Part shown: positions 1 to 64,000 of the stretch, piece after piece
Numbering within the stretch: position 1 is the first letter of the stretch
How the letters are laid out: each line of letters starts with the position of its first letter
Source of the DNA: Flavobacterium tyrosinilyticum
GTDB taxonomy: Bacteria > Bacteroidota > Bacteroidia > Flavobacteriales > Flavobacteriaceae
Reading direction: 5' to 3'
Assembly: GCF_023656565.1 (NCBI RefSeq)
Contig: NZ_JAMOKG010000003.1
Location: 558,001 to 622,000, forward strand
DNA: 64,000 nucleotides
The notes under the pieces: model-generated
The model's input: the letters and a program-made list of their open reading frames with translations, nothing else
What the model was told of the DNA's origin: nothing
Database searches by the model: none
Translations under genes and position numbers: made by a program

Positions 1-1
1 T

Positions 2-208
2 GGTATTCGCTATCCACAACGAATTATAGGTTTATATGAAGGGGGCGCCAGAGAAGGCTGCGGTGTATATATTCCTGCAGGATCGTGCAGAATGAAAAGT
101 ACAAGTTATGATAATGATTTTTGTTATGTATGTAAATATGCAATCATAGAAAAGATAGACCCAACATTGCTGGAAGCTTTGTATCGAACTTTTTACCCAA
201 GACCTTAA
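2..208 (+). CDS. C-terminal end of an M64-like (IgA peptidase family) metallopeptidase, 5' end outside window
   Basis: Only the last 68 codons are present, in frame 2, ending at TAA 206-208. The peptide contains GLYEGGAREGCGVYIPAGSC, then FCYVCKYAIIEKIDP. This pattern (glycine-rich EGG segment, a Cys-Arg-Met, then FCxVCxxAI and a DPT) is what I know from the C-terminal end of peptidase family M64 domains. The zinc site lies upstream of the window, so activity cannot be judged. Only 12 bases separate the stop from the next ATG, so it is probably the first visible gene of the operon that continues through 14607. The alternative is a cysteine-bearing hypothetical protein. Confidence 0.6.
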   Translation, partial: GIRYPQRIIGLYEGGAREGCGVYIPAGSCRMKSTSYDNDFCYVCKYAIIEKIDPTLLEALYRTFYPRP

Positions 209-220
209 AATAATTAAAAA

Positions 221-3200
221 ATGGCGGCTGATAAAAGTACATTTGAGTTATTAATTGAAGAGCTAGGACAGGCCATCAATGGTGTGCTCAATGATATAGG
301 CAATCCTGTAAAGTCCCCTCAAACCACTTTATATTTCCTTCGCAACTTGGGTTGGAATGTTCCTGAAAGTACAGACCTCTCTTCGTCTCCTCTTAAATTT
401 ATCAATAGCTTTTCTTCCATTAATCTTAATAATACTTCCGATTACAGCTCGCTTATCGGATCGCTAAAAAATGTAATAACCGATTTCGACTCCATCAAAG
501 ATAATCTTGGTCTTGGTGCAACATTATCTGATTTTGGCACAAAGTTTCCTAGACAGCTTCTTGATTATATGATCATGCGGCATATGCAGTATGAACATCC
601 AAAAATTTCTGCTTTCTTCCTCTTCATTGGCATTTTTGACAATAGTTACCAACCGGCTGCATTGCCTGCCCATATTGCCTACAAACAATATCGCATTGAA
701 TGGGAAAGATTAATCATTTTTCTACAAGAACCACATCGCATACCAGAAATTGTGTACGGATGGGGTACACCAACTTATGACGGTAAATTATTAATAGAAA
801 ATATTGAACATTTACTGAATGCGCTAGAAATCCAAACTGGCGTTTATATGCCTACTGGAGATATTACTTCCCAATATAGTTTAAGTGGTGATGCCTTGTA
901 TGTTCCATTTTTTGATCTTGATACGGTTAAAGCTGGACTGGAAGTGTATCCTATTGCAACAGACAGTACTCCAAATAACGCGGGGCTGGCTGTATCGCCA
1001 TTTTTTATCGGAAGTGCTGAAACAGAAATTGTAATCAATGAAAATTTTTCCTTACTTATTAAGGGCGGACTTAAAATAGATAAAACAACAGGAGTAGAAA
1101 TAAGACCCAAAACGGCCATAACTTTATTTGATCTTACCGCTGCCTCTGCTATTGATGGTACTCTTGAAATAACTTTTCGTATATCGGGCCCAGAGCATTT
1201 GGTACAATTGGGTGCGCCAGAATCTACCAGACTCGAAATAGGAGCTATAGAATTAACTGGCAAAGCTCAGGTAAACCAGCAAGGCAATGATTTTACTATT
1301 GAAATTGCCGTTAAAGATTCACGTGTTGTAATAGATTTAGGTGGCGGAGATGGATTTATTTCTTCTGTACTTCCTTTGGATCCTATAGAAGTTCCTCTCG
1401 ATCTTACTGTAGGATACTCCACCAAAAATGGCATTTACTTTAAAGGAAGTGCAGGAATACAGATTCAATTGCCCATCCATATTTCATTGGGACCTATTGA
1501 AATTAGCGGTATAACCATCGAAATAAAAATAGAAGACCGAAAAATACCTATATCTGTAAGTGCTGATTTTAAAGGCGAATTGGGTCCGCTTACAGTGGTT
1601 GTAGAAAATATTGGCGTGAGCACCAATTTAAGTTTCCCCGAAAATAACCGTGGAAATATGGGGCCATTTGATCTAGGCTTTGGCTTTAAGCCACCAAATG
1701 GACTGGGGCTTTCTGTAAATGCCGGAGCAGTCATTGGCGGCGGTTACTTATTTTTTGATTTTGAAAAAGAAGAATACGCAGGTGTACTAGAACTAACAAT
1801 TGCAGGATTTATTTCTGCCAAAGCAATAGGATTGATTACGACAAAGATGCCAGATGGCAGTAAAGGTTTTTCAATGCTTATTATTATCACGGCAGAATTC
1901 TTTCCTCCATTTCAACTAGGTTATGGTTTCACATTGAATGCTGTTGGCGGATTATTGGGATTGAATAGAACCATGCTGTTGGATCCATTAAGAAATGCCG
2001 TGCGCACTGGAGCAGTAAACAGTATCATGTTTCCACAAAATGTAATTGCCAACGCGCCAAGAATCATTAGCGACCTAAAATCGATATTCCCTCCCTATGA
2101 AGAAAGATTTCTAATTGGCCCGATGGGAAAAATTGGCTGGGGAACGCCAACTTTGATTACACTTTCACTAGGTATTATTATTGAAATACCTGGAAATATT
2201 GCTATTCTGGGAGTACTTAAAGTAGCATTGCCAACAGAGCAAACACCACTGGTTCAAATACAGGTTCTATTTGTGGGAACTATCGATTTTGACAAGAAAA
2301 TGTTAACCTTCGACGCGAGTCTCTATGAATCATTTATTCTTACTATGACTCTGGAAGGCGATATGGCAGTGCGTTTGAAATGGGGTGATCAACCTGATTT
2401 TTTATTGAGTGTTGGAGGTTTTCATCCGTCATACACACCTCCCCCGCTTTCATTGCCTACTATGAAACGCCTTTCTCTCACTATCCTAAATACAGACATT
2501 GCCTTGATACGGGTAGAATGTTATCAGGCAGTAACATCCAACACGGTACAGTTTGGTGCTAAGGCAGAGATAAAATTTGATCTTAGAGCATGTGTCATAG
2601 AAGGAAATATTGGTTTTGATGCCTTGTTCCAGTTCAGTCCATTCTATTTTATTATTCAGGTATCGGCCAGCTTCAAACTTAGTGCCGCTGGTATTGATAT
2701 ATTAAGTGTAAGGGTAAGAATGTCTCTTGAAGGACCAACTCCATGGAGAGCGAAAGGTACTGGTAGTGTTTCTATCTTGTTCTTCGAAATATCTGCCGAC
2801 TTTGATGTTACTTGGGGAGAAGAAAAAAACACAGCCATACCAGAAGTGGCTATCTATCAAAAATTCCTCGACGATTTACAGAAAAGAGAATACTGGAGTA
2901 CTATACTCTCAAATAACAAAAATCTTTTAGTATCACTTCGAAAAATGGAAGAGTCGGCAACAGCGCCTCTTGTGTTACATCCTGCAGGATCACTGGTAGT
3001 ACAACAAAAAATACTGCCATTACAAGTAAAAATTGATAAAGTAGGAAGTCAAAAAGTGAATGATGTACAAAAAATCACGATTAAAAAAGCAACTAGTGAC
3101 GGTAACGAACTAAAAATCACAGAAGTGAACGACAATTTCGCCCGAGCACAATATCAAAACCTTACCGATTCAGAAAAACTGTCTAAGCCTTCTTTCGAAA

Positions 3201-3625
3201 AAATGCCAAACGGCGTTCAAATATCATTGAGTAATACCATTATCAAAAATGGAAAATTTGTACGAAAAAATGTCGCGTATGAAATTACCATTATCGATAA
3301 AGAGCCTGTAAAACCATTTAGAAAAGGAAGATTCTTTATGCAAATCGGCATCTTGTTCAATCATTTCCTAAAAGGAAACAGCGTGTCTAAGTCTACTTTA
3401 TCTAAATCTCATTTGAATAAAATGCAGCCTTTTGCAGAAAAAATTTCTATAAAAGAAGAAGGTTATACCGTAGCCTTAAAATCAAACAATAAGGCACATA
3501 CTGCGCACGCAACATTTGAAAGTGAGATCATGGCGCAGACCTATATGGAGGAGCAAATTGCCAGACAGCCAGGACTGAAAAAGGAGCTTCAAATTATTCC
3601 TAATTATGAATTACAATCATCATGA
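221..3625 (+). CDS. Giant beta-rich protein, probably DUF6603-type, function unknown
   Basis: 1134 aa with no signal peptide. Residues 1-190 look alpha-helical. From about 200 to 880 the sequence alternates hydrophobic and polar residues with many glycines, as in a large beta-sheet or beta-solenoid domain. Landmarks are a glycine-rich stretch near 500-585 with FFPPFQLGYG and GGLLGLNRT, and GGFHPSYTPPP near residue 730. The C-terminal part has a QQKILPLQVKI segment near 926 and ends in a small domain closing with LQIIPNYEL. I associate this layout with DUF6603 from memory only. The stop overlaps the next start (ATGA), so translation is probably coupled. The function is unknown; the lack of export signals suggests a cytoplasmic or non-classically exported scaffold. 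Confidence 0.75.
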   Translation: MAADKSTFELLIEELGQAINGVLNDIGNPVKSPQTTLYFLRNLGWNVPESTDLSSSPLKFINSFSSINLNNTSDYSSLIGSLKNVITDFDSIKDNLGLGATLSDFGTKFPRQLLDYMIMRHMQYEHPKISAFFLFIGIFDNSYQPAALPAHIAYKQYRIEWERLIIFLQEPHRIPEIVYGWGTPTYDGKLLIENIEHLLNALEIQTGVYMPTGDITSQYSLSGDALYVPFFDLDTVKAGLEVYPIATDSTPNNAGLAVSPFFIGSAETEIVINENFSLLIKGGLKIDKTTGVEIRPKTAITLFDLTAASAIDGTLEITFRISGPEHLVQLGAPESTRLEIGAIELTGKAQVNQQGNDFTIEIAVKDSRVVIDLGGGDGFISSVLPLDPIEVPLDLTVGYSTKNGIYFKGSAGIQIQLPIHISLGPIEISGITIEIKIEDRKIPISVSADFKGELGPLTVVVENIGVSTNLSFPENNRGNMGPFDLGFGFKPPNGLGLSVNAGAVIGGGYLFFDFEKEEYAGVLELTIAGFISAKAIGLITTKMPDGSKGFSMLIIITAEFFPPFQLGYGFTLNAVGGLLGLNRTMLLDPLRNAVRTGAVNSIMFPQNVIANAPRIISDLKSIFPPYEERFLIGPMGKIGWGTPTLITLSLGIIIEIPGNIAILGVLKVALPTEQTPLVQIQVLFVGTIDFDKKMLTFDASLYESFILTMTLEGDMAVRLKWGDQPDFLLSVGGFHPSYTPPPLSLPTMKRLSLTILNTDIALIRVECYQAVTSNTVQFGAKAEIKFDLRACVIEGNIGFDALFQFSPFYFIIQVSASFKLSAAGIDILSVRVRMSLEGPTPWRAKGTGSVSILFFEISADFDVTWGEEKNTAIPEVAIYQKFLDDLQKREYWSTILSNNKNLLVSLRKMEESATAPLVLHPAGSLVVQQKILPLQVKIDKVGSQKVNDVQKITIKKATSDGNELKITEVNDNFARAQYQNLTDSEKLSKPSFEKMPNGVQISLSNTIIKNGKFVRKNVAYEITIIDKEPVKPFRKGRFFMQIGILFNHFLKGNSVSKSTLSKSHLNKMQPFAEKISIKEEGYTVALKSNNKAHTAHATFESEIMAQTYMEEQIARQPGLKKELQIIPNYELQSS

Positions 3626-6600
3626 GCGAAACATTAGCAAACTACTCTTTTTTACCATGGTTACGCCAAGGATTATCTAACAACATCATTAAATTCGACA
3701 ATGATAGTTCTGTGCTTTTGCGTGCCTCTATAAAAATAGCACTCGAAATCGAAGCAATAAAAGTAGATGGAAAAACGGAAGACAACAGAATATTACCAGA
3801 TAAAGAAATTCAACTTTATGGCCCTGGTGACATTGTAGGTATAGATAGCAAGGCAATTGTAAAAACAGAGCCCAGAAACTGGATCACAAATTTTGAACCT
3901 AATTATTTACCTTATATCGAATTTTACGAAGAAGATTTTCCATGGCGATACACGCCCGCAAGACCTTCCGAAAACAAGCTTCGTCCTTGGCTCACACTCA
4001 TCGTACTAAAAGAAGATGAATTTGAAGAGGGCCAGAATATGAAAGATAAACCGCTGCCTTTCTTTAAATTGAAAAGCGGAAAAAACACTGCCGATATTTT
4101 CCCAAAATCATCAGAACTTTGGGCATGGGCGCACGTACACATCAATACCGATCTTTCTAATGGAGCAAGCGCAAACACCGCAAATCCAGACAATATTACT
4201 AATGCTATTAATAATTTAATTAATAAAAATCCTGATAATGCCTACTCTAGAATCATTTGTCCAAGAAAACTGGAACCCAATATTGGATACTATGCTTTTC
4301 TTATTCCCACTTTTGAAAGCGGAAGACTTGCTGGATTAGACTACGAAATTCCTTCCACATTAGCGGCAACTAAATGTGCATGGGATGACAGCAATGTTTC
4401 CGAATTTCCGTATTATCATCGCTGGCATTTCAAAACAGGTAATATGGGTGACTTCGAATATTTAGTAAACCTATTACAGCCAAAGCTTGCTGATAAAAGT
4501 ATTGGAGTAAGAGATATAGATGTGATACATCCTGGTTCTAATCTTCCTCCGATAAATGACCCTGAACTCCACAATATTCTAAAACTCGGCGGTGCCTTAA
4601 GAGTCCCTTTTGATTCGATGAAGCCTGCCGATAAAGCAATTGCAAAAAAATATGATGAATGGGATGAACATCCCTATCCGCATCAATTTACCAAGGCTAT
4701 GGCCGCAAGAATAAATCTTTCTGATGATTATAGTATTGCATCAAAAAATATGGCGCAGGTAAATTTTGATGCTGGAATTACTTCAGAAAATGACCCTACA
4801 AAAGGTGATCCAGATCCGGTAATCACTTCTCCATTATATGGCACATGGCACGCACTACAGCAGCGTTTGTTGAAAACCAGCGATGGTACAGACCTTCCCA
4901 ACAATAAAAACTGGATACATGAGCTAAACCTTGATCCGAGATTTAGAACCGCTGCAGGAATAGGAACTAAAGTTATTCAGAAAAATCAGGAAGAATATAT
5001 GCAAGCGGCTTGGGAGCAAGTAGGTCGTGTTACAGAGATTAACAACAAGTTCAGATTTGCACAACTCGCATTGCAAGTATCATTAAAATATTATAACAAA
5101 CATCTGACGCCGCTGATTACCGAAAAAGCGTTTATGTTTACGTCACCCGTTCAAAAAAGGATTATCTACAAAAACCTTACTGTCTATCAAACCATATCAG
5201 AAAGTACGATACCAGCTGTAATGACTTCGGGCAAATTTCGTAGCATTACAAGAACAAGAGGTGGCTTCATGAAGAAGTTAAACTTTTCTGATACTGTTAC
5301 GCCTTATAATTTAATAGAGAGAATAAACAACGGCGAAGTTGTTGTTGCACCGCCAAAAACAGATCCCGAAGGCGCAATAAACCTCACCGACCTGGCCGAG
5401 GAGATGGCCCCAACAGATATTCCGCAATTGATTGTAGAGCTCTTAAAGAAATACAAGTGGTTCAAATTTTTGCCTCTGTTATTATTGATATTGCTTTTCT
5501 TATTCATGCTACTATTCGCCGCATCGTTAAGCGGATCTGTGGTATTGGGACTTATAGGAGCTGCATTGGTATGGTTCTATCTAAAATTAAAAAAATGGAA
5601 CAACGATGTTATGGCAGCCGCTGCTGTAACACAAGACAGTCAAACGCCTGCTGCAGTAGACCAATATCCTGTTAGTCCTGGCTTTGTTATAACATTACCC
5701 GGAAGCACTTATACACCAACAACTGGCAGTACAGACAGTGAAGAAGCAATTAAATTTAAAACTGCTCTAAAAGATGCTTTTACATTGATAAGTATTAAGT
5801 ATCCAGATCCTATACGCAAACCTGTGGATTTAAAAGACTTAACTACTTCAATGGTAAACTTACTAAACCCCGTTATCACTATTCCTAAGAGAACCCATCA
5901 CAGTATTACTATCCCTGCTCGTATAGCCACCAATATGGTCGAACAATTTGCACCAGTAATGGTATATCCGGAGATTGATATCCCGATGTATAAGCCATTG
6001 AGCGAAATGTCTTCAGAATTGTTTCTGCCAAATATCAACCTTATTGAACAGAATAGCATTACACTTTTAGAAAACAACCAAAAGTTTATTGAATCTTATA
6101 TGGTCGGCATTAATCATGAAATGTCAAGAGAATTGTTGTGGAGAGAATATCCAACCGATCAAAGAGGTTCCTATTTTAGACAATTCTGGGATGTACAAAG
6201 TTTCTTGCCTCCACAGCCTGAATCGGAAGACTCAGCACAAGAATTAAGAGAAAAATTAAGAGATATTCCTAAAATACACGAATGGTCAAAAATTAATAGT
6301 GCAAAAGTTTTTCCTTCACAAGCAGACTCTCCATTGAAGAATGAATTGGGTCAGCATAACCAAAGGGCGCTATTAAGCGGAAAAACACAATTGGTGTTGG
6401 TGATAAGAGGAGAATTACTGAAAAAATACCCAACAGCAGTAATATATGCACATAAAGCAGATTGGGGACCTGATCAAACTATTATACCAGACCAGCCCGC
6501 TCCAAAACCCAGAAGTGTAAGTGAAGAAAGGATTTTTGCAAAACTTTCTGCAGAGGACGAAAAAAATCCACCACAATCTATTATCAAAACGCCCTTGTTT

Positions 6601-7029
6601 GAAGCAAAAGTAGAACCAGATATTTATTTTTTCGGATTCGATCTTGATGACGAGGAAGCAAGAGGTAAATTAAATCCAACTTCGATAACGGATGATCCCG
6701 GCTGGTTTTTTGTCATAAAAGAAAGACCAGGTGAACTGCGCTTTGGACTAGACATTGAAAAAGCGAAGAATGCGGCAGGAGTGGAAAAAATTGTAAACTG
6801 GAACAACCTTTCTTGGAAAGATATTCAAACGACTGACGGAAGTTGTATTGAAATGAATAAAACAGTGACCTTAAAAACACCCAATGCTGATGATCAGGAA
6901 AATATAGAACACCCAGATGATGTGCAAGCAAGATGGTCCCCTGACACCAATGCCGCAGAACTTGCCTATATCCTTTATCAGGTTCCAGTACTTGTTGGAG
7001 TACATGCTAGCCGAATGTTACCCAAATAA
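3622..7029 (+). CDS. Giant uncharacterised protein with a central membrane segment
   Basis: 1135 aa, no signal peptide. Conserved-looking landmarks are SFLPWLRQGL at the N-terminus, GPGDIVGID near residue 67, YIEFYEEDFPWRYTPA near 98 followed by LRPWLTLIVL, and a C-terminal ending in VPVLVGVHASRMLPK. I recall this arrangement from unannotated proteins of Bacteroidota and actinobacteria, with no known role. Residues about 616-657 form a strongly hydrophobic stretch (LPLLLLILLFLFMLLFAASL, then a second run) ending in KLKKW, so it probably crosses the membrane once or twice. The large N- and C-terminal halves would then lie on the same side if it forms a hairpin. Its start overlaps the stop of the preceding gene by 4 bases; the next gene starts 8 bases after its stop. 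Confidence 0.75.
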   Translation: MSETLANYSFLPWLRQGLSNNIIKFDNDSSVLLRASIKIALEIEAIKVDGKTEDNRILPDKEIQLYGPGDIVGIDSKAIVKTEPRNWITNFEPNYLPYIEFYEEDFPWRYTPARPSENKLRPWLTLIVLKEDEFEEGQNMKDKPLPFFKLKSGKNTADIFPKSSELWAWAHVHINTDLSNGASANTANPDNITNAINNLINKNPDNAYSRIICPRKLEPNIGYYAFLIPTFESGRLAGLDYEIPSTLAATKCAWDDSNVSEFPYYHRWHFKTGNMGDFEYLVNLLQPKLADKSIGVRDIDVIHPGSNLPPINDPELHNILKLGGALRVPFDSMKPADKAIAKKYDEWDEHPYPHQFTKAMAARINLSDDYSIASKNMAQVNFDAGITSENDPTKGDPDPVITSPLYGTWHALQQRLLKTSDGTDLPNNKNWIHELNLDPRFRTAAGIGTKVIQKNQEEYMQAAWEQVGRVTEINNKFRFAQLALQVSLKYYNKHLTPLITEKAFMFTSPVQKRIIYKNLTVYQTISESTIPAVMTSGKFRSITRTRGGFMKKLNFSDTVTPYNLIERINNGEVVVAPPKTDPEGAINLTDLAEEMAPTDIPQLIVELLKKYKWFKFLPLLLLILLFLFMLLFAASLSGSVVLGLIGAALVWFYLKLKKWNNDVMAAAAVTQDSQTPAAVDQYPVSPGFVITLPGSTYTPTTGSTDSEEAIKFKTALKDAFTLISIKYPDPIRKPVDLKDLTTSMVNLLNPVITIPKRTHHSITIPARIATNMVEQFAPVMVYPEIDIPMYKPLSEMSSELFLPNINLIEQNSITLLENNQKFIESYMVGINHEMSRELLWREYPTDQRGSYFRQFWDVQSFLPPQPESEDSAQELREKLRDIPKIHEWSKINSAKVFPSQADSPLKNELGQHNQRALLSGKTQLVLVIRGELLKKYPTAVIYAHKADWGPDQTIIPDQPAPKPRSVSEERIFAKLSAEDEKNPPQSIIKTPLFEAKVEPDIYFFGFDLDDEEARGKLNPTSITDDPGWFFVIKERPGELRFGLDIEKAKNAAGVEKIVNWNNLSWKDIQTTDGSCIEMNKTVTLKTPNADDQENIEHPDDVQARWSPDTNAAELAYILYQVPVLVGVHASRMLPK

Positions 7030-7037
7030 CTTTAATT

Positions 7038-10000
7038 ATGAGTGATCTAAAAAACATACAGGACGCACAAAACAGTAACCGAAAACAATCGGCTGCGGTG
7101 AACATTGAAATTCAAAAGGCGCAAGCTGCATTGGAGAAACTAAATGCTGACGAAAAGGAAGAATTAAAAAGTCTTAATGAACAAGAACGCGAATCAAAGA
7201 AGTTATTCAATGAAAAACAAAGAAACCAAATAATAAAAGATATTGGAGAACTAAGAGATTCAAAAAAATCGATTAAGGCCAACTACGAAAAGATAACTAA
7301 TGCTTTTTTAGCACAACTTGATCCTATAAAAAAGATTACAGAACTAAACGACAACATTCCTATTCTGATGTTTCCATTACGTTTAGAAACAAGATTCAAA
7401 TCAACTGGCAATCAAAAACAGCTTTGGTTACGAGTTTATCCCGATGATTGTAATATCAATAGTAAAGAAGAACTGTTATCTGAATCTGAATTGAAAAATG
7501 CAAAAGCCTTTTGGATAGAAATGTGGAAAGCAGGCGGCATAAAAGCAGATGAAAAAGCGGCTTGGAGAAGTTTAGTAAATAGCCATGGTACGGGACGTTC
7601 TGCTTATATCATAAAAGAGTATAAACCTGCCAATACTTATACTGTAAGGCCTAGCGCGGCATATAAAATATTTGTAGTAAACTCTTCCCTTTCCTTAAGC
7701 TCGGCAGAAAAAGATGCCGCAACAAAATATTGGTCAGCTATTTGGTTTGCCAAAGGCGACGCTGTAAAAATTGATAAGGCAAAAGAAATTTTAACCGCGA
7801 CAACAAACTCTGCTACAGCAACATTAATACAAGAAAACTATATTCCGGAAAATATTACTGATGAAATACCTGAAGAACAAGACAGCAGTAAAATCATAAT
7901 TTCTGAGATTGATCTTCCTGATTATACCGCTAAAAATGGTTCTTGGACACAGTCGGCTAAAACAATGGGACTGCCCAATAAGTTTGTGGTAACCACCTTT
8001 GATGGAAATGTAAAAAAAACAATCCTGTTTAATAACCCTGTCAAAGATCATTTGGCTGTAAGTGTGGATCCTTCTTTAACAGGCGATGACCAGCTTAAGA
8101 AAGATGATGATAAAAACCTTATTCTCAATGATGAATTGAGCTGGATGGTAGATTTTGAAAAAGCAGAACAGGCTGGAATGGCAACAAAAATAGACCTTAC
8201 ACCTGAGGAAGCGCAAACCGGTTTTAAAAAATTATTTGTTACAGGCATAAGATTCACTTCTGATGAAGCTGATGGCCAAGAACAACTGCAAACATTATTT
8301 ACGGATCATTTTTACAGCAAAAATGGTCTTGAACTAATAAAACAGGGAGCATCTACAAATAATACTGAAGATGCACCTGCTGCATACACTTGGACTGACA
8401 ATGGCGATGATAGTTTTGATTCGTTTTTTAGCAATTCTGAAGATTTTGTTTCGGCAGATACACCAGATAAAAAATCAGATGGCGAAAAACTGGCAGATTG
8501 CCTTGGAATAGATCCTGCAATATTAAAAAATGTGAAAAATGCCAATGGTAAAGATCAGTTAGAAGCTTATGCTATGAATACGGCACTTTTTCCAGCAACG
8601 TTGGGCTATTTTATGGATGAAATGATGGATCCGTTATTCACCGACAGGGATATCGAAGCGACCAAAGCATTCTTCTCTGGCTTCGTTTCAGGACGAGGGC
8701 CTATACCGGCCATACGAATCGGAAAACAACCTTACGGAATTCTGCCAATATCGGTCTATTCCAAATTAAATTTCTTAGGAAGAGACAATAACACAGACTT
8801 ATCCAACAACATTAGAACACCATTTCTGCCAAGACTTCACAGATGGCTGATGAAAATGGATAGCAATTGGGATGAATTATTAATAGATGTCGCACATATA
8901 GGTAAAACAACAGATGATGCCCACAAGCTATTATTAAAAATTCTAGCATTGAATGCCAATTCAGTTGAGTTTCATCAGCGCTATGCACAGTCGAAAAATC
9001 AAATGCACAATCAGCTAAATCTGCAGCATCATTTTCTTTTAACCCCAAAATTTGAAAAGAAAATGCAGGAAAAAGCAAAGCAAATTTTAAATGAGCTTGG
9101 AATTGACACCGTTCCTATACTTGAAAAATTCTTTCTGAGCCGTCCTAATCTATTGAGCGGACCATTTATTGATGACGTACCCGATTCAGAAACCTCTGCT
9201 ATCCGTCCCTATAGTGCAAACGGATTGAATTATATCGAATGGCTGGTTGCAACAGCAGGCGATACCGTACGCAGAGATGATTTTGGTGGTCAAGAAGCCC
9301 CGACAGCACTACTCTATTTACTTTTAAAACACGCGCTTACCCAATCACAATCCAATGCGGCGGCAAATGTGTTGGCAACAAACAATCTCATTGCCAGCAG
9401 AAAAGTATTTAAAGATCCTGATTTTTTACATGTAGAAGCCAAAGGTATCGGAAAAAGTAAATACGAACATTTGTTCAGTACCTATCCTACTATCACTGGA
9501 GATGCTACAACGAAATTAATAGATTATATCCAGAAACCCAATATTTTACACAATCTGGCAGAGACGGAACAATTGAAGGAAACAATTGATGCTCTGAAAA
9601 TACTGGAGAAAACACCAACCGCAAGATTAGAACGTTTATTAACCGAACATCTAGACTGCTGCAGCTATCGAATTGATGCATGGAAAACAGGTTTGGTACA
9701 ATACAAACTTACGGAACAACGTTTAAAAAACAGCAAAAATACTCAGCCTTCAAAAGGCATCTATCTTGGCGCTTATGGCTGGTTGCTGGATGTCGAGCCA
9801 CAAAATAAATTACTTACCAACGAAACGCTTACACCAGAACTGAATGAAATATTCAATAAGGAGAACATTGCGCCACTTCAATCAGACAGTAAAAATCTTG
9901 GTTTCATACATGCACCTTCCTTAGACCAAGCCGCCACCGCTGCTATTTTGCGCAATGCTTATGATAGCAACAAAGATGCCGGCAGTGGCAATCCTTTTGC

Positions 10001-12803
10001 TATAAACCTCACATCAGACAGAGTGCGTGTAGCCGCTAATTTTTTAGAAGGCATGCGTAATGGTCAGCCTCTTGCGGCATTACTTGGCTACCAATTTGAG
10101 AGAGGTTTGCATGACAAATACAATCTTGGCAAAGGTGAAGTAGATAAATTTATTTTGCCTTTGAGAAAAGTCTTTCCGTTGGTGGCAGATAATCTTGTAG
10201 ATACTAAATCAAAACCAGAAGAAAATGAAGAAATGATAGCTGCAAACAATGTACTCGATGGATTAAAGTTCATTAATTATGTCAGAGAAGCCTCTGTTAA
10301 GGTATATCCTTTCGCTTTGGCGTCAACTTTTAATTTACCCACAGCCACTTCAGATCAAGCTAAGGCAATAAAAGAAGAACTCGACTACATTATCGATATC
10401 AACGATGCGATATCCGATCTTGTAATGGCAGAACAAGTCTATCAGGTAGTGCAGGGAAATTTTGAAAGAGCATCCGGAAACGCAAATGCATTTAGCAAAG
10501 GAGATTATCCCCCAGATATTGACATTATCAACACGCCTAGAAGCGGTGTAACACTTACACATCGAATGGCTATTCAGTTCGATAGTGATGCAACCGCAAT
10601 TTCTGGTGCAATAGCCCGAGCAAAAGCTGAACCAGCTGTTAACAAATGGCTTATCGAAAATTTACCGGCGCCAGAAAACGTGATTTGTAATATTGTCTAC
10701 AGTAACCCTCTTCAGTCCGATATTCCAATCACCGTTTCTCAAAAAGAACTAGGACTGGAAGCAATTGATCTTTTATACGTATTAAACACGGATACTGAAC
10801 AATCAATGACCGAATTGGATGATAGAATATTGAATTTTGTACGTTATACCAAATCAAATCATCCCAAAACAACCATCAAAATAAATTATACCGAAGCTGT
10901 AAATACAACGAATAAAGCGAATGTTTCTTTCTTTGAATTGGCTGCCTTAATAAAAAGCTTACGCAAAATATTAATCGGATCTAAAGCGATAACTCCTACT
11001 CAGGTGATGTTATCAAAAGAATCTGCAACACCAACTAATCTCGATGATGTGAAATTGAAGACAACGGTAGAAAATTTAATAGATATTGATTTTGATAGTG
11101 TCAAAACAAGTTTAGAAAATATTAGCACCAACACACATTCGTTTACCAGCATTTCGGCACAGCTTTATAATGATATTGGAACACTCATAACTGACCCATC
11201 CATAAAAGACAACATCATTATACAATTAAAATCTGATCTCAAAAACTATCTTGCTGACCCAAATCCTGCTAACAAAGCTACAATCCTGACTGCATTTGAA
11301 AACAGTATTAATTCTATAGGCGTACCTTCAACCATTAACACTTTAAAAACAGCCTATGATAACTACCTAGAGCTGTATGCAAATGATTTTGTCCATTTTG
11401 ACACCTTGGTAAAAGATATTTCTACTCAGTATTTAAAAACAGCGCTTTTTGATAATGTACAAACAGGAATTGGCTTTATTCATAGCGGCGTAACGGTCAT
11501 TTATGAAAATGTATTTACCAAACTAGATATTTTAATAGAAAGATGGGGTAAAAAATTAATTGAAGCAGAACTCATAATGTCGGCTTATACTACAACAGCC
11601 GATCCTGACGAAAAAATAGAATTACTTCAAAAAGCAGAACAGCAAATTTCATCTGTTTCTACTTTTCCAGTTTTACCATTGGCTTCTTATAAAACCGCAT
11701 TTGATACTAAGAAAGCCGATTTTATTAGTTTATTGAACAACATTAAAGCACTAAAAACAAATAACAAAACCACAATTATTGATTTTTTATCCGATGTAAA
11801 TACAACCATTAAAGAGGTAAGCCTATTCGATACCGTCGCATTTGACACCGTAACCGAAAGTAATAATACCAACACAGAGCTATTGCAATTGGCTTTATTG
11901 AAAGAAGATATTGTAGTATCGCTAAACAACCTTCAAAAATATATTGAGAAAAAAATAAACAATAGTAAAGCCTTAATAGCCGAGGCTGATGCAACAGTTG
12001 TCAATGCCGATAAAATTACTACCCTTATAAAAGCTGCAAAAATAATACTGGGAGATGAAGCTTTACTATTGCCACGCTTTACGCTGAATAGTAATTCTGC
12101 CGCTGAATTTAATAACGCTCTTACCGATAAAGACCAATTATTAACTTTTATAAAAGCGACAGAAAACAGCCTATTTCCAATTGAAGACTGGCTAGGAGGA
12201 GTTGCCAGAGTGAGAGATAAAGCGCACCATTGGGAAAACATTGTTTTTCTTACCGATGCATTCAAGTCAACAGTCGAAGTGAACCTTACTGCCCTACAAT
12301 TTCCTTATCAATCCAATGATCGCTGGCTGGCCGTAAAATTTAGAGAGGATACCGCCACAGAAAAAGATGAAAATGGCAAATATATCTTTAACATCAAAAA
12401 TGATAAGTTGCTCTATACTGCACATTTTGCAAAAGGTTATGATAATACCAAACCACAATGCGGTATTGTAATAGATGAATGGACCGAAGTAATTCCCGCA
12501 AATGAAGAAACAACCGGAATCGCTTTTCATTATGATCAACCGAATAGCGAACCTCCACAAACAATGTTTTTGGTAACACCTCCGCAGATAACCGGAAATT
12601 GGAAATGGAACGATATCATTGAATCTATGGAGGAAACTCTAGAGATGGCTAAAAAACGTGCTGTAGAACCTGCCCAAATAGAGGGTTCAAGATATGGACA
12701 GTTTCTTCCAGCAACCATAATGGCTGTAAGCATGCATTGGATTACCGCTTCTGTCAATCTGGCTCAAAACAATAATATTTATAAAAAAATAAACAATGGT
12801 TAA
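7038..12803 (+). CDS. Very large uncharacterised protein of the four-gene module (1921 aa)
   Basis: 1921 aa, no signal peptide or membrane segment. Residues about 20-95 are charged and heptad-like (KAQAALEKLNADEKEELKSL), so probably coiled coil. A conserved-looking block follows: PLRLETRF near 112 and LWLRVYPDDC near 129. Other landmarks are GRGPIPAIRIGKQPYGILPI near 553 and NGQPLAALLGYQFERGLHD near 1008. Residues about 1330-1640 are rich in alternating Leu/Asn/Lys and look helical. I recall the YPDD and GQPLAALLGY motifs from hypothetical proteins in several phyla but know no function. The 3' end overlaps the next gene by 8 bases, consistent with coupled translation and with the four proteins forming one complex (inference). 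Confidence 0.75.
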   Translation: MSDLKNIQDAQNSNRKQSAAVNIEIQKAQAALEKLNADEKEELKSLNEQERESKKLFNEKQRNQIIKDIGELRDSKKSIKANYEKITNAFLAQLDPIKKITELNDNIPILMFPLRLETRFKSTGNQKQLWLRVYPDDCNINSKEELLSESELKNAKAFWIEMWKAGGIKADEKAAWRSLVNSHGTGRSAYIIKEYKPANTYTVRPSAAYKIFVVNSSLSLSSAEKDAATKYWSAIWFAKGDAVKIDKAKEILTATTNSATATLIQENYIPENITDEIPEEQDSSKIIISEIDLPDYTAKNGSWTQSAKTMGLPNKFVVTTFDGNVKKTILFNNPVKDHLAVSVDPSLTGDDQLKKDDDKNLILNDELSWMVDFEKAEQAGMATKIDLTPEEAQTGFKKLFVTGIRFTSDEADGQEQLQTLFTDHFYSKNGLELIKQGASTNNTEDAPAAYTWTDNGDDSFDSFFSNSEDFVSADTPDKKSDGEKLADCLGIDPAILKNVKNANGKDQLEAYAMNTALFPATLGYFMDEMMDPLFTDRDIEATKAFFSGFVSGRGPIPAIRIGKQPYGILPISVYSKLNFLGRDNNTDLSNNIRTPFLPRLHRWLMKMDSNWDELLIDVAHIGKTTDDAHKLLLKILALNANSVEFHQRYAQSKNQMHNQLNLQHHFLLTPKFEKKMQEKAKQILNELGIDTVPILEKFFLSRPNLLSGPFIDDVPDSETSAIRPYSANGLNYIEWLVATAGDTVRRDDFGGQEAPTALLYLLLKHALTQSQSNAAANVLATNNLIASRKVFKDPDFLHVEAKGIGKSKYEHLFSTYPTITGDATTKLIDYIQKPNILHNLAETEQLKETIDALKILEKTPTARLERLLTEHLDCCSYRIDAWKTGLVQYKLTEQRLKNSKNTQPSKGIYLGAYGWLLDVEPQNKLLTNETLTPELNEIFNKENIAPLQSDSKNLGFIHAPSLDQAATAAILRNAYDSNKDAGSGNPFAINLTSDRVRVAANFLEGMRNGQPLAALLGYQFERGLHDKYNLGKGEVDKFILPLRKVFPLVADNLVDTKSKPEENEEMIAANNVLDGLKFINYVREASVKVYPFALASTFNLPTATSDQAKAIKEELDYIIDINDAISDLVMAEQVYQVVQGNFERASGNANAFSKGDYPPDIDIINTPRSGVTLTHRMAIQFDSDATAISGAIARAKAEPAVNKWLIENLPAPENVICNIVYSNPLQSDIPITVSQKELGLEAIDLLYVLNTDTEQSMTELDDRILNFVRYTKSNHPKTTIKINYTEAVNTTNKANVSFFELAALIKSLRKILIGSKAITPTQVMLSKESATPTNLDDVKLKTTVENLIDIDFDSVKTSLENISTNTHSFTSISAQLYNDIGTLITDPSIKDNIIIQLKSDLKNYLADPNPANKATILTAFENSINSIGVPSTINTLKTAYDNYLELYANDFVHFDTLVKDISTQYLKTALFDNVQTGIGFIHSGVTVIYENVFTKLDILIERWGKKLIEAELIMSAYTTTADPDEKIELLQKAEQQISSVSTFPVLPLASYKTAFDTKKADFISLLNNIKALKTNNKTTIIDFLSDVNTTIKEVSLFDTVAFDTVTESNNTNTELLQLALLKEDIVVSLNNLQKYIEKKINNSKALIAEADATVVNADKITTLIKAAKIILGDEALLLPRFTLNSNSAAEFNNALTDKDQLLTFIKATENSLFPIEDWLGGVARVRDKAHHWENIVFLTDAFKSTVEVNLTALQFPYQSNDRWLAVKFREDTATEKDENGKYIFNIKNDKLLYTAHFAKGYDNTKPQCGIVIDEWTEVIPANEETTGIAFHYDQPNSEPPQTMFLVTPPQITGNWKWNDIIESMEETLEMAKKRAVEPAQIEGSRYGQFLPATIMAVSMHWITASVNLAQNNNIYKKINNG

Positions 12804-14607
12804 TCCTATTAAAAATATCAAAGAAGCACTTGAGCTAAAGCTATTCCCGACCGTAATGATGTGGAATAGACTTGAAGGAAGACCACGCGCCCATAATTTT
12901 GACCGTGCACTAAAAGCCGAAGTAAGAGATGCATTATGGATGCTTACCAAACAATGGCAAATGGGAGAATTTAAAGCCGATGATGCAGGTTCTCCTGTAT
13001 TTGCAAAAATTCATATTACCAGTTCGCATTTACAAAAGTACAAAGCGGCTGCAAATGCCATTCAAAATTTTGAAAACAATGTCCCTCTCGAAGCAAAAAC
13101 AGAACAGAAGAAGATTGCTTTTAAAAGAGAAGAAAAAAAAATAAGCATTGATATTAGGCTGCAAATGGGCAGATACTGGTTACAATTATTGAAAAAATAT
13201 GCTCTTAATTACCGAGATATTTATATAGAAAACTATGGTTTTACCATGCCTCCAAATAATCGTGATAATGCCGCTATTTATGCTCATAAAAATGTGTGGC
13301 AACAATATGCAGCTATAAGCGGAAGAGCAATGGATGGTTATGCGCTATATGAAAAGATTATTTTGGGCACATCCGCATCTGACGGTATTGTCTTAAGCGA
13401 TCCTGGACATCAAACAGTACTTGACAATGATCTCACAAATGACTTTAAAGACTGGTATGCTAAAATATATCTTCAGCCGAATGATGAAAAGAATACTGCT
13501 TGGCTGCCTAACAAATTAGAATACCAATTTGAGTGTAGCGCAACAGCTGAAAAAACAGAAAAAAAATTGTCTGCTGCTGAATATTATCAAGGACATCCGG
13601 ATTGGTATGTATTTGATATTGAAGAACAAAAAACGAATGACACAGGAGAGCCACTCAACAAATTCACCGATACTTTTATACCTTCTCACATTGCATTTGA
13701 AGGCATGCCGGATCGAAGATGGTGGCAATTTGAAGATTCTAAAACCGACCTCGGAGATATAAAACCCTCAACAACGGAACTTTCAAAACTATTATTAATG
13801 GAATTCGGATTGGTTTTTGCTAACGACTGGTTCCTAGTTCCGTACACACTTCCAATTGGTTCTTTGGCCAATATTGAAGGCCTCACGGTGAAAAACAACT
13901 TTGGAGAAACCATCTGGATTAAACCAACTGAGGAAATAGGCAAAGAGAATATGAGTTGGAGTATGTATAAATTACATTCAGAAAAACAAAATAACACACT
14001 ATTTCTCTCCCCAACTGCAATGAAAGTACATGAAAGTGATCCTATCGAAGAAATTGTATTGATAAGGGATGAAATATCAAATATGGTCTGGGGAATAGAA
14101 ACCGTTATTCCTTCTCCAGCAGGTATTGGCGAAAAAGGAAGCGAAGCGGCATTGCGTGTGCGTCAATTTCATGAAAACATCGTAAACAAAAATACCCCAA
14201 TTGCAACATTACCTTATTCAGCCAAAATTAGTTATCAGGCTATGAGTAATGTTCCTGAAAACTGGATCCCATTTGTGCCGGTACATAAAAAAAATGATAA
14301 TAGGGAAATCCAATTACAGCGTGCCTCTTTATTAAGAATTATAGAAAAAGATCAGGAAACGCCAAAAAAAATCAAGCCGCAATCCAGTATTCTGCGCGAA
14401 GGTTTGGATGAAATTCCAAAACCATTACCCTATTATATTCATGAGGAGGAAATACCAAGAGCAGGTGTAAAAGTATCACAATCCTTTCAGCGCACGCGTT
14501 GGCTGAACGGAGAAGTATTTGTATGGCTTGGCATGAAAAAGAAAATCGGAAGAGGCGAAGGCAGCAGTAATCTGGCTTTTGATCAAATCAAAGATGTCAA
14601 GGATTAA
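12796..14607 (+). CDS. Uncharacterised 603-aa protein, last gene of the four-gene module
   Basis: No export signal. The N-terminus has MMWNRLEGRPR and, at residues 46-59, ALWMLTKQWQMGEF followed by DDAGSPV. The C-terminus has RTRWLNGEVFVWLG and GRGEGSSNLAFD near 577-596. These blocks recur, as far as I remember, in unannotated proteins found next to relatives of the three upstream giants, so this is a module partner rather than an unrelated gene. Function is not known. It overlaps the 1921-aa gene by 8 bases and closes the plus-strand operon; the next gene is on the opposite strand. Confidence 0.75.
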   Translation: MVNPIKNIKEALELKLFPTVMMWNRLEGRPRAHNFDRALKAEVRDALWMLTKQWQMGEFKADDAGSPVFAKIHITSSHLQKYKAAANAIQNFENNVPLEAKTEQKKIAFKREEKKISIDIRLQMGRYWLQLLKKYALNYRDIYIENYGFTMPPNNRDNAAIYAHKNVWQQYAAISGRAMDGYALYEKIILGTSASDGIVLSDPGHQTVLDNDLTNDFKDWYAKIYLQPNDEKNTAWLPNKLEYQFECSATAEKTEKKLSAAEYYQGHPDWYVFDIEEQKTNDTGEPLNKFTDTFIPSHIAFEGMPDRRWWQFEDSKTDLGDIKPSTTELSKLLLMEFGLVFANDWFLVPYTLPIGSLANIEGLTVKNNFGETIWIKPTEEIGKENMSWSMYKLHSEKQNNTLFLSPTAMKVHESDPIEEIVLIRDEISNMVWGIETVIPSPAGIGEKGSEAALRVRQFHENIVNKNTPIATLPYSAKISYQAMSNVPENWIPFVPVHKKNDNREIQLQRASLLRIIEKDQETPKKIKPQSSILREGLDEIPKPLPYYIHEEEIPRAGVKVSQSFQRTRWLNGEVFVWLGMKKKIGRGEGSSNLAFDQIKDVKD

Positions 14608-14660
14608 TTGAGTGATCACCGTTTTGAAGCTGCCTCAGTTTTTTACCATAAAAACGTTAT

Positions 14661-14715
14661 GGCAGATTAGCATACGATTTAGAAAAAGAAAATTTGCCGT
14701 ACCGCTAAATCTGCC
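14661..14715. terminator. Possible bidirectional terminator between convergent genes
   Basis: Inverted arms GGCAGATTAGC (14661-14671) and GCTAAATCTGCC (14704-14715) differ by one inserted base and enclose about 32 bases. T-rich stretches follow on both outer sides. It lies between the end of the four-gene operon and the convergent GH8 gene. The loop is long for a classical terminator, so this is tentative. Confidence 0.35.
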
Positions 14716-14744
14716 GTAATCCTATTTTTAGATTTAAAAATTGA

Positions 14745-16046
14745 TTAACCTTTTGGAGCTATAATTTGGTAATTCCCACTCAGATGCATTAAACTGAAGA
14801 GATACATTAATCCATCATAATAGGGATCAAAATAACCATCTTCGTAAGGCTCTAGCTTGGCATTCCAAACCGCATGAACAAAATCTATACTGGCTTTGTC
14901 TTTATTTACTAATGATGCTGTAGCCGCCGTTCCCACTAAACCAATCGAATGTCTTAGTTTTTTAACCGGACCTGCCTGAAGAATAAACTCTGGTGTAGAA
15001 CCATCGAGATTGAACTGATCTTCATAAGTATCTAATCCTTTAGACCTTAAGAAATTTTGAAAACGCTTCGCATAGCCTTCCTGCCATTCTTTATCTTTTC
15101 CGTACCAAGTATAATCCATGGCAATGTTCATAGGAACGCGCCAAGAATCATAACGGAATCCAGGAGGCATCCAAGGTGTCGGATGCGGTTCTCCATTAAA
15201 TTCTGTATAATCTGAATTTAGCCCCGTCACAGGATGACAGGCTTTATGCAAAAAGTTACGCGAAACATCGGCACATTCTTTATAAAACTGCTCGTGTCCG
15301 TCTTTGGCATACAAGGCCCATATTTCATAAAAGGCAGGAACATGATAAGAAGGATCTGTCCACTTATAGCCTCCTCCTTCTGGCGCAAAAGAAATTTGCT
15401 TATGTTCTGTATTAATAATATTATGCACATTACCCGTTCCGTCTTTTTTCCACATAGCATCTAGTATTCTCCTTGCTTCTTTGTAGTAGTTTATTCCTGT
15501 ATCATTGCCCCATTTATTAGAAGCGAAAAGCAGACTCGTTATATAATACAATTCTCCGTCTGAAGCAGAACCTAGAGAATTTTGTTTTTTAGTCTCTGGG
15601 TTTACGCTCCAAGCAAAGTAACCTTCTCTTGGTCCATCTTGATGCTGCATGTATTTTACCGACCATCTCCATAGACGATCAAAAACATCTTTTTTATTGA
15701 GCTGAACAGCAACCATCATTCCGTATGACATCCCTTCTGTACGAGCATCTTTATTTTTGATATCAGAAACGTATCCTAAAGCATCTCCTTCTTCAAAATA
15801 AACTTTATCTGGTCCTTCAAAAACATCATAATAAGCTTTAGCCAATTTCTTGTCGATATCAATCTGGCTATAACCTGCTTCTTTAAAAAGATTACGGTAT
15901 TGAGGCCTTTTTAATTCCGATTTATCCGCTTTCTTTTTATTTTGACTAATAACTAAAAACGGAACCATCACTGCAAAAATCAATAGTAGAAGTCGGGTTC
16001 TAATCAGGTATTTATTTGTAAAATCTTTAGCTATAACCATGTTCAT
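14745..16046 (-). CDS. GH8 reducing-end xylose-releasing exo-oligoxylanase (Rex-like)
   Basis: 433 aa. Residues 18-35 form a hydrophobic export signal or anchor. The rest matches glycoside hydrolase family 8 of the Rex type: the general-acid region ARTEGMSYGMM places the catalytic Glu at 104, and GFRYDSWRVPMN places the candidate base Asp at 300. Family members release xylose from the reducing end of xylo-oligosaccharides by inversion. It is the last gene of the SusC/SusD operon, behind a GH43 gene, and fits periplasmic trimming of xylan fragments imported by SusCD. The alternative is an endo-acting GH8 (xylanase or chitosanase), which the xylan gene context makes less likely. The start could also be the internal Met at residue 3. 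Confidence 0.85.
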   Translation of the reverse strand: MNMVIAKDFTNKYLIRTRLLLLIFAVMVPFLVISQNKKKADKSELKRPQYRNLFKEAGYSQIDIDKKLAKAYYDVFEGPDKVYFEEGDALGYVSDIKNKDARTEGMSYGMMVAVQLNKKDVFDRLWRWSVKYMQHQDGPREGYFAWSVNPETKKQNSLGSASDGELYYITSLLFASNKWGNDTGINYYKEARRILDAMWKKDGTGNVHNIINTEHKQISFAPEGGGYKWTDPSYHVPAFYEIWALYAKDGHEQFYKECADVSRNFLHKACHPVTGLNSDYTEFNGEPHPTPWMPPGFRYDSWRVPMNIAMDYTWYGKDKEWQEGYAKRFQNFLRSKGLDTYEDQFNLDGSTPEFILQAGPVKKLRHSIGLVGTAATASLVNKDKASIDFVHAVWNAKLEPYEDGYFDPYYDGLMYLFSLMHLSGNYQIIAPKG

Positions 16047-16128
16047 ATTTTTATTATTTTACTAGTTAATTCAAAAAAAATGTATGCTTTGAAATCTTTC
16101 GTTTCATTAGAAAAATTAAATCGGCTTT

Positions 16129-17103
16129 TTACTTGATTCTGCTTACACCTTCTGCAGTTTGCATTATTTTCTGAATAGTGCCATCTTTATTATAATGCAT
16201 ATAATCTACACAAATGGAACGTCTGTAGCTGCCGCCTGTTGGCAGACTTCCGTTATGATAAAAGAAGTATGATTTTCCTTTATAATCTATAATGCCAGGA
16301 TGTGTGGTAAAACTATTCTGAACATTTTCCTGAATAATTCCTTGATAATTCCATGGACCCGTAATATTTTTAGCGGTGCAGTATTCTATCATTTCAGGTT
16401 TTGTACCTTCACTGGCATATACTAAATAATAAAGTCATTTCCTTTTATAAACCCAAGGCCCTTCAATGTAATTTTTAGGTTTAAAAGTGGTAATAGCTCC
16501 ATCTAGCTCTATCATATTCTTTTTAAGTTTAACCCATTTACAGCTTCCGTTGCCCCAGAACATATAGGCTTGCCCGTCGTCATCCACAAACACAGTCGGG
16601 TCAATATCATCCCAACCGTGCGTCATATCGGTTGTCATTTCGTTTATTATAAGTGCTTTTCCAATCGCATCTTTAAAAGGGCCTGTAGGACTATCTGATA
16701 CCGCCACGCCTATTGCAGCACCGCCTTGGCTTACCTCATCTTTTTTATGAAATGTCGAAACAAACCAATAAAACTTTCCATCTCTCTCGATACATTGAGC
16801 AGCATAAGCATCGCCCGTTGCCCATGAAAAGGTGCTACGCGAAAGTAGCGCTCCGTGATCTTTCCAGTCTTTCATATTTGTTGTCGAAAATACATGCCAG
16901 TCAGCCATTTTATAATTAGTATCCTCTTGAGTTGCTACATCGTGTTCTGTATATAAATACAAGATTCCCTTATGTGCAAGAGGAGCTGGATCTGCTGTAA
17001 AGATGTCCTTAATAATAGGGTTTTGTGCTTCTATATTTACTGTAAAAAAACAAGAAATGATCACCAATAAAATTTTACTTATATTTTTCATTTTTTGATT
17101 CAA
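16129..17103 (-). pseudogene. GH43 glycoside hydrolase interrupted by one in-frame TGA
   Basis: A signal peptide (to about residue 26, IEAQ) is followed by a GH43 five-bladed propeller: TADPAP with candidate base Asp38, DIDPTVFVDDDG with the second Asp, and NYIEGPW with candidate acid Glu214. After YKRK (222) a TGA at 16437-16435 stops the frame, but the same frame continues without a shift: LYYLVYASEGTKPE, then the rest of blade five, to a stop at 16129. Read through, the protein would be 324 residues, normal for a GH43 domain. In relatives a Gly often follows KR(K/N), so GGA to TGA is the simplest change. It is a recent nonsense mutation or a base-call error. It is probably a beta-xylosidase or arabinofuranosidase. 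It lies between susD and the GH8 gene. Confidence 0.85.
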
Positions 17104-17152
17104 TTAATTCAAAATGCCATTTCATTTTTCTTCGATAGTTTTTCTCTAAACA

Positions 17153-17181
17153 ATAAACAGCGCAGTAAATGCGCTGTTTAT
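17153..17181 (-). terminator. Hairpin between susD and the downstream enzyme genes
   Basis: A perfect 12-bp stem, ATAAACAGCGCA with TGCGCTGTTTAT, encloses a GTAAA loop. On the minus strand it lies between susD and the GH43 gene and is followed only by a broken T-rich stretch (TTGTTTAG). It may be a partial terminator or processing hairpin that makes the enzyme genes less expressed than susCD. Confidence 0.6.
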
Positions 17182-17220
17182 AAAAACTAACTTAACTTAA
17201 ACTAACCAAAATTTAAAGCC

Positions 17221-18714
17221 TTAATAACCAGGATTATTATCACTAGGCTTTATTTTAGGATTAGACGAGGTTTCTCTGTTTGGTATTGGCCATAACTCGC
17301 TTTTACCAGCAGTAAAACCTGTTCCTTGTAATACAGTATTTGCTATACCCCATCTTATAATATCATCAAAACGAGATTGCTCTCCGGCAAATTCTACTTG
17401 ACGTTCGTGAACAATTGCTGCAAAAACAGCCTCTTTTGTTGGAGCAATATTAGTTGTCAGATTGGCTCTGTCGCGTACCTGTTTGATATATTCTATTGCT
17501 GCTGTCTGTGAACCGCCATCTCTTTGGTTTTCACATTCTGCTTTCATAAGCAGTACATCTGCATAACGCATTACTTTAAAGTTAATGCTTGATCTTGTTG
17601 CTTCATCTTCTCTATTGTAATAGTTTTGATATTTTTTCCAGCCTGCTCTTCTAATACCTGCAGAAGTCGTAAAATTACCCGCTACCATTACCTTAGTTCC
17701 TTTTAAATAAGACGATCCTGGCACATAAAAAGTATCTCCAAAACGGTTATCACCTGCTTCATACGAATCTAAAAGATCGTCTGACGGATAAACATTATAC
17801 CAGCTAAGATTTCCATATTCCTGACCTCTTAGTGTTGACTCCTCAAAGCCTGTTCCTCCACTATCACCAACAGCACCCCATTGATCGCCAGTTCCATTTT
17901 TTTCATCAAACTCAATTTCAAAAATCGATTCTTTACCGTGTTCCGTTTCTTCCATAAAGTTGTTGTAAAAATTCCCTTTATCTTCCAGACTGAAACCTGT
18001 CACATTATTAAACGCTGCTAAAGCTTCGGTATATTTCTTTTGATATAGCAATACTTTACCCAATTGTGCATAAGCTGCTTCTTTATTGGCTCTTCCTGCT
18101 GATTCTGATCCTCTTGGCAAAAGATTTTGAGATGCAAATACAAGATCCTCTTCAATCAAAGCATAAGCCTCTGCTTTAGGGCTTCTTGCATTTCCAACAA
18201 TAGTATTTGTTTTATAAATTGGCAAATCGCCAAAACGTTTTACTAGTAGAAAGTAATAGTAAGCTCTTAAAAAATGAGCTTCTCCTAAATATTTATTCTT
18301 TTTTTCCTGAGATAAAATAGAAGCTGGAAGATCATTAATTTTCTGCTCGTTATCTAGCACAAAATTCGCTCTGGATATTCCCATATAACAAGATTCCCAG
18401 TAATACTGAATAATATCATTTCCTCCATTAAAAGAAAAATCCTGAAAAGGTTTCTTGTTACCCTCTAACTGCGGGTTCCCTAAAGCGTCATGCCCCATAA
18501 GATCCATCGCAAAGAAAAGATTTCTTCCATAAAGCCCTCTTGTCTGAAGATTTGCATAAGAAGCATTTACAGCAGACTGCACCTGTGCCTCAGTTTTAAA
18601 GAAAGTTTCAGGCGATAAAGCATTAGGATTGCTTAATTCTAATTCGCCCGTGTCACATGAAGTTATGGTTAAAACTCCAGACAGTACTATAAGTATATAT
18701 TTAATTTTTTTCAT
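17221..18714 (-). CDS. SusD/RagB-family glycan-binding lipoprotein
   Basis: 497 aa. The N-terminal signal ends in a lipobox (TITSC, Cys20), so the mature protein is an outer-membrane lipoprotein. The following residues (LSNPNALSPETFFKTEAQVQ), the LRAYYYFLLVKRFGDLPIY block near 150 and the C-terminal ERQVEFAGEQSRFDDIIRWG and LWPIPNRE are classic for the family. SusD-like proteins cap the SusC channel and bind oligosaccharides outside the cell. It starts 12 bases after the stop of the SusC-like gene, so the two are co-transcribed. From the neighbouring enzymes the ligand is probably xylan or arabinoxylan oligosaccharides; this is inferred from context only. Confidence 0.95.
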   Translation of the reverse strand: MKKIKYILIVLSGVLTITSCDTGELELSNPNALSPETFFKTEAQVQSAVNASYANLQTRGLYGRNLFFAMDLMGHDALGNPQLEGNKKPFQDFSFNGGNDIIQYYWESCYMGISRANFVLDNEQKINDLPASILSQEKKNKYLGEAHFLRAYYYFLLVKRFGDLPIYKTNTIVGNARSPKAEAYALIEEDLVFASQNLLPRGSESAGRANKEAAYAQLGKVLLYQKKYTEALAAFNNVTGFSLEDKGNFYNNFMEETEHGKESIFEIEFDEKNGTGDQWGAVGDSGGTGFEESTLRGQEYGNLSWYNVYPSDDLLDSYEAGDNRFGDTFYVPGSSYLKGTKVMVAGNFTTSAGIRRAGWKKYQNYYNREDEATRSSINFKVMRYADVLLMKAECENQRDGGSQTAAIEYIKQVRDRANLTTNIAPTKEAVFAAIVHERQVEFAGEQSRFDDIIRWGIANTVLQGTGFTAGKSELWPIPNRETSSNPKIKPSDNNPGY

Positions 18715-18726
18715 CGTCTTTAAATA

Positions 18727-21700
18727 TTAAAATGTAACATCAATTCCAAAAATCACCGATTTTGGCTGTGGATACCTTCCTAAATCAATACCTGCTGAGT
18801 TTGCATTAGCATCTGCACGTGCAATTTCTGGATCTAAACCTGAGTAATTTGTAATGGTAATAAGGTTCTGTCCGCTTACGTATAATCTTGCTTTTGAGAA
18901 ATAGCTTTTAAAAGCATCGCCAGACAGTGTATATCCTAAAGCGATGTTTTTTAATCTCGTAAAAGAACCATCTTCTATATAACGCTGATTTGCAGAAGAC
19001 CAGTTAATATCTGCACCTTGAGCTCTTGGCAATGTTGCAGAAGGATTGGTAACAACGCCATTGACAACATTTGCTCTATCTAAAACATCTGTGCTGGCAT
19101 TAAACAAACGGTTCATTCCTTTTAGATCAAAAGTGTTTGCATTGTAGATGTCGTTACCTGCCACACCAGTTATAAAGCAATTGAAATCAAAGTTTTTATA
19201 CGCTGCGCTAAGGTTTAAACCATAGGTAAAATCAGGATACGGATTTCCGATATTTGTTTTATCATCTGAGTTAATCACTTTATTTCCATCACGATCAACA
19301 ATTTTGATATCACCCGGTTTTACAGATGTCTGCCCTGGCCCAAAAACAGCATCTACTTCTGCTTGATTTTGATAAATTCCATTGGTCTGATATCCATAAA
19401 AGTAAAATAACGGCTGACCTACTTCTAATCTTGAAAAATTCTCTAAACCTGCTCTTGGTGCAGGTCCGCCTAAAACGCTCGATACCCCTGGAGCTAAACT
19501 CACCACCTCATTTTTACTAGTACCTAAATTTGCCACAGCAGACCATGTAAAGTCTCCTTTTCTGTCGTTGTACCCAATCGAAACTTCAAAACCGCTTACT
19601 TTCACGTCAGCAATATTTTGAATCTGTGTTCCACCGCCTGCAGATCCAACAGAAGCTGCAAGAGGAACTGCAAAAAGAATATCGCTACTCTTATTGTTGA
19701 AATATTCAAATGAACCCGTTAGCTTTTCGTCAAAAAATCCAAAATCAAGACCAATATTTCTATCTAATTTTGACTCCCATTTTAAGTCTGGATTCGCTGC
19801 CACTCCCAAAGAAACTCCAGGTGCATTCGCTCCTCCAATTGGATAATTGTAATTTGCTATTAAAGTAGCGCTGTATTGGTAATTGTCTATTCTGTCATTT
19901 CCTGTTGTTCCTGTACTAGCTCTAAGTTTTAATGTGCTGAAAATAGAATTTTGCATGAAATTTTCTTTTGCTATATTCCAACCTGCAGCAATAGAATAAA
20001 AATTACCCCAGCGATTGTTTGATCCAAAACGAGAAGATGCATCTCTACGTCCTGAAACTGCCAGCATATATTTGTCATCGTAGTCATAGTTAATACGAAC
20101 AATATAGCCTAAGTTTTTTTCTTCATAATTTGCAGATCCTAAACTTCCTTCATTATATCTCAACTGATCAATTTCATTTGAAATATAGTAACGGCTGCCA
20201 GCTGCTACACTTTGCGATTTTCCATCAATTTTAGTAATAACTCCTAGAACTTCCAGATTATGTTTGTTTGCGATAGTAGTTTTATAAGTCAAACTATTAT
20301 CAAAAACGATAGTCTGTCCTTGAGAATTTGTTTCGTTTGTTGAAGAAAACGCCTGCTTGTGATAAGAACCATCCTGAAAACTTGGAATGAAAGTATGATC
20401 TTTACCTGTATAATAATCTAAAGAAACTTGTGATCTGAATTTTAAACCCTTGTAAATTTCTAATTCAGCATAAATGTTTCCAATTATAGATAAGTTATTT
20501 ATTTTCTGATATCCTAAATTAGCTACACGAACAGGGTTTTCTGCGTCATTGCCATCAATAGCGCTAGGTCCTTGATAACCGCCTAAATTATCTTGGTTAT
20601 ATATCGGTAAATAAGGTGCCATTTTTATAGCATGTTCTAATAATGTTCTTCCTCCTGCAGTACGTTCTGGATTAATGGTACTGAAAGAGACACCAATATT
20701 GCTTCCTATTTTTAATTTACCAATATCTTGCGTGTTATTAGCTCTAAAAGAATAACGTTCGAAGCCTGTATTAACAATAGCTCCCTCCTGCTTCATATAT
20801 TCAGCAGAATAGCGGCTTGTAGAATTTTCTGTACCATTTGAAAAACTCAAATTGTAATCCTGCATAAGTCCTGTTTGAAAAATCTGATCTTGCCAGTTGG
20901 TATTTATGTTTCCAAACTCAGATGCTCTAGCCGTTAAATCACTTCCTAAATCTTTAGCATACTGAAGATATTGCTGTGTATTTAAAACATTATATCTTTT
21001 TGTCACTTCCTGACCTCCAACGTAAGTGCCAAAGCTTAACTGACCTGGTCCTTTTTTACCTTTTTTGGTAGTAACCATAATAACACCGTTAAAAGCTTTA
21101 GAACCGTATAAAGCTGTAGTAGAAGCGTCTTTCAAAACAGAGATGCTCTCAATGTCATTAGGGCTTAAACCAGAAAGATTTCCAGTTAAAACTCCGTCAA
21201 TTACATATAAAGGAGCGCTATTCCCCATTGTAGCCAGACCACGAATACTAACTGTAGGATTAGAGCCTGGTGCACCATTTACAACGGTAACCCCTGCCGC
21301 GCGTCCTTGCAATGCAGATTCAGCATTTGTAATAGGTACAGCAGCAATATCTTTTGAGCTTACCGTTGAAACTGCACCAGTAACCTTAGTTCTCTTTTGA
21401 GTACCATAGGCTACTACAACTTCATTTAAATTTTGTGTAGATTGAACAAGAGTTACATTGATTGAGCTTCTTTCGCCCACAGTAATAGTCTGTGATACTA
21501 GGCCCACATAAGAAAAAGTTACCTTATCGGTTGGATTAACTCCTTTTAAAGAGTATTTACCGTCAAAATCGGTTGATGCGCTATTCTGCGTTCCTTCTAC
21601 ATTAATACCGGCACCAGGTAACGGAAATCCTGAGGGGTCGGTAATCACGCCATGAATGGTCTTTGATTGTGCCATTATACTATGACTGCCCACGATCAGC

Positions 21701-21735
21701 AGTCCGATTAGTGCAATTTTAAGTTTTAAGTTCAT
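18727..21735 (-). CDS. SusC/RagA-family TonB-dependent outer-membrane transporter
   Basis: 1002 aa. Signal peptide ending in IMAQ (residue 23), then a carboxypeptidase-like regulatory domain of about 80 residues (KTIHGVITDPSGFPLPGAGI). The TonB box/plug follows with NLNEVVVAYGTQKRTKVTGA, VSIRGLATMGNSAPLYVIDG and VLKDASTTALYGSKAFNGVI, then the barrel, ending in an aromatic C-terminus (FGIDVTF). It imports glycan fragments in partnership with the SusD-like protein using TonB energy. It is the first gene of the operon, with a promoter at 21888-21923 whose -33 element lies inside a LacI-type operator. The likely substrate is xylan-derived, judged from the enzymes around it. Confidence 0.95.
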   Translation of the reverse strand: MNLKLKIALIGLLIVGSHSIMAQSKTIHGVITDPSGFPLPGAGINVEGTQNSASTDFDGKYSLKGVNPTDKVTFSYVGLVSQTITVGERSSINVTLVQSTQNLNEVVVAYGTQKRTKVTGAVSTVSSKDIAAVPITNAESALQGRAAGVTVVNGAPGSNPTVSIRGLATMGNSAPLYVIDGVLTGNLSGLSPNDIESISVLKDASTTALYGSKAFNGVIMVTTKKGKKGPGQLSFGTYVGGQEVTKRYNVLNTQQYLQYAKDLGSDLTARASEFGNINTNWQDQIFQTGLMQDYNLSFSNGTENSTSRYSAEYMKQEGAIVNTGFERYSFRANNTQDIGKLKIGSNIGVSFSTINPERTAGGRTLLEHAIKMAPYLPIYNQDNLGGYQGPSAIDGNDAENPVRVANLGYQKINNLSIIGNIYAELEIYKGLKFRSQVSLDYYTGKDHTFIPSFQDGSYHKQAFSSTNETNSQGQTIVFDNSLTYKTTIANKHNLEVLGVITKIDGKSQSVAAGSRYYISNEIDQLRYNEGSLGSANYEEKNLGYIVRINYDYDDKYMLAVSGRRDASSRFGSNNRWGNFYSIAAGWNIAKENFMQNSIFSTLKLRASTGTTGNDRIDNYQYSATLIANYNYPIGGANAPGVSLGVAANPDLKWESKLDRNIGLDFGFFDEKLTGSFEYFNNKSSDILFAVPLAASVGSAGGGTQIQNIADVKVSGFEVSIGYNDRKGDFTWSAVANLGTSKNEVVSLAPGVSSVLGGPAPRAGLENFSRLEVGQPLFYFYGYQTNGIYQNQAEVDAVFGPGQTSVKPGDIKIVDRDGNKVINSDDKTNIGNPYPDFTYGLNLSAAYKNFDFNCFITGVAGNDIYNANTFDLKGMNRLFNASTDVLDRANVVNGVVTNPSATLPRAQGADINWSSANQRYIEDGSFTRLKNIALGYTLSGDAFKSYFSKARLYVSGQNLITITNYSGLDPEIARADANANSAGIDLGRYPQPKSVIFGIDVTF

Positions 21736-21887
21736 TTTAATAGTTTTTTGTTTGGTTTAAATAGTTAATGGTTTGTTTAAGTTACTTGTAATAAAAGTTC
21801 ATCGGTGGTATTTTTATTTGGTTATTTATTTTGAAATCTTTTCTTTTTTGAAAAAATTGATTTCCGAAAATTGTAATATTTTGGTAA

Positions 21888-21923
21888 CAAATATAAAAAA
21901 ACAATCAATAAAACAATCGGTTG
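21888..21923 (-). promoter_or_regulatory. susC promoter with LacI-type operator on the -33 element
   Basis: Read on the minus strand, TATATTTG (21895-21888) matches the Bacteroidota -7 consensus TAnnTTTG. A TTG for -33 (21916-21914) sits 18 bases upstream and is part of CAATCGGTTG (21914-21923), which contains AATCGGTT, the AAnCGnTT core of LacI-family operators. Binding there would block sigma contact, so repression relieved by sugar is the likely mode. Confidence 0.6.
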
Positions 21924-22195
21924 CATTGTATTTTATTTAAAATAAACACAAAAAAAGACTAAAATAAAAACATTAAAAATATTTTTAAGCTTAAAAAAAT
22001 AAGAATAATTTATTTTGAAAATAAATTTCAAATAAATTATAATAATTCAGTAGCTAACTGATCAATTTTATACAGAAAATATAATATAAGAAAAATCTAG
22101 TATTTTCATTTTAAAATGATTATAAAGTAAATATTATAGTACTAAAATGAGTTAAAAAGTTTTCTTTTACAATTTATCTTATAAAGAAAAAGTCT

Positions 22196-22234
22196 CAAAA
22201 ATGACAAGAAAAATAAAAACAACAATCGGTTGTT
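22196..22234 (-). promoter_or_regulatory. Second LacI-type operator and promoter-like unit, about 460 bases upstream of susC
   Basis: AACAATCGGTTGTT (22221-22234) is the most symmetric of the three operator copies, with one mismatch in 14 bases. On the minus strand CATTTTTG (22203-22196) matches the -7 consensus at seven of eight bases and lies 19 bases from the TTG inside the operator. This is the same geometry as at susC. It could be a second start point, a looping site, or the remnant of a lost gene's promoter. Confidence 0.5.
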
Positions 22235-22281
22235 AAAAACAAAAAACTCTACTTGAAGCCATTTGTAGAGCTGCCTAAAAC

Positions 22282-22325
22282 AAAAAAAAGCCCGATACGA
22301 TTAGTTCCATAATCTGCATCGAGCT
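22282..22325 (-). terminator. Second terminator-like hairpin downstream of GH97
   Basis: On the minus strand AGCTCGAT and ATCGGGCT pair with one mismatch around an inner perfect stem (GATTA with TAATC), followed by eight T residues (22289-22282). It is placed as a back-up terminator for the GH97 operon. Confidence 0.55.
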
Positions 22326-22424
22326 ATAAAATTTGACAAGTCCTTTTACGTGTATCGCAAATAACTCTAGAAATCCTTTTCTGCATAAGTTCTATTAGTC
22401 TAAAGTCTTGTTTGGTTTCTTCAT

Positions 22425-22461
22425 AAAAATGCCCCAAATAGCATCTAACTTTTTTGGGGCA
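22425..22461 (-). terminator. Rho-independent terminator of the GH97-GH43-CE-GH43 operon
   Basis: On the minus strand TGCCCCAAA pairs with TTTGGGGCA, followed by TTTTT. It starts 60 bases after the GH97 stop codon. Confidence 0.75.
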
Positions 22462-22520
22462 CTGACCTTTGATCAAAACAAATCAGATTAACTCATTTTA
22501 ATAGTACTATTCAAATTATT

Positions 22521-24464
22521 TTAATTGATTATTACAATCCCTCCATAGCGAGGTATTTTTATTTCTACTTCTTTGTTTTTATTTATTTTCAAAGTGTTTA
22601 CTTTCCCATTTAGCTGATCATCATCTGTGTAATAATTTACCGCTGTCCCAGAAGAAAACATATCTAATTTTAGTTTGGTTCTAAGCGTTTTATTTTCAGC
22701 ATTAATTCCAGCGATATACCACTTTGCCCCTTTCCTTCTGGCCAGCAACACATATCTGCCTGGGTATCCATCCAAAAAGCGAACCTCATCCCAGACTGTA
22801 GGCACTTCTTTCATAAATTTTATAGCCCAATCTGGAGCATCATATAAATTATTTGGCGCTAAAGCAAAATGCTGTACCCCGCTTTGAAAAAGCACTGAAG
22901 TCGCTAGAGCAAACACATCAGAAGTCATTCTTTTTGAACCTTTATTTGGAATGTTATCACTGTTATAGAATTTATTTAAAGCGCTTCCTCCAAAATCCAT
23001 GCTACCAACCGTATTCCTAATAAAAGTATGCGTTGCTGCATTTATAGCTTCGTTATCACAGCTTTGCTGCCCAAAATGCAGATTCTCACTTGCCAAAACC
23101 GCTTCGCTAGATGCAAAATTAGGGTACATTCGTTCCCAACCTCGCGGTAAGGTACAGCCATGAAAAATGACCATAATTCCAAAATCATTCGCATCTGTTA
23201 AAATATCTTCATATAATTTCATGGTTACCTGCTTATCACCTCCAAAAAAGTCAACTTTAACGCCTTTAATCCCAATGCTATTCATCCATGCCATTTCTTT
23301 ACGTCGAATAGCGGCATTATCCATTAAGCCTTTTGGACCTTGCGGAGCATCATTCCAATACCCATTTGAATTGTACCATAAATAAAGTCCTATGCCTTTC
23401 TGAGCGCCGTATGCCGCTAACTCTGCTATTTTATCACGGCCTATCTGCGTATCCCAAAGCGCATCAACTAAAACAGTTTCATATCCCATCGAGGCACTAA
23501 AATCAATATATTGCTTTTGCACAGGAAACGTGGTGTTGCCATCCATTTTTATAATCCAGCTCCAACTTCCTTTTGTATATGCATATTCTTTAGACGCTTC
23601 ATATTTTGGTTTAACTAAATCAAACGGAATAGTGGTTTCAACTATCGGAGCAAGTGTTTCTCCAATTGTAATGGTACGCCACGGTGTTTCTCCCGTAAGC
23701 GGTATTCCTGGTGCTGTTGTTCCGTTTCCGTTATTCTCTCCGGGCATTGGAAATCCGATTGTATAGACCCCATTTTCATGACCAATTAACCTGCTTGCAC
23801 AATAACCGCTATCTACACCTGTTTCAGAAATTAAGACCCATCCGCTGTTATTGACCTTAAATAGACATGGAAATGTATAACCATTTCCTAATCCATTTTT
23901 TCCGACCGCATCATCCAGTGTATAGGAAGTCTCGTAACTAGGTGCTGTACGAGCAAATCCTGTCATTGGATTACTTTGCGGACAAAGAAATGTAGTAGTT
24001 CCTTTTGGCAATAAAAATCCTGAGACCTCTTCTTGAACCACACAAGAAAGTGTTTCTTTCTGCGGATGTAATTTATATTTAAATGCCACATTATTATTGC
24101 TAACCCTAAAGATTATATCTATAGCTGGTCTACCATCTTTTGTGAATGAAAAAAAAGCTTCATTAGCCGTATAATGAACACTGCTTTTTTTAATGTTTCG
24201 CAGCTGATAAGATTCGTCAATTTTATTTTGGATGCTATTTGCTTCCAAAGTTAATCCAGAGCTAAAATCTCCTGCATTTGTCTTTAATCCTAAAGGAGAT
24301 TTTTCAACAAAACTCTTTTCATTGTATGTAATGCTGTACAATGGAATTCCATTACTTACAGAAACCGAAACTATTAGTTTTCCGTCTGGACTTTTTACTG
24401 TGGACTGAGCGTTTAGTTTTAAAAAGCTAACCAAACATAGGAGTATTAAACTTTTAAGATTCAT
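22521..24464 (-). CDS. GH97 alpha-glycosidase, retaining (alpha-galactosidase-like) type
   Basis: 647 aa. Signal peptide to LNAQ (residue 20), an N-terminal beta-sandwich starting STVKSPDGKL, a central (beta/alpha)8 barrel from about 290 (KGSWSWIIKMDGNTTFPVQK), and a C-terminal beta-domain ending in IPRYGGIVIIN. The segment GIKGVKVDFFGGDKQ places an Asp at 405 at the end of a barrel strand. GH97 splits into inverting enzymes using Glu bases (SusB) and retaining enzymes with an Asp nucleophile; the VDFFGGD segment fits the second group, so alpha-galactosidase or a related alpha-glycosidase is more likely than alpha-glucosidase. It is the last gene of its operon and may remove alpha-linked side groups from heteroxylan; the substrate is inferred. 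Confidence 0.88.
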   Translation of the reverse strand: MNLKSLILLCLVSFLKLNAQSTVKSPDGKLIVSVSVSNGIPLYSITYNEKSFVEKSPLGLKTNAGDFSSGLTLEANSIQNKIDESYQLRNIKKSSVHYTANEAFFSFTKDGRPAIDIIFRVSNNNVAFKYKLHPQKETLSCVVQEEVSGFLLPKGTTTFLCPQSNPMTGFARTAPSYETSYTLDDAVGKNGLGNGYTFPCLFKVNNSGWVLISETGVDSGYCASRLIGHENGVYTIGFPMPGENNGNGTTAPGIPLTGETPWRTITIGETLAPIVETTIPFDLVKPKYEASKEYAYTKGSWSWIIKMDGNTTFPVQKQYIDFSASMGYETVLVDALWDTQIGRDKIAELAAYGAQKGIGLYLWYNSNGYWNDAPQGPKGLMDNAAIRRKEMAWMNSIGIKGVKVDFFGGDKQVTMKLYEDILTDANDFGIMVIFHGCTLPRGWERMYPNFASSEAVLASENLHFGQQSCDNEAINAATHTFIRNTVGSMDFGGSALNKFYNSDNIPNKGSKRMTSDVFALATSVLFQSGVQHFALAPNNLYDAPDWAIKFMKEVPTVWDEVRFLDGYPGRYVLLARRKGAKWYIAGINAENKTLRTKLKLDMFSSGTAVNYYTDDDQLNGKVNTLKINKNKEVEIKIPRYGGIVIIN

Positions 24465-24578
24465 AATTATAGATTTATCTTTTGATAAAAGAATTTTTAA
24501 AATGTTTTTTAGGTTTGAAGATCATTCATGGTAAAACAAGTAGAATTGTCTTTGACATGCGAAGTATAAAGATACAGT

Positions 24579-26159
24579 TTACTTCGTTTCTGAAATTTTA
24601 TCATTCACCGTGAAATAATCAAAATCTGCAGAACCTCCAATTGTTTTTGAAGCATAATTAAACAGTCCAAATCGATAGCCCATAAAATGTGGAATTGTGT
24701 ACGGCATCTTAATAGGTTTTCCAATATTAATCCATTTTTTGCCATCTAAACTATAATAAAACTTTCCTTGGTCTGCCTGATCTTTAAAATTACATTCGGC
24801 TTTAAAATAGATTTTGTCCTGATTTAATAAAACACTTTCTATTTCTTTGGGATTTCCATTTTCAGCATTTATCATGATGATTTTTTTCTTGCCGTTCTCG
24901 ATTTTTACTCCAACGAGACCAAAATCTTTTTGCAGCAATGAAAGTCCTGCAAAATCTCCTTCTTTCATATTTGAAAGCTCTAGCATTGTAGATCCCGAAC
25001 ATACAGGACCGAAAGTTCTTTGCGTCAAAATATTTTTTACCTGCGTAAAACTGCTGTCTATTCTGGATGTTTTTAATCTTAAGTACCCTTTTCTCTCTTT
25101 AACAGACCAATACGTATTATCTGAATTATGATTCCATTGCCAAACCAGCGGCAAATCATTTTCACTTTTTTTACGATTAAATTCATCTGAGTTTACAATT
25201 CCGGGAATCAAGCTTTTATTGGCAGGAAGGTCTAGATTTTCTGGCACTTTACCATTTTCTCCCAATACTGGCCAACCGTTTTCCCATTGTACAGGAACCA
25301 GATACGGAATACGGCCAACACCTCCTGCATCTCTAAATAAATAAGAAAACCATCTGCCGTCTGGAGTATCAATAAGTCCGCCTTGTGCTACGCCTAAATC
25401 CTGCAGTCCAATCTTTCCTTCCCAAGGCCCTGTAATCGAATCTGCTCTATGTATGATTACCGTGCGTATGCCGTTTTTGGGCCAACAGATATTAAATAAA
25501 TAATATTTCCCTTTAATTTTAAAAAGTTGTGATCCTTCAGCCGGCAGCATTATATCGCTTTTCGCAGGTTCATTGGCATTTTCTATTAAAACTTTTTTAG
25601 TCTCTTCCTTTACTTCTGATAAATCCTCTTTTAATTCCACAATCTGAAGTTTTCCGCCTCCCCAGACAAGGTAAACTTTACCATTATCATCAAAGAAAAG
25701 CGAATGATCATGGTAGGAATTGTTTAATACCATTCTTCTCCAAGATCCTTTTTCAATATCTTTTGTAGAAAAAATATACGTTTTACCGGTTGTGCCCGAA
25801 AAAGTACTCACATAATACACACCGTTATAATAACGCAGACTACTTGCCCAAGAACCCCTGCCGTAGTCATTTTTTCCATAATCTAAATTCAGCCGATCAT
25901 CGTTATCCTCTAAAGTTTGGTAAGCGTAATTAACAAGATGCCAATTCACTAAATCTTTAGATTTCATAATAGGAACACCAGGCTTCATATGCATTGTGGT
26001 ACTGCTCATATAGTACGTGTCGTTTACTCTGATTATAGATAAATCTGGCACATCTGCAAAAATAATGGGATTTTGAGCTTTGTCCTTTTGAGCCTGACTT
26101 GCCAAAATATTCATTGTAATGGCTAAAATAGCATATATAAAATCTTGTGTTTTTATCAT
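24579..26159 (-). CDS. GH43 glycoside hydrolase with C-terminal beta-sandwich (subfamily 12-like)
   Basis: I take the start at Met 26159, where a signal peptide follows directly (MIKTQDFIYAILAI to ILASQAQ); an upstream ATG at 26177 would add MPKKEI. The GH43 propeller begins NPIIFADVPDLSIIRV with the candidate base Asp, then MSSTTMHMKPGVPIMKSKDL, SLFFDDNGKVYLVWGG with the second Asp, and LPAEGSQLF with the candidate acid Glu. After about residue 315 a second domain starts (VNSDEFNRK) and resembles the beta-sandwich appended to GH43 xylosidases and arabinofuranosidases. It is co-directional with the CE6-CE1 gene 71 bases upstream. The probable role is to remove arabinose or xylose from arabinoxylan fragments in the periplasm. 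Confidence 0.88.
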   Translation of the reverse strand: MIKTQDFIYAILAITMNILASQAQKDKAQNPIIFADVPDLSIIRVNDTYYMSSTTMHMKPGVPIMKSKDLVNWHLVNYAYQTLEDNDDRLNLDYGKNDYGRGSWASSLRYYNGVYYVSTFSGTTGKTYIFSTKDIEKGSWRRMVLNNSYHDHSLFFDDNGKVYLVWGGGKLQIVELKEDLSEVKEETKKVLIENANEPAKSDIMLPAEGSQLFKIKGKYYLFNICWPKNGIRTVIIHRADSITGPWEGKIGLQDLGVAQGGLIDTPDGRWFSYLFRDAGGVGRIPYLVPVQWENGWPVLGENGKVPENLDLPANKSLIPGIVNSDEFNRKKSENDLPLVWQWNHNSDNTYWSVKERKGYLRLKTSRIDSSFTQVKNILTQRTFGPVCSGSTMLELSNMKEGDFAGLSLLQKDFGLVGVKIENGKKKIIMINAENGNPKEIESVLLNQDKIYFKAECNFKDQADQGKFYYSLDGKKWINIGKPIKMPYTIPHFMGYRFGLFNYASKTIGGSADFDYFTVNDKISETK

Positions 26160-26230
26160 AATTTCTTTTTTCGGCATTTCTAAAAAAATATCTGAAAGAA
26201 TATTAAACTAATTAAATAATAGCGAATACA

Positions 26231-27907
<1,677 letters not shown>

Positions 27908-28046
27908 TTAAATTTGCTTTAATTAAATAAGTTTAAATCTACTGCTTCCCCGATTCTTTGTCAAAATCAATTACTGCATCAAAGTTGTTTTTTCGGATTC
28001 ATGCATTTGAGCCCGATTCCGTAATCCTGCTGTTGTTTTTTGTATT

Positions 28047-29777
28047 TTATTTCGGAATTGCATTATTGAATGCAGTAGCATATAAACCTACTAAAGATCC
28101 TGTAAATCCTCCCGCTACATTTGTTGAAAGGATATCTCCTGAGACTGCGCTTCCCAGATTTTGAAAATCGGCACCATTTAAAGCGTAACTAAACTGATAA
28201 TTATCTCCTGTAGCTTTAACTTGAAAACGCATTGCACCCTTAATCTCAATTTTTGTACTGGCTACAATTTCAGATTGACCATTTTCTGTTCTTTGCAGTA
28301 GAACATAAGTATCTTTTCCTTTTTTAGTTATTCCAAAAACATAATTGAAATGTTCATTTTGAAGACATACTATTCCTGCCAAATCTTTTTCAGAGTTAGG
28401 TTTATACTCTAATGTGGTTTCAAAAGAAAAATTATTGTGCTGCTGTCTGTAGAATAATGTCGAAGTTGGTTTTAGTTCTTTGATATTTACCGGAAACGGA
28501 TTAATCTGCAATCCTTTTTTAACAATAGAAATAAAATGCTCTCTCGGGCCTCTCAATCCTATCCATCTGTAATCTAGTTTTTCTGAGGTAAAATTCTCTG
28601 TAAATGTAAAATTGCCATTAGGAAAAAAACCGTCTTTACCCGTTTTGTTTTCTACCCCATTTGGCATTTTTAATTTTGGTACCATTGGAACTAAACCATT
28701 TTCAAAAACAGGAAAAGTCCCCGACCAATCTACGGGCAACATAAACGTTTCTCGTCCTGCATTTACTCTGTCTTTTTCATTTGGACGAATTCCTAAAAAT
28801 ACTCCATAATATTTATTATCAGGACCTAGCACTAAATCGGCATGTCCTGCCCAATCTACTTTATTGGGTCTGTTTTGAGGGAAATATCTTTGAGTAAGAA
28901 TCGGATTATTGGATGATGGCTTAAAAGGGCCTTTTGGACTATCGCTAATAAAAATAACTTCACTATGATTTCCTCCTGTACCTCCTTCGGCACACATTAA
29001 ATAATAACGATTGTCTTTTTTATATAAATGAGGAGCTTCTATCCATATTGGTTCCTTAGAAAGATCAACGCCACCATCTACTATAATTTTATCTGTACCA
29101 GGAATAACCTGATCTTTCTCTAAATCGTATTCCCAGACTTTAATCACACGATGACCCTCATACAATTCTTTCCCTTTATCTGGAGCATCATTGTGTACCA
29201 CATAACCTTTACCATTATCATCAAAGAAAATAGAAGGATCAATTCCGTTAAAAGCCAATTTAATTGGACTTCCCCATCCTTTTTTCGGATCTTTAGTTTT
29301 TACAATAATATTTCCCATATTGCCCGTAAATGCCGTTACAATCATGTAGAAAGTGTCATTATGAGAATTATAAGTAATTCCCGGCGCATAAACCCCAGCA
29401 CTGATACCCGTATCATGAGGATTAAACTCTGAAACATTATTCAATACTCCACCTAAATCAGTCCAGTTTACCAAATCTTTAGAATGAAAAATTGGCACTC
29501 CTGGAAACATGGCAAATGAAGAGCATACCATATAGTAATCGTCTCCTTTTCTTGTAATGGCTGGATCTGGATAACATCCTTGAAGAATTGGAGAATAGAA
29601 TTCATCGGGCTTTAAGGGATTTTTTTTATAGATTTCATCATCTCCTTGATAGGTAACACTAGAAAAGACCGGAGATCGCTTGTCTGCTGTTTTCTTTGAT
29701 TTTTTCTCTTGGGCTGTCAGGGAGAAAAAACATAAAAATCCCATAACAAATAAAAAAGATATTTTTTTTGTGATCAT
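28047..29777 (-). CDS. GH43 beta-xylosidase/arabinofuranosidase-like enzyme, first gene of the operon
   Basis: 576 aa, signal peptide to LTAQ (residue 23), then a 45-residue charged linker. The propeller starts GCYPDPAITRKGDDYYMVCS with candidate base Asp71, then PGVPIFHSKDLVNWTDLGG, FNGIDPSIFFDDNGKGYVVH with the second Asp, and PIWIEAPHLYKKDNRYYLMC with the candidate acid Glu. A beta-sandwich follows from about 405 (ENFTSEKLDYRWIGLRGPRE), typical of GH43 xylosidase/arabinofuranosidase proteins. It leads the four-gene operon ending with GH97 and is preceded by an operator-promoter unit at 29868-29908 that matches the one at susC. Confidence 0.88.
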   Translation of the reverse strand: MITKKISFLFVMGFLCFFSLTAQEKKSKKTADKRSPVFSSVTYQGDDEIYKKNPLKPDEFYSPILQGCYPDPAITRKGDDYYMVCSSFAMFPGVPIFHSKDLVNWTDLGGVLNNVSEFNPHDTGISAGVYAPGITYNSHNDTFYMIVTAFTGNMGNIIVKTKDPKKGWGSPIKLAFNGIDPSIFFDDNGKGYVVHNDAPDKGKELYEGHRVIKVWEYDLEKDQVIPGTDKIIVDGGVDLSKEPIWIEAPHLYKKDNRYYLMCAEGGTGGNHSEVIFISDSPKGPFKPSSNNPILTQRYFPQNRPNKVDWAGHADLVLGPDNKYYGVFLGIRPNEKDRVNAGRETFMLPVDWSGTFPVFENGLVPMVPKLKMPNGVENKTGKDGFFPNGNFTFTENFTSEKLDYRWIGLRGPREHFISIVKKGLQINPFPVNIKELKPTSTLFYRQQHNNFSFETTLEYKPNSEKDLAGIVCLQNEHFNYVFGITKKGKDTYVLLQRTENGQSEIVASTKIEIKGAMRFQVKATGDNYQFSYALNGADFQNLGSAVSGDILSTNVAGGFTGSLVGLYATAFNNAIPK

Positions 29778-30194
29778 TGGTTAATTATTAAAATTGGTTT
29801 TGTTAGCTCAGTTATTTTAACACTTAAAGATCTGAAATGAAACAGCAATTTATAAGTGTATTTATTAAAAATATAAAAAAATATCAATCAAACGCAATCG
29901 GTTGTGTTATTTATTTTTATGAACTACAAAAAAAATTACATTAAAAAACATATTTATCATATAATTAAGCGTAAAAAAGTAAAAATATCGCAAGTCCAAT
30001 TTCAACAGGTTGCCATTCCTCACAACATAATGAGCAGATATTTCCTTTTCAAAATAGCAGTCTATTTAATGAACAAATTTTATCTTTAAAAAATAATGAA
30101 CGATCAACGATAGTGCAAACTTTAATTTGCTACTTTAGTTTTTTCAATACTATTCCAAAAGAATAACCTTTACCAATTACCTCAAAGAGAACAA
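29778..30194. other. 417-bp divergent intergenic region
   Basis: It lies between the leftward GH43 operon and the rightward AraC-type gene. It holds the operator-promoter unit at 29868-29908. The remainder is AT-rich; I see no confident promoter for the AraC gene, only weak matches such as TACTTTAG near 30130. A 61-codon Lys/Tyr/Ile-rich ORF here is not believable as a gene. Confidence 0.6.
29868..29908 (-). promoter_or_regulatory. Promoter of the GH43-CE-GH43-GH97 operon with LacI-type operator
   Basis: AACGCAATCGGTTGTGTT (29891-29908) is an imperfect palindrome with the same AATCGGTT core as at susC. On the minus strand TATATTTT (29875-29868) matches the -7 consensus at seven of eight bases, 19 bases from the TTG inside the operator (29897-29895). 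The shared site and spacing argue that one regulator controls both operons. Confidence 0.6.
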
Positions 30195-30995
30195 ATGAAT
30201 CTGGATTTTTATCAGCCTAAAAATGAAATTTTAAAAAAATATATTGAAGGATATTACTTTATTTCAAAAGATAAAAATTCGGGCTCTGTACAATATCTCA
30301 CCTTTCCTAATAATTTCTGCATTCTAACCACCAATGAAGATCTAGATGTTGAAATACAAAATAACGAAGTCATTATAAAATCATCGTCAGATAAAAATAT
30401 CATGACCTGTGTAGTTTCTCGTTATACTAAGCCTATTAAAATTCATTACAAAGAGCTTATAAACGAGGTCACAATTTACTTTAAGCCATTAGGAATAAGT
30501 CAGTTTTTATCCGATTCAAAAAGTATTTTTTCAGAAGGCACTATTTTGGACTTTACTTTTATGCCCGACTTTAATGCTAAAATGATTGAAATTTTCAGTT
30601 TGGATAAAGACAGACAAAGTCAGGAGCTTGAAGATTATTTGCTTTCGAAATTACAAGTCAAAGATTTTTCTTTAATTGAAAAAATACTTGCCGATATTGA
30701 AACAGATGAAAAGATTGAAGAAATCGCTCTTAAACATCAAATGAGCAGGCAATATTTGAATAAGCTTTTTACAAAACATATTGGCAAATCGCCTTCAGAG
30801 TACCGAAAAATTCATCGTTTTAGAAACTCAATTCTTAAACAAAAGCAAAGCAAAAATTTTTCTGAGTTGTCTCAATACGATTTTTACGATCAATCTCATT
30901 TTATTCGAAACTTTAAAGAGCTCACAAACAGGAATCCACAAATCTTTTTCAAAAATATAAATACAGAAAAAGAAAATATTTGGCTGTTTGTTTAA
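30195..30995 (+). CDS. AraC-family transcriptional regulator
   Basis: 266 aa. The N-terminal part, about residues 1-150, resembles the small sensor domain of Bacteroidota AraC proteins (YQPKNEILKKYIEGYYFI; IYFKPLGISQFL). The C-terminal 100 residues carry two helix-turn-helix motifs: IEEIALKHQMSRQYLNKLFTKHIGKSPSEYRKIHRF and then the ELSQYDFYDQSHFIRNFKELTNRNPQIFFK segment. It is followed 90 bases later by a DoxX-like membrane gene on the same strand, its likely target or co-transcribed partner. It is divergent from the xylan operon, but nothing in the sequence ties it to xylan control. The weak stem CTGTTT-GTTT-AAACAG overlaps the stop. Confidence 0.85.
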   Translation: MNLDFYQPKNEILKKYIEGYYFISKDKNSGSVQYLTFPNNFCILTTNEDLDVEIQNNEVIIKSSSDKNIMTCVVSRYTKPIKIHYKELINEVTIYFKPLGISQFLSDSKSIFSEGTILDFTFMPDFNAKMIEIFSLDKDRQSQELEDYLLSKLQVKDFSLIEKILADIETDEKIEEIALKHQMSRQYLNKLFTKHIGKSPSEYRKIHRFRNSILKQKQSKNFSELSQYDFYDQSHFIRNFKELTNRNPQIFFKNINTEKENIWLFV

Positions 30996-31084
30996 ACAGT
31001 TTCCATTTGTACAATTCTGCGATTTTGGGATACTATACTTTTACCTCATACCAAATAATGTAAAACAAAAAAATCCCAAAAAAT

Positions 31085-31909
31085 ATGAACTGGCAAAAAA
31101 TCCATCTTTTTTTACACACCTTTTGCAGATACTTTCTAGCGACAATCATAATCTTATATGCTTATGGTAAAATATTAAAAACCCAATTCGTATCGCAGCC
31201 CAGCGTGTACGATATGCCTATTGGCTCTCTAGATGGTTTTCGCCTTACTTGGTATTATTATGGTTACTGCAATTGGTACACGATTGTTATTGCCGTTACT
31301 CAAATTATAAGCTCGTTCCTGCTCTTTTTTAGAAAAACAACACGAATAGGGATTATTCTTTTCCTAACTTTTATGGTCAATATTCTTCTAACAGATTTTG
31401 CTTATGATATTAATGCAAAAGAGATTGCGATAACATTAACTTTAATGGCATTGTTTGTACTATTTTCTGATTATAAAGTCTTTCTAAAATATTTTTTGGA
31501 AGAACCTCCATTGTATCAAAACAGTGACAGACCCAAATGGATGAATAAGATTAGCGCAATAAAATTCGTTTATATTCCTGCTGTATTCATTGGTTTCTTT
31601 ATCATGTTCAGTATTATGAAAACCAAATACATGTCACAAGACGATTTTTACGGAACTTGGGAAAATCTTCAAACTAAGGAAAGGTTGCATTTTGAAATCA
31701 TGAATCATTTTCAAATTAACAAAACAGATCGACTAGATAGCATTGTAAATGGAGAATACTCGTTTACAAAAGATTCTTTAACTTTAAAAACTAATAATAA
31801 CTCGCAGCATAAAACAAAAAACTATCTAAAAGGGAAATACATTTTGCATAAAGCAGATCTAATTATTACAACTAAAACTGACAATCTAAAATTTGTAAGG
31901 ATTAGATAA
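31085..31909 (+). CDS. DoxX-like integral membrane protein with a C-terminal soluble domain
   Basis: 274 aa. About four membrane helices lie in residues 10-135 (FCRYFLATIIILYAYGKIL; WYTIVIAVTQIISSFLLFF; IGIILFLTFMVNILLTDF; ITLTLMALFVLF), an arrangement like DoxX-type proteins. A fifth follows at about 160-178 (IPAVFIGFFIMFSIMKTKYM). The last 85 residues (DDFYGTWENLQTKERLHFEI onward) are beta-rich and resemble a small lipocalin-like domain. The function is unknown. It follows the AraC gene closely and may be regulated by it. An overlapping 60-codon frame just upstream is not a gene. Confidence 0.65.
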   Translation: MNWQKIHLFLHTFCRYFLATIIILYAYGKILKTQFVSQPSVYDMPIGSLDGFRLTWYYYGYCNWYTIVIAVTQIISSFLLFFRKTTRIGIILFLTFMVNILLTDFAYDINAKEIAITLTLMALFVLFSDYKVFLKYFLEEPPLYQNSDRPKWMNKISAIKFVYIPAVFIGFFIMFSIMKTKYMSQDDFYGTWENLQTKERLHFEIMNHFQINKTDRLDSIVNGEYSFTKDSLTLKTNNNSQHKTKNYLKGKYILHKADLIITTKTDNLKFVRIR

Positions 31910-32230
31910 ATAACTTGATAGACAAAAACCCTCTTAAAATCTCTTAATTAAGCAATTAGCAAGCGTAATTATATAACAGCGTCCGAATAGTTTTACTCTA
32001 ATTTTATATTTCAATTAGACGGAAAAGCTATTTCGTTGCTAAATTACTTGCTATGCTTTTTTTAAATCAAAAAAATAGAATATTCAGTACGAGAACATCT
32101 GAGAAAAAATATATCTTAAAAAATAGTTCTAGCAGAACAAACGAAAAGCGCATTATTATCTTGTCTAAAAAAGCAATTTGAGTAACTCACCGCAGTAAAA
32201 ATGCGCTTTTACGCAATTAATATTTAGGAT
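31910..32230. other. 321-bp intergenic region with a long-range inverted repeat
   Basis: No gene. AAAAGCGCATT (32144-32154) and AATGCGCTTTT (32200-32210) are perfect 11-bp inverted arms separated by 45 bases, ending 20 bases before the SDR start codon. They could form an RNA structure over the leader of the SDR gene or be two half-sites for a regulator. The remainder is AT-rich with no other signal I can support. Confidence 0.5.
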
Positions 32231-33217
32231 ATGAAAAATGCAGAAAAATATACCAATGCTCTAAAAGGAAAAACGGTTGTTATAACGGGTGCTAGCAGTG
32301 GTGTCGGCCGTGCAGCTGCAGAAGCTTTTGCTCATGAAGGATGCAATTTAGTCCTCGCTGCGAGAGGTTGGAAAGGTATTAATGAAGTTGTAGAATTTTG
32401 CCGAGCATTAAATGTTCATGTTGTGGGCGTTTCGGCAGATACGTCTATAGCTGAAGATGTAGAGAAAGTTGCCGCAGAAGCCCTTGCTATGAGCGGTAAA
32501 ATCGATATCTGGGTCAATAATGCCGGAGTGATGGCAAGCGGAAAATTTGAAGAAATTCCGTTAGAAATTCATCAGCAGGTTATAAAAACCAATTTATTTG
32601 GATACATGCATGGAGCTTACAATGCAATCAAAATTTTTAAAGATCAAAATCACGGTATTTTAATTAATAATGTATCAATTGGCGGCTTTATGCCTGCGCC
32701 TTACAGCGCCGTGTATTCTGCATCTAAATTCGGTATTAAAGGCATGATGGAATGTTTGCAGGGAGAAATCTCTAACCACAGATATATTCATGTTTGCAAT
32801 TTGTATCCTCAGTTACAAAATTCTACAGGAAATCTTCATTCTGCCAAGTATTCGGGCTTTGATATAAAAATTCCTTTTATTGCTTCTGATCCACGCGAAA
32901 CTGCAGCTAAAATGGTTTATTTGGCAAAACATCCTAAAAAAGATTTGTTTCCCGATTTTAAAGCGGCGGCAATTACTAATACTTATAAATTATTTCCAAA
33001 ATTAATTAGCAATACATCATCGACAGCGCTTCGTCTAAAAATGAAACTTAACCCAAATAAGGAGAACAATCCTGGAAATGTGCTTACCAATTCTAAAGAA
33101 CCCTTAAGAGTCTACGGGAATCCACCTTCAAAAACAGATTCTAATTTTACCAAAACCGCAATTATGGGATTAGGTATCGCAGCTGCGTTATTTTTAGTTC
33201 TTAAAAAATCTTCTTAA
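32231..33217 (+). CDS. SDR-family oxidoreductase with C-terminal membrane anchor
   Basis: 328 aa. Rossmann signature TGASSGVG near residue 19 and NNAG near 97, with the catalytic Ser in NNVSIGG and YSASK further on, all as in classical short-chain dehydrogenases. The C-terminal tail ends with a hydrophobic segment (AIMGLGIAAALFLVLKK), suggesting attachment to the inner membrane; the region between 200 and 300 (ASDPRETAAKMVYLAKHPKK) is the usual extension of this SDR group. The substrate is unknown. It precedes a TetR gene by 76 bases on the same strand; an inverted repeat lies in its leader. Confidence 0.85.
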   Translation: MKNAEKYTNALKGKTVVITGASSGVGRAAAEAFAHEGCNLVLAARGWKGINEVVEFCRALNVHVVGVSADTSIAEDVEKVAAEALAMSGKIDIWVNNAGVMASGKFEEIPLEIHQQVIKTNLFGYMHGAYNAIKIFKDQNHGILINNVSIGGFMPAPYSAVYSASKFGIKGMMECLQGEISNHRYIHVCNLYPQLQNSTGNLHSAKYSGFDIKIPFIASDPRETAAKMVYLAKHPKKDLFPDFKAAAITNTYKLFPKLISNTSSTALRLKMKLNPNKENNPGNVLTNSKEPLRVYGNPPSKTDSNFTKTAIMGLGIAAALFLVLKKSS

Positions 33218-33237
33218 AGGATTACATTAAAAAAAAA

Positions 33238-33285
33238 TTGGCTGCATAATTATTTTTATATAATTTTGTATCGATCATTACAAAA
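33238..33285 (+). promoter_or_regulatory. tetR promoter and auto-operator
   Basis: TTG (33238-33240), 20 bases, then TAATTTTG (33261-33268), a full match to the Bacteroidota -7 consensus. Overlapping it is the palindrome TTTTGTA-N8-TACAAAA (33264-33285), almost repeated before the downstream SDR gene. The position over -7 and near the start codon fits autorepression by the TetR protein. Confidence 0.65.
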
Positions 33286-33293
33286 TAAATAAA

Positions 33294-33875
33294 ATGAGAG
33301 GCAGACCCACAATCTATGAAGATTCCAATATTATAAAAAAGGCTCAGGAAGTTTTTTGGCAAAAAGGATATAGTGCAACCTCTTTAAGTGATTTACAAAA
33401 AGCAACTGGAGCTGGAGCCGGAAGCTTCTACAATACTTTTAAAGGCGGTAAAAAAGAAGTTTTTAAAAAAGCTATTGAAGAACGCAGACTAGCTTTTGAT
33501 GCTTTTAAAAATGAATTGGCTAAAAGTGATTCCCCTTTAGAATTAATTAAAGATTTTTTTAGAAGTATTGCAGAAGCTGACACAAATGAACATTTGAAGG
33601 GATGTATTATCGCTAATACCGTTGTCGAAATGACTTATATAGATGAAGATCTTGAAGCCAATGCTGTACAGATTTTAAAAGAAGTCGAACAAATGTTTAC
33701 AGCAACCATAAAAACGGAACAAACAAAAGGAAACATACAATCTAAAACTTCTCCTGAGATTCTAGGAAAATACCTCATCACGTTTTGGTGCGGAATTAAT
33801 ACGCTCCGCAGAATGTATCCTGACAAGAAAATATTAAAAGATCAGATCGAAATGCAATTAGCTGTTATCAGCTAA
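33294..33875 (+). CDS. TetR/AcrR-family transcriptional repressor
   Basis: 193 aa. Residues 1-57 form the DNA-binding domain: MRGRPTIYEDSNIIKKAQEV, FWQKGYSATSLSDLQKATGA, GAGSFYNTFKGGKKEVFKKA. The remainder is helical and would hold the ligand pocket, of the group with GCIIANTVVEM near residue 103. The gene lies between two SDR genes. A near-identical palindromic operator stands before it (33264-33285) and before the following SDR (33889-33910), so it probably represses both itself and that SDR until an inducer, perhaps a reactive aldehyde or xenobiotic, binds. The inducer is a guess from context. Confidence 0.88.
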   Translation: MRGRPTIYEDSNIIKKAQEVFWQKGYSATSLSDLQKATGAGAGSFYNTFKGGKKEVFKKAIEERRLAFDAFKNELAKSDSPLELIKDFFRSIAEADTNEHLKGCIIANTVVEMTYIDEDLEANAVQILKEVEQMFTATIKTEQTKGNIQSKTSPEILGKYLITFWCGINTLRRMYPDKKILKDQIEMQLAVIS

Positions 33876-33888
33876 TTTTTTTGACTAT

Positions 33889-33910
33889 TTATGTATCAAT
33901 CATTACAAAA
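33889..33910 (+). promoter_or_regulatory. Second copy of the TetR operator, before the SDR gene
   Basis: TTATGTATCAATCATTACAAAA matches the operator before tetR at 20 of 22 bases. It overlaps TATTTATG (33886-33893), a seven-of-eight match to the -7 consensus. It also lies inside the 5' extension of the longest reading frame of the next gene, which supports the later start codon at 33926. Confidence 0.6.
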
Positions 33911-33925
33911 ATAAATAATAAAAAA

Positions 33926-34717
33926 ATGGATTTAAAATTAGAAGGGAAAAAAGCTTTCATCAGCGGATCAACTCAAGGAATTGGTTTTGCAATTGCACAA
34001 CAATTATTAAATGAAAAAGCAGAAGTAATTATCAACGGAAGAGGTGAAGAAAAAACAAATCTGGCAGTCCAAAAATTGAAAACTGAATTTCCAAACTGCA
34101 AAGTGTCTGGAATTCCAGCAGATTTTAGCAAAAAAGAGGAAGTAGATGTACTATTAGGCCAATTAAATAACATCGATATTCTAATTAATAATGTTGGCCA
34201 ATTTGATCTAAAAAACTTCGAAGAAATTGAAGATGAAGATTGGTATAAAATATTTGAAATTAATGTGATGAGTTCTGTTCGTCTTTCTAAGAAACTTTTA
34301 CCACAGATGCTGGAGAAGCAATCAGGAAGAATTATTTTTATAAGCAGTGAATCTGGAGTAAATATTCCAGGCAATATGATTCATTATGGAATGACTAAAG
34401 CCGCAATGACTGCTGTGAGCAATGGCTTATCTAAACTAACCATTGGAACAGAGGTAACCGTAAATACCATTCTAGGCGGACCAACTTATTCTGACGGAGT
34501 TGCAACTGTTATAGAACACATAGCATCCCTGCAGAATATCGAAGTGGAGCAAATGAAAAATAGTATTGTACAGCAAACCAATCCGCATTCTTTATTGCAG
34601 CGTTTTATAAATCCATCTGAAATTGCATCGCTTGCCGCTTATCTTGCAAGCCCGCTTTCTTTGGCAACAAATGGAGCTTCTCTACGAGCAGATGGTGGTG
34701 TTTTAAAAACCATTTAA
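33926..34717 (+). CDS. SDR-family oxidoreductase under TetR control
   Basis: 263 aa from ATG 33926. An upstream ATG at 33881 would add 15 residues encoded by promoter and operator sequence, so I reject it. It has the SDR signatures SGSTQGIG near residue 12, NNVG near 83, the Ser in IFISSESG, and YGMTK near 154. The C-terminal ATNGASLRADGGVLK is the usual SDR end. Substrate is unknown. It starts 51 bases after the TetR stop and carries its own copy of the operator. It is followed by a bidirectional terminator at 34727-34756. Confidence 0.85.
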   Translation: MDLKLEGKKAFISGSTQGIGFAIAQQLLNEKAEVIINGRGEEKTNLAVQKLKTEFPNCKVSGIPADFSKKEEVDVLLGQLNNIDILINNVGQFDLKNFEEIEDEDWYKIFEINVMSSVRLSKKLLPQMLEKQSGRIIFISSESGVNIPGNMIHYGMTKAAMTAVSNGLSKLTIGTEVTVNTILGGPTYSDGVATVIEHIASLQNIEVEQMKNSIVQQTNPHSLLQRFINPSEIASLAAYLASPLSLATNGASLRADGGVLKTI

Positions 34718-34726
34718 TAGAAATTT

Positions 34727-34756
34727 AAAAAGCCAGAACTTATTGTCTGGCTTTTT
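34727..34756. terminator. Bidirectional terminator between convergent genes
   Basis: AGCCAGA and TCTGGCT form a perfect 7-bp stem with flanking A and T runs on both sides, directly after the SDR stop and before the convergent VOC gene's stop. Confidence 0.8.
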
Positions 34757-34779
34757 AAACTTTCAAAATCAATTAAAAG

Positions 34780-35787
34780 TTATTCTTTTTGGTCAACAAA
34801 AACATACAGTTTCTGAACTTTACCATTTTCGATAACAAACAAGTCCATACCGCTTACCACAGATGGTTTTGTTTTTGAACCAAACTGCCAATACAAACGA
34901 ACTATATTATGATTGGTTTCGACAGATTTTGCTGTAAATCTAAAATCAGGGTTTTTAGTTTGAAGTTCTACGATAAATTTACTGATATCTTCAATTCCTT
35001 CAGCAATAAAATGACGATCGACCATTTCAACATTAACCGCATAAACTTGATTTAATAGCGCTTTGCGTTTCAACTCCTCTTTTTCATTCCAGATTTTAAG
35101 ATGGTTTTCTACTATTGACGCGTTCTTTTTAGCATCGAAATCATTTGCAGAAACTTTTTTCATTGCTTCATTTTTTGGAGACCATAATAGTGTTTTTGGA
35201 TTCGTTTTTTCATATCCTTTTCCATTAGGATACGAAACCAATTCCATTTTAGATCCCCAAGGCGTTTCAAAATAAACCCAAGTTTCTCCTGCTGTATCAC
35301 CAGAAGGCATTGTAAAAGGTTCTCCTATTATTTTTATGCCTTTGCTTTTTAAATATTCTACAGATGCATTAATATCTTTTACATAAAATGCAATATGAGA
35401 TGCTCCAATATCATCTGTATTGGGGTGTGTTTTGCTTCCTTTATTGTCTGCATACTCAAACACTTCTATATTTGCTCCGTTTCCTGCATTGATCATTTTT
35501 ATGGTAACGGCTCCAGTATTTGGATTAATGTGATTTAGTTTTTTCCAATCAGCGTCAAGCGGAATTGGGCCTAATTGAGTTACGGGCGTAAAACCAAGTA
35601 CATCATTAAAAAATGTAACGGCTTTATTAAGATCAGGAACATTGATTCCCACATGATCGATTCCGACAATTCCCGCACTAGTTTGTGCAACTGTTTTTTC
35701 TGAAGCAGAAAAGAGTATTAATAAATTAAGCATTGCAGCTGCTGAAGTTTGGACTTTTTTATTTGATTTTATATGCGTTGTTTTCAT
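34780..35787 (-). CDS. Exported VOC (glyoxalase-like) domain protein with SnoaL-like domain
   Basis: 335 aa from ATG 35787. The longer frame from 35862 overlaps the preceding SDR gene and adds an implausible N-terminus. The first 37 residues look like a signal peptide (AAAMLNLLILFSASEKTVAQ). Residues about 40-180 form a VOC domain: GIDHVGINVPDLNKAVTFFN, SHIAFYVKDINASVEYLKSK, WGSKMELVSYP, with the His and Glu residues that bind metal in this fold. The last 120 residues (HLKIWNEKEELKRKALLNQV onward) resemble an NTF2/SnoaL-like domain. Substrate unknown. It lies 50 bases after an SDR gene on the same strand, probably in one operon. Confidence 0.75.
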   Translation of the reverse strand: MKTTHIKSNKKVQTSAAAMLNLLILFSASEKTVAQTSAGIVGIDHVGINVPDLNKAVTFFNDVLGFTPVTQLGPIPLDADWKKLNHINPNTGAVTIKMINAGNGANIEVFEYADNKGSKTHPNTDDIGASHIAFYVKDINASVEYLKSKGIKIIGEPFTMPSGDTAGETWVYFETPWGSKMELVSYPNGKGYEKTNPKTLLWSPKNEAMKKVSANDFDAKKNASIVENHLKIWNEKEELKRKALLNQVYAVNVEMVDRHFIAEGIEDISKFIVELQTKNPDFRFTAKSVETNHNIVRLYWQFGSKTKPSVVSGMDLFVIENGKVQKLYVFVDQKE

Positions 35788-35837
35788 GATTATTTTGAAT
35801 CTAAGTAAATTATTAAAATGTGCTTTTAAAGGGAAAA

Positions 35838-36695
35838 TTAATTGGTGTAAGCTGCTACCCATTTTGCTTTAATATTGGCACGGGATTCTATAAATTCTTT
35901 ATCGGTTCCTTGAGCAATGGCGTCTAACGGGAAACGAAGCGGTCTCTCTCCTTTTTTCATATTTACCAATTCTAAAATACCATCCGCAATGGTTTGCGGA
36001 TTCATATCGAACTGGGCCATTTTACCAAATAATGCAGTTCCTAAAGCATTGAATTTTTCGGTTGCTGCATCTCCATATTCTTCAATAATTGCTGTTTTAT
36101 CTGCATGAATACCCGCTTTAGATCCGTTATTCATTTCTGTTGGATAAACTCCTGGCTGAATGCTTACGTTTTCAATTCCGTAATCGGCAAGCTCGTCTTG
36201 CAATCCTTCTGTAAAACTTTCAACCACCAGTTTTGATGCTATATACGGAACCATAAATGGAAGTGTGTGTGCGCTGGCTCCAGTTGTAATGTTAATTACG
36301 AGTCCGTTTCTTTCTTTTCTCATAGAAGGAAGCACTGCTTGATACATGCGGAGTACGCTGTAAACGTTTACATCAAACATTTTACGAACCTGATCAATAG
36401 AATATCCTTCCAGCAAACCAAAACCGCTTACCGCTGCGTTATTGATTAAAACATCAATTTTTCCGTATTTAATCAATACTTTTTCGATAGCTTTAGTAAC
36501 TGATGCATCATCTGTAACATCGATATCTACTACTTCAATGTTTTCTATTGCTTGCAATTCTTTCGCAGCAGCGGCATTTTTATCATTGGTATTTCGCATT
36601 CCTGCAATTACAGAATGACCTGCGTTTGCTAGTGTTACAGCTGTTAATTTTCCAAAGCCTGTACTTGTTCCTGTAATGAAAATTGTTTTTGACAT
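35838..36695 (-). CDS. SDR-family oxidoreductase
   Basis: 285 aa. TGTSTGFG near residue 8, DVTDDASV near 61 for the adenine pocket, NNAA near 88, Thr/Ser-rich INITTGAS near 137 and YIASK near 155 give the cofactor and catalytic motifs. The IQPGVYPTEM block after them is typical of this group. Substrate unknown. It precedes the VOC/SnoaL gene with 50 bases between and may act with it. The 163 bases upstream, toward the Crp gene, hold the likely promoter and the terminator at 36826-36852. Confidence 0.88.
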   Translation of the reverse strand: MSKTIFITGTSTGFGKLTAVTLANAGHSVIAGMRNTNDKNAAAAKELQAIENIEVVDIDVTDDASVTKAIEKVLIKYGKIDVLINNAAVSGFGLLEGYSIDQVRKMFDVNVYSVLRMYQAVLPSMRKERNGLVINITTGASAHTLPFMVPYIASKLVVESFTEGLQDELADYGIENVSIQPGVYPTEMNNGSKAGIHADKTAIIEEYGDAATEKFNALGTALFGKMAQFDMNPQTIADGILELVNMKKGERPLRFPLDAIAQGTDKEFIESRANIKAKWVAAYTN

Positions 36696-36825
36696 GATTT
36701 CTACTATTTAAATGTTTATAATGTTTGTTTCTTTTGAACATTACAAAGTTGCGATGAATGCAAAACCTGTACATTGATTAGAAATAAGTAAAAACTTGAT
36801 ATAGATCAAGAGTGGGAAGAGGCCA

Positions 36826-36852
36826 TAAAAAAAGGAGCTTTAAAAGCTCCTT
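36826..36852 (-). terminator. Rho-independent terminator of the Crp-type gene
   Basis: On the minus strand AAGGAGCTT pairs with AAGCTCCTT and is followed by a run of T, a few bases after the stop codon at 36859. Confidence 0.8.
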
Positions 36853-36858
36853 GTACAT

Positions 36859-37437
36859 TTATTTCTTTGCGGTTTGTTTTCGAATACGACTTAACGTTTC
36901 TGGTGTCATACCCAAATATGAAGCGATCATGGTTTGAGGAATTCTCGAAGCAAAACCTGGATACTTGCTTATAAAATTCAAATACTTTTCTTCGGCCGTT
37001 AAAGTCAGTGAGGCTTGAATTCTATTTTGAGCGGCAATAAAACTTCTTTGAAGAATAGCATTTACCATATTGTTAAATGCTGGAATTTCTTTGCATAGCA
37101 ATTCAAAATTCTCATGAGTAAAAAGAACAAGCTCGGTATCTTCAATAGCATCAATATTAAAACGTGAAGGCTGCTGCATCATTAAACTTTCCCTATCTCC
37201 TGTCCACCAATTTTCGATACTGAAACTATTTACATGCTCACTACCTTTTTCATCAACGGTATAAGTTCGAACACAGCCTTTTGTAATAAAAGCATCGTAT
37301 TTCCAGACATCTCCTTCTTGAAGCAGATATTGTCTTTTACGCAATTTTTTAATTATAGCAAATGATTGAATACGTTCCGATTCTGCCTGAGTCAGTTCTG
37401 TTTTTTCTTCTAGATACTTTTGGAATATTTCATACAT
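36859..37437 (-). CDS. Crp/Fnr-family regulator, short Bacteroidota type
   Basis: 192 aa. Residues about 10-120 form a cyclic-nucleotide-binding-like beta-roll (LRKRQYLLQEGDVWKYDAFI; CVRTYTVDEKGSEHVNSF), without the residues that strictly define cAMP binding. A short helix-turn-helix lies at the C-terminus (PQTMIASYLGMTPETLSRIR). Proteins of this size are common in Bacteroidota beside single stress or transport genes. It lies 157 bases downstream of the MFS exporter gene on the same strand, which may be a regulatory partner, but nothing in the sequence proves this. Confidence 0.85.
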   Translation of the reverse strand: MYEIFQKYLEEKTELTQAESERIQSFAIIKKLRKRQYLLQEGDVWKYDAFITKGCVRTYTVDEKGSEHVNSFSIENWWTGDRESLMMQQPSRFNIDAIEDTELVLFTHENFELLCKEIPAFNNMVNAILQRSFIAAQNRIQASLTLTAEEKYLNFISKYPGFASRIPQTMIASYLGMTPETLSRIRKQTAKK

Positions 37438-37594
37438 AGTATGTAAAATTATGCAAAAGCCATTTGAAGAACAAATCTTGATTGCAAATAAAACTTATAC
37501 TTTTAAAGAAGAATAACTTAATCCGAAACAAGTTAGATTGATTCGATAAGTTGTGTGTTTTTTTGAAATCAAAACTTGCTTATGCAAAGTAAAA

Positions 37595-38992
37595 TTACAT
37601 ATACCCTCCTCCATCTGTTTTACTTAATTTTGAAAAAGTAAAGCTTGAAAAGATGGTAAAAACAGCCAATGCAATAAAAGTATATTGAAATGCTTTTGAA
37701 GCATCTAAATTGAAAATTCCGTCCTGAAATAAAGAAAGCGCAAGACTCGCCACAGAAACTCCAAAACTTACTGAAAGCTGCTGCATAATAACCAACATCG
37801 TATTTCCGCCGCTCGCTGTATCTTGATCTAAATCTGAAAGCGTAATGGTATTCATGGCAGACATTTGTATAGAAGTGAAAATTCCGTAGAATATCATCAG
37901 TAAAATATAGTATCCAATTGGTGTTTCTTTCGTTACAAATCCGAGAATAATCAAAACAATTCCCAGCAAAATGGTGTTGCTTATCAATACTGTTCTGTAG
38001 CCAAAAAACTTTATAATATTTACCATAAAAGGCTTAACAGCAACATTTGACAAGGCAGAAGGCAACAGCAATAATCCTGATACTGATGCCGAGTAACCAA
38101 AACTGGTTTGCAACATAAGCGGTAAAAGCAATGGCAATCCGCCAATTCCGAGTCTAGTAATTAAACTTCCCATCAATCCTATTTTTAAGGTTCTAATATT
38201 TAGAAGATGCAGGTCGATTATGGGTTTTTCCGTTTTTTTATAATGAATATAATAAAAGAGAGAAAGCAGTCCGAAGAGAAACAATAAACTTAGAATTACA
38301 ATCATGTGTGGTCGTCCGTTTCCAATAAGTTCTAAAACCAAAGTAATAGAAATTAGTGCCAAACTGAAATAAACCAATCCTCTAAAATCGAATCTTCCTA
38401 CTGCGTGCTTAAAGTTAGGCATAATGCGATATGCCATCGAAATTCCGATGAAACCAATTGGAATGTTTATTAGAAAAATCCAATGCCAGCTGAAATTATC
38501 CGAGAGAAAACCTCCTAAACTTGGACCCGCAACCATTCCCAACAATCCAAATAAGGTTATAAAATTCATTGTTTTAAGCAGTTCGTTTTTGGGGTATTGG
38601 TACAAAATAGCCAATCGGGCAATTGGCACCATCATGGAAGCACCAACGGCTTGTAAAACACGTGCCATATTAAGCGTATTCAAATCAACTGAAAGGGCAC
38701 AAAACAAAGATCCCATGATAAACAGAAATACGGCAATCATAAACATGGTTCTGGTGCCAAACTTATCTGCCAGCCATCCGGAAAGCGGAATAAACATGGC
38801 TAATGTGAGTGTGTAGGTTACAATAACCGAATCCATTTCGGTTGCCGAATATCCCATATTTTTGGCTATTGAAGGCAGCGAAGTATTAAGAATTGTACCA
38901 TCTAATGATTGCATAAACATTGCAATTGCCGTTACCCAAGGAAGCAGATATACCGCATTTTGTTCTTTCTTTTCTTCTTTATTATTCAGCAT
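37595..38992 (-). CDS. MFS drug exporter, DHA2 (EmrB/QacA-like) type
   Basis: 465 aa, almost entirely membrane helices. The N-terminal LPWVTAIAMFMQSLDGTILN with D-T-I-N is the DHA2 first-helix motif. GWLADKFGTRTMF is the cytoplasmic loop motif A, and GMVAGPSLGGFLSD with WHWIFLINIPIGFIG is motif C of drug:H+ antiporters. It probably exports a lipophilic or cationic compound using the proton gradient. No membrane-fusion or TolC-like partner lies next to it, unlike emrAB. It is followed by a Crp-type regulator gene; a terminator separates it from the upstream giant gene. Confidence 0.88.
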   Translation of the reverse strand: MLNNKEEKKEQNAVYLLPWVTAIAMFMQSLDGTILNTSLPSIAKNMGYSATEMDSVIVTYTLTLAMFIPLSGWLADKFGTRTMFMIAVFLFIMGSLFCALSVDLNTLNMARVLQAVGASMMVPIARLAILYQYPKNELLKTMNFITLFGLLGMVAGPSLGGFLSDNFSWHWIFLINIPIGFIGISMAYRIMPNFKHAVGRFDFRGLVYFSLALISITLVLELIGNGRPHMIVILSLLFLFGLLSLFYYIHYKKTEKPIIDLHLLNIRTLKIGLMGSLITRLGIGGLPLLLPLMLQTSFGYSASVSGLLLLPSALSNVAVKPFMVNIIKFFGYRTVLISNTILLGIVLIILGFVTKETPIGYYILLMIFYGIFTSIQMSAMNTITLSDLDQDTASGGNTMLVIMQQLSVSFGVSVASLALSLFQDGIFNLDASKAFQYTFIALAVFTIFSSFTFSKLSKTDGGGYM

Positions 38993-39083
38993 CTTTTAGT
39001 TTTAGACAAAAGCTTGATTTGTAAGTTTTATGTAAATTAATAAAAAAAAGCGCTCCAAAGTGTTAAATCTAATTGTCTAAAAT

Positions 39084-39117
39084 AAAAACCCGTTTGAGAA
39101 TTCTCAAACGGGTTTTT
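39084..39117. terminator. Perfect 34-bp palindromic terminator
   Basis: AAAAACCCGTTTGAGAA followed by its exact reverse complement, with built-in A and T runs. It lies 28 bases after the stop of the secreted giant gene on the minus strand and just ahead of the MFS gene, so it ends the barrel/giant operon. Confidence 0.85.
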
Positions 39118-39144
39118 AAAGTTATTTAGTGTTCTTTATAGAAT

Positions 39145-42100
39145 TTACCTAAAATCGGCTATATTTTTATACTTATAAACAAACTCATTTGCTTGCTTAT
39201 TTCCTGGCAGATTATACTTTACTACTATTTCATAATTTCCATGTCTCATGAATTGGAAACTACTATTATGAAATCGTTGAGAAAGTGCCATAATACCAGC
39301 ATCTCCGTTAACGTACGAGTTAACTATTTGGTTGTTTAGGTCAGCCCAGTCTTCTTTATAGAAAAATGGCATATTATAATTAAATGGAAAATTTCCTTTT
39401 GTATACGACTGATTGATATTGTTTTCTAAACTAACCGTATAATAAGAACTAAGCGGAATTGCTTTGGCTGGAACTACACCCAACTCGTTAGTGTCTCTAT
39501 TGGTTATCGTGAAAGTACCATTTAAAGGATAATCTTTGTATAAATACGGATAAATATCTACTAGATAATATTGATCATTCAACTTAGATTCTGCTGTTAT
39601 TACGGCTCTATTATCACTATAAGCTACACCCATAAGGTCAACTATATCAAAGGCTTCCTGACTCGAAATAGTATTACTCAAATAAATTACATCTGAATCT
39701 AAAATTCCGAAGTTATAGTTTTGAGTACTAATCGCATTCATCTTAGACGCAAAAGTTCTGTACTTACTGGTATTGAATGAATAAGTTAGACGTTCGATAG
39801 TTCCTTCAGTTTTAGACACGGCATCGGCTTGATTTTCTTTTATTTGTATGTCGTTGCCTTCATCGCTAATGGTATTTGTTTTTGTATTCGCTGCTGTATT
39901 CCTTGTTACATTCTGCTTTAAATTACTAACGATAGAGAAATTATATTTCTTTTCCTGATCGATATTTGGCAAGTTATAATAGACTTCATTTGAAGTAGTA
40001 TCATAGTTAAACGCAACCGCTTTTGCATTAGGAATTCCGTCTTGCTCTACCTTTATACTAGTTTCCCAATTAGAGTCTTCAAACAAATAATCCTGACCAC
40101 GCTTCAACTGAATATATCCTTTTGGATACTCTTCTTCAAGGAAATATTTTTGCTCTACAATTGGATAAGAGTATTTAATGTTATTAAGCGGAATATGGTT
40201 TGGCGCACCTCCTGTTGTAAATATTCTTTCTTCAAATTCTGTGGCCACTTTTCCGTCTACTTTGATAGGTTGGAAAGAACCATTTACCATTTTTTGGAAA
40301 CTTACCTCAACTTGAACTTTCAGCTCTTTATTTGGAGGAAGAATGTCGCTTGAGACAAAATTAACTCTGTCTTTAGTTGTACTCCATTCAAAAACCCCAG
40401 GAATTTCTTTTGTTCCATCAAATACTTTGAATTTCTCTAAAATTATTTTGTAGGTCACATCACCCGAATCTTCAGGGATTACAAAAGCTTCGTTAACTTT
40501 CATTGAAAATGCAGCTTGTGGCACAGCAAAAACATCAATATCTGTCGAACTTTGCTTTGGCGTTACATCAGTTATTAATTTAATTCCTCCGAGTGGCGAT
40601 GGATTTTCAAATTGACATTCTTCACCAATTTCAAATTTAAATCTGAATTTTCCTTTTATCAGTCCACCTAAAATATTCATGTTTCCAGCCATATAACCTC
40701 TCATCCAAACTGGATTTGGCAGTTTTGCTTGTAATAAAACTGCGGCTCCTCCAGAAATAATTGGAACCTTTAATTTTAAGAAAGATAATTTAACTCTAAT
40801 TCCAAGTTCTCCTTGCAAGTAAGCATAAGATTGTCCGTTAGCGTACCAACCATTTATACCTACACGACTTCCTGTGTTGGAACATCTTGCTTCCTGATAA
40901 TCTTTAAGCATAATATCGAATCCCATTCCTGCTTGAAAACGTGCGTAGAAAAGTAAGAAGCTTAAATCTCCTGTATCAAAATCTAGACTGGCTCCAAAGG
41001 CTATACCTCCTCCATTTGCCAATTCATTTTCGTTACGCATATAATCCAGTTCTTTTAAATCGACACCCAAAATTTGAGCTACTTGTGGAGGTGGCGCCGG
41101 ACTGCCCGGAAGCACCGTTCCTGCCATAAAATAACTTGTAGTTTTTAAATACATACCAGCAACTCCAATTTTAATTCCGCATCGGTCTTTTGGTGTTCCC
41201 ATGTACATGTACCAATCTTTTGGATCTTTATGGAAAACTCCCCAAACGGCTCTTCCTCCTTCTCCAATTCCCGAAAGGAAATTTCCTGGTGTATTGATAT
41301 AGACATCGGTAGTGGCGTGCATCGATTTGTTTTCGAAATCAAATTCGACAGCTGCTGCCATTTTTATTCCTACTGCAGCAGATAAATCTCCAGGAATTGC
41401 TTCTTTAGCTTCTGGAATATATTTGCTGGCAAAAGATCCTTTAAGGTCATTTTCTGTAATTCCTAAAAAGCTTTTCTTAGCGGTAACATTTGAAGCTACT
41501 TTACCCATTAAATCGGTAACATTTTTAAGCCCTGGAATTTTAGCCATAACATTGGCTTTACCAAAAATAGCTAATCTGTTTATTCCTCCTTTTGAGTTAA
41601 ATGCCATTTCAAATCCAGCTTCACCATCGCAAATTGTTTCTGCTCCTACGTGAAAATAAATTAAAGCCTTAATTCCTAAACTTATTTTCTCATCTGGCGT
41701 GTAGCTTAATCCGGAAGGAGAAAATTCGCCAATGGCAATATCTTGATTTCTATGCATTTTGTAATAGGCTCCTCCACCAAAACCTGTAATCATAAAAGGC
41801 ACACCTGGTGTTGGAGGAAACTTAACCGCTCCATCAAAATACCAATATCTAAAAGTAGTACGTCCGAAAATTGCTTTTGCTTTTACATTCACAACATCCA
41901 CAACGTCGACTTCAACATCTGCATTAAATCCATCTCCGTAAACAGGGTCTTTTTCCATTAGAATAAGACCTCCTTTAATGGTTAATCCGCTGAACTTACA
42001 ATCTATATGGATAGCCGAAAGATCCAAACCAGCGTATCGGCTTCTTTGCCTATACCCATCGTCGTACATCTTACCCTTTATTCCAATTCTTGCGGTTGCT

Positions 42101-43833
42101 CCTGCTCCAATACTTTCCATTAAATTAATTCCTAAATCAAAATCAATTCGGGAATCATCTCCATTAATGGCTACGTTAATGTTTCCGATAGAAACAGGGA
42201 AATTACCAAAACCAACAGTCCCTTTGTATCCCATATTTCTAACAGAAATGATAGGCGAAACCGTCTGTAATTGCAGGTTCTCAAACGTAATTCCTTTAAA
42301 GTCTACTGTTTTCTTACCTTCTACATCTTTATCGTCTGTTGCTCCTTTATTGGTTCCAAAAGAAACCGAACCGTTTAGATTAGCTTTAGGCAAAAATCGC
42401 CCGTTGACTAATTTTAACTCGACAGAACTATTGGGCAGCAATAATGCTTTTGCTTTCCAGATGTCAAAAGCTATGGAATCTTTAGTTATCACAACCAATT
42501 GTTGCTCTTCCATAGAAATAAATCCGTTGTATTCTAAACCAGCCCTATTGGTCTGTTTTGGTTTAGCAGCATCGGTTCCTGTTGCAGCAGCCGTTCCTGT
42601 ATTGGTTGCAGGAGTTGTAGCCGTTTCTTTTTTCTCTGGCGCAGCTTTACTAATTGGTAAAAGAATCTGTCCTTTTAAATTTGCTTTTACAAAAGTATTT
42701 GCCGCAATAGTCACATCAATATGGTCTAACGAATAAGCCCATGATTTTTCCTGACTGGTTATTCCTCGATCTAAAGGAAAAACATTATCTGCATAGAAAG
42801 TTCCCGAAACTCCAAATTTATCTATAATAAGATTTTGTGCCCCCACATGAAGCCTTTCTTTACTTGATGCCGTATCGGTTGTTTGAAATTCCTTGGGCAG
42901 ACCTACGTCAAAAGTCTGGACAAAAACTCCTTTCCACGATTCCTGACTTGGAACCAAAAGCGAATTTTTTGCATAGTATTCTGGAAAAACAACTACAGGA
43001 TCATTTTTTAAATCACTTAAATCCAATACTGCATTGCTTACCAAAAACTGGAAATTACCATCAAAATCTTTTCCGTTTCGTTTGTCTTTTAATACAAAAG
43101 GCTGCAGACTTACATTTAATAAAATATCATTCCAGCTGCCCGCTGTAAAGCTAAACTCTCCTCTAACTCTATTAGGTATTGCAACCGTTTTTCCGTTATA
43201 ATACGTTTTTGGAACTGTAGTTTTTGCTTCGTCAACCGTTTTGGTCAACGGATCGATTGGCAGAATTAGATCTCTCGAAAACTCAACAGCGCCAGAAATC
43301 TTCATTTCTTTAAAACCATCACAATCAATCTTTACATACGTTAGATCGTTTACCTTTCCAGTTGCCATTTCGAAACCTCCGTATAAAGAAACCTGCCATT
43401 TATCCTCATTAAAAGGAATATCAACATTGCCTAGCAATACCAATTTGGCTTCACCCATAATACCTCCTTGATGCGATAATTTAACATTATCTGCTCCAAA
43501 GAAAAGCTGCATGGGCTGTCCAGTTTTTTTATCTTTCTGAGGAATATCAACTCTACAAAAAACAGTCAGCGTAGTATATTCTGACGTAAAAGTAGCCTTT
43601 GTAATTCCGATAGAATATTGAATATTATTTACCGTATTACGAATACCAATAGGCAGTTCTACCAAATCTTGATTTGAGAATTTATCTACCCAACGGTCAG
43701 CGGCTTCAATCTTTTGTATCGAACTTGAAGCTACACTTAATTCTTTTGGTGGCTGAATTTCCTGCCCATAAGAAAAAACAACCGAAAGCAAGATCAGCAG
43801 TGTCGCAAAATGTATTTTGTAATTTTTTTTCAT
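39145..43833 (-). CDS. Secreted giant beta-rich protein, unknown function
   Basis: 1562 aa from ATG 43833 (the frame opens at 43869, but a clean signal peptide MKKNYKIHFATLLILLSVVF to SYGQ begins here). The mature protein is almost all beta, with repeated amphipathic strands, a low-complexity Ala/Thr linker near 400 (TATTPATNTGTAAATGTDAA), and a glycine-rich core at about 600-900 containing FPPTPGVPFMITGFGGGAYY and WGVFHKDPKDWYMYMG. From about 1100 on it looks like Ig-like domains (PQAAFSMKVNEAFVIPEDSG). I see no T9SS sorting domain at its end. The core resembles, in order, parts of the 1134-aa protein at 221-3625. It is third in line after a PKD lipoprotein and a barrel protein. Confidence 0.7.
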   Translation of the reverse strand: MKKNYKIHFATLLILLSVVFSYGQEIQPPKELSVASSSIQKIEAADRWVDKFSNQDLVELPIGIRNTVNNIQYSIGITKATFTSEYTTLTVFCRVDIPQKDKKTGQPMQLFFGADNVKLSHQGGIMGEAKLVLLGNVDIPFNEDKWQVSLYGGFEMATGKVNDLTYVKIDCDGFKEMKISGAVEFSRDLILPIDPLTKTVDEAKTTVPKTYYNGKTVAIPNRVRGEFSFTAGSWNDILLNVSLQPFVLKDKRNGKDFDGNFQFLVSNAVLDLSDLKNDPVVVFPEYYAKNSLLVPSQESWKGVFVQTFDVGLPKEFQTTDTASSKERLHVGAQNLIIDKFGVSGTFYADNVFPLDRGITSQEKSWAYSLDHIDVTIAANTFVKANLKGQILLPISKAAPEKKETATTPATNTGTAAATGTDAAKPKQTNRAGLEYNGFISMEEQQLVVITKDSIAFDIWKAKALLLPNSSVELKLVNGRFLPKANLNGSVSFGTNKGATDDKDVEGKKTVDFKGITFENLQLQTVSPIISVRNMGYKGTVGFGNFPVSIGNINVAINGDDSRIDFDLGINLMESIGAGATARIGIKGKMYDDGYRQRSRYAGLDLSAIHIDCKFSGLTIKGGLILMEKDPVYGDGFNADVEVDVVDVVNVKAKAIFGRTTFRYWYFDGAVKFPPTPGVPFMITGFGGGAYYKMHRNQDIAIGEFSPSGLSYTPDEKISLGIKALIYFHVGAETICDGEAGFEMAFNSKGGINRLAIFGKANVMAKIPGLKNVTDLMGKVASNVTAKKSFLGITENDLKGSFASKYIPEAKEAIPGDLSAAVGIKMAAAVEFDFENKSMHATTDVYINTPGNFLSGIGEGGRAVWGVFHKDPKDWYMYMGTPKDRCGIKIGVAGMYLKTTSYFMAGTVLPGSPAPPPQVAQILGVDLKELDYMRNENELANGGGIAFGASLDFDTGDLSFLLFYARFQAGMGFDIMLKDYQEARCSNTGSRVGINGWYANGQSYAYLQGELGIRVKLSFLKLKVPIISGGAAVLLQAKLPNPVWMRGYMAGNMNILGGLIKGKFRFKFEIGEECQFENPSPLGGIKLITDVTPKQSSTDIDVFAVPQAAFSMKVNEAFVIPEDSGDVTYKIILEKFKVFDGTKEIPGVFEWSTTKDRVNFVSSDILPPNKELKVQVEVSFQKMVNGSFQPIKVDGKVATEFEERIFTTGGAPNHIPLNNIKYSYPIVEQKYFLEEEYPKGYIQLKRGQDYLFEDSNWETSIKVEQDGIPNAKAVAFNYDTTSNEVYYNLPNIDQEKKYNFSIVSNLKQNVTRNTAANTKTNTISDEGNDIQIKENQADAVSKTEGTIERLTYSFNTSKYRTFASKMNAISTQNYNFGILDSDVIYLSNTISSQEAFDIVDLMGVAYSDNRAVITAESKLNDQYYLVDIYPYLYKDYPLNGTFTITNRDTNELGVVPAKAIPLSSYYTVSLENNINQSYTKGNFPFNYNMPFFYKEDWADLNNQIVNSYVNGDAGIMALSQRFHNSSFQFMRHGNYEIVVKYNLPGNKQANEFVYKYKNIADFR

Positions 43834-43924
43834 AAGCAAATCATTCTGTTTTTTTGAAAAATAAAGCATACCGACTTCTTTTATATTTTTACTCTTTCGA
43901 ACAGCAAAAGAGTTTATTTGACTA

Positions 43925-46381
43925 TTAATTATTCTTTAAAAACTTAAAATCGACTTCTCCATCCTTCACATTTTTAACTGCTAAATCATGATAGAATGGA
44001 ATTAGTTTGATTTTTATTTCTTCGATTATTGCCGCATCTGTTTTCTTCTCTTTCATCATTTTAAAGAAATCTCCTAGCTCTTCTTTATTAAAAGCAGAAA
44101 GGTTTTCATTTTGACGAAGCTGATCTACAGGTGTATTTGAAAGTATTCCAATCTCATCAAGCATCCAGCGATGAACCATTAAAGGCTGTAATTTTTTATT
44201 TTTTCTGTCTACCAGTTTTAGATACGAATTATAACTCACTTTATCTGTGACGTCTTTTTCATCTACACCATGCATCTTATGTTTGTTTACTCTTCCTAGA
44301 GCCATCACGTAATCATTCTCGTATCCTTCGTCTTTACGAACCATTTCTTCTCTTAAACTTTTTACCGTTTCATGAATGTAATTGTCGTATTTATTTAAGA
44401 TGTCATTATTTAAATCGTATGCTTTTAAATAATTCAAGGCTTTTTCTTTGAAGCTATCATCATCTGGCGTCAAAGTAGTAAGTGTCAGGAGATGTTGCAA
44501 TTCTTCTGAATCTTCTTTTGGCATCGGACGAAGCGATGACTGCATATCTTGAAGTTGCTGTATAATTTCGTCTCTCGTTCCTTCGTAAGTCTTGTCTTTA
44601 TGATTTATTTTTAGAATAGGATTTAAAACCTCTTCTTTTTCTTTTTTAGGCTCTTTTTTGGCAGGAAGCTTTATTTTATCCAACGAACAGGTGTAATTTA
44701 AAGTAGCCGTCAAATCATTAAATTTCTCTGTATTCGTGCTGCTTCTAAACATCGAAATAACATTTAAACCAAAATTATGCCTTTGATACATTACGTAACT
44801 ATTATTGAACTTGATTCCAAATACAGAACTTGAATTCATATTTCCTTGCGAATTATTATAAAGAAATCCAAGGTTTGTATTTAGCTTGTCTTTGAATAGT
44901 TTTTTTGAAGCTCCAACTGAAGCTCCCATAGATGAATTATTGTTTCGGCTTACTTCATTTTTGGTATAGTTAAGCGAACTGTTTAAAGCGACTTTCGTTG
45001 CCAGAAAACTAACCGTATGCGCTAAGTTATAATTTTGAACCGTGCTCGCCTGACCTTTTCTAATCACGCCTCCTTGCTCGTTGGCCTGACCCGCAATACT
45101 ATAATTAAAGTTTAAATTTTGATTTCTTTTTTTTCCGAAAGCATAAGACATATTCACATTAGCATTTTGAGATAATTGCCTGTAATCTAAAGTGTCTGCC
45201 TGCACTACATTTGGATTATTTATAAGTTCAAACTGATCTAATTTTTTATTGGTATAAGTAGAAAAATTAGAATAACTACCCGTAATGTTAATTTGATCTG
45301 TTACTCTATAATTCATGTTGATAGATCCTACAACACGTTTTGTATCTTGTTTTTTAACTTTTTCTAAATCGTCTTTTTGAAATCCTAAACTGGTCGAAAC
45401 TGTAATTTTATCCTGATAAAAAGGTCTCGCAAAACGCAACGCGATGTTTTCTAAATCATTATTAAAATATAATGCACCAAGGGTATTATAATTAGGATCA
45501 ATACGCTCGTAAGTTAATCCGACAGTGCTTTTCTGAATATTATAATCGAAATTAACATTGAAAGCGTTCATATAACTCGTACTTTCTTTACCAGAAAATA
45601 TTTTATCTCGAAAACCTCCACCCGAAATACTTTCACTTCTAGTATCATCTGTTAATACAGATAAGGCATACTCGACATTTAAATTTAAATTTCTCACTAC
45701 CGAAGTGCTAAAAATCAAACTGTTTACAAAGTTTTCTTTTGGCGTAACTCCGTTATCATTTACCATGTTTAATGAACTGGCATCGTCTTTGGCATAAAAA
45801 CCAATCCAGCCTAACTTGTACTGCGCTTTCTCAAAACCTACTTTTGCTCCATAACCAAAACGCTGATAAATTGGAATTCCCCCTGAAGCATTTTCTGCTG
45901 AAACGGCTTTAAGGAGCTGTCCTCCCATTAACGACACTTTAAACGGGCTGTTTGGCGTCAGTTCTAATCCGACTCCTTTAAATGGATAACCACTTAATGT
46001 ATAAGGTGAAAATGTCATACTCACATTTCCAATATAAGCCTTTACCCATTTGTATTTGGGCATAATACTTAATCTGTTAAAATCAAATGGGGCAGTATAT
46101 CCTAAATTATCTCCTTGGTTGGTAAAACTATAAAACAACGGAACGCTAAAATTAAAAGCACTAATATTCAAACTCCCTGAAAACAGATAAGTGAAAGGTT
46201 CACGTGAATTTTCCATATTAGAGTTGTAGTACATCATATTGGCATTAATATTACCTGTCACCTTAAAATTAGGTTTATAAAAATTCTGCAAATCTATATC
46301 CTGTGCATATCCTTTCCCGTAAAAACAACAGGCCAAAACAATACATAACCAAAACAAGATTTTATTCTTCTTTATCTTCAT
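43925..46381 (-). CDS. Outer-membrane beta-barrel protein with a long helical C-terminal domain
   Basis: 818 aa, signal peptide to GYAQ (residue 27). Residues 30-575 alternate aromatic and polar residues in hairpin-like strands (FKVTGNINANMMYYNSNMEN; FTYLFSGSLNISAFNFSVPL), typical of a Bacteroidota outer-membrane barrel. After a lysine-rich linker (LPAKKEPKKEKEEV) the last 240 residues are charged and helical (RDEIIQQLQDMQSSLRPMPK; WMLDEIGILSNTPVDQLRQN), probably a periplasmic domain. It has no plug or carboxypeptidase-like domain, so it is not a SusC type. It starts 8 bases after the PKD lipoprotein stop and is followed by the secreted giant, suggesting one assembly; export or anchoring of the giant is a guess. 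Confidence 0.7.
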   Translation of the reverse strand: MKIKKNKILFWLCIVLACCFYGKGYAQDIDLQNFYKPNFKVTGNINANMMYYNSNMENSREPFTYLFSGSLNISAFNFSVPLFYSFTNQGDNLGYTAPFDFNRLSIMPKYKWVKAYIGNVSMTFSPYTLSGYPFKGVGLELTPNSPFKVSLMGGQLLKAVSAENASGGIPIYQRFGYGAKVGFEKAQYKLGWIGFYAKDDASSLNMVNDNGVTPKENFVNSLIFSTSVVRNLNLNVEYALSVLTDDTRSESISGGGFRDKIFSGKESTSYMNAFNVNFDYNIQKSTVGLTYERIDPNYNTLGALYFNNDLENIALRFARPFYQDKITVSTSLGFQKDDLEKVKKQDTKRVVGSINMNYRVTDQINITGSYSNFSTYTNKKLDQFELINNPNVVQADTLDYRQLSQNANVNMSYAFGKKRNQNLNFNYSIAGQANEQGGVIRKGQASTVQNYNLAHTVSFLATKVALNSSLNYTKNEVSRNNNSSMGASVGASKKLFKDKLNTNLGFLYNNSQGNMNSSSVFGIKFNNSYVMYQRHNFGLNVISMFRSSTNTEKFNDLTATLNYTCSLDKIKLPAKKEPKKEKEEVLNPILKINHKDKTYEGTRDEIIQQLQDMQSSLRPMPKEDSEELQHLLTLTTLTPDDDSFKEKALNYLKAYDLNNDILNKYDNYIHETVKSLREEMVRKDEGYENDYVMALGRVNKHKMHGVDEKDVTDKVSYNSYLKLVDRKNKKLQPLMVHRWMLDEIGILSNTPVDQLRQNENLSAFNKEELGDFFKMMKEKKTDAAIIEEIKIKLIPFYHDLAVKNVKDGEVDFKFLKNN

Positions 46382-46388
46382 TTACCGG

Positions 46389-47732
46389 TTATTGTTTTTG
46401 AACTTTGATGTCGCATAAAATATAAGAACTTGCACCGTTCTTTACCATTTCTTTTATTTTAATGGCGCCTTTTCTGCCGTCTTGTGTTTTAAATAAAATA
46501 ATTCTCGGATAAGCAAAACCAAATTCTTGTGCGCCTCCAGCGCTATAATTTATGTTTAATGCTTTTATAGGCGTGTCATTTACCATACTGTCGAATTGTG
46601 CTTCGGTAAAATTTAAACCACAATTGCACAAGCTTTGAGAATTTACAAAAATGGTGCTTTGTGCATTTTTTAATGCTAAAAATCCATAGTTATTGGCCTG
46701 ATCTGGAGAGACGAATCTGTTGTATGTAAAATTGCTGTTTAGACCTTGGAATACAATATCTACTAGACTGCTATTCTCATCGTTAATTTCGTTTGCCATA
46801 TAAACTTCGCGTGTAACTGTCGAGAACATGGCACCAATATTATTGCCGTTATGTGCTGTGTTAATTCCTAATTTTACATTAGTAAATGTTCGCAGATTTG
46901 TATCGGGCAGAACTGTAATAGTCGATTTGAAAATCTGACTTGTTTTATCATTAAAAGCTTCTAAAGTCACTTCATGAGCGCCTGCACTTGTAAAAACCAC
47001 AATTGGATTCTCTTCTGTAGAAACAGCTGGATTTCCGCCTTCAAATGTCCATTTGTAATGGGTTGTGCTGACAGATTTATTTGTGAAATTAATTGTTACA
47101 GGAGCTTCATAATCATCATCTTCAAACTTTGGCTCATAGGTAAACAAACTCACCAAATACGGAGCAACAGTAATGGTTTTAATCTGTTTTTCAGATTCAA
47201 AACCGTTTGATACAGTCAAAGTTATCATGTGTTCTCCAGGAGTTGTAAATACAACATTTGGTGGTGTTTTTCCTGAAAAAGAAGCTGGCGAACCATCTTG
47301 AAATTCCCAATTAAAAGTCAAGCCTTCTCCAATAGTCGAATTCTTTAAAATTACCTCAACAGGAGAATAGTTGCTTTTTACAATTTCATGTGTAAATTCA
47401 ATATTAATACCTTCTTTTATTACAACAGTTTGAGTAAATTCTCGACTCTCACCATCTACATTTTTTGCTATTACTTTGATGGTATAAGTTCCTTGTTTGC
47501 TGTATAAAATCTCGCCTGGATTTTTAGAATTTGAAACAGAAGGATTTCCGCCCTCAAATGTCCATTCATAAGTATCTGCACCCGTTATTTTATTATCGAT
47601 TTTAATAATAACGGGTATAGATTCATCCTGATCAACATACGAAGTCGTGAACTCACCTTCTATAACTATAGCAGTTTCCTGATAACAAGAAGTAATAACG
47701 AAAAGTAAGAATAAGAGTAAAGTTTTTTTCAT
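46389..47732 (-). CDS. PKD-repeat lipoprotein
   Basis: 447 aa, with signal and lipobox FVITSC (Cys16). Three PKD-type Ig-like domains follow, each with the pattern of a Trp-Phe-x-Gly-Gly core: ADTYEWTFEGGNPSVSNS near 55, LTFNWEFQDGSPASFSG near 145, and THYKWTFEGGNPAVSTE near 225. The last 170 residues (RTFTNVKLGINTAHNGNNIG onward) are a separate domain I do not recognise. PKD domains mediate protein or carbohydrate contacts at the cell surface. It is the first gene after the hairpin at 47745-47781 and probably leads the operon with the barrel and the giant. Confidence 0.8.
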   Translation of the reverse strand: MKKTLLLFLLFVITSCYQETAIVIEGEFTTSYVDQDESIPVIIKIDNKITGADTYEWTFEGGNPSVSNSKNPGEILYSKQGTYTIKVIAKNVDGESREFTQTVVIKEGINIEFTHEIVKSNYSPVEVILKNSTIGEGLTFNWEFQDGSPASFSGKTPPNVVFTTPGEHMITLTVSNGFESEKQIKTITVAPYLVSLFTYEPKFEDDDYEAPVTINFTNKSVSTTHYKWTFEGGNPAVSTEENPIVVFTSAGAHEVTLEAFNDKTSQIFKSTITVLPDTNLRTFTNVKLGINTAHNGNNIGAMFSTVTREVYMANEINDENSSLVDIVFQGLNSNFTYNRFVSPDQANNYGFLALKNAQSTIFVNSQSLCNCGLNFTEAQFDSMVNDTPIKALNINYSAGGAQEFGFAYPRIILFKTQDGRKGAIKIKEMVKNGASSYILCDIKVQKQ

Positions 47733-47744
47733 TCAGTGTATTTT

Positions 47745-47781
47745 AAAACACTGCAGCTATTAAAAAACTGCAGTGTTTTTT
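47745..47781 (-). terminator. Terminator between the TIG lipoprotein gene and the PKD lipoprotein gene
   Basis: Arms AAAACACTGCAG (47745-47756) and CTGCAGTGTTTT pair perfectly around an A-rich loop; A and T runs border both sides. It divides this cluster into two transcripts or reduces read-through. Confidence 0.75.
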
Positions 47782-47812
47782 ATTCTCTATTTTGAATTCT
47801 ATTGATTAAAAA

Positions 47813-49105
47813 TTACAGATAACGCTTGATAATCTTATCTATAGAAATAGCCCAAACAATATTGTTTTTATAACCAATTGCTTTGATCGCTTGCGTATTT
47901 GTGTAATCAAGTGTCCATGTTTTAGCTCCATCTACTGTTTTGTAAATTTTGTTTTCTAAAACTGCCCAACCTGTATTAGCATCTTTAAACGCCAATTTTG
48001 TGAATTTTTCTCCACTATAAATTTTAGTCCAAGTATCGCCGCCATCTGTAGTTTTGTATATAGTTGAGTTATTAATTAAAAAATAACCATTTGCCTTATC
48101 TGCAAAAGATACTTCTGCCGCTATAGTATTTGGTTCACTTGCAAAATAATGTTCCTTCCAACCATCAGTTTCATTATTTTTAAATAAAATAAAAGGATAA
48201 TATATATTTTCCACTTTTTTCATACCAATAGCCCAAATATGATCATTGTCAATTTCATCAGATTTGGTTATAGATCCTGGCTCGAAACCTTTATCACTTA
48301 AATGAGCATCATAGACTTGTGAAAACTCAACTCCATCAGCTGTGCTGTAAACATCTCCGTATGTAGTAATAATAGTTCCCTTTTTCATATCATCATCAAC
48401 ATAAACAGAGTAATAAATACCCTTTGTTGTTGCGCTAATAAATTCCATTGTTGGAGAACCTCCAACTGGTACCTTTTGAATTCCAAATGCTGTATCTGCC
48501 CAGCCTTCGTCATTTTTAGTAGCCGAAAAAGCCCCAGAAAAACCAGTTCTTCCCCATTCTACAAAAGTAATACCTCCGTCAATCGTTCTGTAAACTCCAC
48601 TTGCTCCATAATCAGCCATAGAATAGTACATTATTTTATCGCTAACGACTTGAACACTATAGACTTTATTTTCATTTTTCAGAACATTGTCCATTGTAAA
48701 CCAATCAGTAGTAGATGATTTAGGTAAAACGCCTATATTTCCTTTATAATCATTCTTAACTTCATTCGTAATGGTTCTATTTTCAATTGTTAAAGACAAT
48801 TGTGGCACTAGTTTTTCAGTTGACGGCAGTTTGAATACAATCTCAGTAGCTGTCGACGAAACAACTGTTGCAGAAACACCATCAAAAGCAATTTTAATAT
48901 CGCTTATCTTATCGGAAAAATTTTCACCAAAGATTGTAATAGTTTCTCCAGCTTCTCCAAAGTTTTTAGAGTAGGATGTTACTTTTGCTGCTTTTATTAC
49001 AACAACTGGCGGTTCTGGAGTTGAAGTGCTATCTGAATCCGAGCTACAGCTACCTAGTACCATAAAAAGTTGCAATACTGCGGCTAATAAGACTGTTTTT
49101 TTCAT
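47813..49105 (-). CDS. TIG-domain lipoprotein with YCF48/BNR-like beta-propeller
   Basis: 430 aa from ATG 49105; the frame opens six codons earlier at 49123 (MYKIIK). Lipobox VLGSC near residue 20 and a Ser/Asp linker follow. Residues about 35-115 form an IPT/TIG domain (VTSYSKNFGEAGETITIFGE). The rest has repeats of the sialidase/YCF48 type: MADYGASGVYRTIDGGITFV, TIYKTTDGGDTWTKIYSG, NKIYKTVDGAKTWTLDYTN, the Asp-box-like DGG.TW motif. Such propellers are used for surface binding; no catalytic residues are visible. It follows an unknown exported protein by 31 bases and is probably co-transcribed with it. Confidence 0.8.
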   Translation of the reverse strand: MKKTVLLAAVLQLFMVLGSCSSDSDSTSTPEPPVVVIKAAKVTSYSKNFGEAGETITIFGENFSDKISDIKIAFDGVSATVVSSTATEIVFKLPSTEKLVPQLSLTIENRTITNEVKNDYKGNIGVLPKSSTTDWFTMDNVLKNENKVYSVQVVSDKIMYYSMADYGASGVYRTIDGGITFVEWGRTGFSGAFSATKNDEGWADTAFGIQKVPVGGSPTMEFISATTKGIYYSVYVDDDMKKGTIITTYGDVYSTADGVEFSQVYDAHLSDKGFEPGSITKSDEIDNDHIWAIGMKKVENIYYPFILFKNNETDGWKEHYFASEPNTIAAEVSFADKANGYFLINNSTIYKTTDGGDTWTKIYSGEKFTKLAFKDANTGWAVLENKIYKTVDGAKTWTLDYTNTQAIKAIGYKNNIVWAISIDKIIKRYL

Positions 49106-49136
49106 TTTAATTATTTTATACATTTTTTTTTAAATT

Positions 49137-49973
49137 CTATTTAGACTGACTTCCTAAAGTATATCCATTTCCAACCAAAACTCTCACAATATTCATTGCT
49201 GTTATATCTTTGCTCATTTTGTAACCTGTAGGGTTTCCTCTATTGTCGAAAGTCGCTTTGAACACTTTCCCATTGAATGTAATCACCTCCTGATTTAATA
49301 GTTTTTCATATCCTGAAAACATACCGCCTCTGGCAAACCAAGTTCCTACTAAATTATTATCTAGATCCATTACTTCATATTTTAAATCTCCATTTTGAGA
49401 AGGTGATGTTACTCTGATAAACCCGATTCTTTTATCGTCTATATCTTTATTTTGTGCCTTAACGCTAAAGATTGTACCATAATCATCAATCGCTAACTGA
49501 TAAGTATCTGCAATTTTACCAGCATTATCTATTTCGCCTTGAACCCCTAAACGTTTTGCGGCTATACCTGCTGATTCACCGTTGATAAAACTTTCAATTG
49601 CTTCTTTGTTTAAACCTTCTGCTCCCACCATACCTCTATCCAATAATTCATAGACTATACTACGGTCGTAATTGAAGGCACTGAATTTTCTGCTTTTGTT
49701 CTTAAATTCTAATTCGTTCGATTTCCCCGTCGCTTCATCTTTAATTTCAATCCATGGCAATACCATAGAATCTTCGTTTGGAGCTTTCTTTAGTTCTGCC
49801 GTAATTGAATAACTTTTATCTAAACTAAAAATGGTAAAAAGAGGTTTTTTACCTTCTACAAAACCTATTGTTTTTTCGTCTAGTTTTAGTTCTCCTTTAT
49901 CAATTTTTAATTTTTGCGCAAAACCACCAATGCTAATTAGAATTACTATTAGGGTTAAAAGATTTTTTTTCAT
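49137..49973 (-). CDS. Exported protein of unknown function (about 278 aa)
   Basis: I take ATG 49973, where a signal peptide begins (MKKNLLTLIVILISIGGFAQ). The longer frame from 50042 adds a Lys/Asn/Gln-rich leader encoded by A-rich repeats and is not convincing. The mature protein is mixed alpha/beta (KGELKLDEKTIGFVEGKKPL; DYGTIFSVKAQNKDIDDKRI), and I recognise no family. It lies at the head of the run of exported proteins down to 39145 and right after the immunity array; it may belong to either. A (TTTTTTG)3 tract lies in its leader. Confidence 0.55.
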   Translation of the reverse strand: MKKNLLTLIVILISIGGFAQKLKIDKGELKLDEKTIGFVEGKKPLFTIFSLDKSYSITAELKKAPNEDSMVLPWIEIKDEATGKSNELEFKNKSRKFSAFNYDRSIVYELLDRGMVGAEGLNKEAIESFINGESAGIAAKRLGVQGEIDNAGKIADTYQLAIDDYGTIFSVKAQNKDIDDKRIGFIRVTSPSQNGDLKYEVMDLDNNLVGTWFARGGMFSGYEKLLNQEVITFNGKVFKATFDNRGNPTGYKMSKDITAMNIVRVLVGNGYTLGSQSK

Positions 49974-49986
49974 GTGAAAATTTTTA

Positions 49987-50012
49987 TTTTTTGTTTTTTG
50001 TTTTTTGTTTTT
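49987..50012. repeat. Short tandem (TTTTTTG)3 tract in a gene leader
   Basis: Three TTTTTTG units plus five T, on the coding strand (AAAAAAC)3, starting 14 bases before the ATG at 49973. A-rich leaders help translation in Bacteroidota; the repeat could also change length by slippage. Confidence 0.6.
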
Positions 50013-50141
50013 AAAAATATTATCGCTTCTTAACAACAACAATTCTTTATGTTTATGTTTTTATTTCTAATTAATATTGAATATAATCTGCTTTTTCTTG
50101 TCATCAACTTGCCAGCAGGAGCTAATAAAATATTTTTCTTT

Positions 50142-50384
50142 TTATAACTGAATCGCTTTATAACTTAAAGCTTTATCTACCACTTCTTCAACTGTTGGGT
50201 TATATTCTGCTATATTAAACTTTCTAGCATTATAATTTTCAGGATAATAAAATAAATTTGCTCCATTTGGATGAGGAACATTTTTACTAAACAACTCATA
50301 CATAGGGTCTATCTCCTCTTCTGTTCCTTCACAGTTTACTATTTTTCTACCTAATTCAATTAGTTCTTCTCTTGTCATTGTCAT
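50142..50384 (-). CDS. Colicin/pyocin immunity protein, Im7/Im9-like
   Basis: 80 aa. It reads MTMTREELIELGRKIVNCEG, then TEEEIDPMYELFSKNVPHPN, then GANLFYYPE. In Im9 and Im7 the equivalent block is a TEAEFLQLV-type helix, a Cys-Asn before an acidic stretch, and HPSGSDLIYYP; the match in order and spacing is clear. These proteins bind and block HNH-type DNase or RNase bacteriocins. No such HNH toxin is in the window, so it is an orphan immunity gene in the array behind the large toxin. Translation could begin at either Met (50384 or 50378). It is separated from the SUKH gene by a stretch holding a broken propeller gene. Confidence 0.8.
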   Translation of the reverse strand: MTMTREELIELGRKIVNCEGTEEEIDPMYELFSKNVPHPNGANLFYYPENYNARKFNIAEYNPTVEEVVDKALSYKAIQL

Positions 50385-50463
50385 TGTGTTTGTTCACTAG
50401 TAATATTCTCACAATAGTAGGAAAAAACCTTTAACTTATGATTGATGCATTTTTTTTTAAATT

Positions 50464-50505
50464 CTACTCGATCTCGAAAATATTCAAAGTAATGTTATGG
50501 TCTAA
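50464..50505 (-). pseudogene. 14-codon stump of a third beta-propeller paralog
   Basis: On the minus strand the bases encode LDHNITLNIFEIE and a TAG stop. This matches the end of the 353-aa propeller gene, LDHNSTLHIFETE, at DNA level too (five differences in 42 bases). The similarity continues past the stop into the downstream sequence shared by the two intact copies (50440-50463). Nothing of the rest of the gene remains, so a third copy was deleted. Confidence 0.75.
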
Positions 50506-50566
50506 AATTAGCATACTGCCACTCGAAAGGATTCGTACGGTAGCTGAGACAATGCGAAAAAAAAAA

Positions 50567-50974
50567 TCAAAAATCCATGCCCAGATCTTCCCTAAAAAAT
50601 TCTTGAAATGATTTGTTTGTATCAAAAATTTCACCTGAAACATGATCTATTTCAATAACCGTCGGATCAGTTTTTGATAAATCGAAACCAATAAAATCTC
50701 CTCCAAAACTATTTCCAAACAAAACAATACTTTCATCAACCGCATAATCATTTTCCAATCCAATTTCATAAAAATCAAATACAAAATTTTTAATTTCATA
50801 CTGAGAATTCTTAAACTGTCCTCCTCCAATTTCTTTAAGAAAATCAATGAATTCCTCAGGAATATTATTCCTAAATTTCTTTATTTCTAAAACTTCTTTT
50901 TCAGAAATAATATATCTATTTTCTTCTAAGAGATTATTTTTTTTCAAATAATATATTTCTTTTGTATATCTCAT
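50567..50974 (-). CDS. SUKH (SMI1/KNR4)-like immunity protein
   Basis: 135 aa. The N-terminal region has the pattern ISEKEVLEIKKFRNNIPEEF with IDFLKEIGGGQF, the start of SUKH domains (helix, then (L/I)P.(Y/F)..(F/L)(L)...GGG), and the middle has VLFGNSFGGDFIGFDLS, the typical GGD.IGFD block, followed by VIEIDHVSGEI. SUKH proteins neutralise many kinds of nuclease toxin. It is in the immunity array, 40 bases downstream of the end of the 240-bp repeat (minus strand). The cognate toxin cannot be named from the sequence. Confidence 0.75.
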   Translation of the reverse strand: MRYTKEIYYLKKNNLLEENRYIISEKEVLEIKKFRNNIPEEFIDFLKEIGGGQFKNSQYEIKNFVFDFYEIGLENDYAVDESIVLFGNSFGGDFIGFDLSKTDPTVIEIDHVSGEIFDTNKSFQEFFREDLGMDF

Positions 50975-51010
50975 AAAACTTTATTTATTCAACCATTCAT
51001 GTAACTCCGC

Positions 51011-51250
51011 TATGCGAAGTCTCCAGACTTCGTACTCTCTCCAATCTCTTATAAAAATGTATTTATTTTATTTCAATGAACGTTTTTATATTACAATATC
51101 ACTTTGCGTTCTCAAGTAGGATGCTTGCGCTAGCAGAAGAACTCTTTAAACATTCTTGTTCTTTTAGAAATTTCAAAGAACTTTTAAAAATCCACTACGA
51201 TTGATACAATATCTTTAAAATTCTATTCGATCTGAAAAACATGCAAAGTA
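51011..51250. repeat. 240-bp direct repeat, copy A
   Basis: About 229 of 240 bases match copy B at 52309-52548 (11 differences counted by eye, no gaps). It includes the last nine codons of the 325-aa propeller gene and its whole downstream spacer. Inside lies a hairpin CGAAGTC-TCCA-GACTTCG. With copy B it brackets exactly one propeller gene. Confidence 0.85.
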
Positions 51251-52197
51251 TTATCAGAACAATGCACATATAATCGACCATCTACGATCTTAATTTTTTG
51301 AATGTTATTATTAATTTCATCTTGAATTTTAATTTCTCCGTTCCAAACTAATTTCTTCAACTTTAAATCTAAGACCCCTAATTTATTTGTAGTATAAGAA
51401 TGTCCATCCACAAAATACAAATAATCACCATATACCACTGATGTGTTCCAATGAATACTTAGTTTTAAAGGAGTTAAAATATCTTTAAAATCAAGTTCTA
51501 TAATTTCATTACTATTTAGATCTAATACCTTAATTAACTCATAACTGGCCACATAAATTCTATCATTTAATAACATTAAATTACCAGCCAAGTCTTGGTA
51601 CACATTTACAACTGCACCACTATTTATATCCATGGAAATTGTTGCGACTTTTTTTGGATTCTTATCGTCTACTAAATACATAAAAATCTTATTTTCATAA
51701 ATCAGCGTGTTTCCATATTGCCTAACATCTTCTCCTTGTAATAATTCAGAAAATGAATACTGCCATATTTTCTTTAAAGTATCTAAATCGTAAAAAGAAT
51801 AAAAATCATTACCTCGAGACAAAAAGCTATCCTTAAACATTAAGAATAAACTAGAATCTTCGAAAAAAGGAATTTTCCTAATTACGGCACTTTCTTCTAA
51901 TGAATAAATTACTAATTCCTGATTTGTAAAAACTAAATAATTATTATAATGAATACCGTTATAATAGTAATTACTTAATTGATCTATAATTGAAGTTTCT
52001 TTCTTTTTAGTATCGTAATAAAAATTTTCATCAGAAAATAATTTATCATTCACTATGAAAAGATCATCTGAGTTAAAATTTATTATTGTATCATTAAACT
52101 CTTCAATAACCCTTAAATTATTATTAAAAATAGTATATACATCATTTTTAATAATTTGAAATTTCTTTACTTCATTATATTTATTTAAAAATTGCAT
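51223..52197 (-). CDS. Beta-propeller protein, second copy (candidate immunity protein)
   Basis: About 324 aa from ATG 52197, chosen because MQFLNKYNEVKKFQIIKNDV aligns with the start of its paralog (MEFVLNNKINKLETFSLKDS); the frame also has an ATG at 52227. It has no signal peptide, so it is cytoplasmic. It contains repeated short beta units (NYLVFTNQELVIYSLEESAV; NKIFMYLVDDKNPKKVATIS; DYLYFVDGHSYTTNKLGVLD) and ends in HCSDNTLHVFQIE, close to the paralog's end. No enzyme residues are visible. Lying behind a toxin gene and flanked by direct repeats, it is probably a diverged immunity gene kept after cassette duplication (inference). Confidence 0.65.
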   Translation of the reverse strand: MQFLNKYNEVKKFQIIKNDVYTIFNNNLRVIEEFNDTIINFNSDDLFIVNDKLFSDENFYYDTKKKETSIIDQLSNYYYNGIHYNNYLVFTNQELVIYSLEESAVIRKIPFFEDSSLFLMFKDSFLSRGNDFYSFYDLDTLKKIWQYSFSELLQGEDVRQYGNTLIYENKIFMYLVDDKNPKKVATISMDINSGAVVNVYQDLAGNLMLLNDRIYVASYELIKVLDLNSNEIIELDFKDILTPLKLSIHWNTSVVYGDYLYFVDGHSYTTNKLGVLDLKLKKLVWNGEIKIQDEINNNIQKIKIVDGRLYVHCSDNTLHVFQIE

Positions 52198-52308
52198 TGT
52201 ATAATTCATCTTTTTTAAAGTTTTCAATTAATACATCAACAAAGTTATTTTTGTTAATCTGAGATGCCAAACTTGGAAATAATTGTTCAACCTTTTCAAT
52301 TCCTTTAT

Positions 52309-52548
52309 TATGCGAAGTCTCCTGACTTCGTAATCTTTCCAATCTCTTATAAAACTGTATTTATTTTATTTCAATGAACGTTTTTATATTACAATATCAC
52401 TTTGCGTTCTCAAGTAGGATGCTTGCGCTAGCAGAAGAACTCTTTAAACATTCTTGTTCTTTTAGAAACTTCAAAGAACTTTTAAAAATCTACTACGATT
52501 GATACAATATCTTTAAAATTCTACTCGGTCTCGAAAATATGCAAAGTA
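52309..52548. repeat. 240-bp direct repeat, copy B
   Basis: Partner of copy A at 51011-51250. It covers the last nine codons of the 353-aa propeller gene and its downstream spacer, with the hairpin CGAAGTC-TCCT-GACTTCG. The distance between the copies is 1298 bases, the size of one propeller gene plus spacer. Confidence 0.85.
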
Positions 52549-53582
52549 CTGTTATGGTCTAAAACATATATCTTATCACCTCCATACTTCATACTCCTAA
52601 TAGCAGGAAATTTATTCTTGGCATCTTCTATTTCTCCACTCCATATAATTTCCTTTTTTGCTCTGTCGAAAACGGCAAAGCGATTATTATCACTGCCCTC
52701 ATAAGCAAAAATCCTGTCAGCATCATGCCCTCCAATATAATTTAGATTGAGTTTGTGCTTAATAGAAGATTCTTTAAAACTATAACTGTCAAAATAGTCA
52801 TTCTTTGAATTTATATCGAAAACGGTATAAAAATGCCTGCTCAAATTAAAAATCAAACCGTCTTTCTCATCTAAAACAGTATCATAACCGAAATAACCCT
52901 TAAAATCCTCAAAATCACTTTCGCCTACTATCATTTTCCCATTCTTGATATAGCGGGATTCCTCTCCTGTTTCTGTATTTAATGCTAATAATGCCCCGCT
53001 GTTTAATACCAACCAAAGTTCATTTTTATAAACTCCCAAAAATTTAATTACTTTCGCTTCTTTTTCTACTGGTGGTTCATCTATATAATCAGCCATTTGT
53101 TTCCAATTGTATTTGGCTCCTAAACTGTATTGCCAAAGCAATTTTAAATTTGAATCATCTAAGCAAAATTTAATATTTAAATCATCTTTTGTATAAATTA
53201 AAAAACCGTTACTTACTGTAAAAAAAATTAATCTTTCTTCTACTGTCCAAACTTTAGTAAATACGTCTCCAATTTGAATCTTCGAAGTAGAAAATTTATC
53301 ACCATAGTAAACATAATTGTTTTTAATATCTTTAATTATTTGTTTATCAAAGATTTCAAAACTACTATTATTACCAACAAACCCTACTGGTTTTTCTAAT
53401 GTATGATTAAAACAAATCCACTCACCTGAAGATTTCAATCCTGAGATTTCTTTTTGGGCATCGTATAAAACTTTTTGATCTTTATCATACAATACATTTT
53501 CTTTTATATATATTAATTCGCCTGAATCTTTCAATGAAAAAGTTTCCAACTTATTAATTTTATTGTTTAAAACAAATTCCAT
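52521..53582 (-). CDS. Beta-propeller protein directly behind the toxin gene (candidate cognate immunity protein)
   Basis: 353 aa, no signal peptide. It has propeller-like repeats without a clear WD signature (GELWLVLNSGALLALNTETG; KIYVLDHNSTLHIFETE; RFAVFDRAKKEIIWSGEIED), with PQQ-like blades ending in a Trp-Ser-Gly. Its start lies one base after the toxin stop, so the two are translated together, the usual arrangement of toxin and immunity genes. The last nine codons lie in direct repeat B. The paralog at 51223 and a third stump at 50464 point to local copying. Its function as an immunity protein is inferred from position. Confidence 0.65.
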   Translation of the reverse strand: MEFVLNNKINKLETFSLKDSGELIYIKENVLYDKDQKVLYDAQKEISGLKSSGEWICFNHTLEKPVGFVGNNSSFEIFDKQIIKDIKNNYVYYGDKFSTSKIQIGDVFTKVWTVEERLIFFTVSNGFLIYTKDDLNIKFCLDDSNLKLLWQYSLGAKYNWKQMADYIDEPPVEKEAKVIKFLGVYKNELWLVLNSGALLALNTETGEESRYIKNGKMIVGESDFEDFKGYFGYDTVLDEKDGLIFNLSRHFYTVFDINSKNDYFDSYSFKESSIKHKLNLNYIGGHDADRIFAYEGSDNNRFAVFDRAKKEIIWSGEIEDAKNKFPAIRSMKYGGDKIYVLDHNSTLHIFETE

Positions 53583-53583
53583 G

Positions 53584-56500
53584 TTAATTAGTATTAGTTA
53601 TTCTTCTAGCTATTGCCTCTAATGCATCGTCATCTAAATCAAGAATATCCTCAATTTTTAGCTCTTTAAGAATATTCGGTTTATTTTTTATTACTTTCCA
53701 TAAATCTTGCTTATTAGTTTTCAAAAACTCTTTCATCCCTGTCCTAACCTCTTCCAAAGATAATTTTGATTTGTTAAAAATATATTGCAATTGATCCAGA
53801 TTATCAACCATCGAAATATAATTTAAAAACTGTGGTTTGCTTATTTTAGAAGCATTTTTATAACTCTTATATTCTAAATATTTTAATTCATTACCAGTAC
53901 CATTTAATTCGACATCAAATTTACATTTTAAACACGGTAAATCATCTGCGTCGAACTCCAAGTCAAAGGCTTTTATTTTTTCTCTTGGAATTCCTCTTTT
54001 TTCTAAATCTTTCATCATATGCCACAAACCATCTTGCATAGAAGGGAGTGGATTATTTAAAGCATCGCGTAAACTTTTATTAAATCCTTGTACCCCCTCA
54101 TATCGGTTTGCAATAACTTTAAGCATTCGCATGTGCTCTTGAAGAGAAAATTTGTTCCAACCCCATCCAGAATCTTTATGTGCAGTAATAAATTTCTCGA
54201 TAATATCATCCATTTCGCTTCCTAATATTTTCCTCATTGAAGCGTCATTTATAATTTCAGATATAGATTCTATAGTTGCTCTACTTCTTAGCAACTTACT
54301 GTCTCTTCCCGCTTTTTTCAGTAAATACCATTCTTTACTAAAATCTTTTCCTTCTCTAATTAAATCTTGTAAATCTGCACTTTGAGTTATATCGTTAAGA
54401 AAAACTTTTAATTTAGCAAGATCATCTTTAAAAGGAGCCTTTTCAAGTATGTTTGTTAATTTGTTAGTATTGTCAAGCGAATTACCTATTTTATCTAAAA
54501 CATTATTTATTTCGTCTTCGGTTAAACCTAACTTTTTTAAACGAGCTAAAAGAGTTTCGCTTGCTTCTTCAATAAGTTCACCTACACTTTTTCTTAGTTT
54601 TTCTTCACTTTCATTTAATAGTACTTTCGTTTTTTCTCCATTTACAACTATTTCGGCAATTACGTTCCCATCCATATCTGCTGGAGTCACAATTGTTAAC
54701 TGACCATCTAATTCTGCCTTTTTAAGAAGTTCTCTAGCCTTGTTGACTGCATTATCAACATTCTCAGTTAAATCGATAATAATAGGAAAAACGACACAAT
54801 AAGGCACTCCTCCTTTTACTATTTTGAATCCCGGTTTAATAAAAGCCTTAGTAACAGTATAACTAAATTTAATAACAGTACCAGTAGTTTTAACCGTTAC
54901 ATTAATAAATTTCCCAGCACCTTTCATTATTAGATTTATTACATCTAAAGACTCCATTACCTGAGATATTTGAGCAATTTTGCCCGCTTTGGTAAACGAA
55001 GCCGCAATAGTTATAATGTTTGCCACGTCATAACCAACAGTTTCAGCAATTTGGCACGCTTGTCCCGTATGTGATTTTTTTATTAACGACCAAATACAAA
55101 CCTCATCCTTTGTGGTTGATGTACAAAAAATGCCAAGTTTTTTTAATCCTTCCCACATTTCTCCTGCGCGCTCACCTCCGTCTATAATATTAGTAACAAT
55201 AGCCGCCATTTCTGCAAGACCTTTTACTTGATCCACAAAACCATTCCATATACCACATTTAAATGCAAAGTAAATGTGATTCATATTTACTTCTTTTGAA
55301 TTTGTGATACTGATATTCCATTCTGCTAGGACTTGATCATTAATTAATAGTGACCAAGCAAAAGGATCAACTAAGCTTACATAAAACAAAACAGGATTAT
55401 AATCTTTTGTTGTAATTTCAGGATTAAAGAAACGTTCTGGTATTTTAGCTTTTGTAACAATACTTGCTACACCATCTAAAATTGCTGTTAGAGGGTTAAA
55501 ATAGGTGTAAGTACCATCAAATTTTGGAATTACTTCACTTAGAAGAGCCAAAAATTTATTTACATCTTTATTCCCACTGCCACTAACACTGCTTCCTAGA
55601 ATAGTTTTTACTGTAGCTTTTCCAGATGAATCAAAATCAACCCAAACTGCTATTTGCGAACCTGATAATTTTGCTAAGTAATCTGTTACTTCTTTTTTCT
55701 TCGTTGGAAGAGTTTGTGCATCAGTAATAAATATTTTTGCAACTAAACCTGATTTATCACTAATATTCTGTATTTGAGCAAAAACTTTTAATTTTTCGTT
55801 CGCAGAAATAACTCCTGAATAATCATACAAATGAGATTCAGAAGCATTAACTTCTACAAGATCTTCTCTATAACCTTTATTTGCAACTTTTCCTAAACCA
55901 GCTAAATAATCTTTATAACTTATGTCTGCAATGTTATCATTATTTTCATCCCCAGGTTTAGTAGAGCAACCTGTTGATGATATTGTTTCAACAAGACCAT
56001 TATTACCTTCATATGATAACTTAGTAATATTCCCAATAAAGGAGTTTGTTGTACTTATCTGTTGAGCACTAAGTTGCATTTCCTGCTTTAAAATATGGTA
56101 CTCTTTTTTCTGATTATCAATAGAAAGCATATTGATAATGTACACAGCATATTTTCCTGCAGAATTATATTTAAAGTTGGAATCTGAATATGGAATTAAA
56201 TTTCCAGTCTTCTTATCCTTATCCCAACCCTCGGCAGTTGCTTTAAAATAACCTTTGAAAGACGTTTCAATGACTCCCTTATTTGGATTTAAAGTACTAT
56301 GCCAATAAACACCATCTGGCGTTTTAAATGAAAATAGTGCTCCATTATTTATACTTTGTGGCTGATCGCAAGTAAAGATAATCTCAGTGCCTTTTGAAAG
56401 CTTTATTAATTTGTTTGCGGGAGTTAAGAAGTAACCATCTTCTTTAAGCACAAATTCCTTATCCACTTTCTCCCCACTACTCTGACTCTGAAACGCATAT

Positions 56501-59178
56501 AACTTAAATGCAGGATCATTAATCTGTTTCCAATCTAAATGGTTTAAAAGAGTACTTGTGGTACTGTAATCCATTAAGAAACTAGTACTGCCTTCGGCTG
56601 TTTTATACTGTTCAAAAGGATGTTCTAGCTTAAAGATTCCATGCCCTAACTCATGAGCTGCAGTAGCAAGATTTTCTTTGCCATTATTAGCTTTCGCGAA
56701 TACATATCCAAATTGTCCATTTAAACGCATATATCCATCTTGTTTCGTGCTAGAAATCTTGTTTGTAATAAACAAAACATAACCGTCACGCGAACCTTGA
56801 TATGATGCATTTATCTTTAGCTGTTCTGCACTGTAAGTAGAAGTAATAGTATTTTTCTCGGTTTGAATTACATTGCCTGAAACTATCTTATCTATATTAA
56901 AAATAGCTTCCTTCTTAAAGTTAATTTTAACGCCTATCTTGCTATAAATCCTTTGTGTTTCAGCAATAATTTCATTTAACTTATTTGCAGAGATATCATC
57001 AGTAGGAACCAAGGCCACATTAACATCTTTTGGCGAAATATGCACTAGCATAAATGCACCAATAACCTGCCATTTCTTACCTTGTTTTACGGTGGCTAAT
57101 ATTTGTTCTTCGGCATACGTTAGACTTCCTTTTACAGTAAGAACAAATATTTTATCATTCCTTGTAAAGTCAATTTTTGCTCCATTCTGGGTTTTAAAAA
57201 CTATGCTATCTAATTTTATATTAGAATCTGTAACATTTACTGTAGCAACAACTGTATCTGAATCGCCATTTAAAACTGCTTTATAAGGCAATACGTTATC
57301 GCCTGCTTTGGCATACAATTTCTTTAGCGCTGCAGATGCATTTTCTGGCATTACATCAAAAGCATACTTGCTTCCGTTTCCAGAAAAAGCAATCGAAATA
57401 CCTTTGGCGGTAAATGCTGTGGCTTGACCACTTTTATCTACGCCATCTGTATTTTCTGGCGATGGTTTGCCTCCTTCGGCAACTGCAACACCTTGATTGC
57501 TTCCATTTCCTTCACTGTCTACCGTGTAAACTTTTGGAGGAACAACAACTTTTCCGTCTTTATCGACAACACCGCTGTCTGTAATTACAGTATCTTTTCC
57601 GCCAGGAATAGTTATCTGCTCGCCGTCAACACCATTTACAAGTATATCTCCATTAGCATTAATGATAATATCTTTAATTACAAAAGGAACTTTTTCTTCA
57701 ATTTGTCCACCTTTACCCTCACCAGTGAAATCTTCAATGTCGGTAACATTTTTCCAATCTGGGTTATAGCTTGTTTCTACAACACCACTGATCAATTGAT
57801 AATCAGTATTGATTACAATATCCTTAAACTCTACTGCAATTTTAGTATCGGCTAAATAAGGAACAATGATATATCCGAGTCCAGAATATGGGCTGTTTTC
57901 TCCTCTAAGTTCTAAAATAGTTACAGGAAAATCGCCAGCCTTAAATGTCTCGCTTTGAATTAAATTGGTTAGCGGTTTTTGGTTCTGGATATTGATTTGC
58001 GGAACGATACCACAATTGTATGCAGGAACACCACTACTTTCTGTTGGTGTAGTAAAAGTGCTTATGTTAGAATAAGTAAACGACTGAATTCCGTCTTCAG
58101 CTGGATCACAGCTCGATCCCACTCTAAATTCATAGGTTACTCCTGGCTCTAAATTGGTAATTAAACTTTGTTTGTTTAAACTATTTGACGAGAACCACTG
58201 TGCATTACGAACACCTTGTTTTTTATATTGTACCTGATAGCGCGTATGCTCTGGCACTCCTTCCCAAGTTATTTTTACACTTTTTGAACTTTGGGATTCG
58301 CTCAATAAAAATGTCGGCGCGGTACATGAAGCCGTATATTTAAAAGAATATATTTCGCTATATCCGTCATTTTTAAAAACAGCATTTTCTGAAAGTCCCG
58401 TTGTCGAAATCGCTCGTACTCTCCATGCGTAACGCAAACCTGGAGTAAGTATTGGCATACTTAAATTGTACAAAACAGCGGTTCCAAATAAAGTTTCTTC
58501 GTATAAAGTCGGCGACATTTGAAACCCAATTTGAGGATCTAATGTTGGATCTAGAAGTTGTTTTAGCTCAAATTTATACGAAACATTTGTTGCGTTGATC
58601 TGACGCGGCGTCCAAGTAAATAAAATATTAGGAAACTCTGTCGAAGCAATTTGTTCGTTTTTTTGCGGTGTATTTAATAACGGCGGATCATTTAATATCA
58701 GGTATAAACTAGCACAGCTTTTTTGAGATATTTTCTGATTCGTTACAAAATCGTACATCTCAAAACAAAAATTGTACATTCCTTCTGGCAGCGGATTCGC
58801 ATATTGCGCTGCAGATATTCCTTGCAGGTTTTCTAACCTAAAAAGCGATGCAATATCGACATTGGTTAAGGTTTGCAGTTCCCCTCCATTTATATATATT
58901 GGTCTTTGTTCCTGTGCATAATCAGAGGTTTGGATATTTAATCCGTTGCCTTGTATGTACAGTTTTAAGCGTACTCTTCTTTGCGAGATAGAGATATCGG
59001 TTGGATTAATCAACAATTGCATCTTCGTATCCATGCTTGTTGCATAATCGGATATTTTGACGCTATACGGACTATTAAAAACTGGTGTTAATTGAACTGG
59101 ATATAATTGTGCATATCCAACTGTATTAAAAAACAGAAATAGAACAAAGAAATATAGGTTGCTGAAAAGGTTCTTCAT
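53584..59178 (-). CDS. Secreted polymorphic toxin: Fn3-like domains, metzincin-like protease, C-terminal nuclease candidate
   Basis: 1864 aa. Signal peptide to GYAQ (residue 23). An Fn3-like pair lies at about 180-375 (FTWTPRQINATNVSYKFELK; VKITWEGVPEHTRYQVQYKK). A protease-like domain follows with HELGHGIFKLEHP, His842, Glu843, His846 and His853, and a possible Met-turn FLMDYS about 20 residues later. Spacing to the third His is one residue longer than in typical metzincins. Residues 1250-1600 are a helical linker. The last 150 residues hold FDVEL (Asp1755) and LEYKSYK (Glu1769, Lys1771): D-x13-ExK as in PD-(D/E)xK nucleases. It sits between a T9SS adhesin gene, which ends 3 bases before it, and a propeller gene one base after. 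No T9SS sorting domain is seen in it. Confidence 0.7.
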   Translation of the reverse strand: MKNLFSNLYFFVLFLFFNTVGYAQLYPVQLTPVFNSPYSVKISDYATSMDTKMQLLINPTDISISQRRVRLKLYIQGNGLNIQTSDYAQEQRPIYINGGELQTLTNVDIASLFRLENLQGISAAQYANPLPEGMYNFCFEMYDFVTNQKISQKSCASLYLILNDPPLLNTPQKNEQIASTEFPNILFTWTPRQINATNVSYKFELKQLLDPTLDPQIGFQMSPTLYEETLFGTAVLYNLSMPILTPGLRYAWRVRAISTTGLSENAVFKNDGYSEIYSFKYTASCTAPTFLLSESQSSKSVKITWEGVPEHTRYQVQYKKQGVRNAQWFSSNSLNKQSLITNLEPGVTYEFRVGSSCDPAEDGIQSFTYSNISTFTTPTESSGVPAYNCGIVPQINIQNQKPLTNLIQSETFKAGDFPVTILELRGENSPYSGLGYIIVPYLADTKIAVEFKDIVINTDYQLISGVVETSYNPDWKNVTDIEDFTGEGKGGQIEEKVPFVIKDIIINANGDILVNGVDGEQITIPGGKDTVITDSGVVDKDGKVVVPPKVYTVDSEGNGSNQGVAVAEGGKPSPENTDGVDKSGQATAFTAKGISIAFSGNGSKYAFDVMPENASAALKKLYAKAGDNVLPYKAVLNGDSDTVVATVNVTDSNIKLDSIVFKTQNGAKIDFTRNDKIFVLTVKGSLTYAEEQILATVKQGKKWQVIGAFMLVHISPKDVNVALVPTDDISANKLNEIIAETQRIYSKIGVKINFKKEAIFNIDKIVSGNVIQTEKNTITSTYSAEQLKINASYQGSRDGYVLFITNKISSTKQDGYMRLNGQFGYVFAKANNGKENLATAAHELGHGIFKLEHPFEQYKTAEGSTSFLMDYSTTSTLLNHLDWKQINDPAFKLYAFQSQSSGEKVDKEFVLKEDGYFLTPANKLIKLSKGTEIIFTCDQPQSINNGALFSFKTPDGVYWHSTLNPNKGVIETSFKGYFKATAEGWDKDKKTGNLIPYSDSNFKYNSAGKYAVYIINMLSIDNQKKEYHILKQEMQLSAQQISTTNSFIGNITKLSYEGNNGLVETISSTGCSTKPGDENNDNIADISYKDYLAGLGKVANKGYREDLVEVNASESHLYDYSGVISANEKLKVFAQIQNISDKSGLVAKIFITDAQTLPTKKKEVTDYLAKLSGSQIAVWVDFDSSGKATVKTILGSSVSGSGNKDVNKFLALLSEVIPKFDGTYTYFNPLTAILDGVASIVTKAKIPERFFNPEITTKDYNPVLFYVSLVDPFAWSLLINDQVLAEWNISITNSKEVNMNHIYFAFKCGIWNGFVDQVKGLAEMAAIVTNIIDGGERAGEMWEGLKKLGIFCTSTTKDEVCIWSLIKKSHTGQACQIAETVGYDVANIITIAASFTKAGKIAQISQVMESLDVINLIMKGAGKFINVTVKTTGTVIKFSYTVTKAFIKPGFKIVKGGVPYCVVFPIIIDLTENVDNAVNKARELLKKAELDGQLTIVTPADMDGNVIAEIVVNGEKTKVLLNESEEKLRKSVGELIEEASETLLARLKKLGLTEDEINNVLDKIGNSLDNTNKLTNILEKAPFKDDLAKLKVFLNDITQSADLQDLIREGKDFSKEWYLLKKAGRDSKLLRSRATIESISEIINDASMRKILGSEMDDIIEKFITAHKDSGWGWNKFSLQEHMRMLKVIANRYEGVQGFNKSLRDALNNPLPSMQDGLWHMMKDLEKRGIPREKIKAFDLEFDADDLPCLKCKFDVELNGTGNELKYLEYKSYKNASKISKPQFLNYISMVDNLDQLQYIFNKSKLSLEEVRTGMKEFLKTNKQDLWKVIKNKPNILKELKIEDILDLDDDALEAIARRITNTN

Positions 59179-59181
59179 TTT

Positions 59182-62100
59182 TTAATTGATGATAATTTTT
59201 TTAACCAATGTTTGCTGTCCCGTCTCCAATACGACAATATATACTCCAGATTGTAATGAAGTATTAAAATCTACTTCGTACTTTTTCTTTCCTGACTCTT
59301 GTTTTTGAATCATCGTATTTTGTCCAGAAGAGGAGAACAGTCTTAAATTTATCGCACTGTTGTTTTCTAAATTTACAATTGCTTTAAAATTACCATTGTT
59401 CGGATTTGGGGTTACAATAAAATCTATAATAAATTGAGATGCCGTTTCGGTATTTGGCAATGTACCGCGTTTTTCTACCATAATATTTTTGGTATAAACT
59501 GCATAACATTCTCCTTGTGTCTGCTTTAAACCTATTGAATACACTCCAATTGCATCAAACTTTAAGGTGATGTATTTTTCTTTTTGCTCAACAACTTTTA
59601 CTCCATTTGGAACAACCCAATCTGTACTTTCTCCAAAAGGGCTGCTGGTGTTAACCAAAATTACTTCCTCGTCTAAATAGGCTTGAGAACTCAATAAAAA
59701 TTCTGCACTAATGGCCATCTGGCTCGTTTTTATCACAATTTCATCTTCGCCAATACACCCTAAAGAAGAAGTCACTTTTACATGATACGTTCCTGCTTTA
59801 GACACATTGATTTTTGCTTCATTTGAAGTGAATCCGTTTGTAGAAGTCCAACTATATTTTGCTGGCGGATCTTTAATTGAAGCATCTAAATCTAGACTTT
59901 GGTCAATACATAAAGTTCGATCTGGACCAACGTTGACAATAACTGGCTCAGGATCTTTTAAAACAAATCGCTTTTTGTAAACGCAACACTCTGGACAAGT
60001 AATCGTAACTTCATAATTTCCAGCCGTAAGATTATTTAAATCTTTGGTAACTGCTCCTGTATTCCATAAATACGTATAAGGCAAATTACCTCCTGTAACA
60101 TTAAGTTCTATAGATCCGTCGTTTCCTTTATAGCAAATAGGATTTTTAACCGTTTCCGTTGATAGTATTCCGTTTGGATCTCCCACAAAAATACTTCCCT
60201 GAACCACGCATCCTTTTGCATCTGTCGCTATTACAAAATAATTGTTTGTGGTAATGTTTTCTATTTTAGAAGTTGTTTCTCCGTTTGTCCATTCGTATGT
60301 ATAAGGCGGCGTTCCACCTGTTACATGTGCTTCTGCCCAACCGTCATCTCCAGTCGTACAGCCCACATCAAACTTCGTAAAGGTTAATTTCAACTGATCT
60401 GGTTGTGGAATATACTTTTCGGCATCAATTTCTTTCACTAAAACATTATTCACATAAGTTCCCAGTTTTATTCCGTTGGCGTCTTCAATGTTTAGTGCAT
60501 AAGTTCCTTCAGAAAGATATTCAGCTGTATCTCCTGTATTATTCCAGATAGCCCAAGAACCGTTGGCTTGTTTTTTCTTCCAAGTGTAATAATAAGGCAA
60601 TCCATTATTTTTCTCTTTATTAAGCTGAATACCTCCTGTTACATTCGCTTTTAAAATTCCGTCTTGCGACTCATCTCTTTGATTATCTAGAGGATTAGCA
60701 TCAATCTCGTTTCCAAATTCGTTGCTCACATTACAAGAAATAGTGCGAATCACTTCAAAAGTGACTTCAATCGGATCCGGATCGTCTAATTCAATAACGG
60801 AATTAGCTACGGTACAACTCGTTTTATTTGTCGCCGCATTGTAATTAGCATCACGTACCGTTAAAGTATAAGTTTCTTCAGGAAGTCCTGTTAATGATAT
60901 TCTATAAATACTATTTTCAAAACTTGTTGTAAAACTAGTTTGCACTACTCCTTTACTATTTTTCCATTCAAACCAATATGTATTGTCTGCTGCAATAGTT
61001 CCGCCATTAACCTCAACTACAATTTTTCCATTTGTTGCTTTGTAGAAACTCGGATTTACAACCTCTGTATATTTAATCGCAAGCGGCGCTTTTGGCTGAT
61101 CAATAAAAACTTCAGCATAAGCCGTACAGCCTTTTTCGTCTTTTGCAATTACCCAATAATTTCCAGTTTTTAAAACGGTATTTTTGTCCGATTTAACTTC
61201 ATTAGACCATTCGTAAGTGTATTTTCCGCTTCCTCCTTCTGCAGTTGCAGTTGCCCATCCGTCATTACCTCCATTACAAAAAACATCTCCTTTTTCTATT
61301 TTCACAGACAATACTGGAGGCTGATCCATAAATTGTGTAACATCTATCGCCTCTGCAAGCTCATTGTTAACATAAGTTCCTAAAACGATTCCATTTCTGT
61401 CTTTTACATTAAGCGCATAAGTTCCATAAGAAAGATTTGAAGCTGTTTCTCCTTTTATATTCGTTAAGTTAATCCAAGAACCATCGTCCTTTTGTTTTTT
61501 CCAATAAAAATAATAAGGCAATCCATTATTTTCATCTGATGGAAGCGGAATTCCACCTGTAACATGAGCCTTCAAAATTCCATCTTGAGATTCATCTCTT
61601 TGATCATCTTTTGGAGTTGTATCGGTATTGTCTCCAAACTCATTTTTGGCATTACAAGAAATAGTCTGAACAATTTTGAAAACCACTTTTATAGGATCTG
61701 GTTCTGTCAATTGAACTTCAGATTCTGCAACCGTACAATTAACTGTCTGGCCTTTCGCTTCATTATAATTTTTATCTGTTACAGTCAAATAATAAAAATC
61801 TGCTGGCACGTTATTTAAGGTGATCGTATAAACTCCATTTATTACTTCTGCAGTTGGATTTTGTACCTTTCCTGTCGAATTTTTCCACTCATAATTATAT
61901 AGTCTGCCTTCATTTGATGCAGGATCAAATTCTGTTCCTCCCTTTATTTCTGCTATAATTTTACCATTCGAACCACCTGAAAAAGTAGGAGGTTTTAATG
62001 TTTCATAATTAATACTTACAGCAAAATCAGGCTCATCTATATCTATATCTAATGTGCTAAAACATCCATTTTCATCAGTTACCTCAATAGTATATGTTCC

Positions 62101-63999
62101 TTTAATTAAATTCGATATTTTATTTTCATCGACAGTTCCTTCTCCTGTATTATACCATTTATATGTATAAACACCAGTTCCTCCTATTGCAGTTACAGTT
62201 GCCCATCCGTTATTGCCTTTATGACACGAAACATCTCCCCAAGTATAGGATAGCTGTATTTTATCAGGTTCAGAAATTTTTTGAATAGCTGCTTTTGCTT
62301 CTAAGAGTTTTTCTGTATCGTAAGTTCCTTGTACTATTCCATTAGCATCTTCAACATTTAAAGAGTAGGAACCTTCAGAAAGATTTTCGGCAAGTAGTTT
62401 TTTATACTCAGACAATTCATCCCATTCTTTGGTATCCTCATTATATTTTGACCAGAAAATTTTATAAGGCTGACCACCATTATTTCCTCCTTCAAATGGC
62501 ACACCTCCGCTTACTGTAGCTTTTAATATTCCATCTGCAGATTTACTTTCGCCACCAATCGGATTTAGACTTTCTGAATTACAGGAAATCTTTTGCTCCA
62601 CTGTAATATCAACTTTAATCGGATCGGGATCAATTAATGTAACTTCTAAATTTGGATCTATTTGTTGATCTATCAAACAATTTCTTTCATCTGTTACAGA
62701 TAATTTATAAGTATCGGCGGGAACGTTCTTTAATGAAATGGTAAAAACATTATTCGCAAATTGAGTAGATGACTTACTTGCATCGATCTTATCATTTTTA
62801 CTATTTGTCCAAATAAAAGCATACGAATTACCTTTTATAGGCGTTCCACCCGAAATTGAAGCTGTTATTGTACCATTTTCCGCTTTATGAAAAGTAGGAT
62901 TCGATTTTGAAACTTTACCTTCTACAATAAGTGGCCCGTCAGGCTGGGTAATTTCTTCTGATAATTCTTTTTCCTTGTTTTCTGGCGTTAGCGCTATACA
63001 GCCAAGTATGTCAGATGCATCTTTTATTTTTCGAACTTTAACATAATGATAGCCTAATGTAAGACCTTCTATAGAAGTTGTCGCTCCATTTTCAAAATCT
63101 TTCCAATTTACCCCATGATCGGTAGAATATTGAAAAATGCCATTTTTTGCTCCTCCAGTAGCCGTTACCGTTATTGCACCGTCTAAACCTCCATGACAAT
63201 TAATATCATTCTTTTTCTTAATCGAAAAATCTACAGGATCTGGTGTGCCTATATTAAATATATAAGGGCTACTGTCTATATATATAGAGCTCGTAGTGGC
63301 ATCATTAATAAATCCAGCAAATGTTAGGCTATACTTCCCTTTTTCAAAATTACATGGTGCTATAAAATTACTTCCATTAAATGAGTTCTTATCTGCTTGT
63401 CCGGAACAAATTACGTCGGTCCAAACATTTAGAATTTCATCAAAACGTTTAATACTAAAAATCAATTTTTCGGTATTAAATAAAGGTCTGTTGAATTTTA
63501 CATTCACTTTAGCATCATTAGAACCAAAACATCTCATTTCTTGTTCTTGATAAGATTCAATTAAAGGAGCTGATTGGCGCACGATATAAGTAACCGTATT
63601 AGAGACAGAAGTACATGCTAATTGTCTAATATAAATCTTTTTACCATGATATTCTCCTGCTGCATCACCTAGAATATCTTTTGCACTAGCTGTAAAACTA
63701 GACTTTGTTGCAAATTGTGGCATGTTAACCCAACCATATGGATTTGTATAATCAAATGAATACTGCCAATTATATTCTGAACTGTCAAACCCTGTATTAG
63801 AGCTTACCGTAACTTTAGTGTCTGTTGGCAAATCATTTTTACTCGCAGGATCAACAATTACAAGAACGGGACGAATCTTTATGTTAAATGAAGATGTACC
63901 AAGTCCATCCCCGTCACTGCCTACATTTCTATATTCTTTAAATTCAAAATCATCATTATAGCAAAGAAATCTATCTCTTCTCGTAACTCTCCCCATATT
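59182..63999 (-). CDS. SprB-like repeat adhesin with T9SS type A sorting domain, 5' end outside window
   Basis: At least 1605 residues are in the window. The frame runs off the edge, and the ATG at 63996 has no signal peptide after it, so the true start lies beyond. The protein is a series of Ig-like SprB-type repeats (pattern: CNGGNDGWATATAEGGSGKY then TYEWSN), then an Ig/PKD-like stretch near the end (VNVGPDRTLCIDQSLDLDAS), and a C-terminal T9SS sorting domain (TPNPNNGNFKAIVNL to QSGVYIVVLETGQ, ending in KIIIN). Three tandem units of about 308 residues dominate the middle. SprB-family proteins are cell-surface adhesins used in gliding. It ends 3 bases before the toxin start, so both are probably co-transcribed. 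Confidence 0.85.
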   Translation of the reverse strand, partial: NMGRVTRRDRFLCYNDDFEFKEYRNVGSDGDGLGTSSFNIKIRPVLVIVDPASKNDLPTDTKVTVSSNTGFDSSEYNWQYSFDYTNPYGWVNMPQFATKSSFTASAKDILGDAAGEYHGKKIYIRQLACTSVSNTVTYIVRQSAPLIESYQEQEMRCFGSNDAKVNVKFNRPLFNTEKLIFSIKRFDEILNVWTDVICSGQADKNSFNGSNFIAPCNFEKGKYSLTFAGFINDATTSSIYIDSSPYIFNIGTPDPVDFSIKKKNDINCHGGLDGAITVTATGGAKNGIFQYSTDHGVNWKDFENGATTSIEGLTLGYHYVKVRKIKDASDILGCIALTPENKEKELSEEITQPDGPLIVEGKVSKSNPTFHKAENGTITASISGGTPIKGNSYAFIWTNSKNDKIDASKSSTQFANNVFTISLKNVPADTYKLSVTDERNCLIDQQIDPNLEVTLIDPDPIKVDITVEQKISCNSESLNPIGGESKSADGILKATVSGGVPFEGGNNGGQPYKIFWSKYNEDTKEWDELSEYKKLLAENLSEGSYSLNVEDANGIVQGTYDTEKLLEAKAAIQKISEPDKIQLSYTWGDVSCHKGNNGWATVTAIGGTGVYTYKWYNTGEGTVDENKISNLIKGTYTIEVTDENGCFSTLDIDIDEPDFAVSINYETLKPPTFSGGSNGKIIAEIKGGTEFDPASNEGRLYNYEWKNSTGKVQNPTAEVINGVYTITLNNVPADFYYLTVTDKNYNEAKGQTVNCTVAESEVQLTEPDPIKVVFKIVQTISCNAKNEFGDNTDTTPKDDQRDESQDGILKAHVTGGIPLPSDENNGLPYYFYWKKQKDDGSWINLTNIKGETASNLSYGTYALNVKDRNGIVLGTYVNNELAEAIDVTQFMDQPPVLSVKIEKGDVFCNGGNDGWATATAEGGSGKYTYEWSNEVKSDKNTVLKTGNYWVIAKDEKGCTAYAEVFIDQPKAPLAIKYTEVVNPSFYKATNGKIVVEVNGGTIAADNTYWFEWKNSKGVVQTSFTTSFENSIYRISLTGLPEETYTLTVRDANYNAATNKTSCTVANSVIELDDPDPIEVTFEVIRTISCNVSNEFGNEIDANPLDNQRDESQDGILKANVTGGIQLNKEKNNGLPYYYTWKKKQANGSWAIWNNTGDTAEYLSEGTYALNIEDANGIKLGTYVNNVLVKEIDAEKYIPQPDQLKLTFTKFDVGCTTGDDGWAEAHVTGGTPPYTYEWTNGETTSKIENITTNNYFVIATDAKGCVVQGSIFVGDPNGILSTETVKNPICYKGNDGSIELNVTGGNLPYTYLWNTGAVTKDLNNLTAGNYEVTITCPECCVYKKRFVLKDPEPVIVNVGPDRTLCIDQSLDLDASIKDPPAKYSWTSTNGFTSNEAKINVSKAGTYHVKVTSSLGCIGEDEIVIKTSQMAISAEFLLSSQAYLDEEVILVNTSSPFGESTDWVVPNGVKVVEQKEKYITLKFDAIGVYSIGLKQTQGECYAVYTKNIMVEKRGTLPNTETASQFIIDFIVTPNPNNGNFKAIVNLENNSAINLRLFSSSGQNTMIQKQESGKKKYEVDFNTSLQSGVYIVVLETGQQTLVKKIIIN
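60170..62950 (-). repeat. Three tandem repeats of about 925 bp within the adhesin gene
   Basis: Equivalent points, the DPDPI or EPDPI motifs, fall near 62621, 61694 and 60773, spacing 927 and 921 bases. Each unit (about 308 aa) holds a PxFxxxxNG SprB-like domain, the DPDPIxV segment with SCN and DESQDGILKAxVTGG, a YY(F/T)WKK insert, a TYALN block and a second GGxDGWAxA domain. Units two and three are the most alike (shared DNQRDESQDGILK and NNGLPYY). The outer boundaries are approximate. Confidence 0.75.
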
Positions 64000-64000
64000 A

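What the first reader, a model, noticed from the sequence alone, without database searches (positions are those of the whole stretch)
2..14607. Four-giant-gene operon of unknown function behind an M64-like peptidase
Seen: five plus-strand frames with gaps of 12 and 8 bases and overlaps of 4 and 8 bases, coding 1134, 1135, 1921 and 603 aa, none with a signal peptide. Known from memory: the motifs FEPNYLPYIEF, YPDDC, GQPLAALLGY and LWMLTKQWQ recur in uncharacterised proteins of several phyla and seem to travel together. Inference: they form one large complex, perhaps membrane-tethered through the second protein, acting with the protease. This is a strong candidate for an undescribed system.
Basis: partly seen in the sequence, partly recalled or inferred. 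Interest (0 to 1): 0.78.

Follow-up and report, generated by a model that had tools for sequence, protein, structure and literature searches.

The report
Shared protein chassis carrying swappable enzymes
Bacteria and salt-loving archaea share an unstudied set of four very large proteins that is nearly always made next to one enzyme, and that enzyme has been swapped for an unrelated one many times in evolution, which looks like a common machine that handles interchangeable enzymes.

Summary
In detail: M64 peptidase, then four large genes (1134, 1135, 1921, 603 aa). Gene 1 is Pfam DUF6603; genes 2-4 (O2-O4) match no known family. The four are a conserved chassis: of the 80 O2 loci kept (eleven bacterial phyla plus Aminicenantes), 70 keep DUF6603-O2-O3-O4 in order, nine are cut by contig ends, one is permuted; haloarchaeal plasmids carry it too. 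The M64 peptidase sits in a payload slot that elsewhere holds trypsin-like or subtilisin-like proteases, an RGC-motif family, PhoD, galactose oxidase-like protein or tyrosinase, almost all without an evident signal peptide; a quick O2 tree needs at least 33 changes of payload class. The unit exchanged is the enzyme gene plus the first ~480 residues of the DUF6603 protein: two loci 91% identical in O2 and 95% in DUF6603's constant part share 20% in its N-terminal part and carry tyrosinase versus trypsin-like protease. Trypsin-like and subtilisin-like payloads share a new ~117-aa C-terminal domain. Best reading: an undescribed modular payload-chassis complex whose payload docks on DUF6603's N-terminus. 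Delivery outside the cell or into a target cell is plausible, not shown. The link to contractile injection systems is weak.

The parts
1..208 (+). 3' end of the payload gene: M64-like zinc peptidase (full gene in own genome G000:C3:556940-558208 = L002:12940-14208, 422 aa, HELGH)
221..3625 (+). Chassis gene 1, DUF6603 protein, 1134 aa
   Evidence: Pfam PF20248 E=6.4e-136, residues 419-984
221..1680 (+). Variable N-terminal half of the DUF6603 protein (about residues 1-485), exchanged together with the payload; boundary approximate, adaptor role inferred
   Evidence: break at residue 398-491 in 16 chosen pairs, median 482
1681..3625 (+). Constant C-terminal part of the DUF6603 protein; the predicted beta-meander (residues ~225-876) runs into it, followed by a less conserved tail
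3622..7029 (+). Chassis gene 2 (O2), 1135 aa, no family, confident model without a credible PDB match
5455..5622 (+). Helical hairpin of O2 (residues 612-667) with the strongly hydrophobic segment (616-634); such a segment is present in 50 of 70 homologues
7038..12803 (+). Chassis gene 3 (O3), 1921 aa, no family
12796..14607 (+). Chassis gene 4 (O4), 603 aa, no family

Best explanation
This is one copy of a modular payload-chassis system. Four constant proteins (the DUF6603 C-terminal part, O2, O3, O4) form a common assembly. One enzyme gene, directly before the DUF6603 gene, supplies the payload; here it is an M64 zinc peptidase. The payload has no evident signal peptide and is bound by the variable N-terminal ~480 residues of the DUF6603 protein, so that enzyme and cognate adaptor are exchanged as one cassette with the break inside the DUF6603 gene. 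The assembled particle then deploys the enzyme, most likely outside the producing cell or into another cell, with the O2 hairpin as a membrane-inserting element in most versions. Shown by sequence: conserved chassis, payload exchange, co-exchange of the N-terminal half of DUF6603, a shared C-terminal domain on two unrelated protease classes. Inferred: physical complex, docking, membrane insertion, delivery, and the target. My own split: payload-chassis modularity about 0.9; docking on the DUF6603 N-terminus about 0.75; action outside the producer about 0.5.
For: Chassis order kept in 70 of the 80 loci kept of 153 found, 9 cut by contig ends, 1 permuted. Payload-like ORF within 60 nt before DUF6603 in 62 of 72 assessable loci; 68 of 72 after rescue of 4 hidden by the ORF caller and 2 with longer gaps. 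In both permuted loci seen, payload and DUF6603 stay adjacent: O2-O3-O4-PhoD-DUF6603 in L120, O2-O3-O4-M64-DUF6603 in L019/L126. Pfams among 65 upstream genes: S8 11, M64 6, PhoD 4, trypsin 4, galactose oxidase-like 3, tyrosinase 1. 33 minimal changes of 13 payload classes on a quick O2 tree, 56 labelled rows, least possible 12. N-terminal DUF6603 tracks payload: nearest neighbour has the same payload class in 49 of 56 versus 23 of 56 for the C-terminal part, shuffled mean ~7 of 60; 5 pairs with like payloads have N-termini 85% identical on average, 1247 pairs with unlike payloads 20%; C-termini 93% and 57%. L030/L039: O2 91%, C-term 95%, N-term 20%, tyrosinase (by eye) versus trypsin-like. 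Shared C-terminal domain in 25 of 65 upstream proteins: 18 trypsin-like, 6 subtilisin-like, 1 truncated; in 42 carrier genomes 17 of 18 copies lie at this locus.
Against: No physical evidence for a complex. No secretion, lysis or injection gene was seen to recur beside the operon: no Pfam family in more than 2 of 103 flanking proteins scanned. 4 of 72 loci have no recognisable payload (L069, L071, L083, L084). The shared C-terminal domain was not found in 40 of 65 upstream proteins, including the window's own peptidase, so docking would need several solutions. The five M64 loci in the DUF6603 alignment have N-termini no more alike (0.14) than M64 is to another class (0.14), and the window's own nearest N-terminus belongs to a different payload class. 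C-terminal nearest neighbours also agree above chance (23 of 56), as shared descent would give. DUF6603 model is only moderately confident (pLDDT 78, pTM 0.51). O3 and O4 were not folded.
Confidence: 0.6

Rival explanations
1. An intracellular conflict (defence or self-killing) system with variable effectors, in which the chassis senses invasion and releases or activates the enzyme inside the cell.
For: Patchy distribution (4 of 198 in the phylum draw); payload classes overlap with effectors of the conflict systems of PMC7159879 (passages): trypsin-like and caspase-like peptidases, subtilisin in one system, alpha/beta hydrolase, calcineurin-superfamily phosphoesterase (that PhoD belongs to that superfamily is recalled); the small shared C-terminal domain resembles in role their effector-associated domains; no evident signal peptides.
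Against: No PADLOC match for the five proteins; no NTPase or sensor Pfam in the five proteins; payloads include tyrosinase and galactose oxidase-like enzymes, and 'tyrosinase' does not occur in the main text of PMC7159879.
Confidence: 0.22
2. An accessory effector module of extracellular contractile injection systems (eCIS).
For: Adjacent to an eCIS gene cluster in three Chitinophaga genomes; an apparent eCIS cluster on another contig of the own genome; sheath family at E<=0.001 in 29 of 42 carriers versus 45 of 198 phylum genomes, over the cut-off 22 of 42 versus 32 of 198.
Against: 13 of 42 carriers have no sheath hit; the comparison is not matched for phylum or genome size; in the window's own genus 5 of 9 genomes without the operon also have a sheath hit; eCIS-like proteins near the operon in only 4 of 83 loci scanned, within flanks of a few kb, and one of the 4 (L060) is a lone sheath gene with a signal-peptide-like start.
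Confidence: 0.12
3. A scaffold or shell that holds an enzyme in the cytoplasm, a kind of enzyme compartment, without any delivery.
For: Usually one payload per chassis, no evident signal peptides, tightly packed genes; enzymes of many unrelated functions.
Against: Payloads are largely degradative enzymes that would be a risk inside the cell (inference); most O2 versions carry a strongly hydrophobic segment (50 of 70); no shell family seen in the Pfam results or in the fold rows listed, which does not exclude one.
Confidence: 0.12

Closest known systems
Pfam DUF6603 (PF20248)
   Same: Gene 1 is a clear member over residues 419-984
   Different: Pfam gives no function; the other chassis genes have no family; the variable N-terminal half lies almost wholly outside the Pfam domain
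Peptidase M64 (IgA peptidase family)
   Same: The window's payload matches with an intact HELGH
   Different: Known M64 enzymes are secreted (recalled); this one has no evident signal peptide and is one of several interchangeable payloads
VMAP/EAD-type conflict systems (PMC7159879, passages read)
   Same: Variable effectors incl. trypsin-like and caspase-like peptidases, coupled to constant components by small shared domains
   Different: Those are NTPase based; no NTPase, vWA or MoxR Pfam in the five proteins here
Extracellular contractile injection systems (PMC8213781, passages read)
   Same: Gene cluster with variable enzyme cargo; adjacent in one Chitinophaga group
   Different: No sheath, tube or baseplate family among the five; an eCIS neighbour was seen in few loci
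Tc toxin complexes (recalled)
   Same: Large constant proteins plus an exchangeable enzyme part
   Different: No sequence match in Pfam; only weak coiled-coil fold rows for O2; O3 and O4 not folded
Second DUF6603 operon type (L111-L117, found here)
   Same: Variable upstream gene in 6 of 7 loci, DUF6603, then an O2-like gene (hhalign 93.4%, E=2.6e-7, 205 columns)
   Different: Its further genes, where present, show no detectable homology to O3 or O4; DUF6603 protein is 1292-3223 aa

Membership tests
Pfam DUF6603 | Profile match above the curated cut-off | tested here: met
   454 bits versus cut-off 27
Peptidase M64 | Profile match and HExxH zinc motif | tested here: met
   64.4 bits versus cut-off 26; HELGH
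Peptidase M64 | Peptidase activity (IgA or other substrate) | not testable with these tools
   needs an assay
eCIS | Sheath, tube, spike and baseplate genes in the cluster | tested here: not met
   No such Pfam in the five proteins; the only sheath hit of the own genome, below the cut-off, is on contig C5, not C3
eCIS | Genomic linkage to an eCIS across carriers | tested here: not met
   Cluster seen next door only in three Chitinophaga of 83 loci, flanks of a few kb; 13 of 42 carriers lack a sheath hit
VMAP/EAD conflict systems | NTPase/vWA/MoxR core components in the operon | tested here: not met
   No such Pfam in the five proteins
VMAP/EAD conflict systems | Known effector-associated domain on the effector | tested here: inconclusive
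   32 copies of the shared C-terminal domain have no credible Pfam match; folds were not compared
Known anti-phage defence systems | Match to a PADLOC model | tested here: not met
   five proteins, none at E 0.01 (2023 models)
Tc toxin complexes | TcA/TcB/TcC folds | tested here: inconclusive
   Tc rows only at Z 4.8-5.9, mostly on the O2 hairpin; O3 and O4 not folded
Outer membrane beta-barrels | Closed barrel exported by Sec and BAM | tested here: inconclusive
   Foldseek rows are mostly barrels with TMq 0.06-0.16; apoB-100 ranks first by VIA with rmsd 10; no evident signal peptide, and the family occurs in actinobacteria and archaea

The most novel reading that the evidence does not exclude
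A new class of protein delivery machine, unrelated to phage tails, Tc toxins or known secretion systems, shared by bacteria and archaea, whose interchangeable enzyme payload is loaded through a cassette-swapped adaptor half of the DUF6603 protein and carried across a membrane by O2; a second DUF6603 operon type would be its sister.
Probability: 0.4. Interest if true: 0.95.

Novelty: categorically new. Interest (0 to 1): 0.84.

Why it matters
If the payload-chassis reading holds, there is an undescribed modular enzyme-handling machine in eleven or more bacterial phyla and in haloarchaea, with natural experiments (recent payload swaps with a defined break point) that make it directly testable. 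It gives a first functional handle on DUF6603 and on three giant families without any annotation, and predicts that a new C-terminal domain addresses proteases to it.

Tried and rejected
Fixed protease partner: rejected, payload varies. Phage origin: no relative in IMG/VR by pattern scans with O4 or O2, only chance-level PHROG matches, one unverified faecal scaffold in the phage set, no credible match of O2 in the viral structure library. eCIS membership: followed up and found weak; the L060 sheath next to the operon turned out to be a lone gene with a signal-peptide-like start. Homology among O2, O3, O4: none by profile comparison. PDB relatives by sequence: none credible; the rows for DUF6603 are mostly designed helical bundles matched to its N-terminal helical part. 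Signal peptides were judged by a crude rule only. My first payload labels lumped trypsin-like and subtilisin-like proteases (24 changes) because both carry the shared C-terminal domain; relabelled. The clan-CD-like (caspase-like) reading of the RGC-motif payloads (clusters C1, C3, C13) rests on a motif seen by eye plus hhalign 86-91% between them, not on a known family; the labels tyrosinase for L030, glycoside hydrolase (L085) and alpha/beta hydrolase (L033) were given by eye; Pfam counts one tyrosinase among the 65 without naming the member. Papers: searches for DUF6603 and PF20248 gave 0 papers; other searches listed 0 papers or papers that, by their listing, do not describe this; all in the held open-licence PMC library only. 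I read passages of PMC8213781 and PMC7159879, no paper whole. Selection: the 80 loci are the best 80 of 153, found through O2 patterns, so chassis completeness is conditional on O2 and favours near relatives; some are near-duplicates. Rows dropped: near-duplicate loci were left out of the alignments; the L083 porin and the L071 protein with a DUF4954-type look were in the 65 upstream genes but are probably not payloads; 14 of 70 O2 rows had no payload label; L046, L063, L064 and L087 upstream genes were not in the 65; 103 of 245 flanking candidates (160-700 aa) were scanned. The O2 tree is a quick one, 18 of 67 inner branches poorly supported.

Full report
Observation. The four frames and the cut peptidase are in the sequence exactly as described. 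The whole peptidase lies at L002:12940-14208 in the own genome and matches Pfam M64 at E=1.3e-17 with HELGH intact. Gene 1 belongs to Pfam DUF6603. Genes 2-4, here O2, O3, O4, have no credible Pfam, NCBIfam or PHROG match; none of the 61 members of the O4 alignment has a Pfam match at E 0.01.

Conservation of the set. O2 occurs in 4 of 198 genomes drawn from the phylum and O4 in the same 4. O4 is present in 42 of 42 O2 carriers tested. DUF6603 is found in 11 of 198 (10 over the cut-off): 4 with this operon, 6 in a different operon type, 1 below the cut-off. A pattern scan of 84,980 species genomes gave 153 confirmed relatives of O2, of which the best 80 loci were kept. By tblastn 70 of 80 hold DUF6603-O2-O3-O4 in order on one strand; nine others end at a contig edge; L019 is permuted. 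By record title the 80 loci come from eleven named phyla plus Candidatus Aminicenantes: Bacteroidota 36, Pseudomonadota 17, Actinomycetota 7, Cyanobacteriota 5, Chloroflexota 5, the other seven groups 10 together. O2 relatives are also on 13 plasmid records, four of them haloarchaeal. The three archaeal loci read have an ORF, then DUF6603-O2-O3-O4 in the same order; in L122 O2 and O3 are split into several frames, and only L121's upstream ORF has a payload Pfam (PhoD). Junctions are tight: a 4-base overlap of DUF6603 and O2 in 39 of 75 loci.

The payload slot. In 62 of 72 loci with at least 700 bp upstream, a same-strand ORF of at least 180 aa ends within 60 nt of the DUF6603 start; 4 more were hidden by my ORF caller and 2 have gaps of 163 and 207 nt; L069, L071, L083 and L084 have no recognisable payload. 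Pfam on 65 upstream proteins: S8 11, M64 6, PhoD 4, trypsin 4, galactose oxidase-like 3, tyrosinase 1, many with none. Own profiles count 18 trypsin-like and 10 subtilisin-like proteins among the 65, with no overlap once the shared C-terminal domain is cut off. 63 of 65 were not flagged by a crude signal-peptide rule. On a quick O2 tree the 13 payload classes need at least 33 changes over 56 labelled rows (least possible 12, shuffled mean 39; 30 after merging the RGC-motif classes). 18 of 67 inner branches are poorly supported, and labels rest on clusters, Pfam and, in a few cases, the eye.

The exchange cassette. In L030 (tyrosinase) and L039 (trypsin-like), O2, O3 and O4 are 91, 89 and 89% identical, and continuous DNA similarity begins inside the DUF6603 gene (one further 377-base match lies farther upstream). 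The N-terminal 400 residues of DUF6603 are 20% identical, residues 480-880 95%. The same pattern appears in L065/L085, L032/L033, L034/L035, L042/L039, L022/L061 and L036/L061, while L024/L028, which share a payload, are 85-92% identical in the N-terminal windows. Over 1540 pairs N-terminal identity follows payload similarity (Spearman 0.47), C-terminal identity hardly (0.10; pairs are not independent). Nearest neighbours agree in payload class for 49 of 56 N-termini and 23 of 56 C-termini, shuffled mean about 7 of 60. The best single break lies at window residue 398-491, median 482, in 16 pairs that I chose for close O2 and unlike payloads. In both permuted loci the payload stays directly before DUF6603: L120 and L019, whose continuation L126 shows O4, an 863-aa M64 protein and a DUF6603 gene overlapping it by 4 bases. 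This is the strongest evidence that the N-terminal half is the payload's cognate partner.

A new address domain. Trypsin-like and subtilisin-like payloads share a C-terminal domain of about 117 residues around a conserved W-[HQ]-R-x-x-G-P stretch, also on second and third tandem payload genes. 25 of 65 upstream proteins have it: 18 trypsin-like, 6 subtilisin-like, 1 truncated. It has no credible Pfam or PDB match. In 42 carrier genomes 17 of 18 copies lie at the DUF6603 locus, by comparing places; in the phylum draw it is in 2 of 198, one a carrier. The two copies away from the locus (in G222 and G029) are again on trypsin-like proteins, by eye. The window's M64 peptidase lacks it.

Structures. 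The DUF6603 model (pLDDT 78, pTM 0.51) has an N-terminal helical region to about residue 220 and then a long beta-meander. Matches are generic: mostly outer membrane barrels by Foldseek with TMq 0.06-0.16, apolipoprotein B-100 by VIA (Z 17.5, rmsd 10.0, 287 residues). O2 is confident (pLDDT 84, pTM 0.67) with no PDB match below E 0.3 and none credible among viral models; the VIA rows reach Z 6.8 on the helical hairpin and Z 5.0 (CopC) on residues 76-274, below the level of note. A strongly hydrophobic segment is present in 50 of 70 O2 homologues, so a membrane role is likely for most versions but not universal. O3 and O4 were not folded.

Context. Flanking genes show nothing in common: no Pfam family in more than 2 of 103 proteins scanned, of 245 candidates. 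eCIS: a cluster lies next to the operon in three Chitinophaga genomes, an apparent one on another contig of the own genome; sheath hits at E<=0.001 in 29 of 42 carriers versus 45 of 198 phylum genomes, over the cut-off 22 of 42 versus 32 of 198. But 13 carriers have no hit, 5 of 9 other genomes of the window's genus have sheath hits without the operon, and the comparison is unmatched. I treat eCIS as at most an occasional companion.

Second operon type. Six genomes with DUF6603 but without O2/O4 gave seven loci (L111-L117): a variable upstream gene in 6 of 7, a DUF6603 protein of 1292-3223 aa, then a gene 2 (split in two frames in L114 and L117), with a large gene 3 in at least four (L111, L112, L114, L117) and a gene 4 in L112, L113 and, cut, L111 and L114. 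Gene 2 is a distant relative of O2 (hhalign 93.4%, E=2.6e-7, 205 columns); genes 3 and 4 show no relation to O3 or O4. Upstream genes there include DUF4135, a below-cut-off GIY-YIG and two metallo-beta-lactamase-fold proteins, two others without Pfam; one gene 4 has a Peptidase_S74 tail-fibre chaperone domain. So the payload-plus-DUF6603 logic may be wider than this operon.

Mechanism and rivals. I commit to a modular payload-chassis complex that deploys one enzyme. That the enzyme works outside the producer is inferred from its kind (proteases, PhoD, oxidases), the hydrophobic segment of O2 and the C-terminal lamin-tail domain on an archaeal O4, and is the weakest step. An intracellular conflict system in the manner of VMAP systems (PMC7159879, passages) is the main rival; its effector list overlaps, but its NTPase core is missing from the five proteins and PADLOC finds nothing in them.

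Novelty. DUF6603 and PF20248 give 0 papers in the held library, and no other search listed a paper describing such a system. That library lacks most subscription papers, so priority is not proven.

Noticed in passing
G000:C5 about 119,880-145,800 (L097:13881-19901, L098:1-19900): An apparent contractile injection (eCIS) cluster in the window's own genome, on another contig, followed by several proteins with DUF4157-like looks (by eye).
   Followed up: partly
L111-L117: A second DUF6603 operon type with variable upstream genes (DUF4135, weak GIY-YIG, metallo-beta-lactamase fold) and a distant O2 relative.
   Followed up: partly
L120:7065-19901 (Leptolyngbya PCC 7375): A second, permuted copy: O2-O3-O4-PhoD-DUF6603; the genome has three DUF6603 hits.
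   Followed up: partly
L121, L122, L125 (haloarchaeal plasmids): The operon in archaea; O4 of L121 carries a lamin tail domain, O3 of L125 a decapeptide repeat region; in L122 O2 and O3 are split into several frames.
   Followed up: partly
L060:988-2550 (-): A lone phage-sheath-like protein with a signal-peptide-like N-terminus beside the operon in Gelidibacter.
   Followed up: no
L057:4788-5174: A small gene (128 aa) consisting almost only of the shared C-terminal domain, directly before a trypsin-like payload.
   Followed up: no
L013:13126-19737 and L084:3371-9982: DUF6603 proteins of 2203 aa in Algoriphagus, without a recognisable separate payload; a payload may be fused into the N-terminus.
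   Followed up: no
L118:4291-6394 (G222:C12) and L119:7380-8792 (G029): Copies of the shared C-terminal domain away from any DUF6603 operon, on trypsin-like proteins by eye; in L118 the protein is split into two frames.
   Followed up: partly
window 14745-21735: Minus-strand genes after the operon look like a polysaccharide utilisation locus (glycoside hydrolase, SusD- and SusC-like; by eye).
   Followed up: no
window 53584-63999: Two giant minus-strand frames (1864 and about 1605 aa), not examined.
   Followed up: no
window 1-16000: G+C about 0.37-0.38 over the operon against 0.30-0.37 in the rest of the window, compatible with horizontal gain.
   Followed up: no
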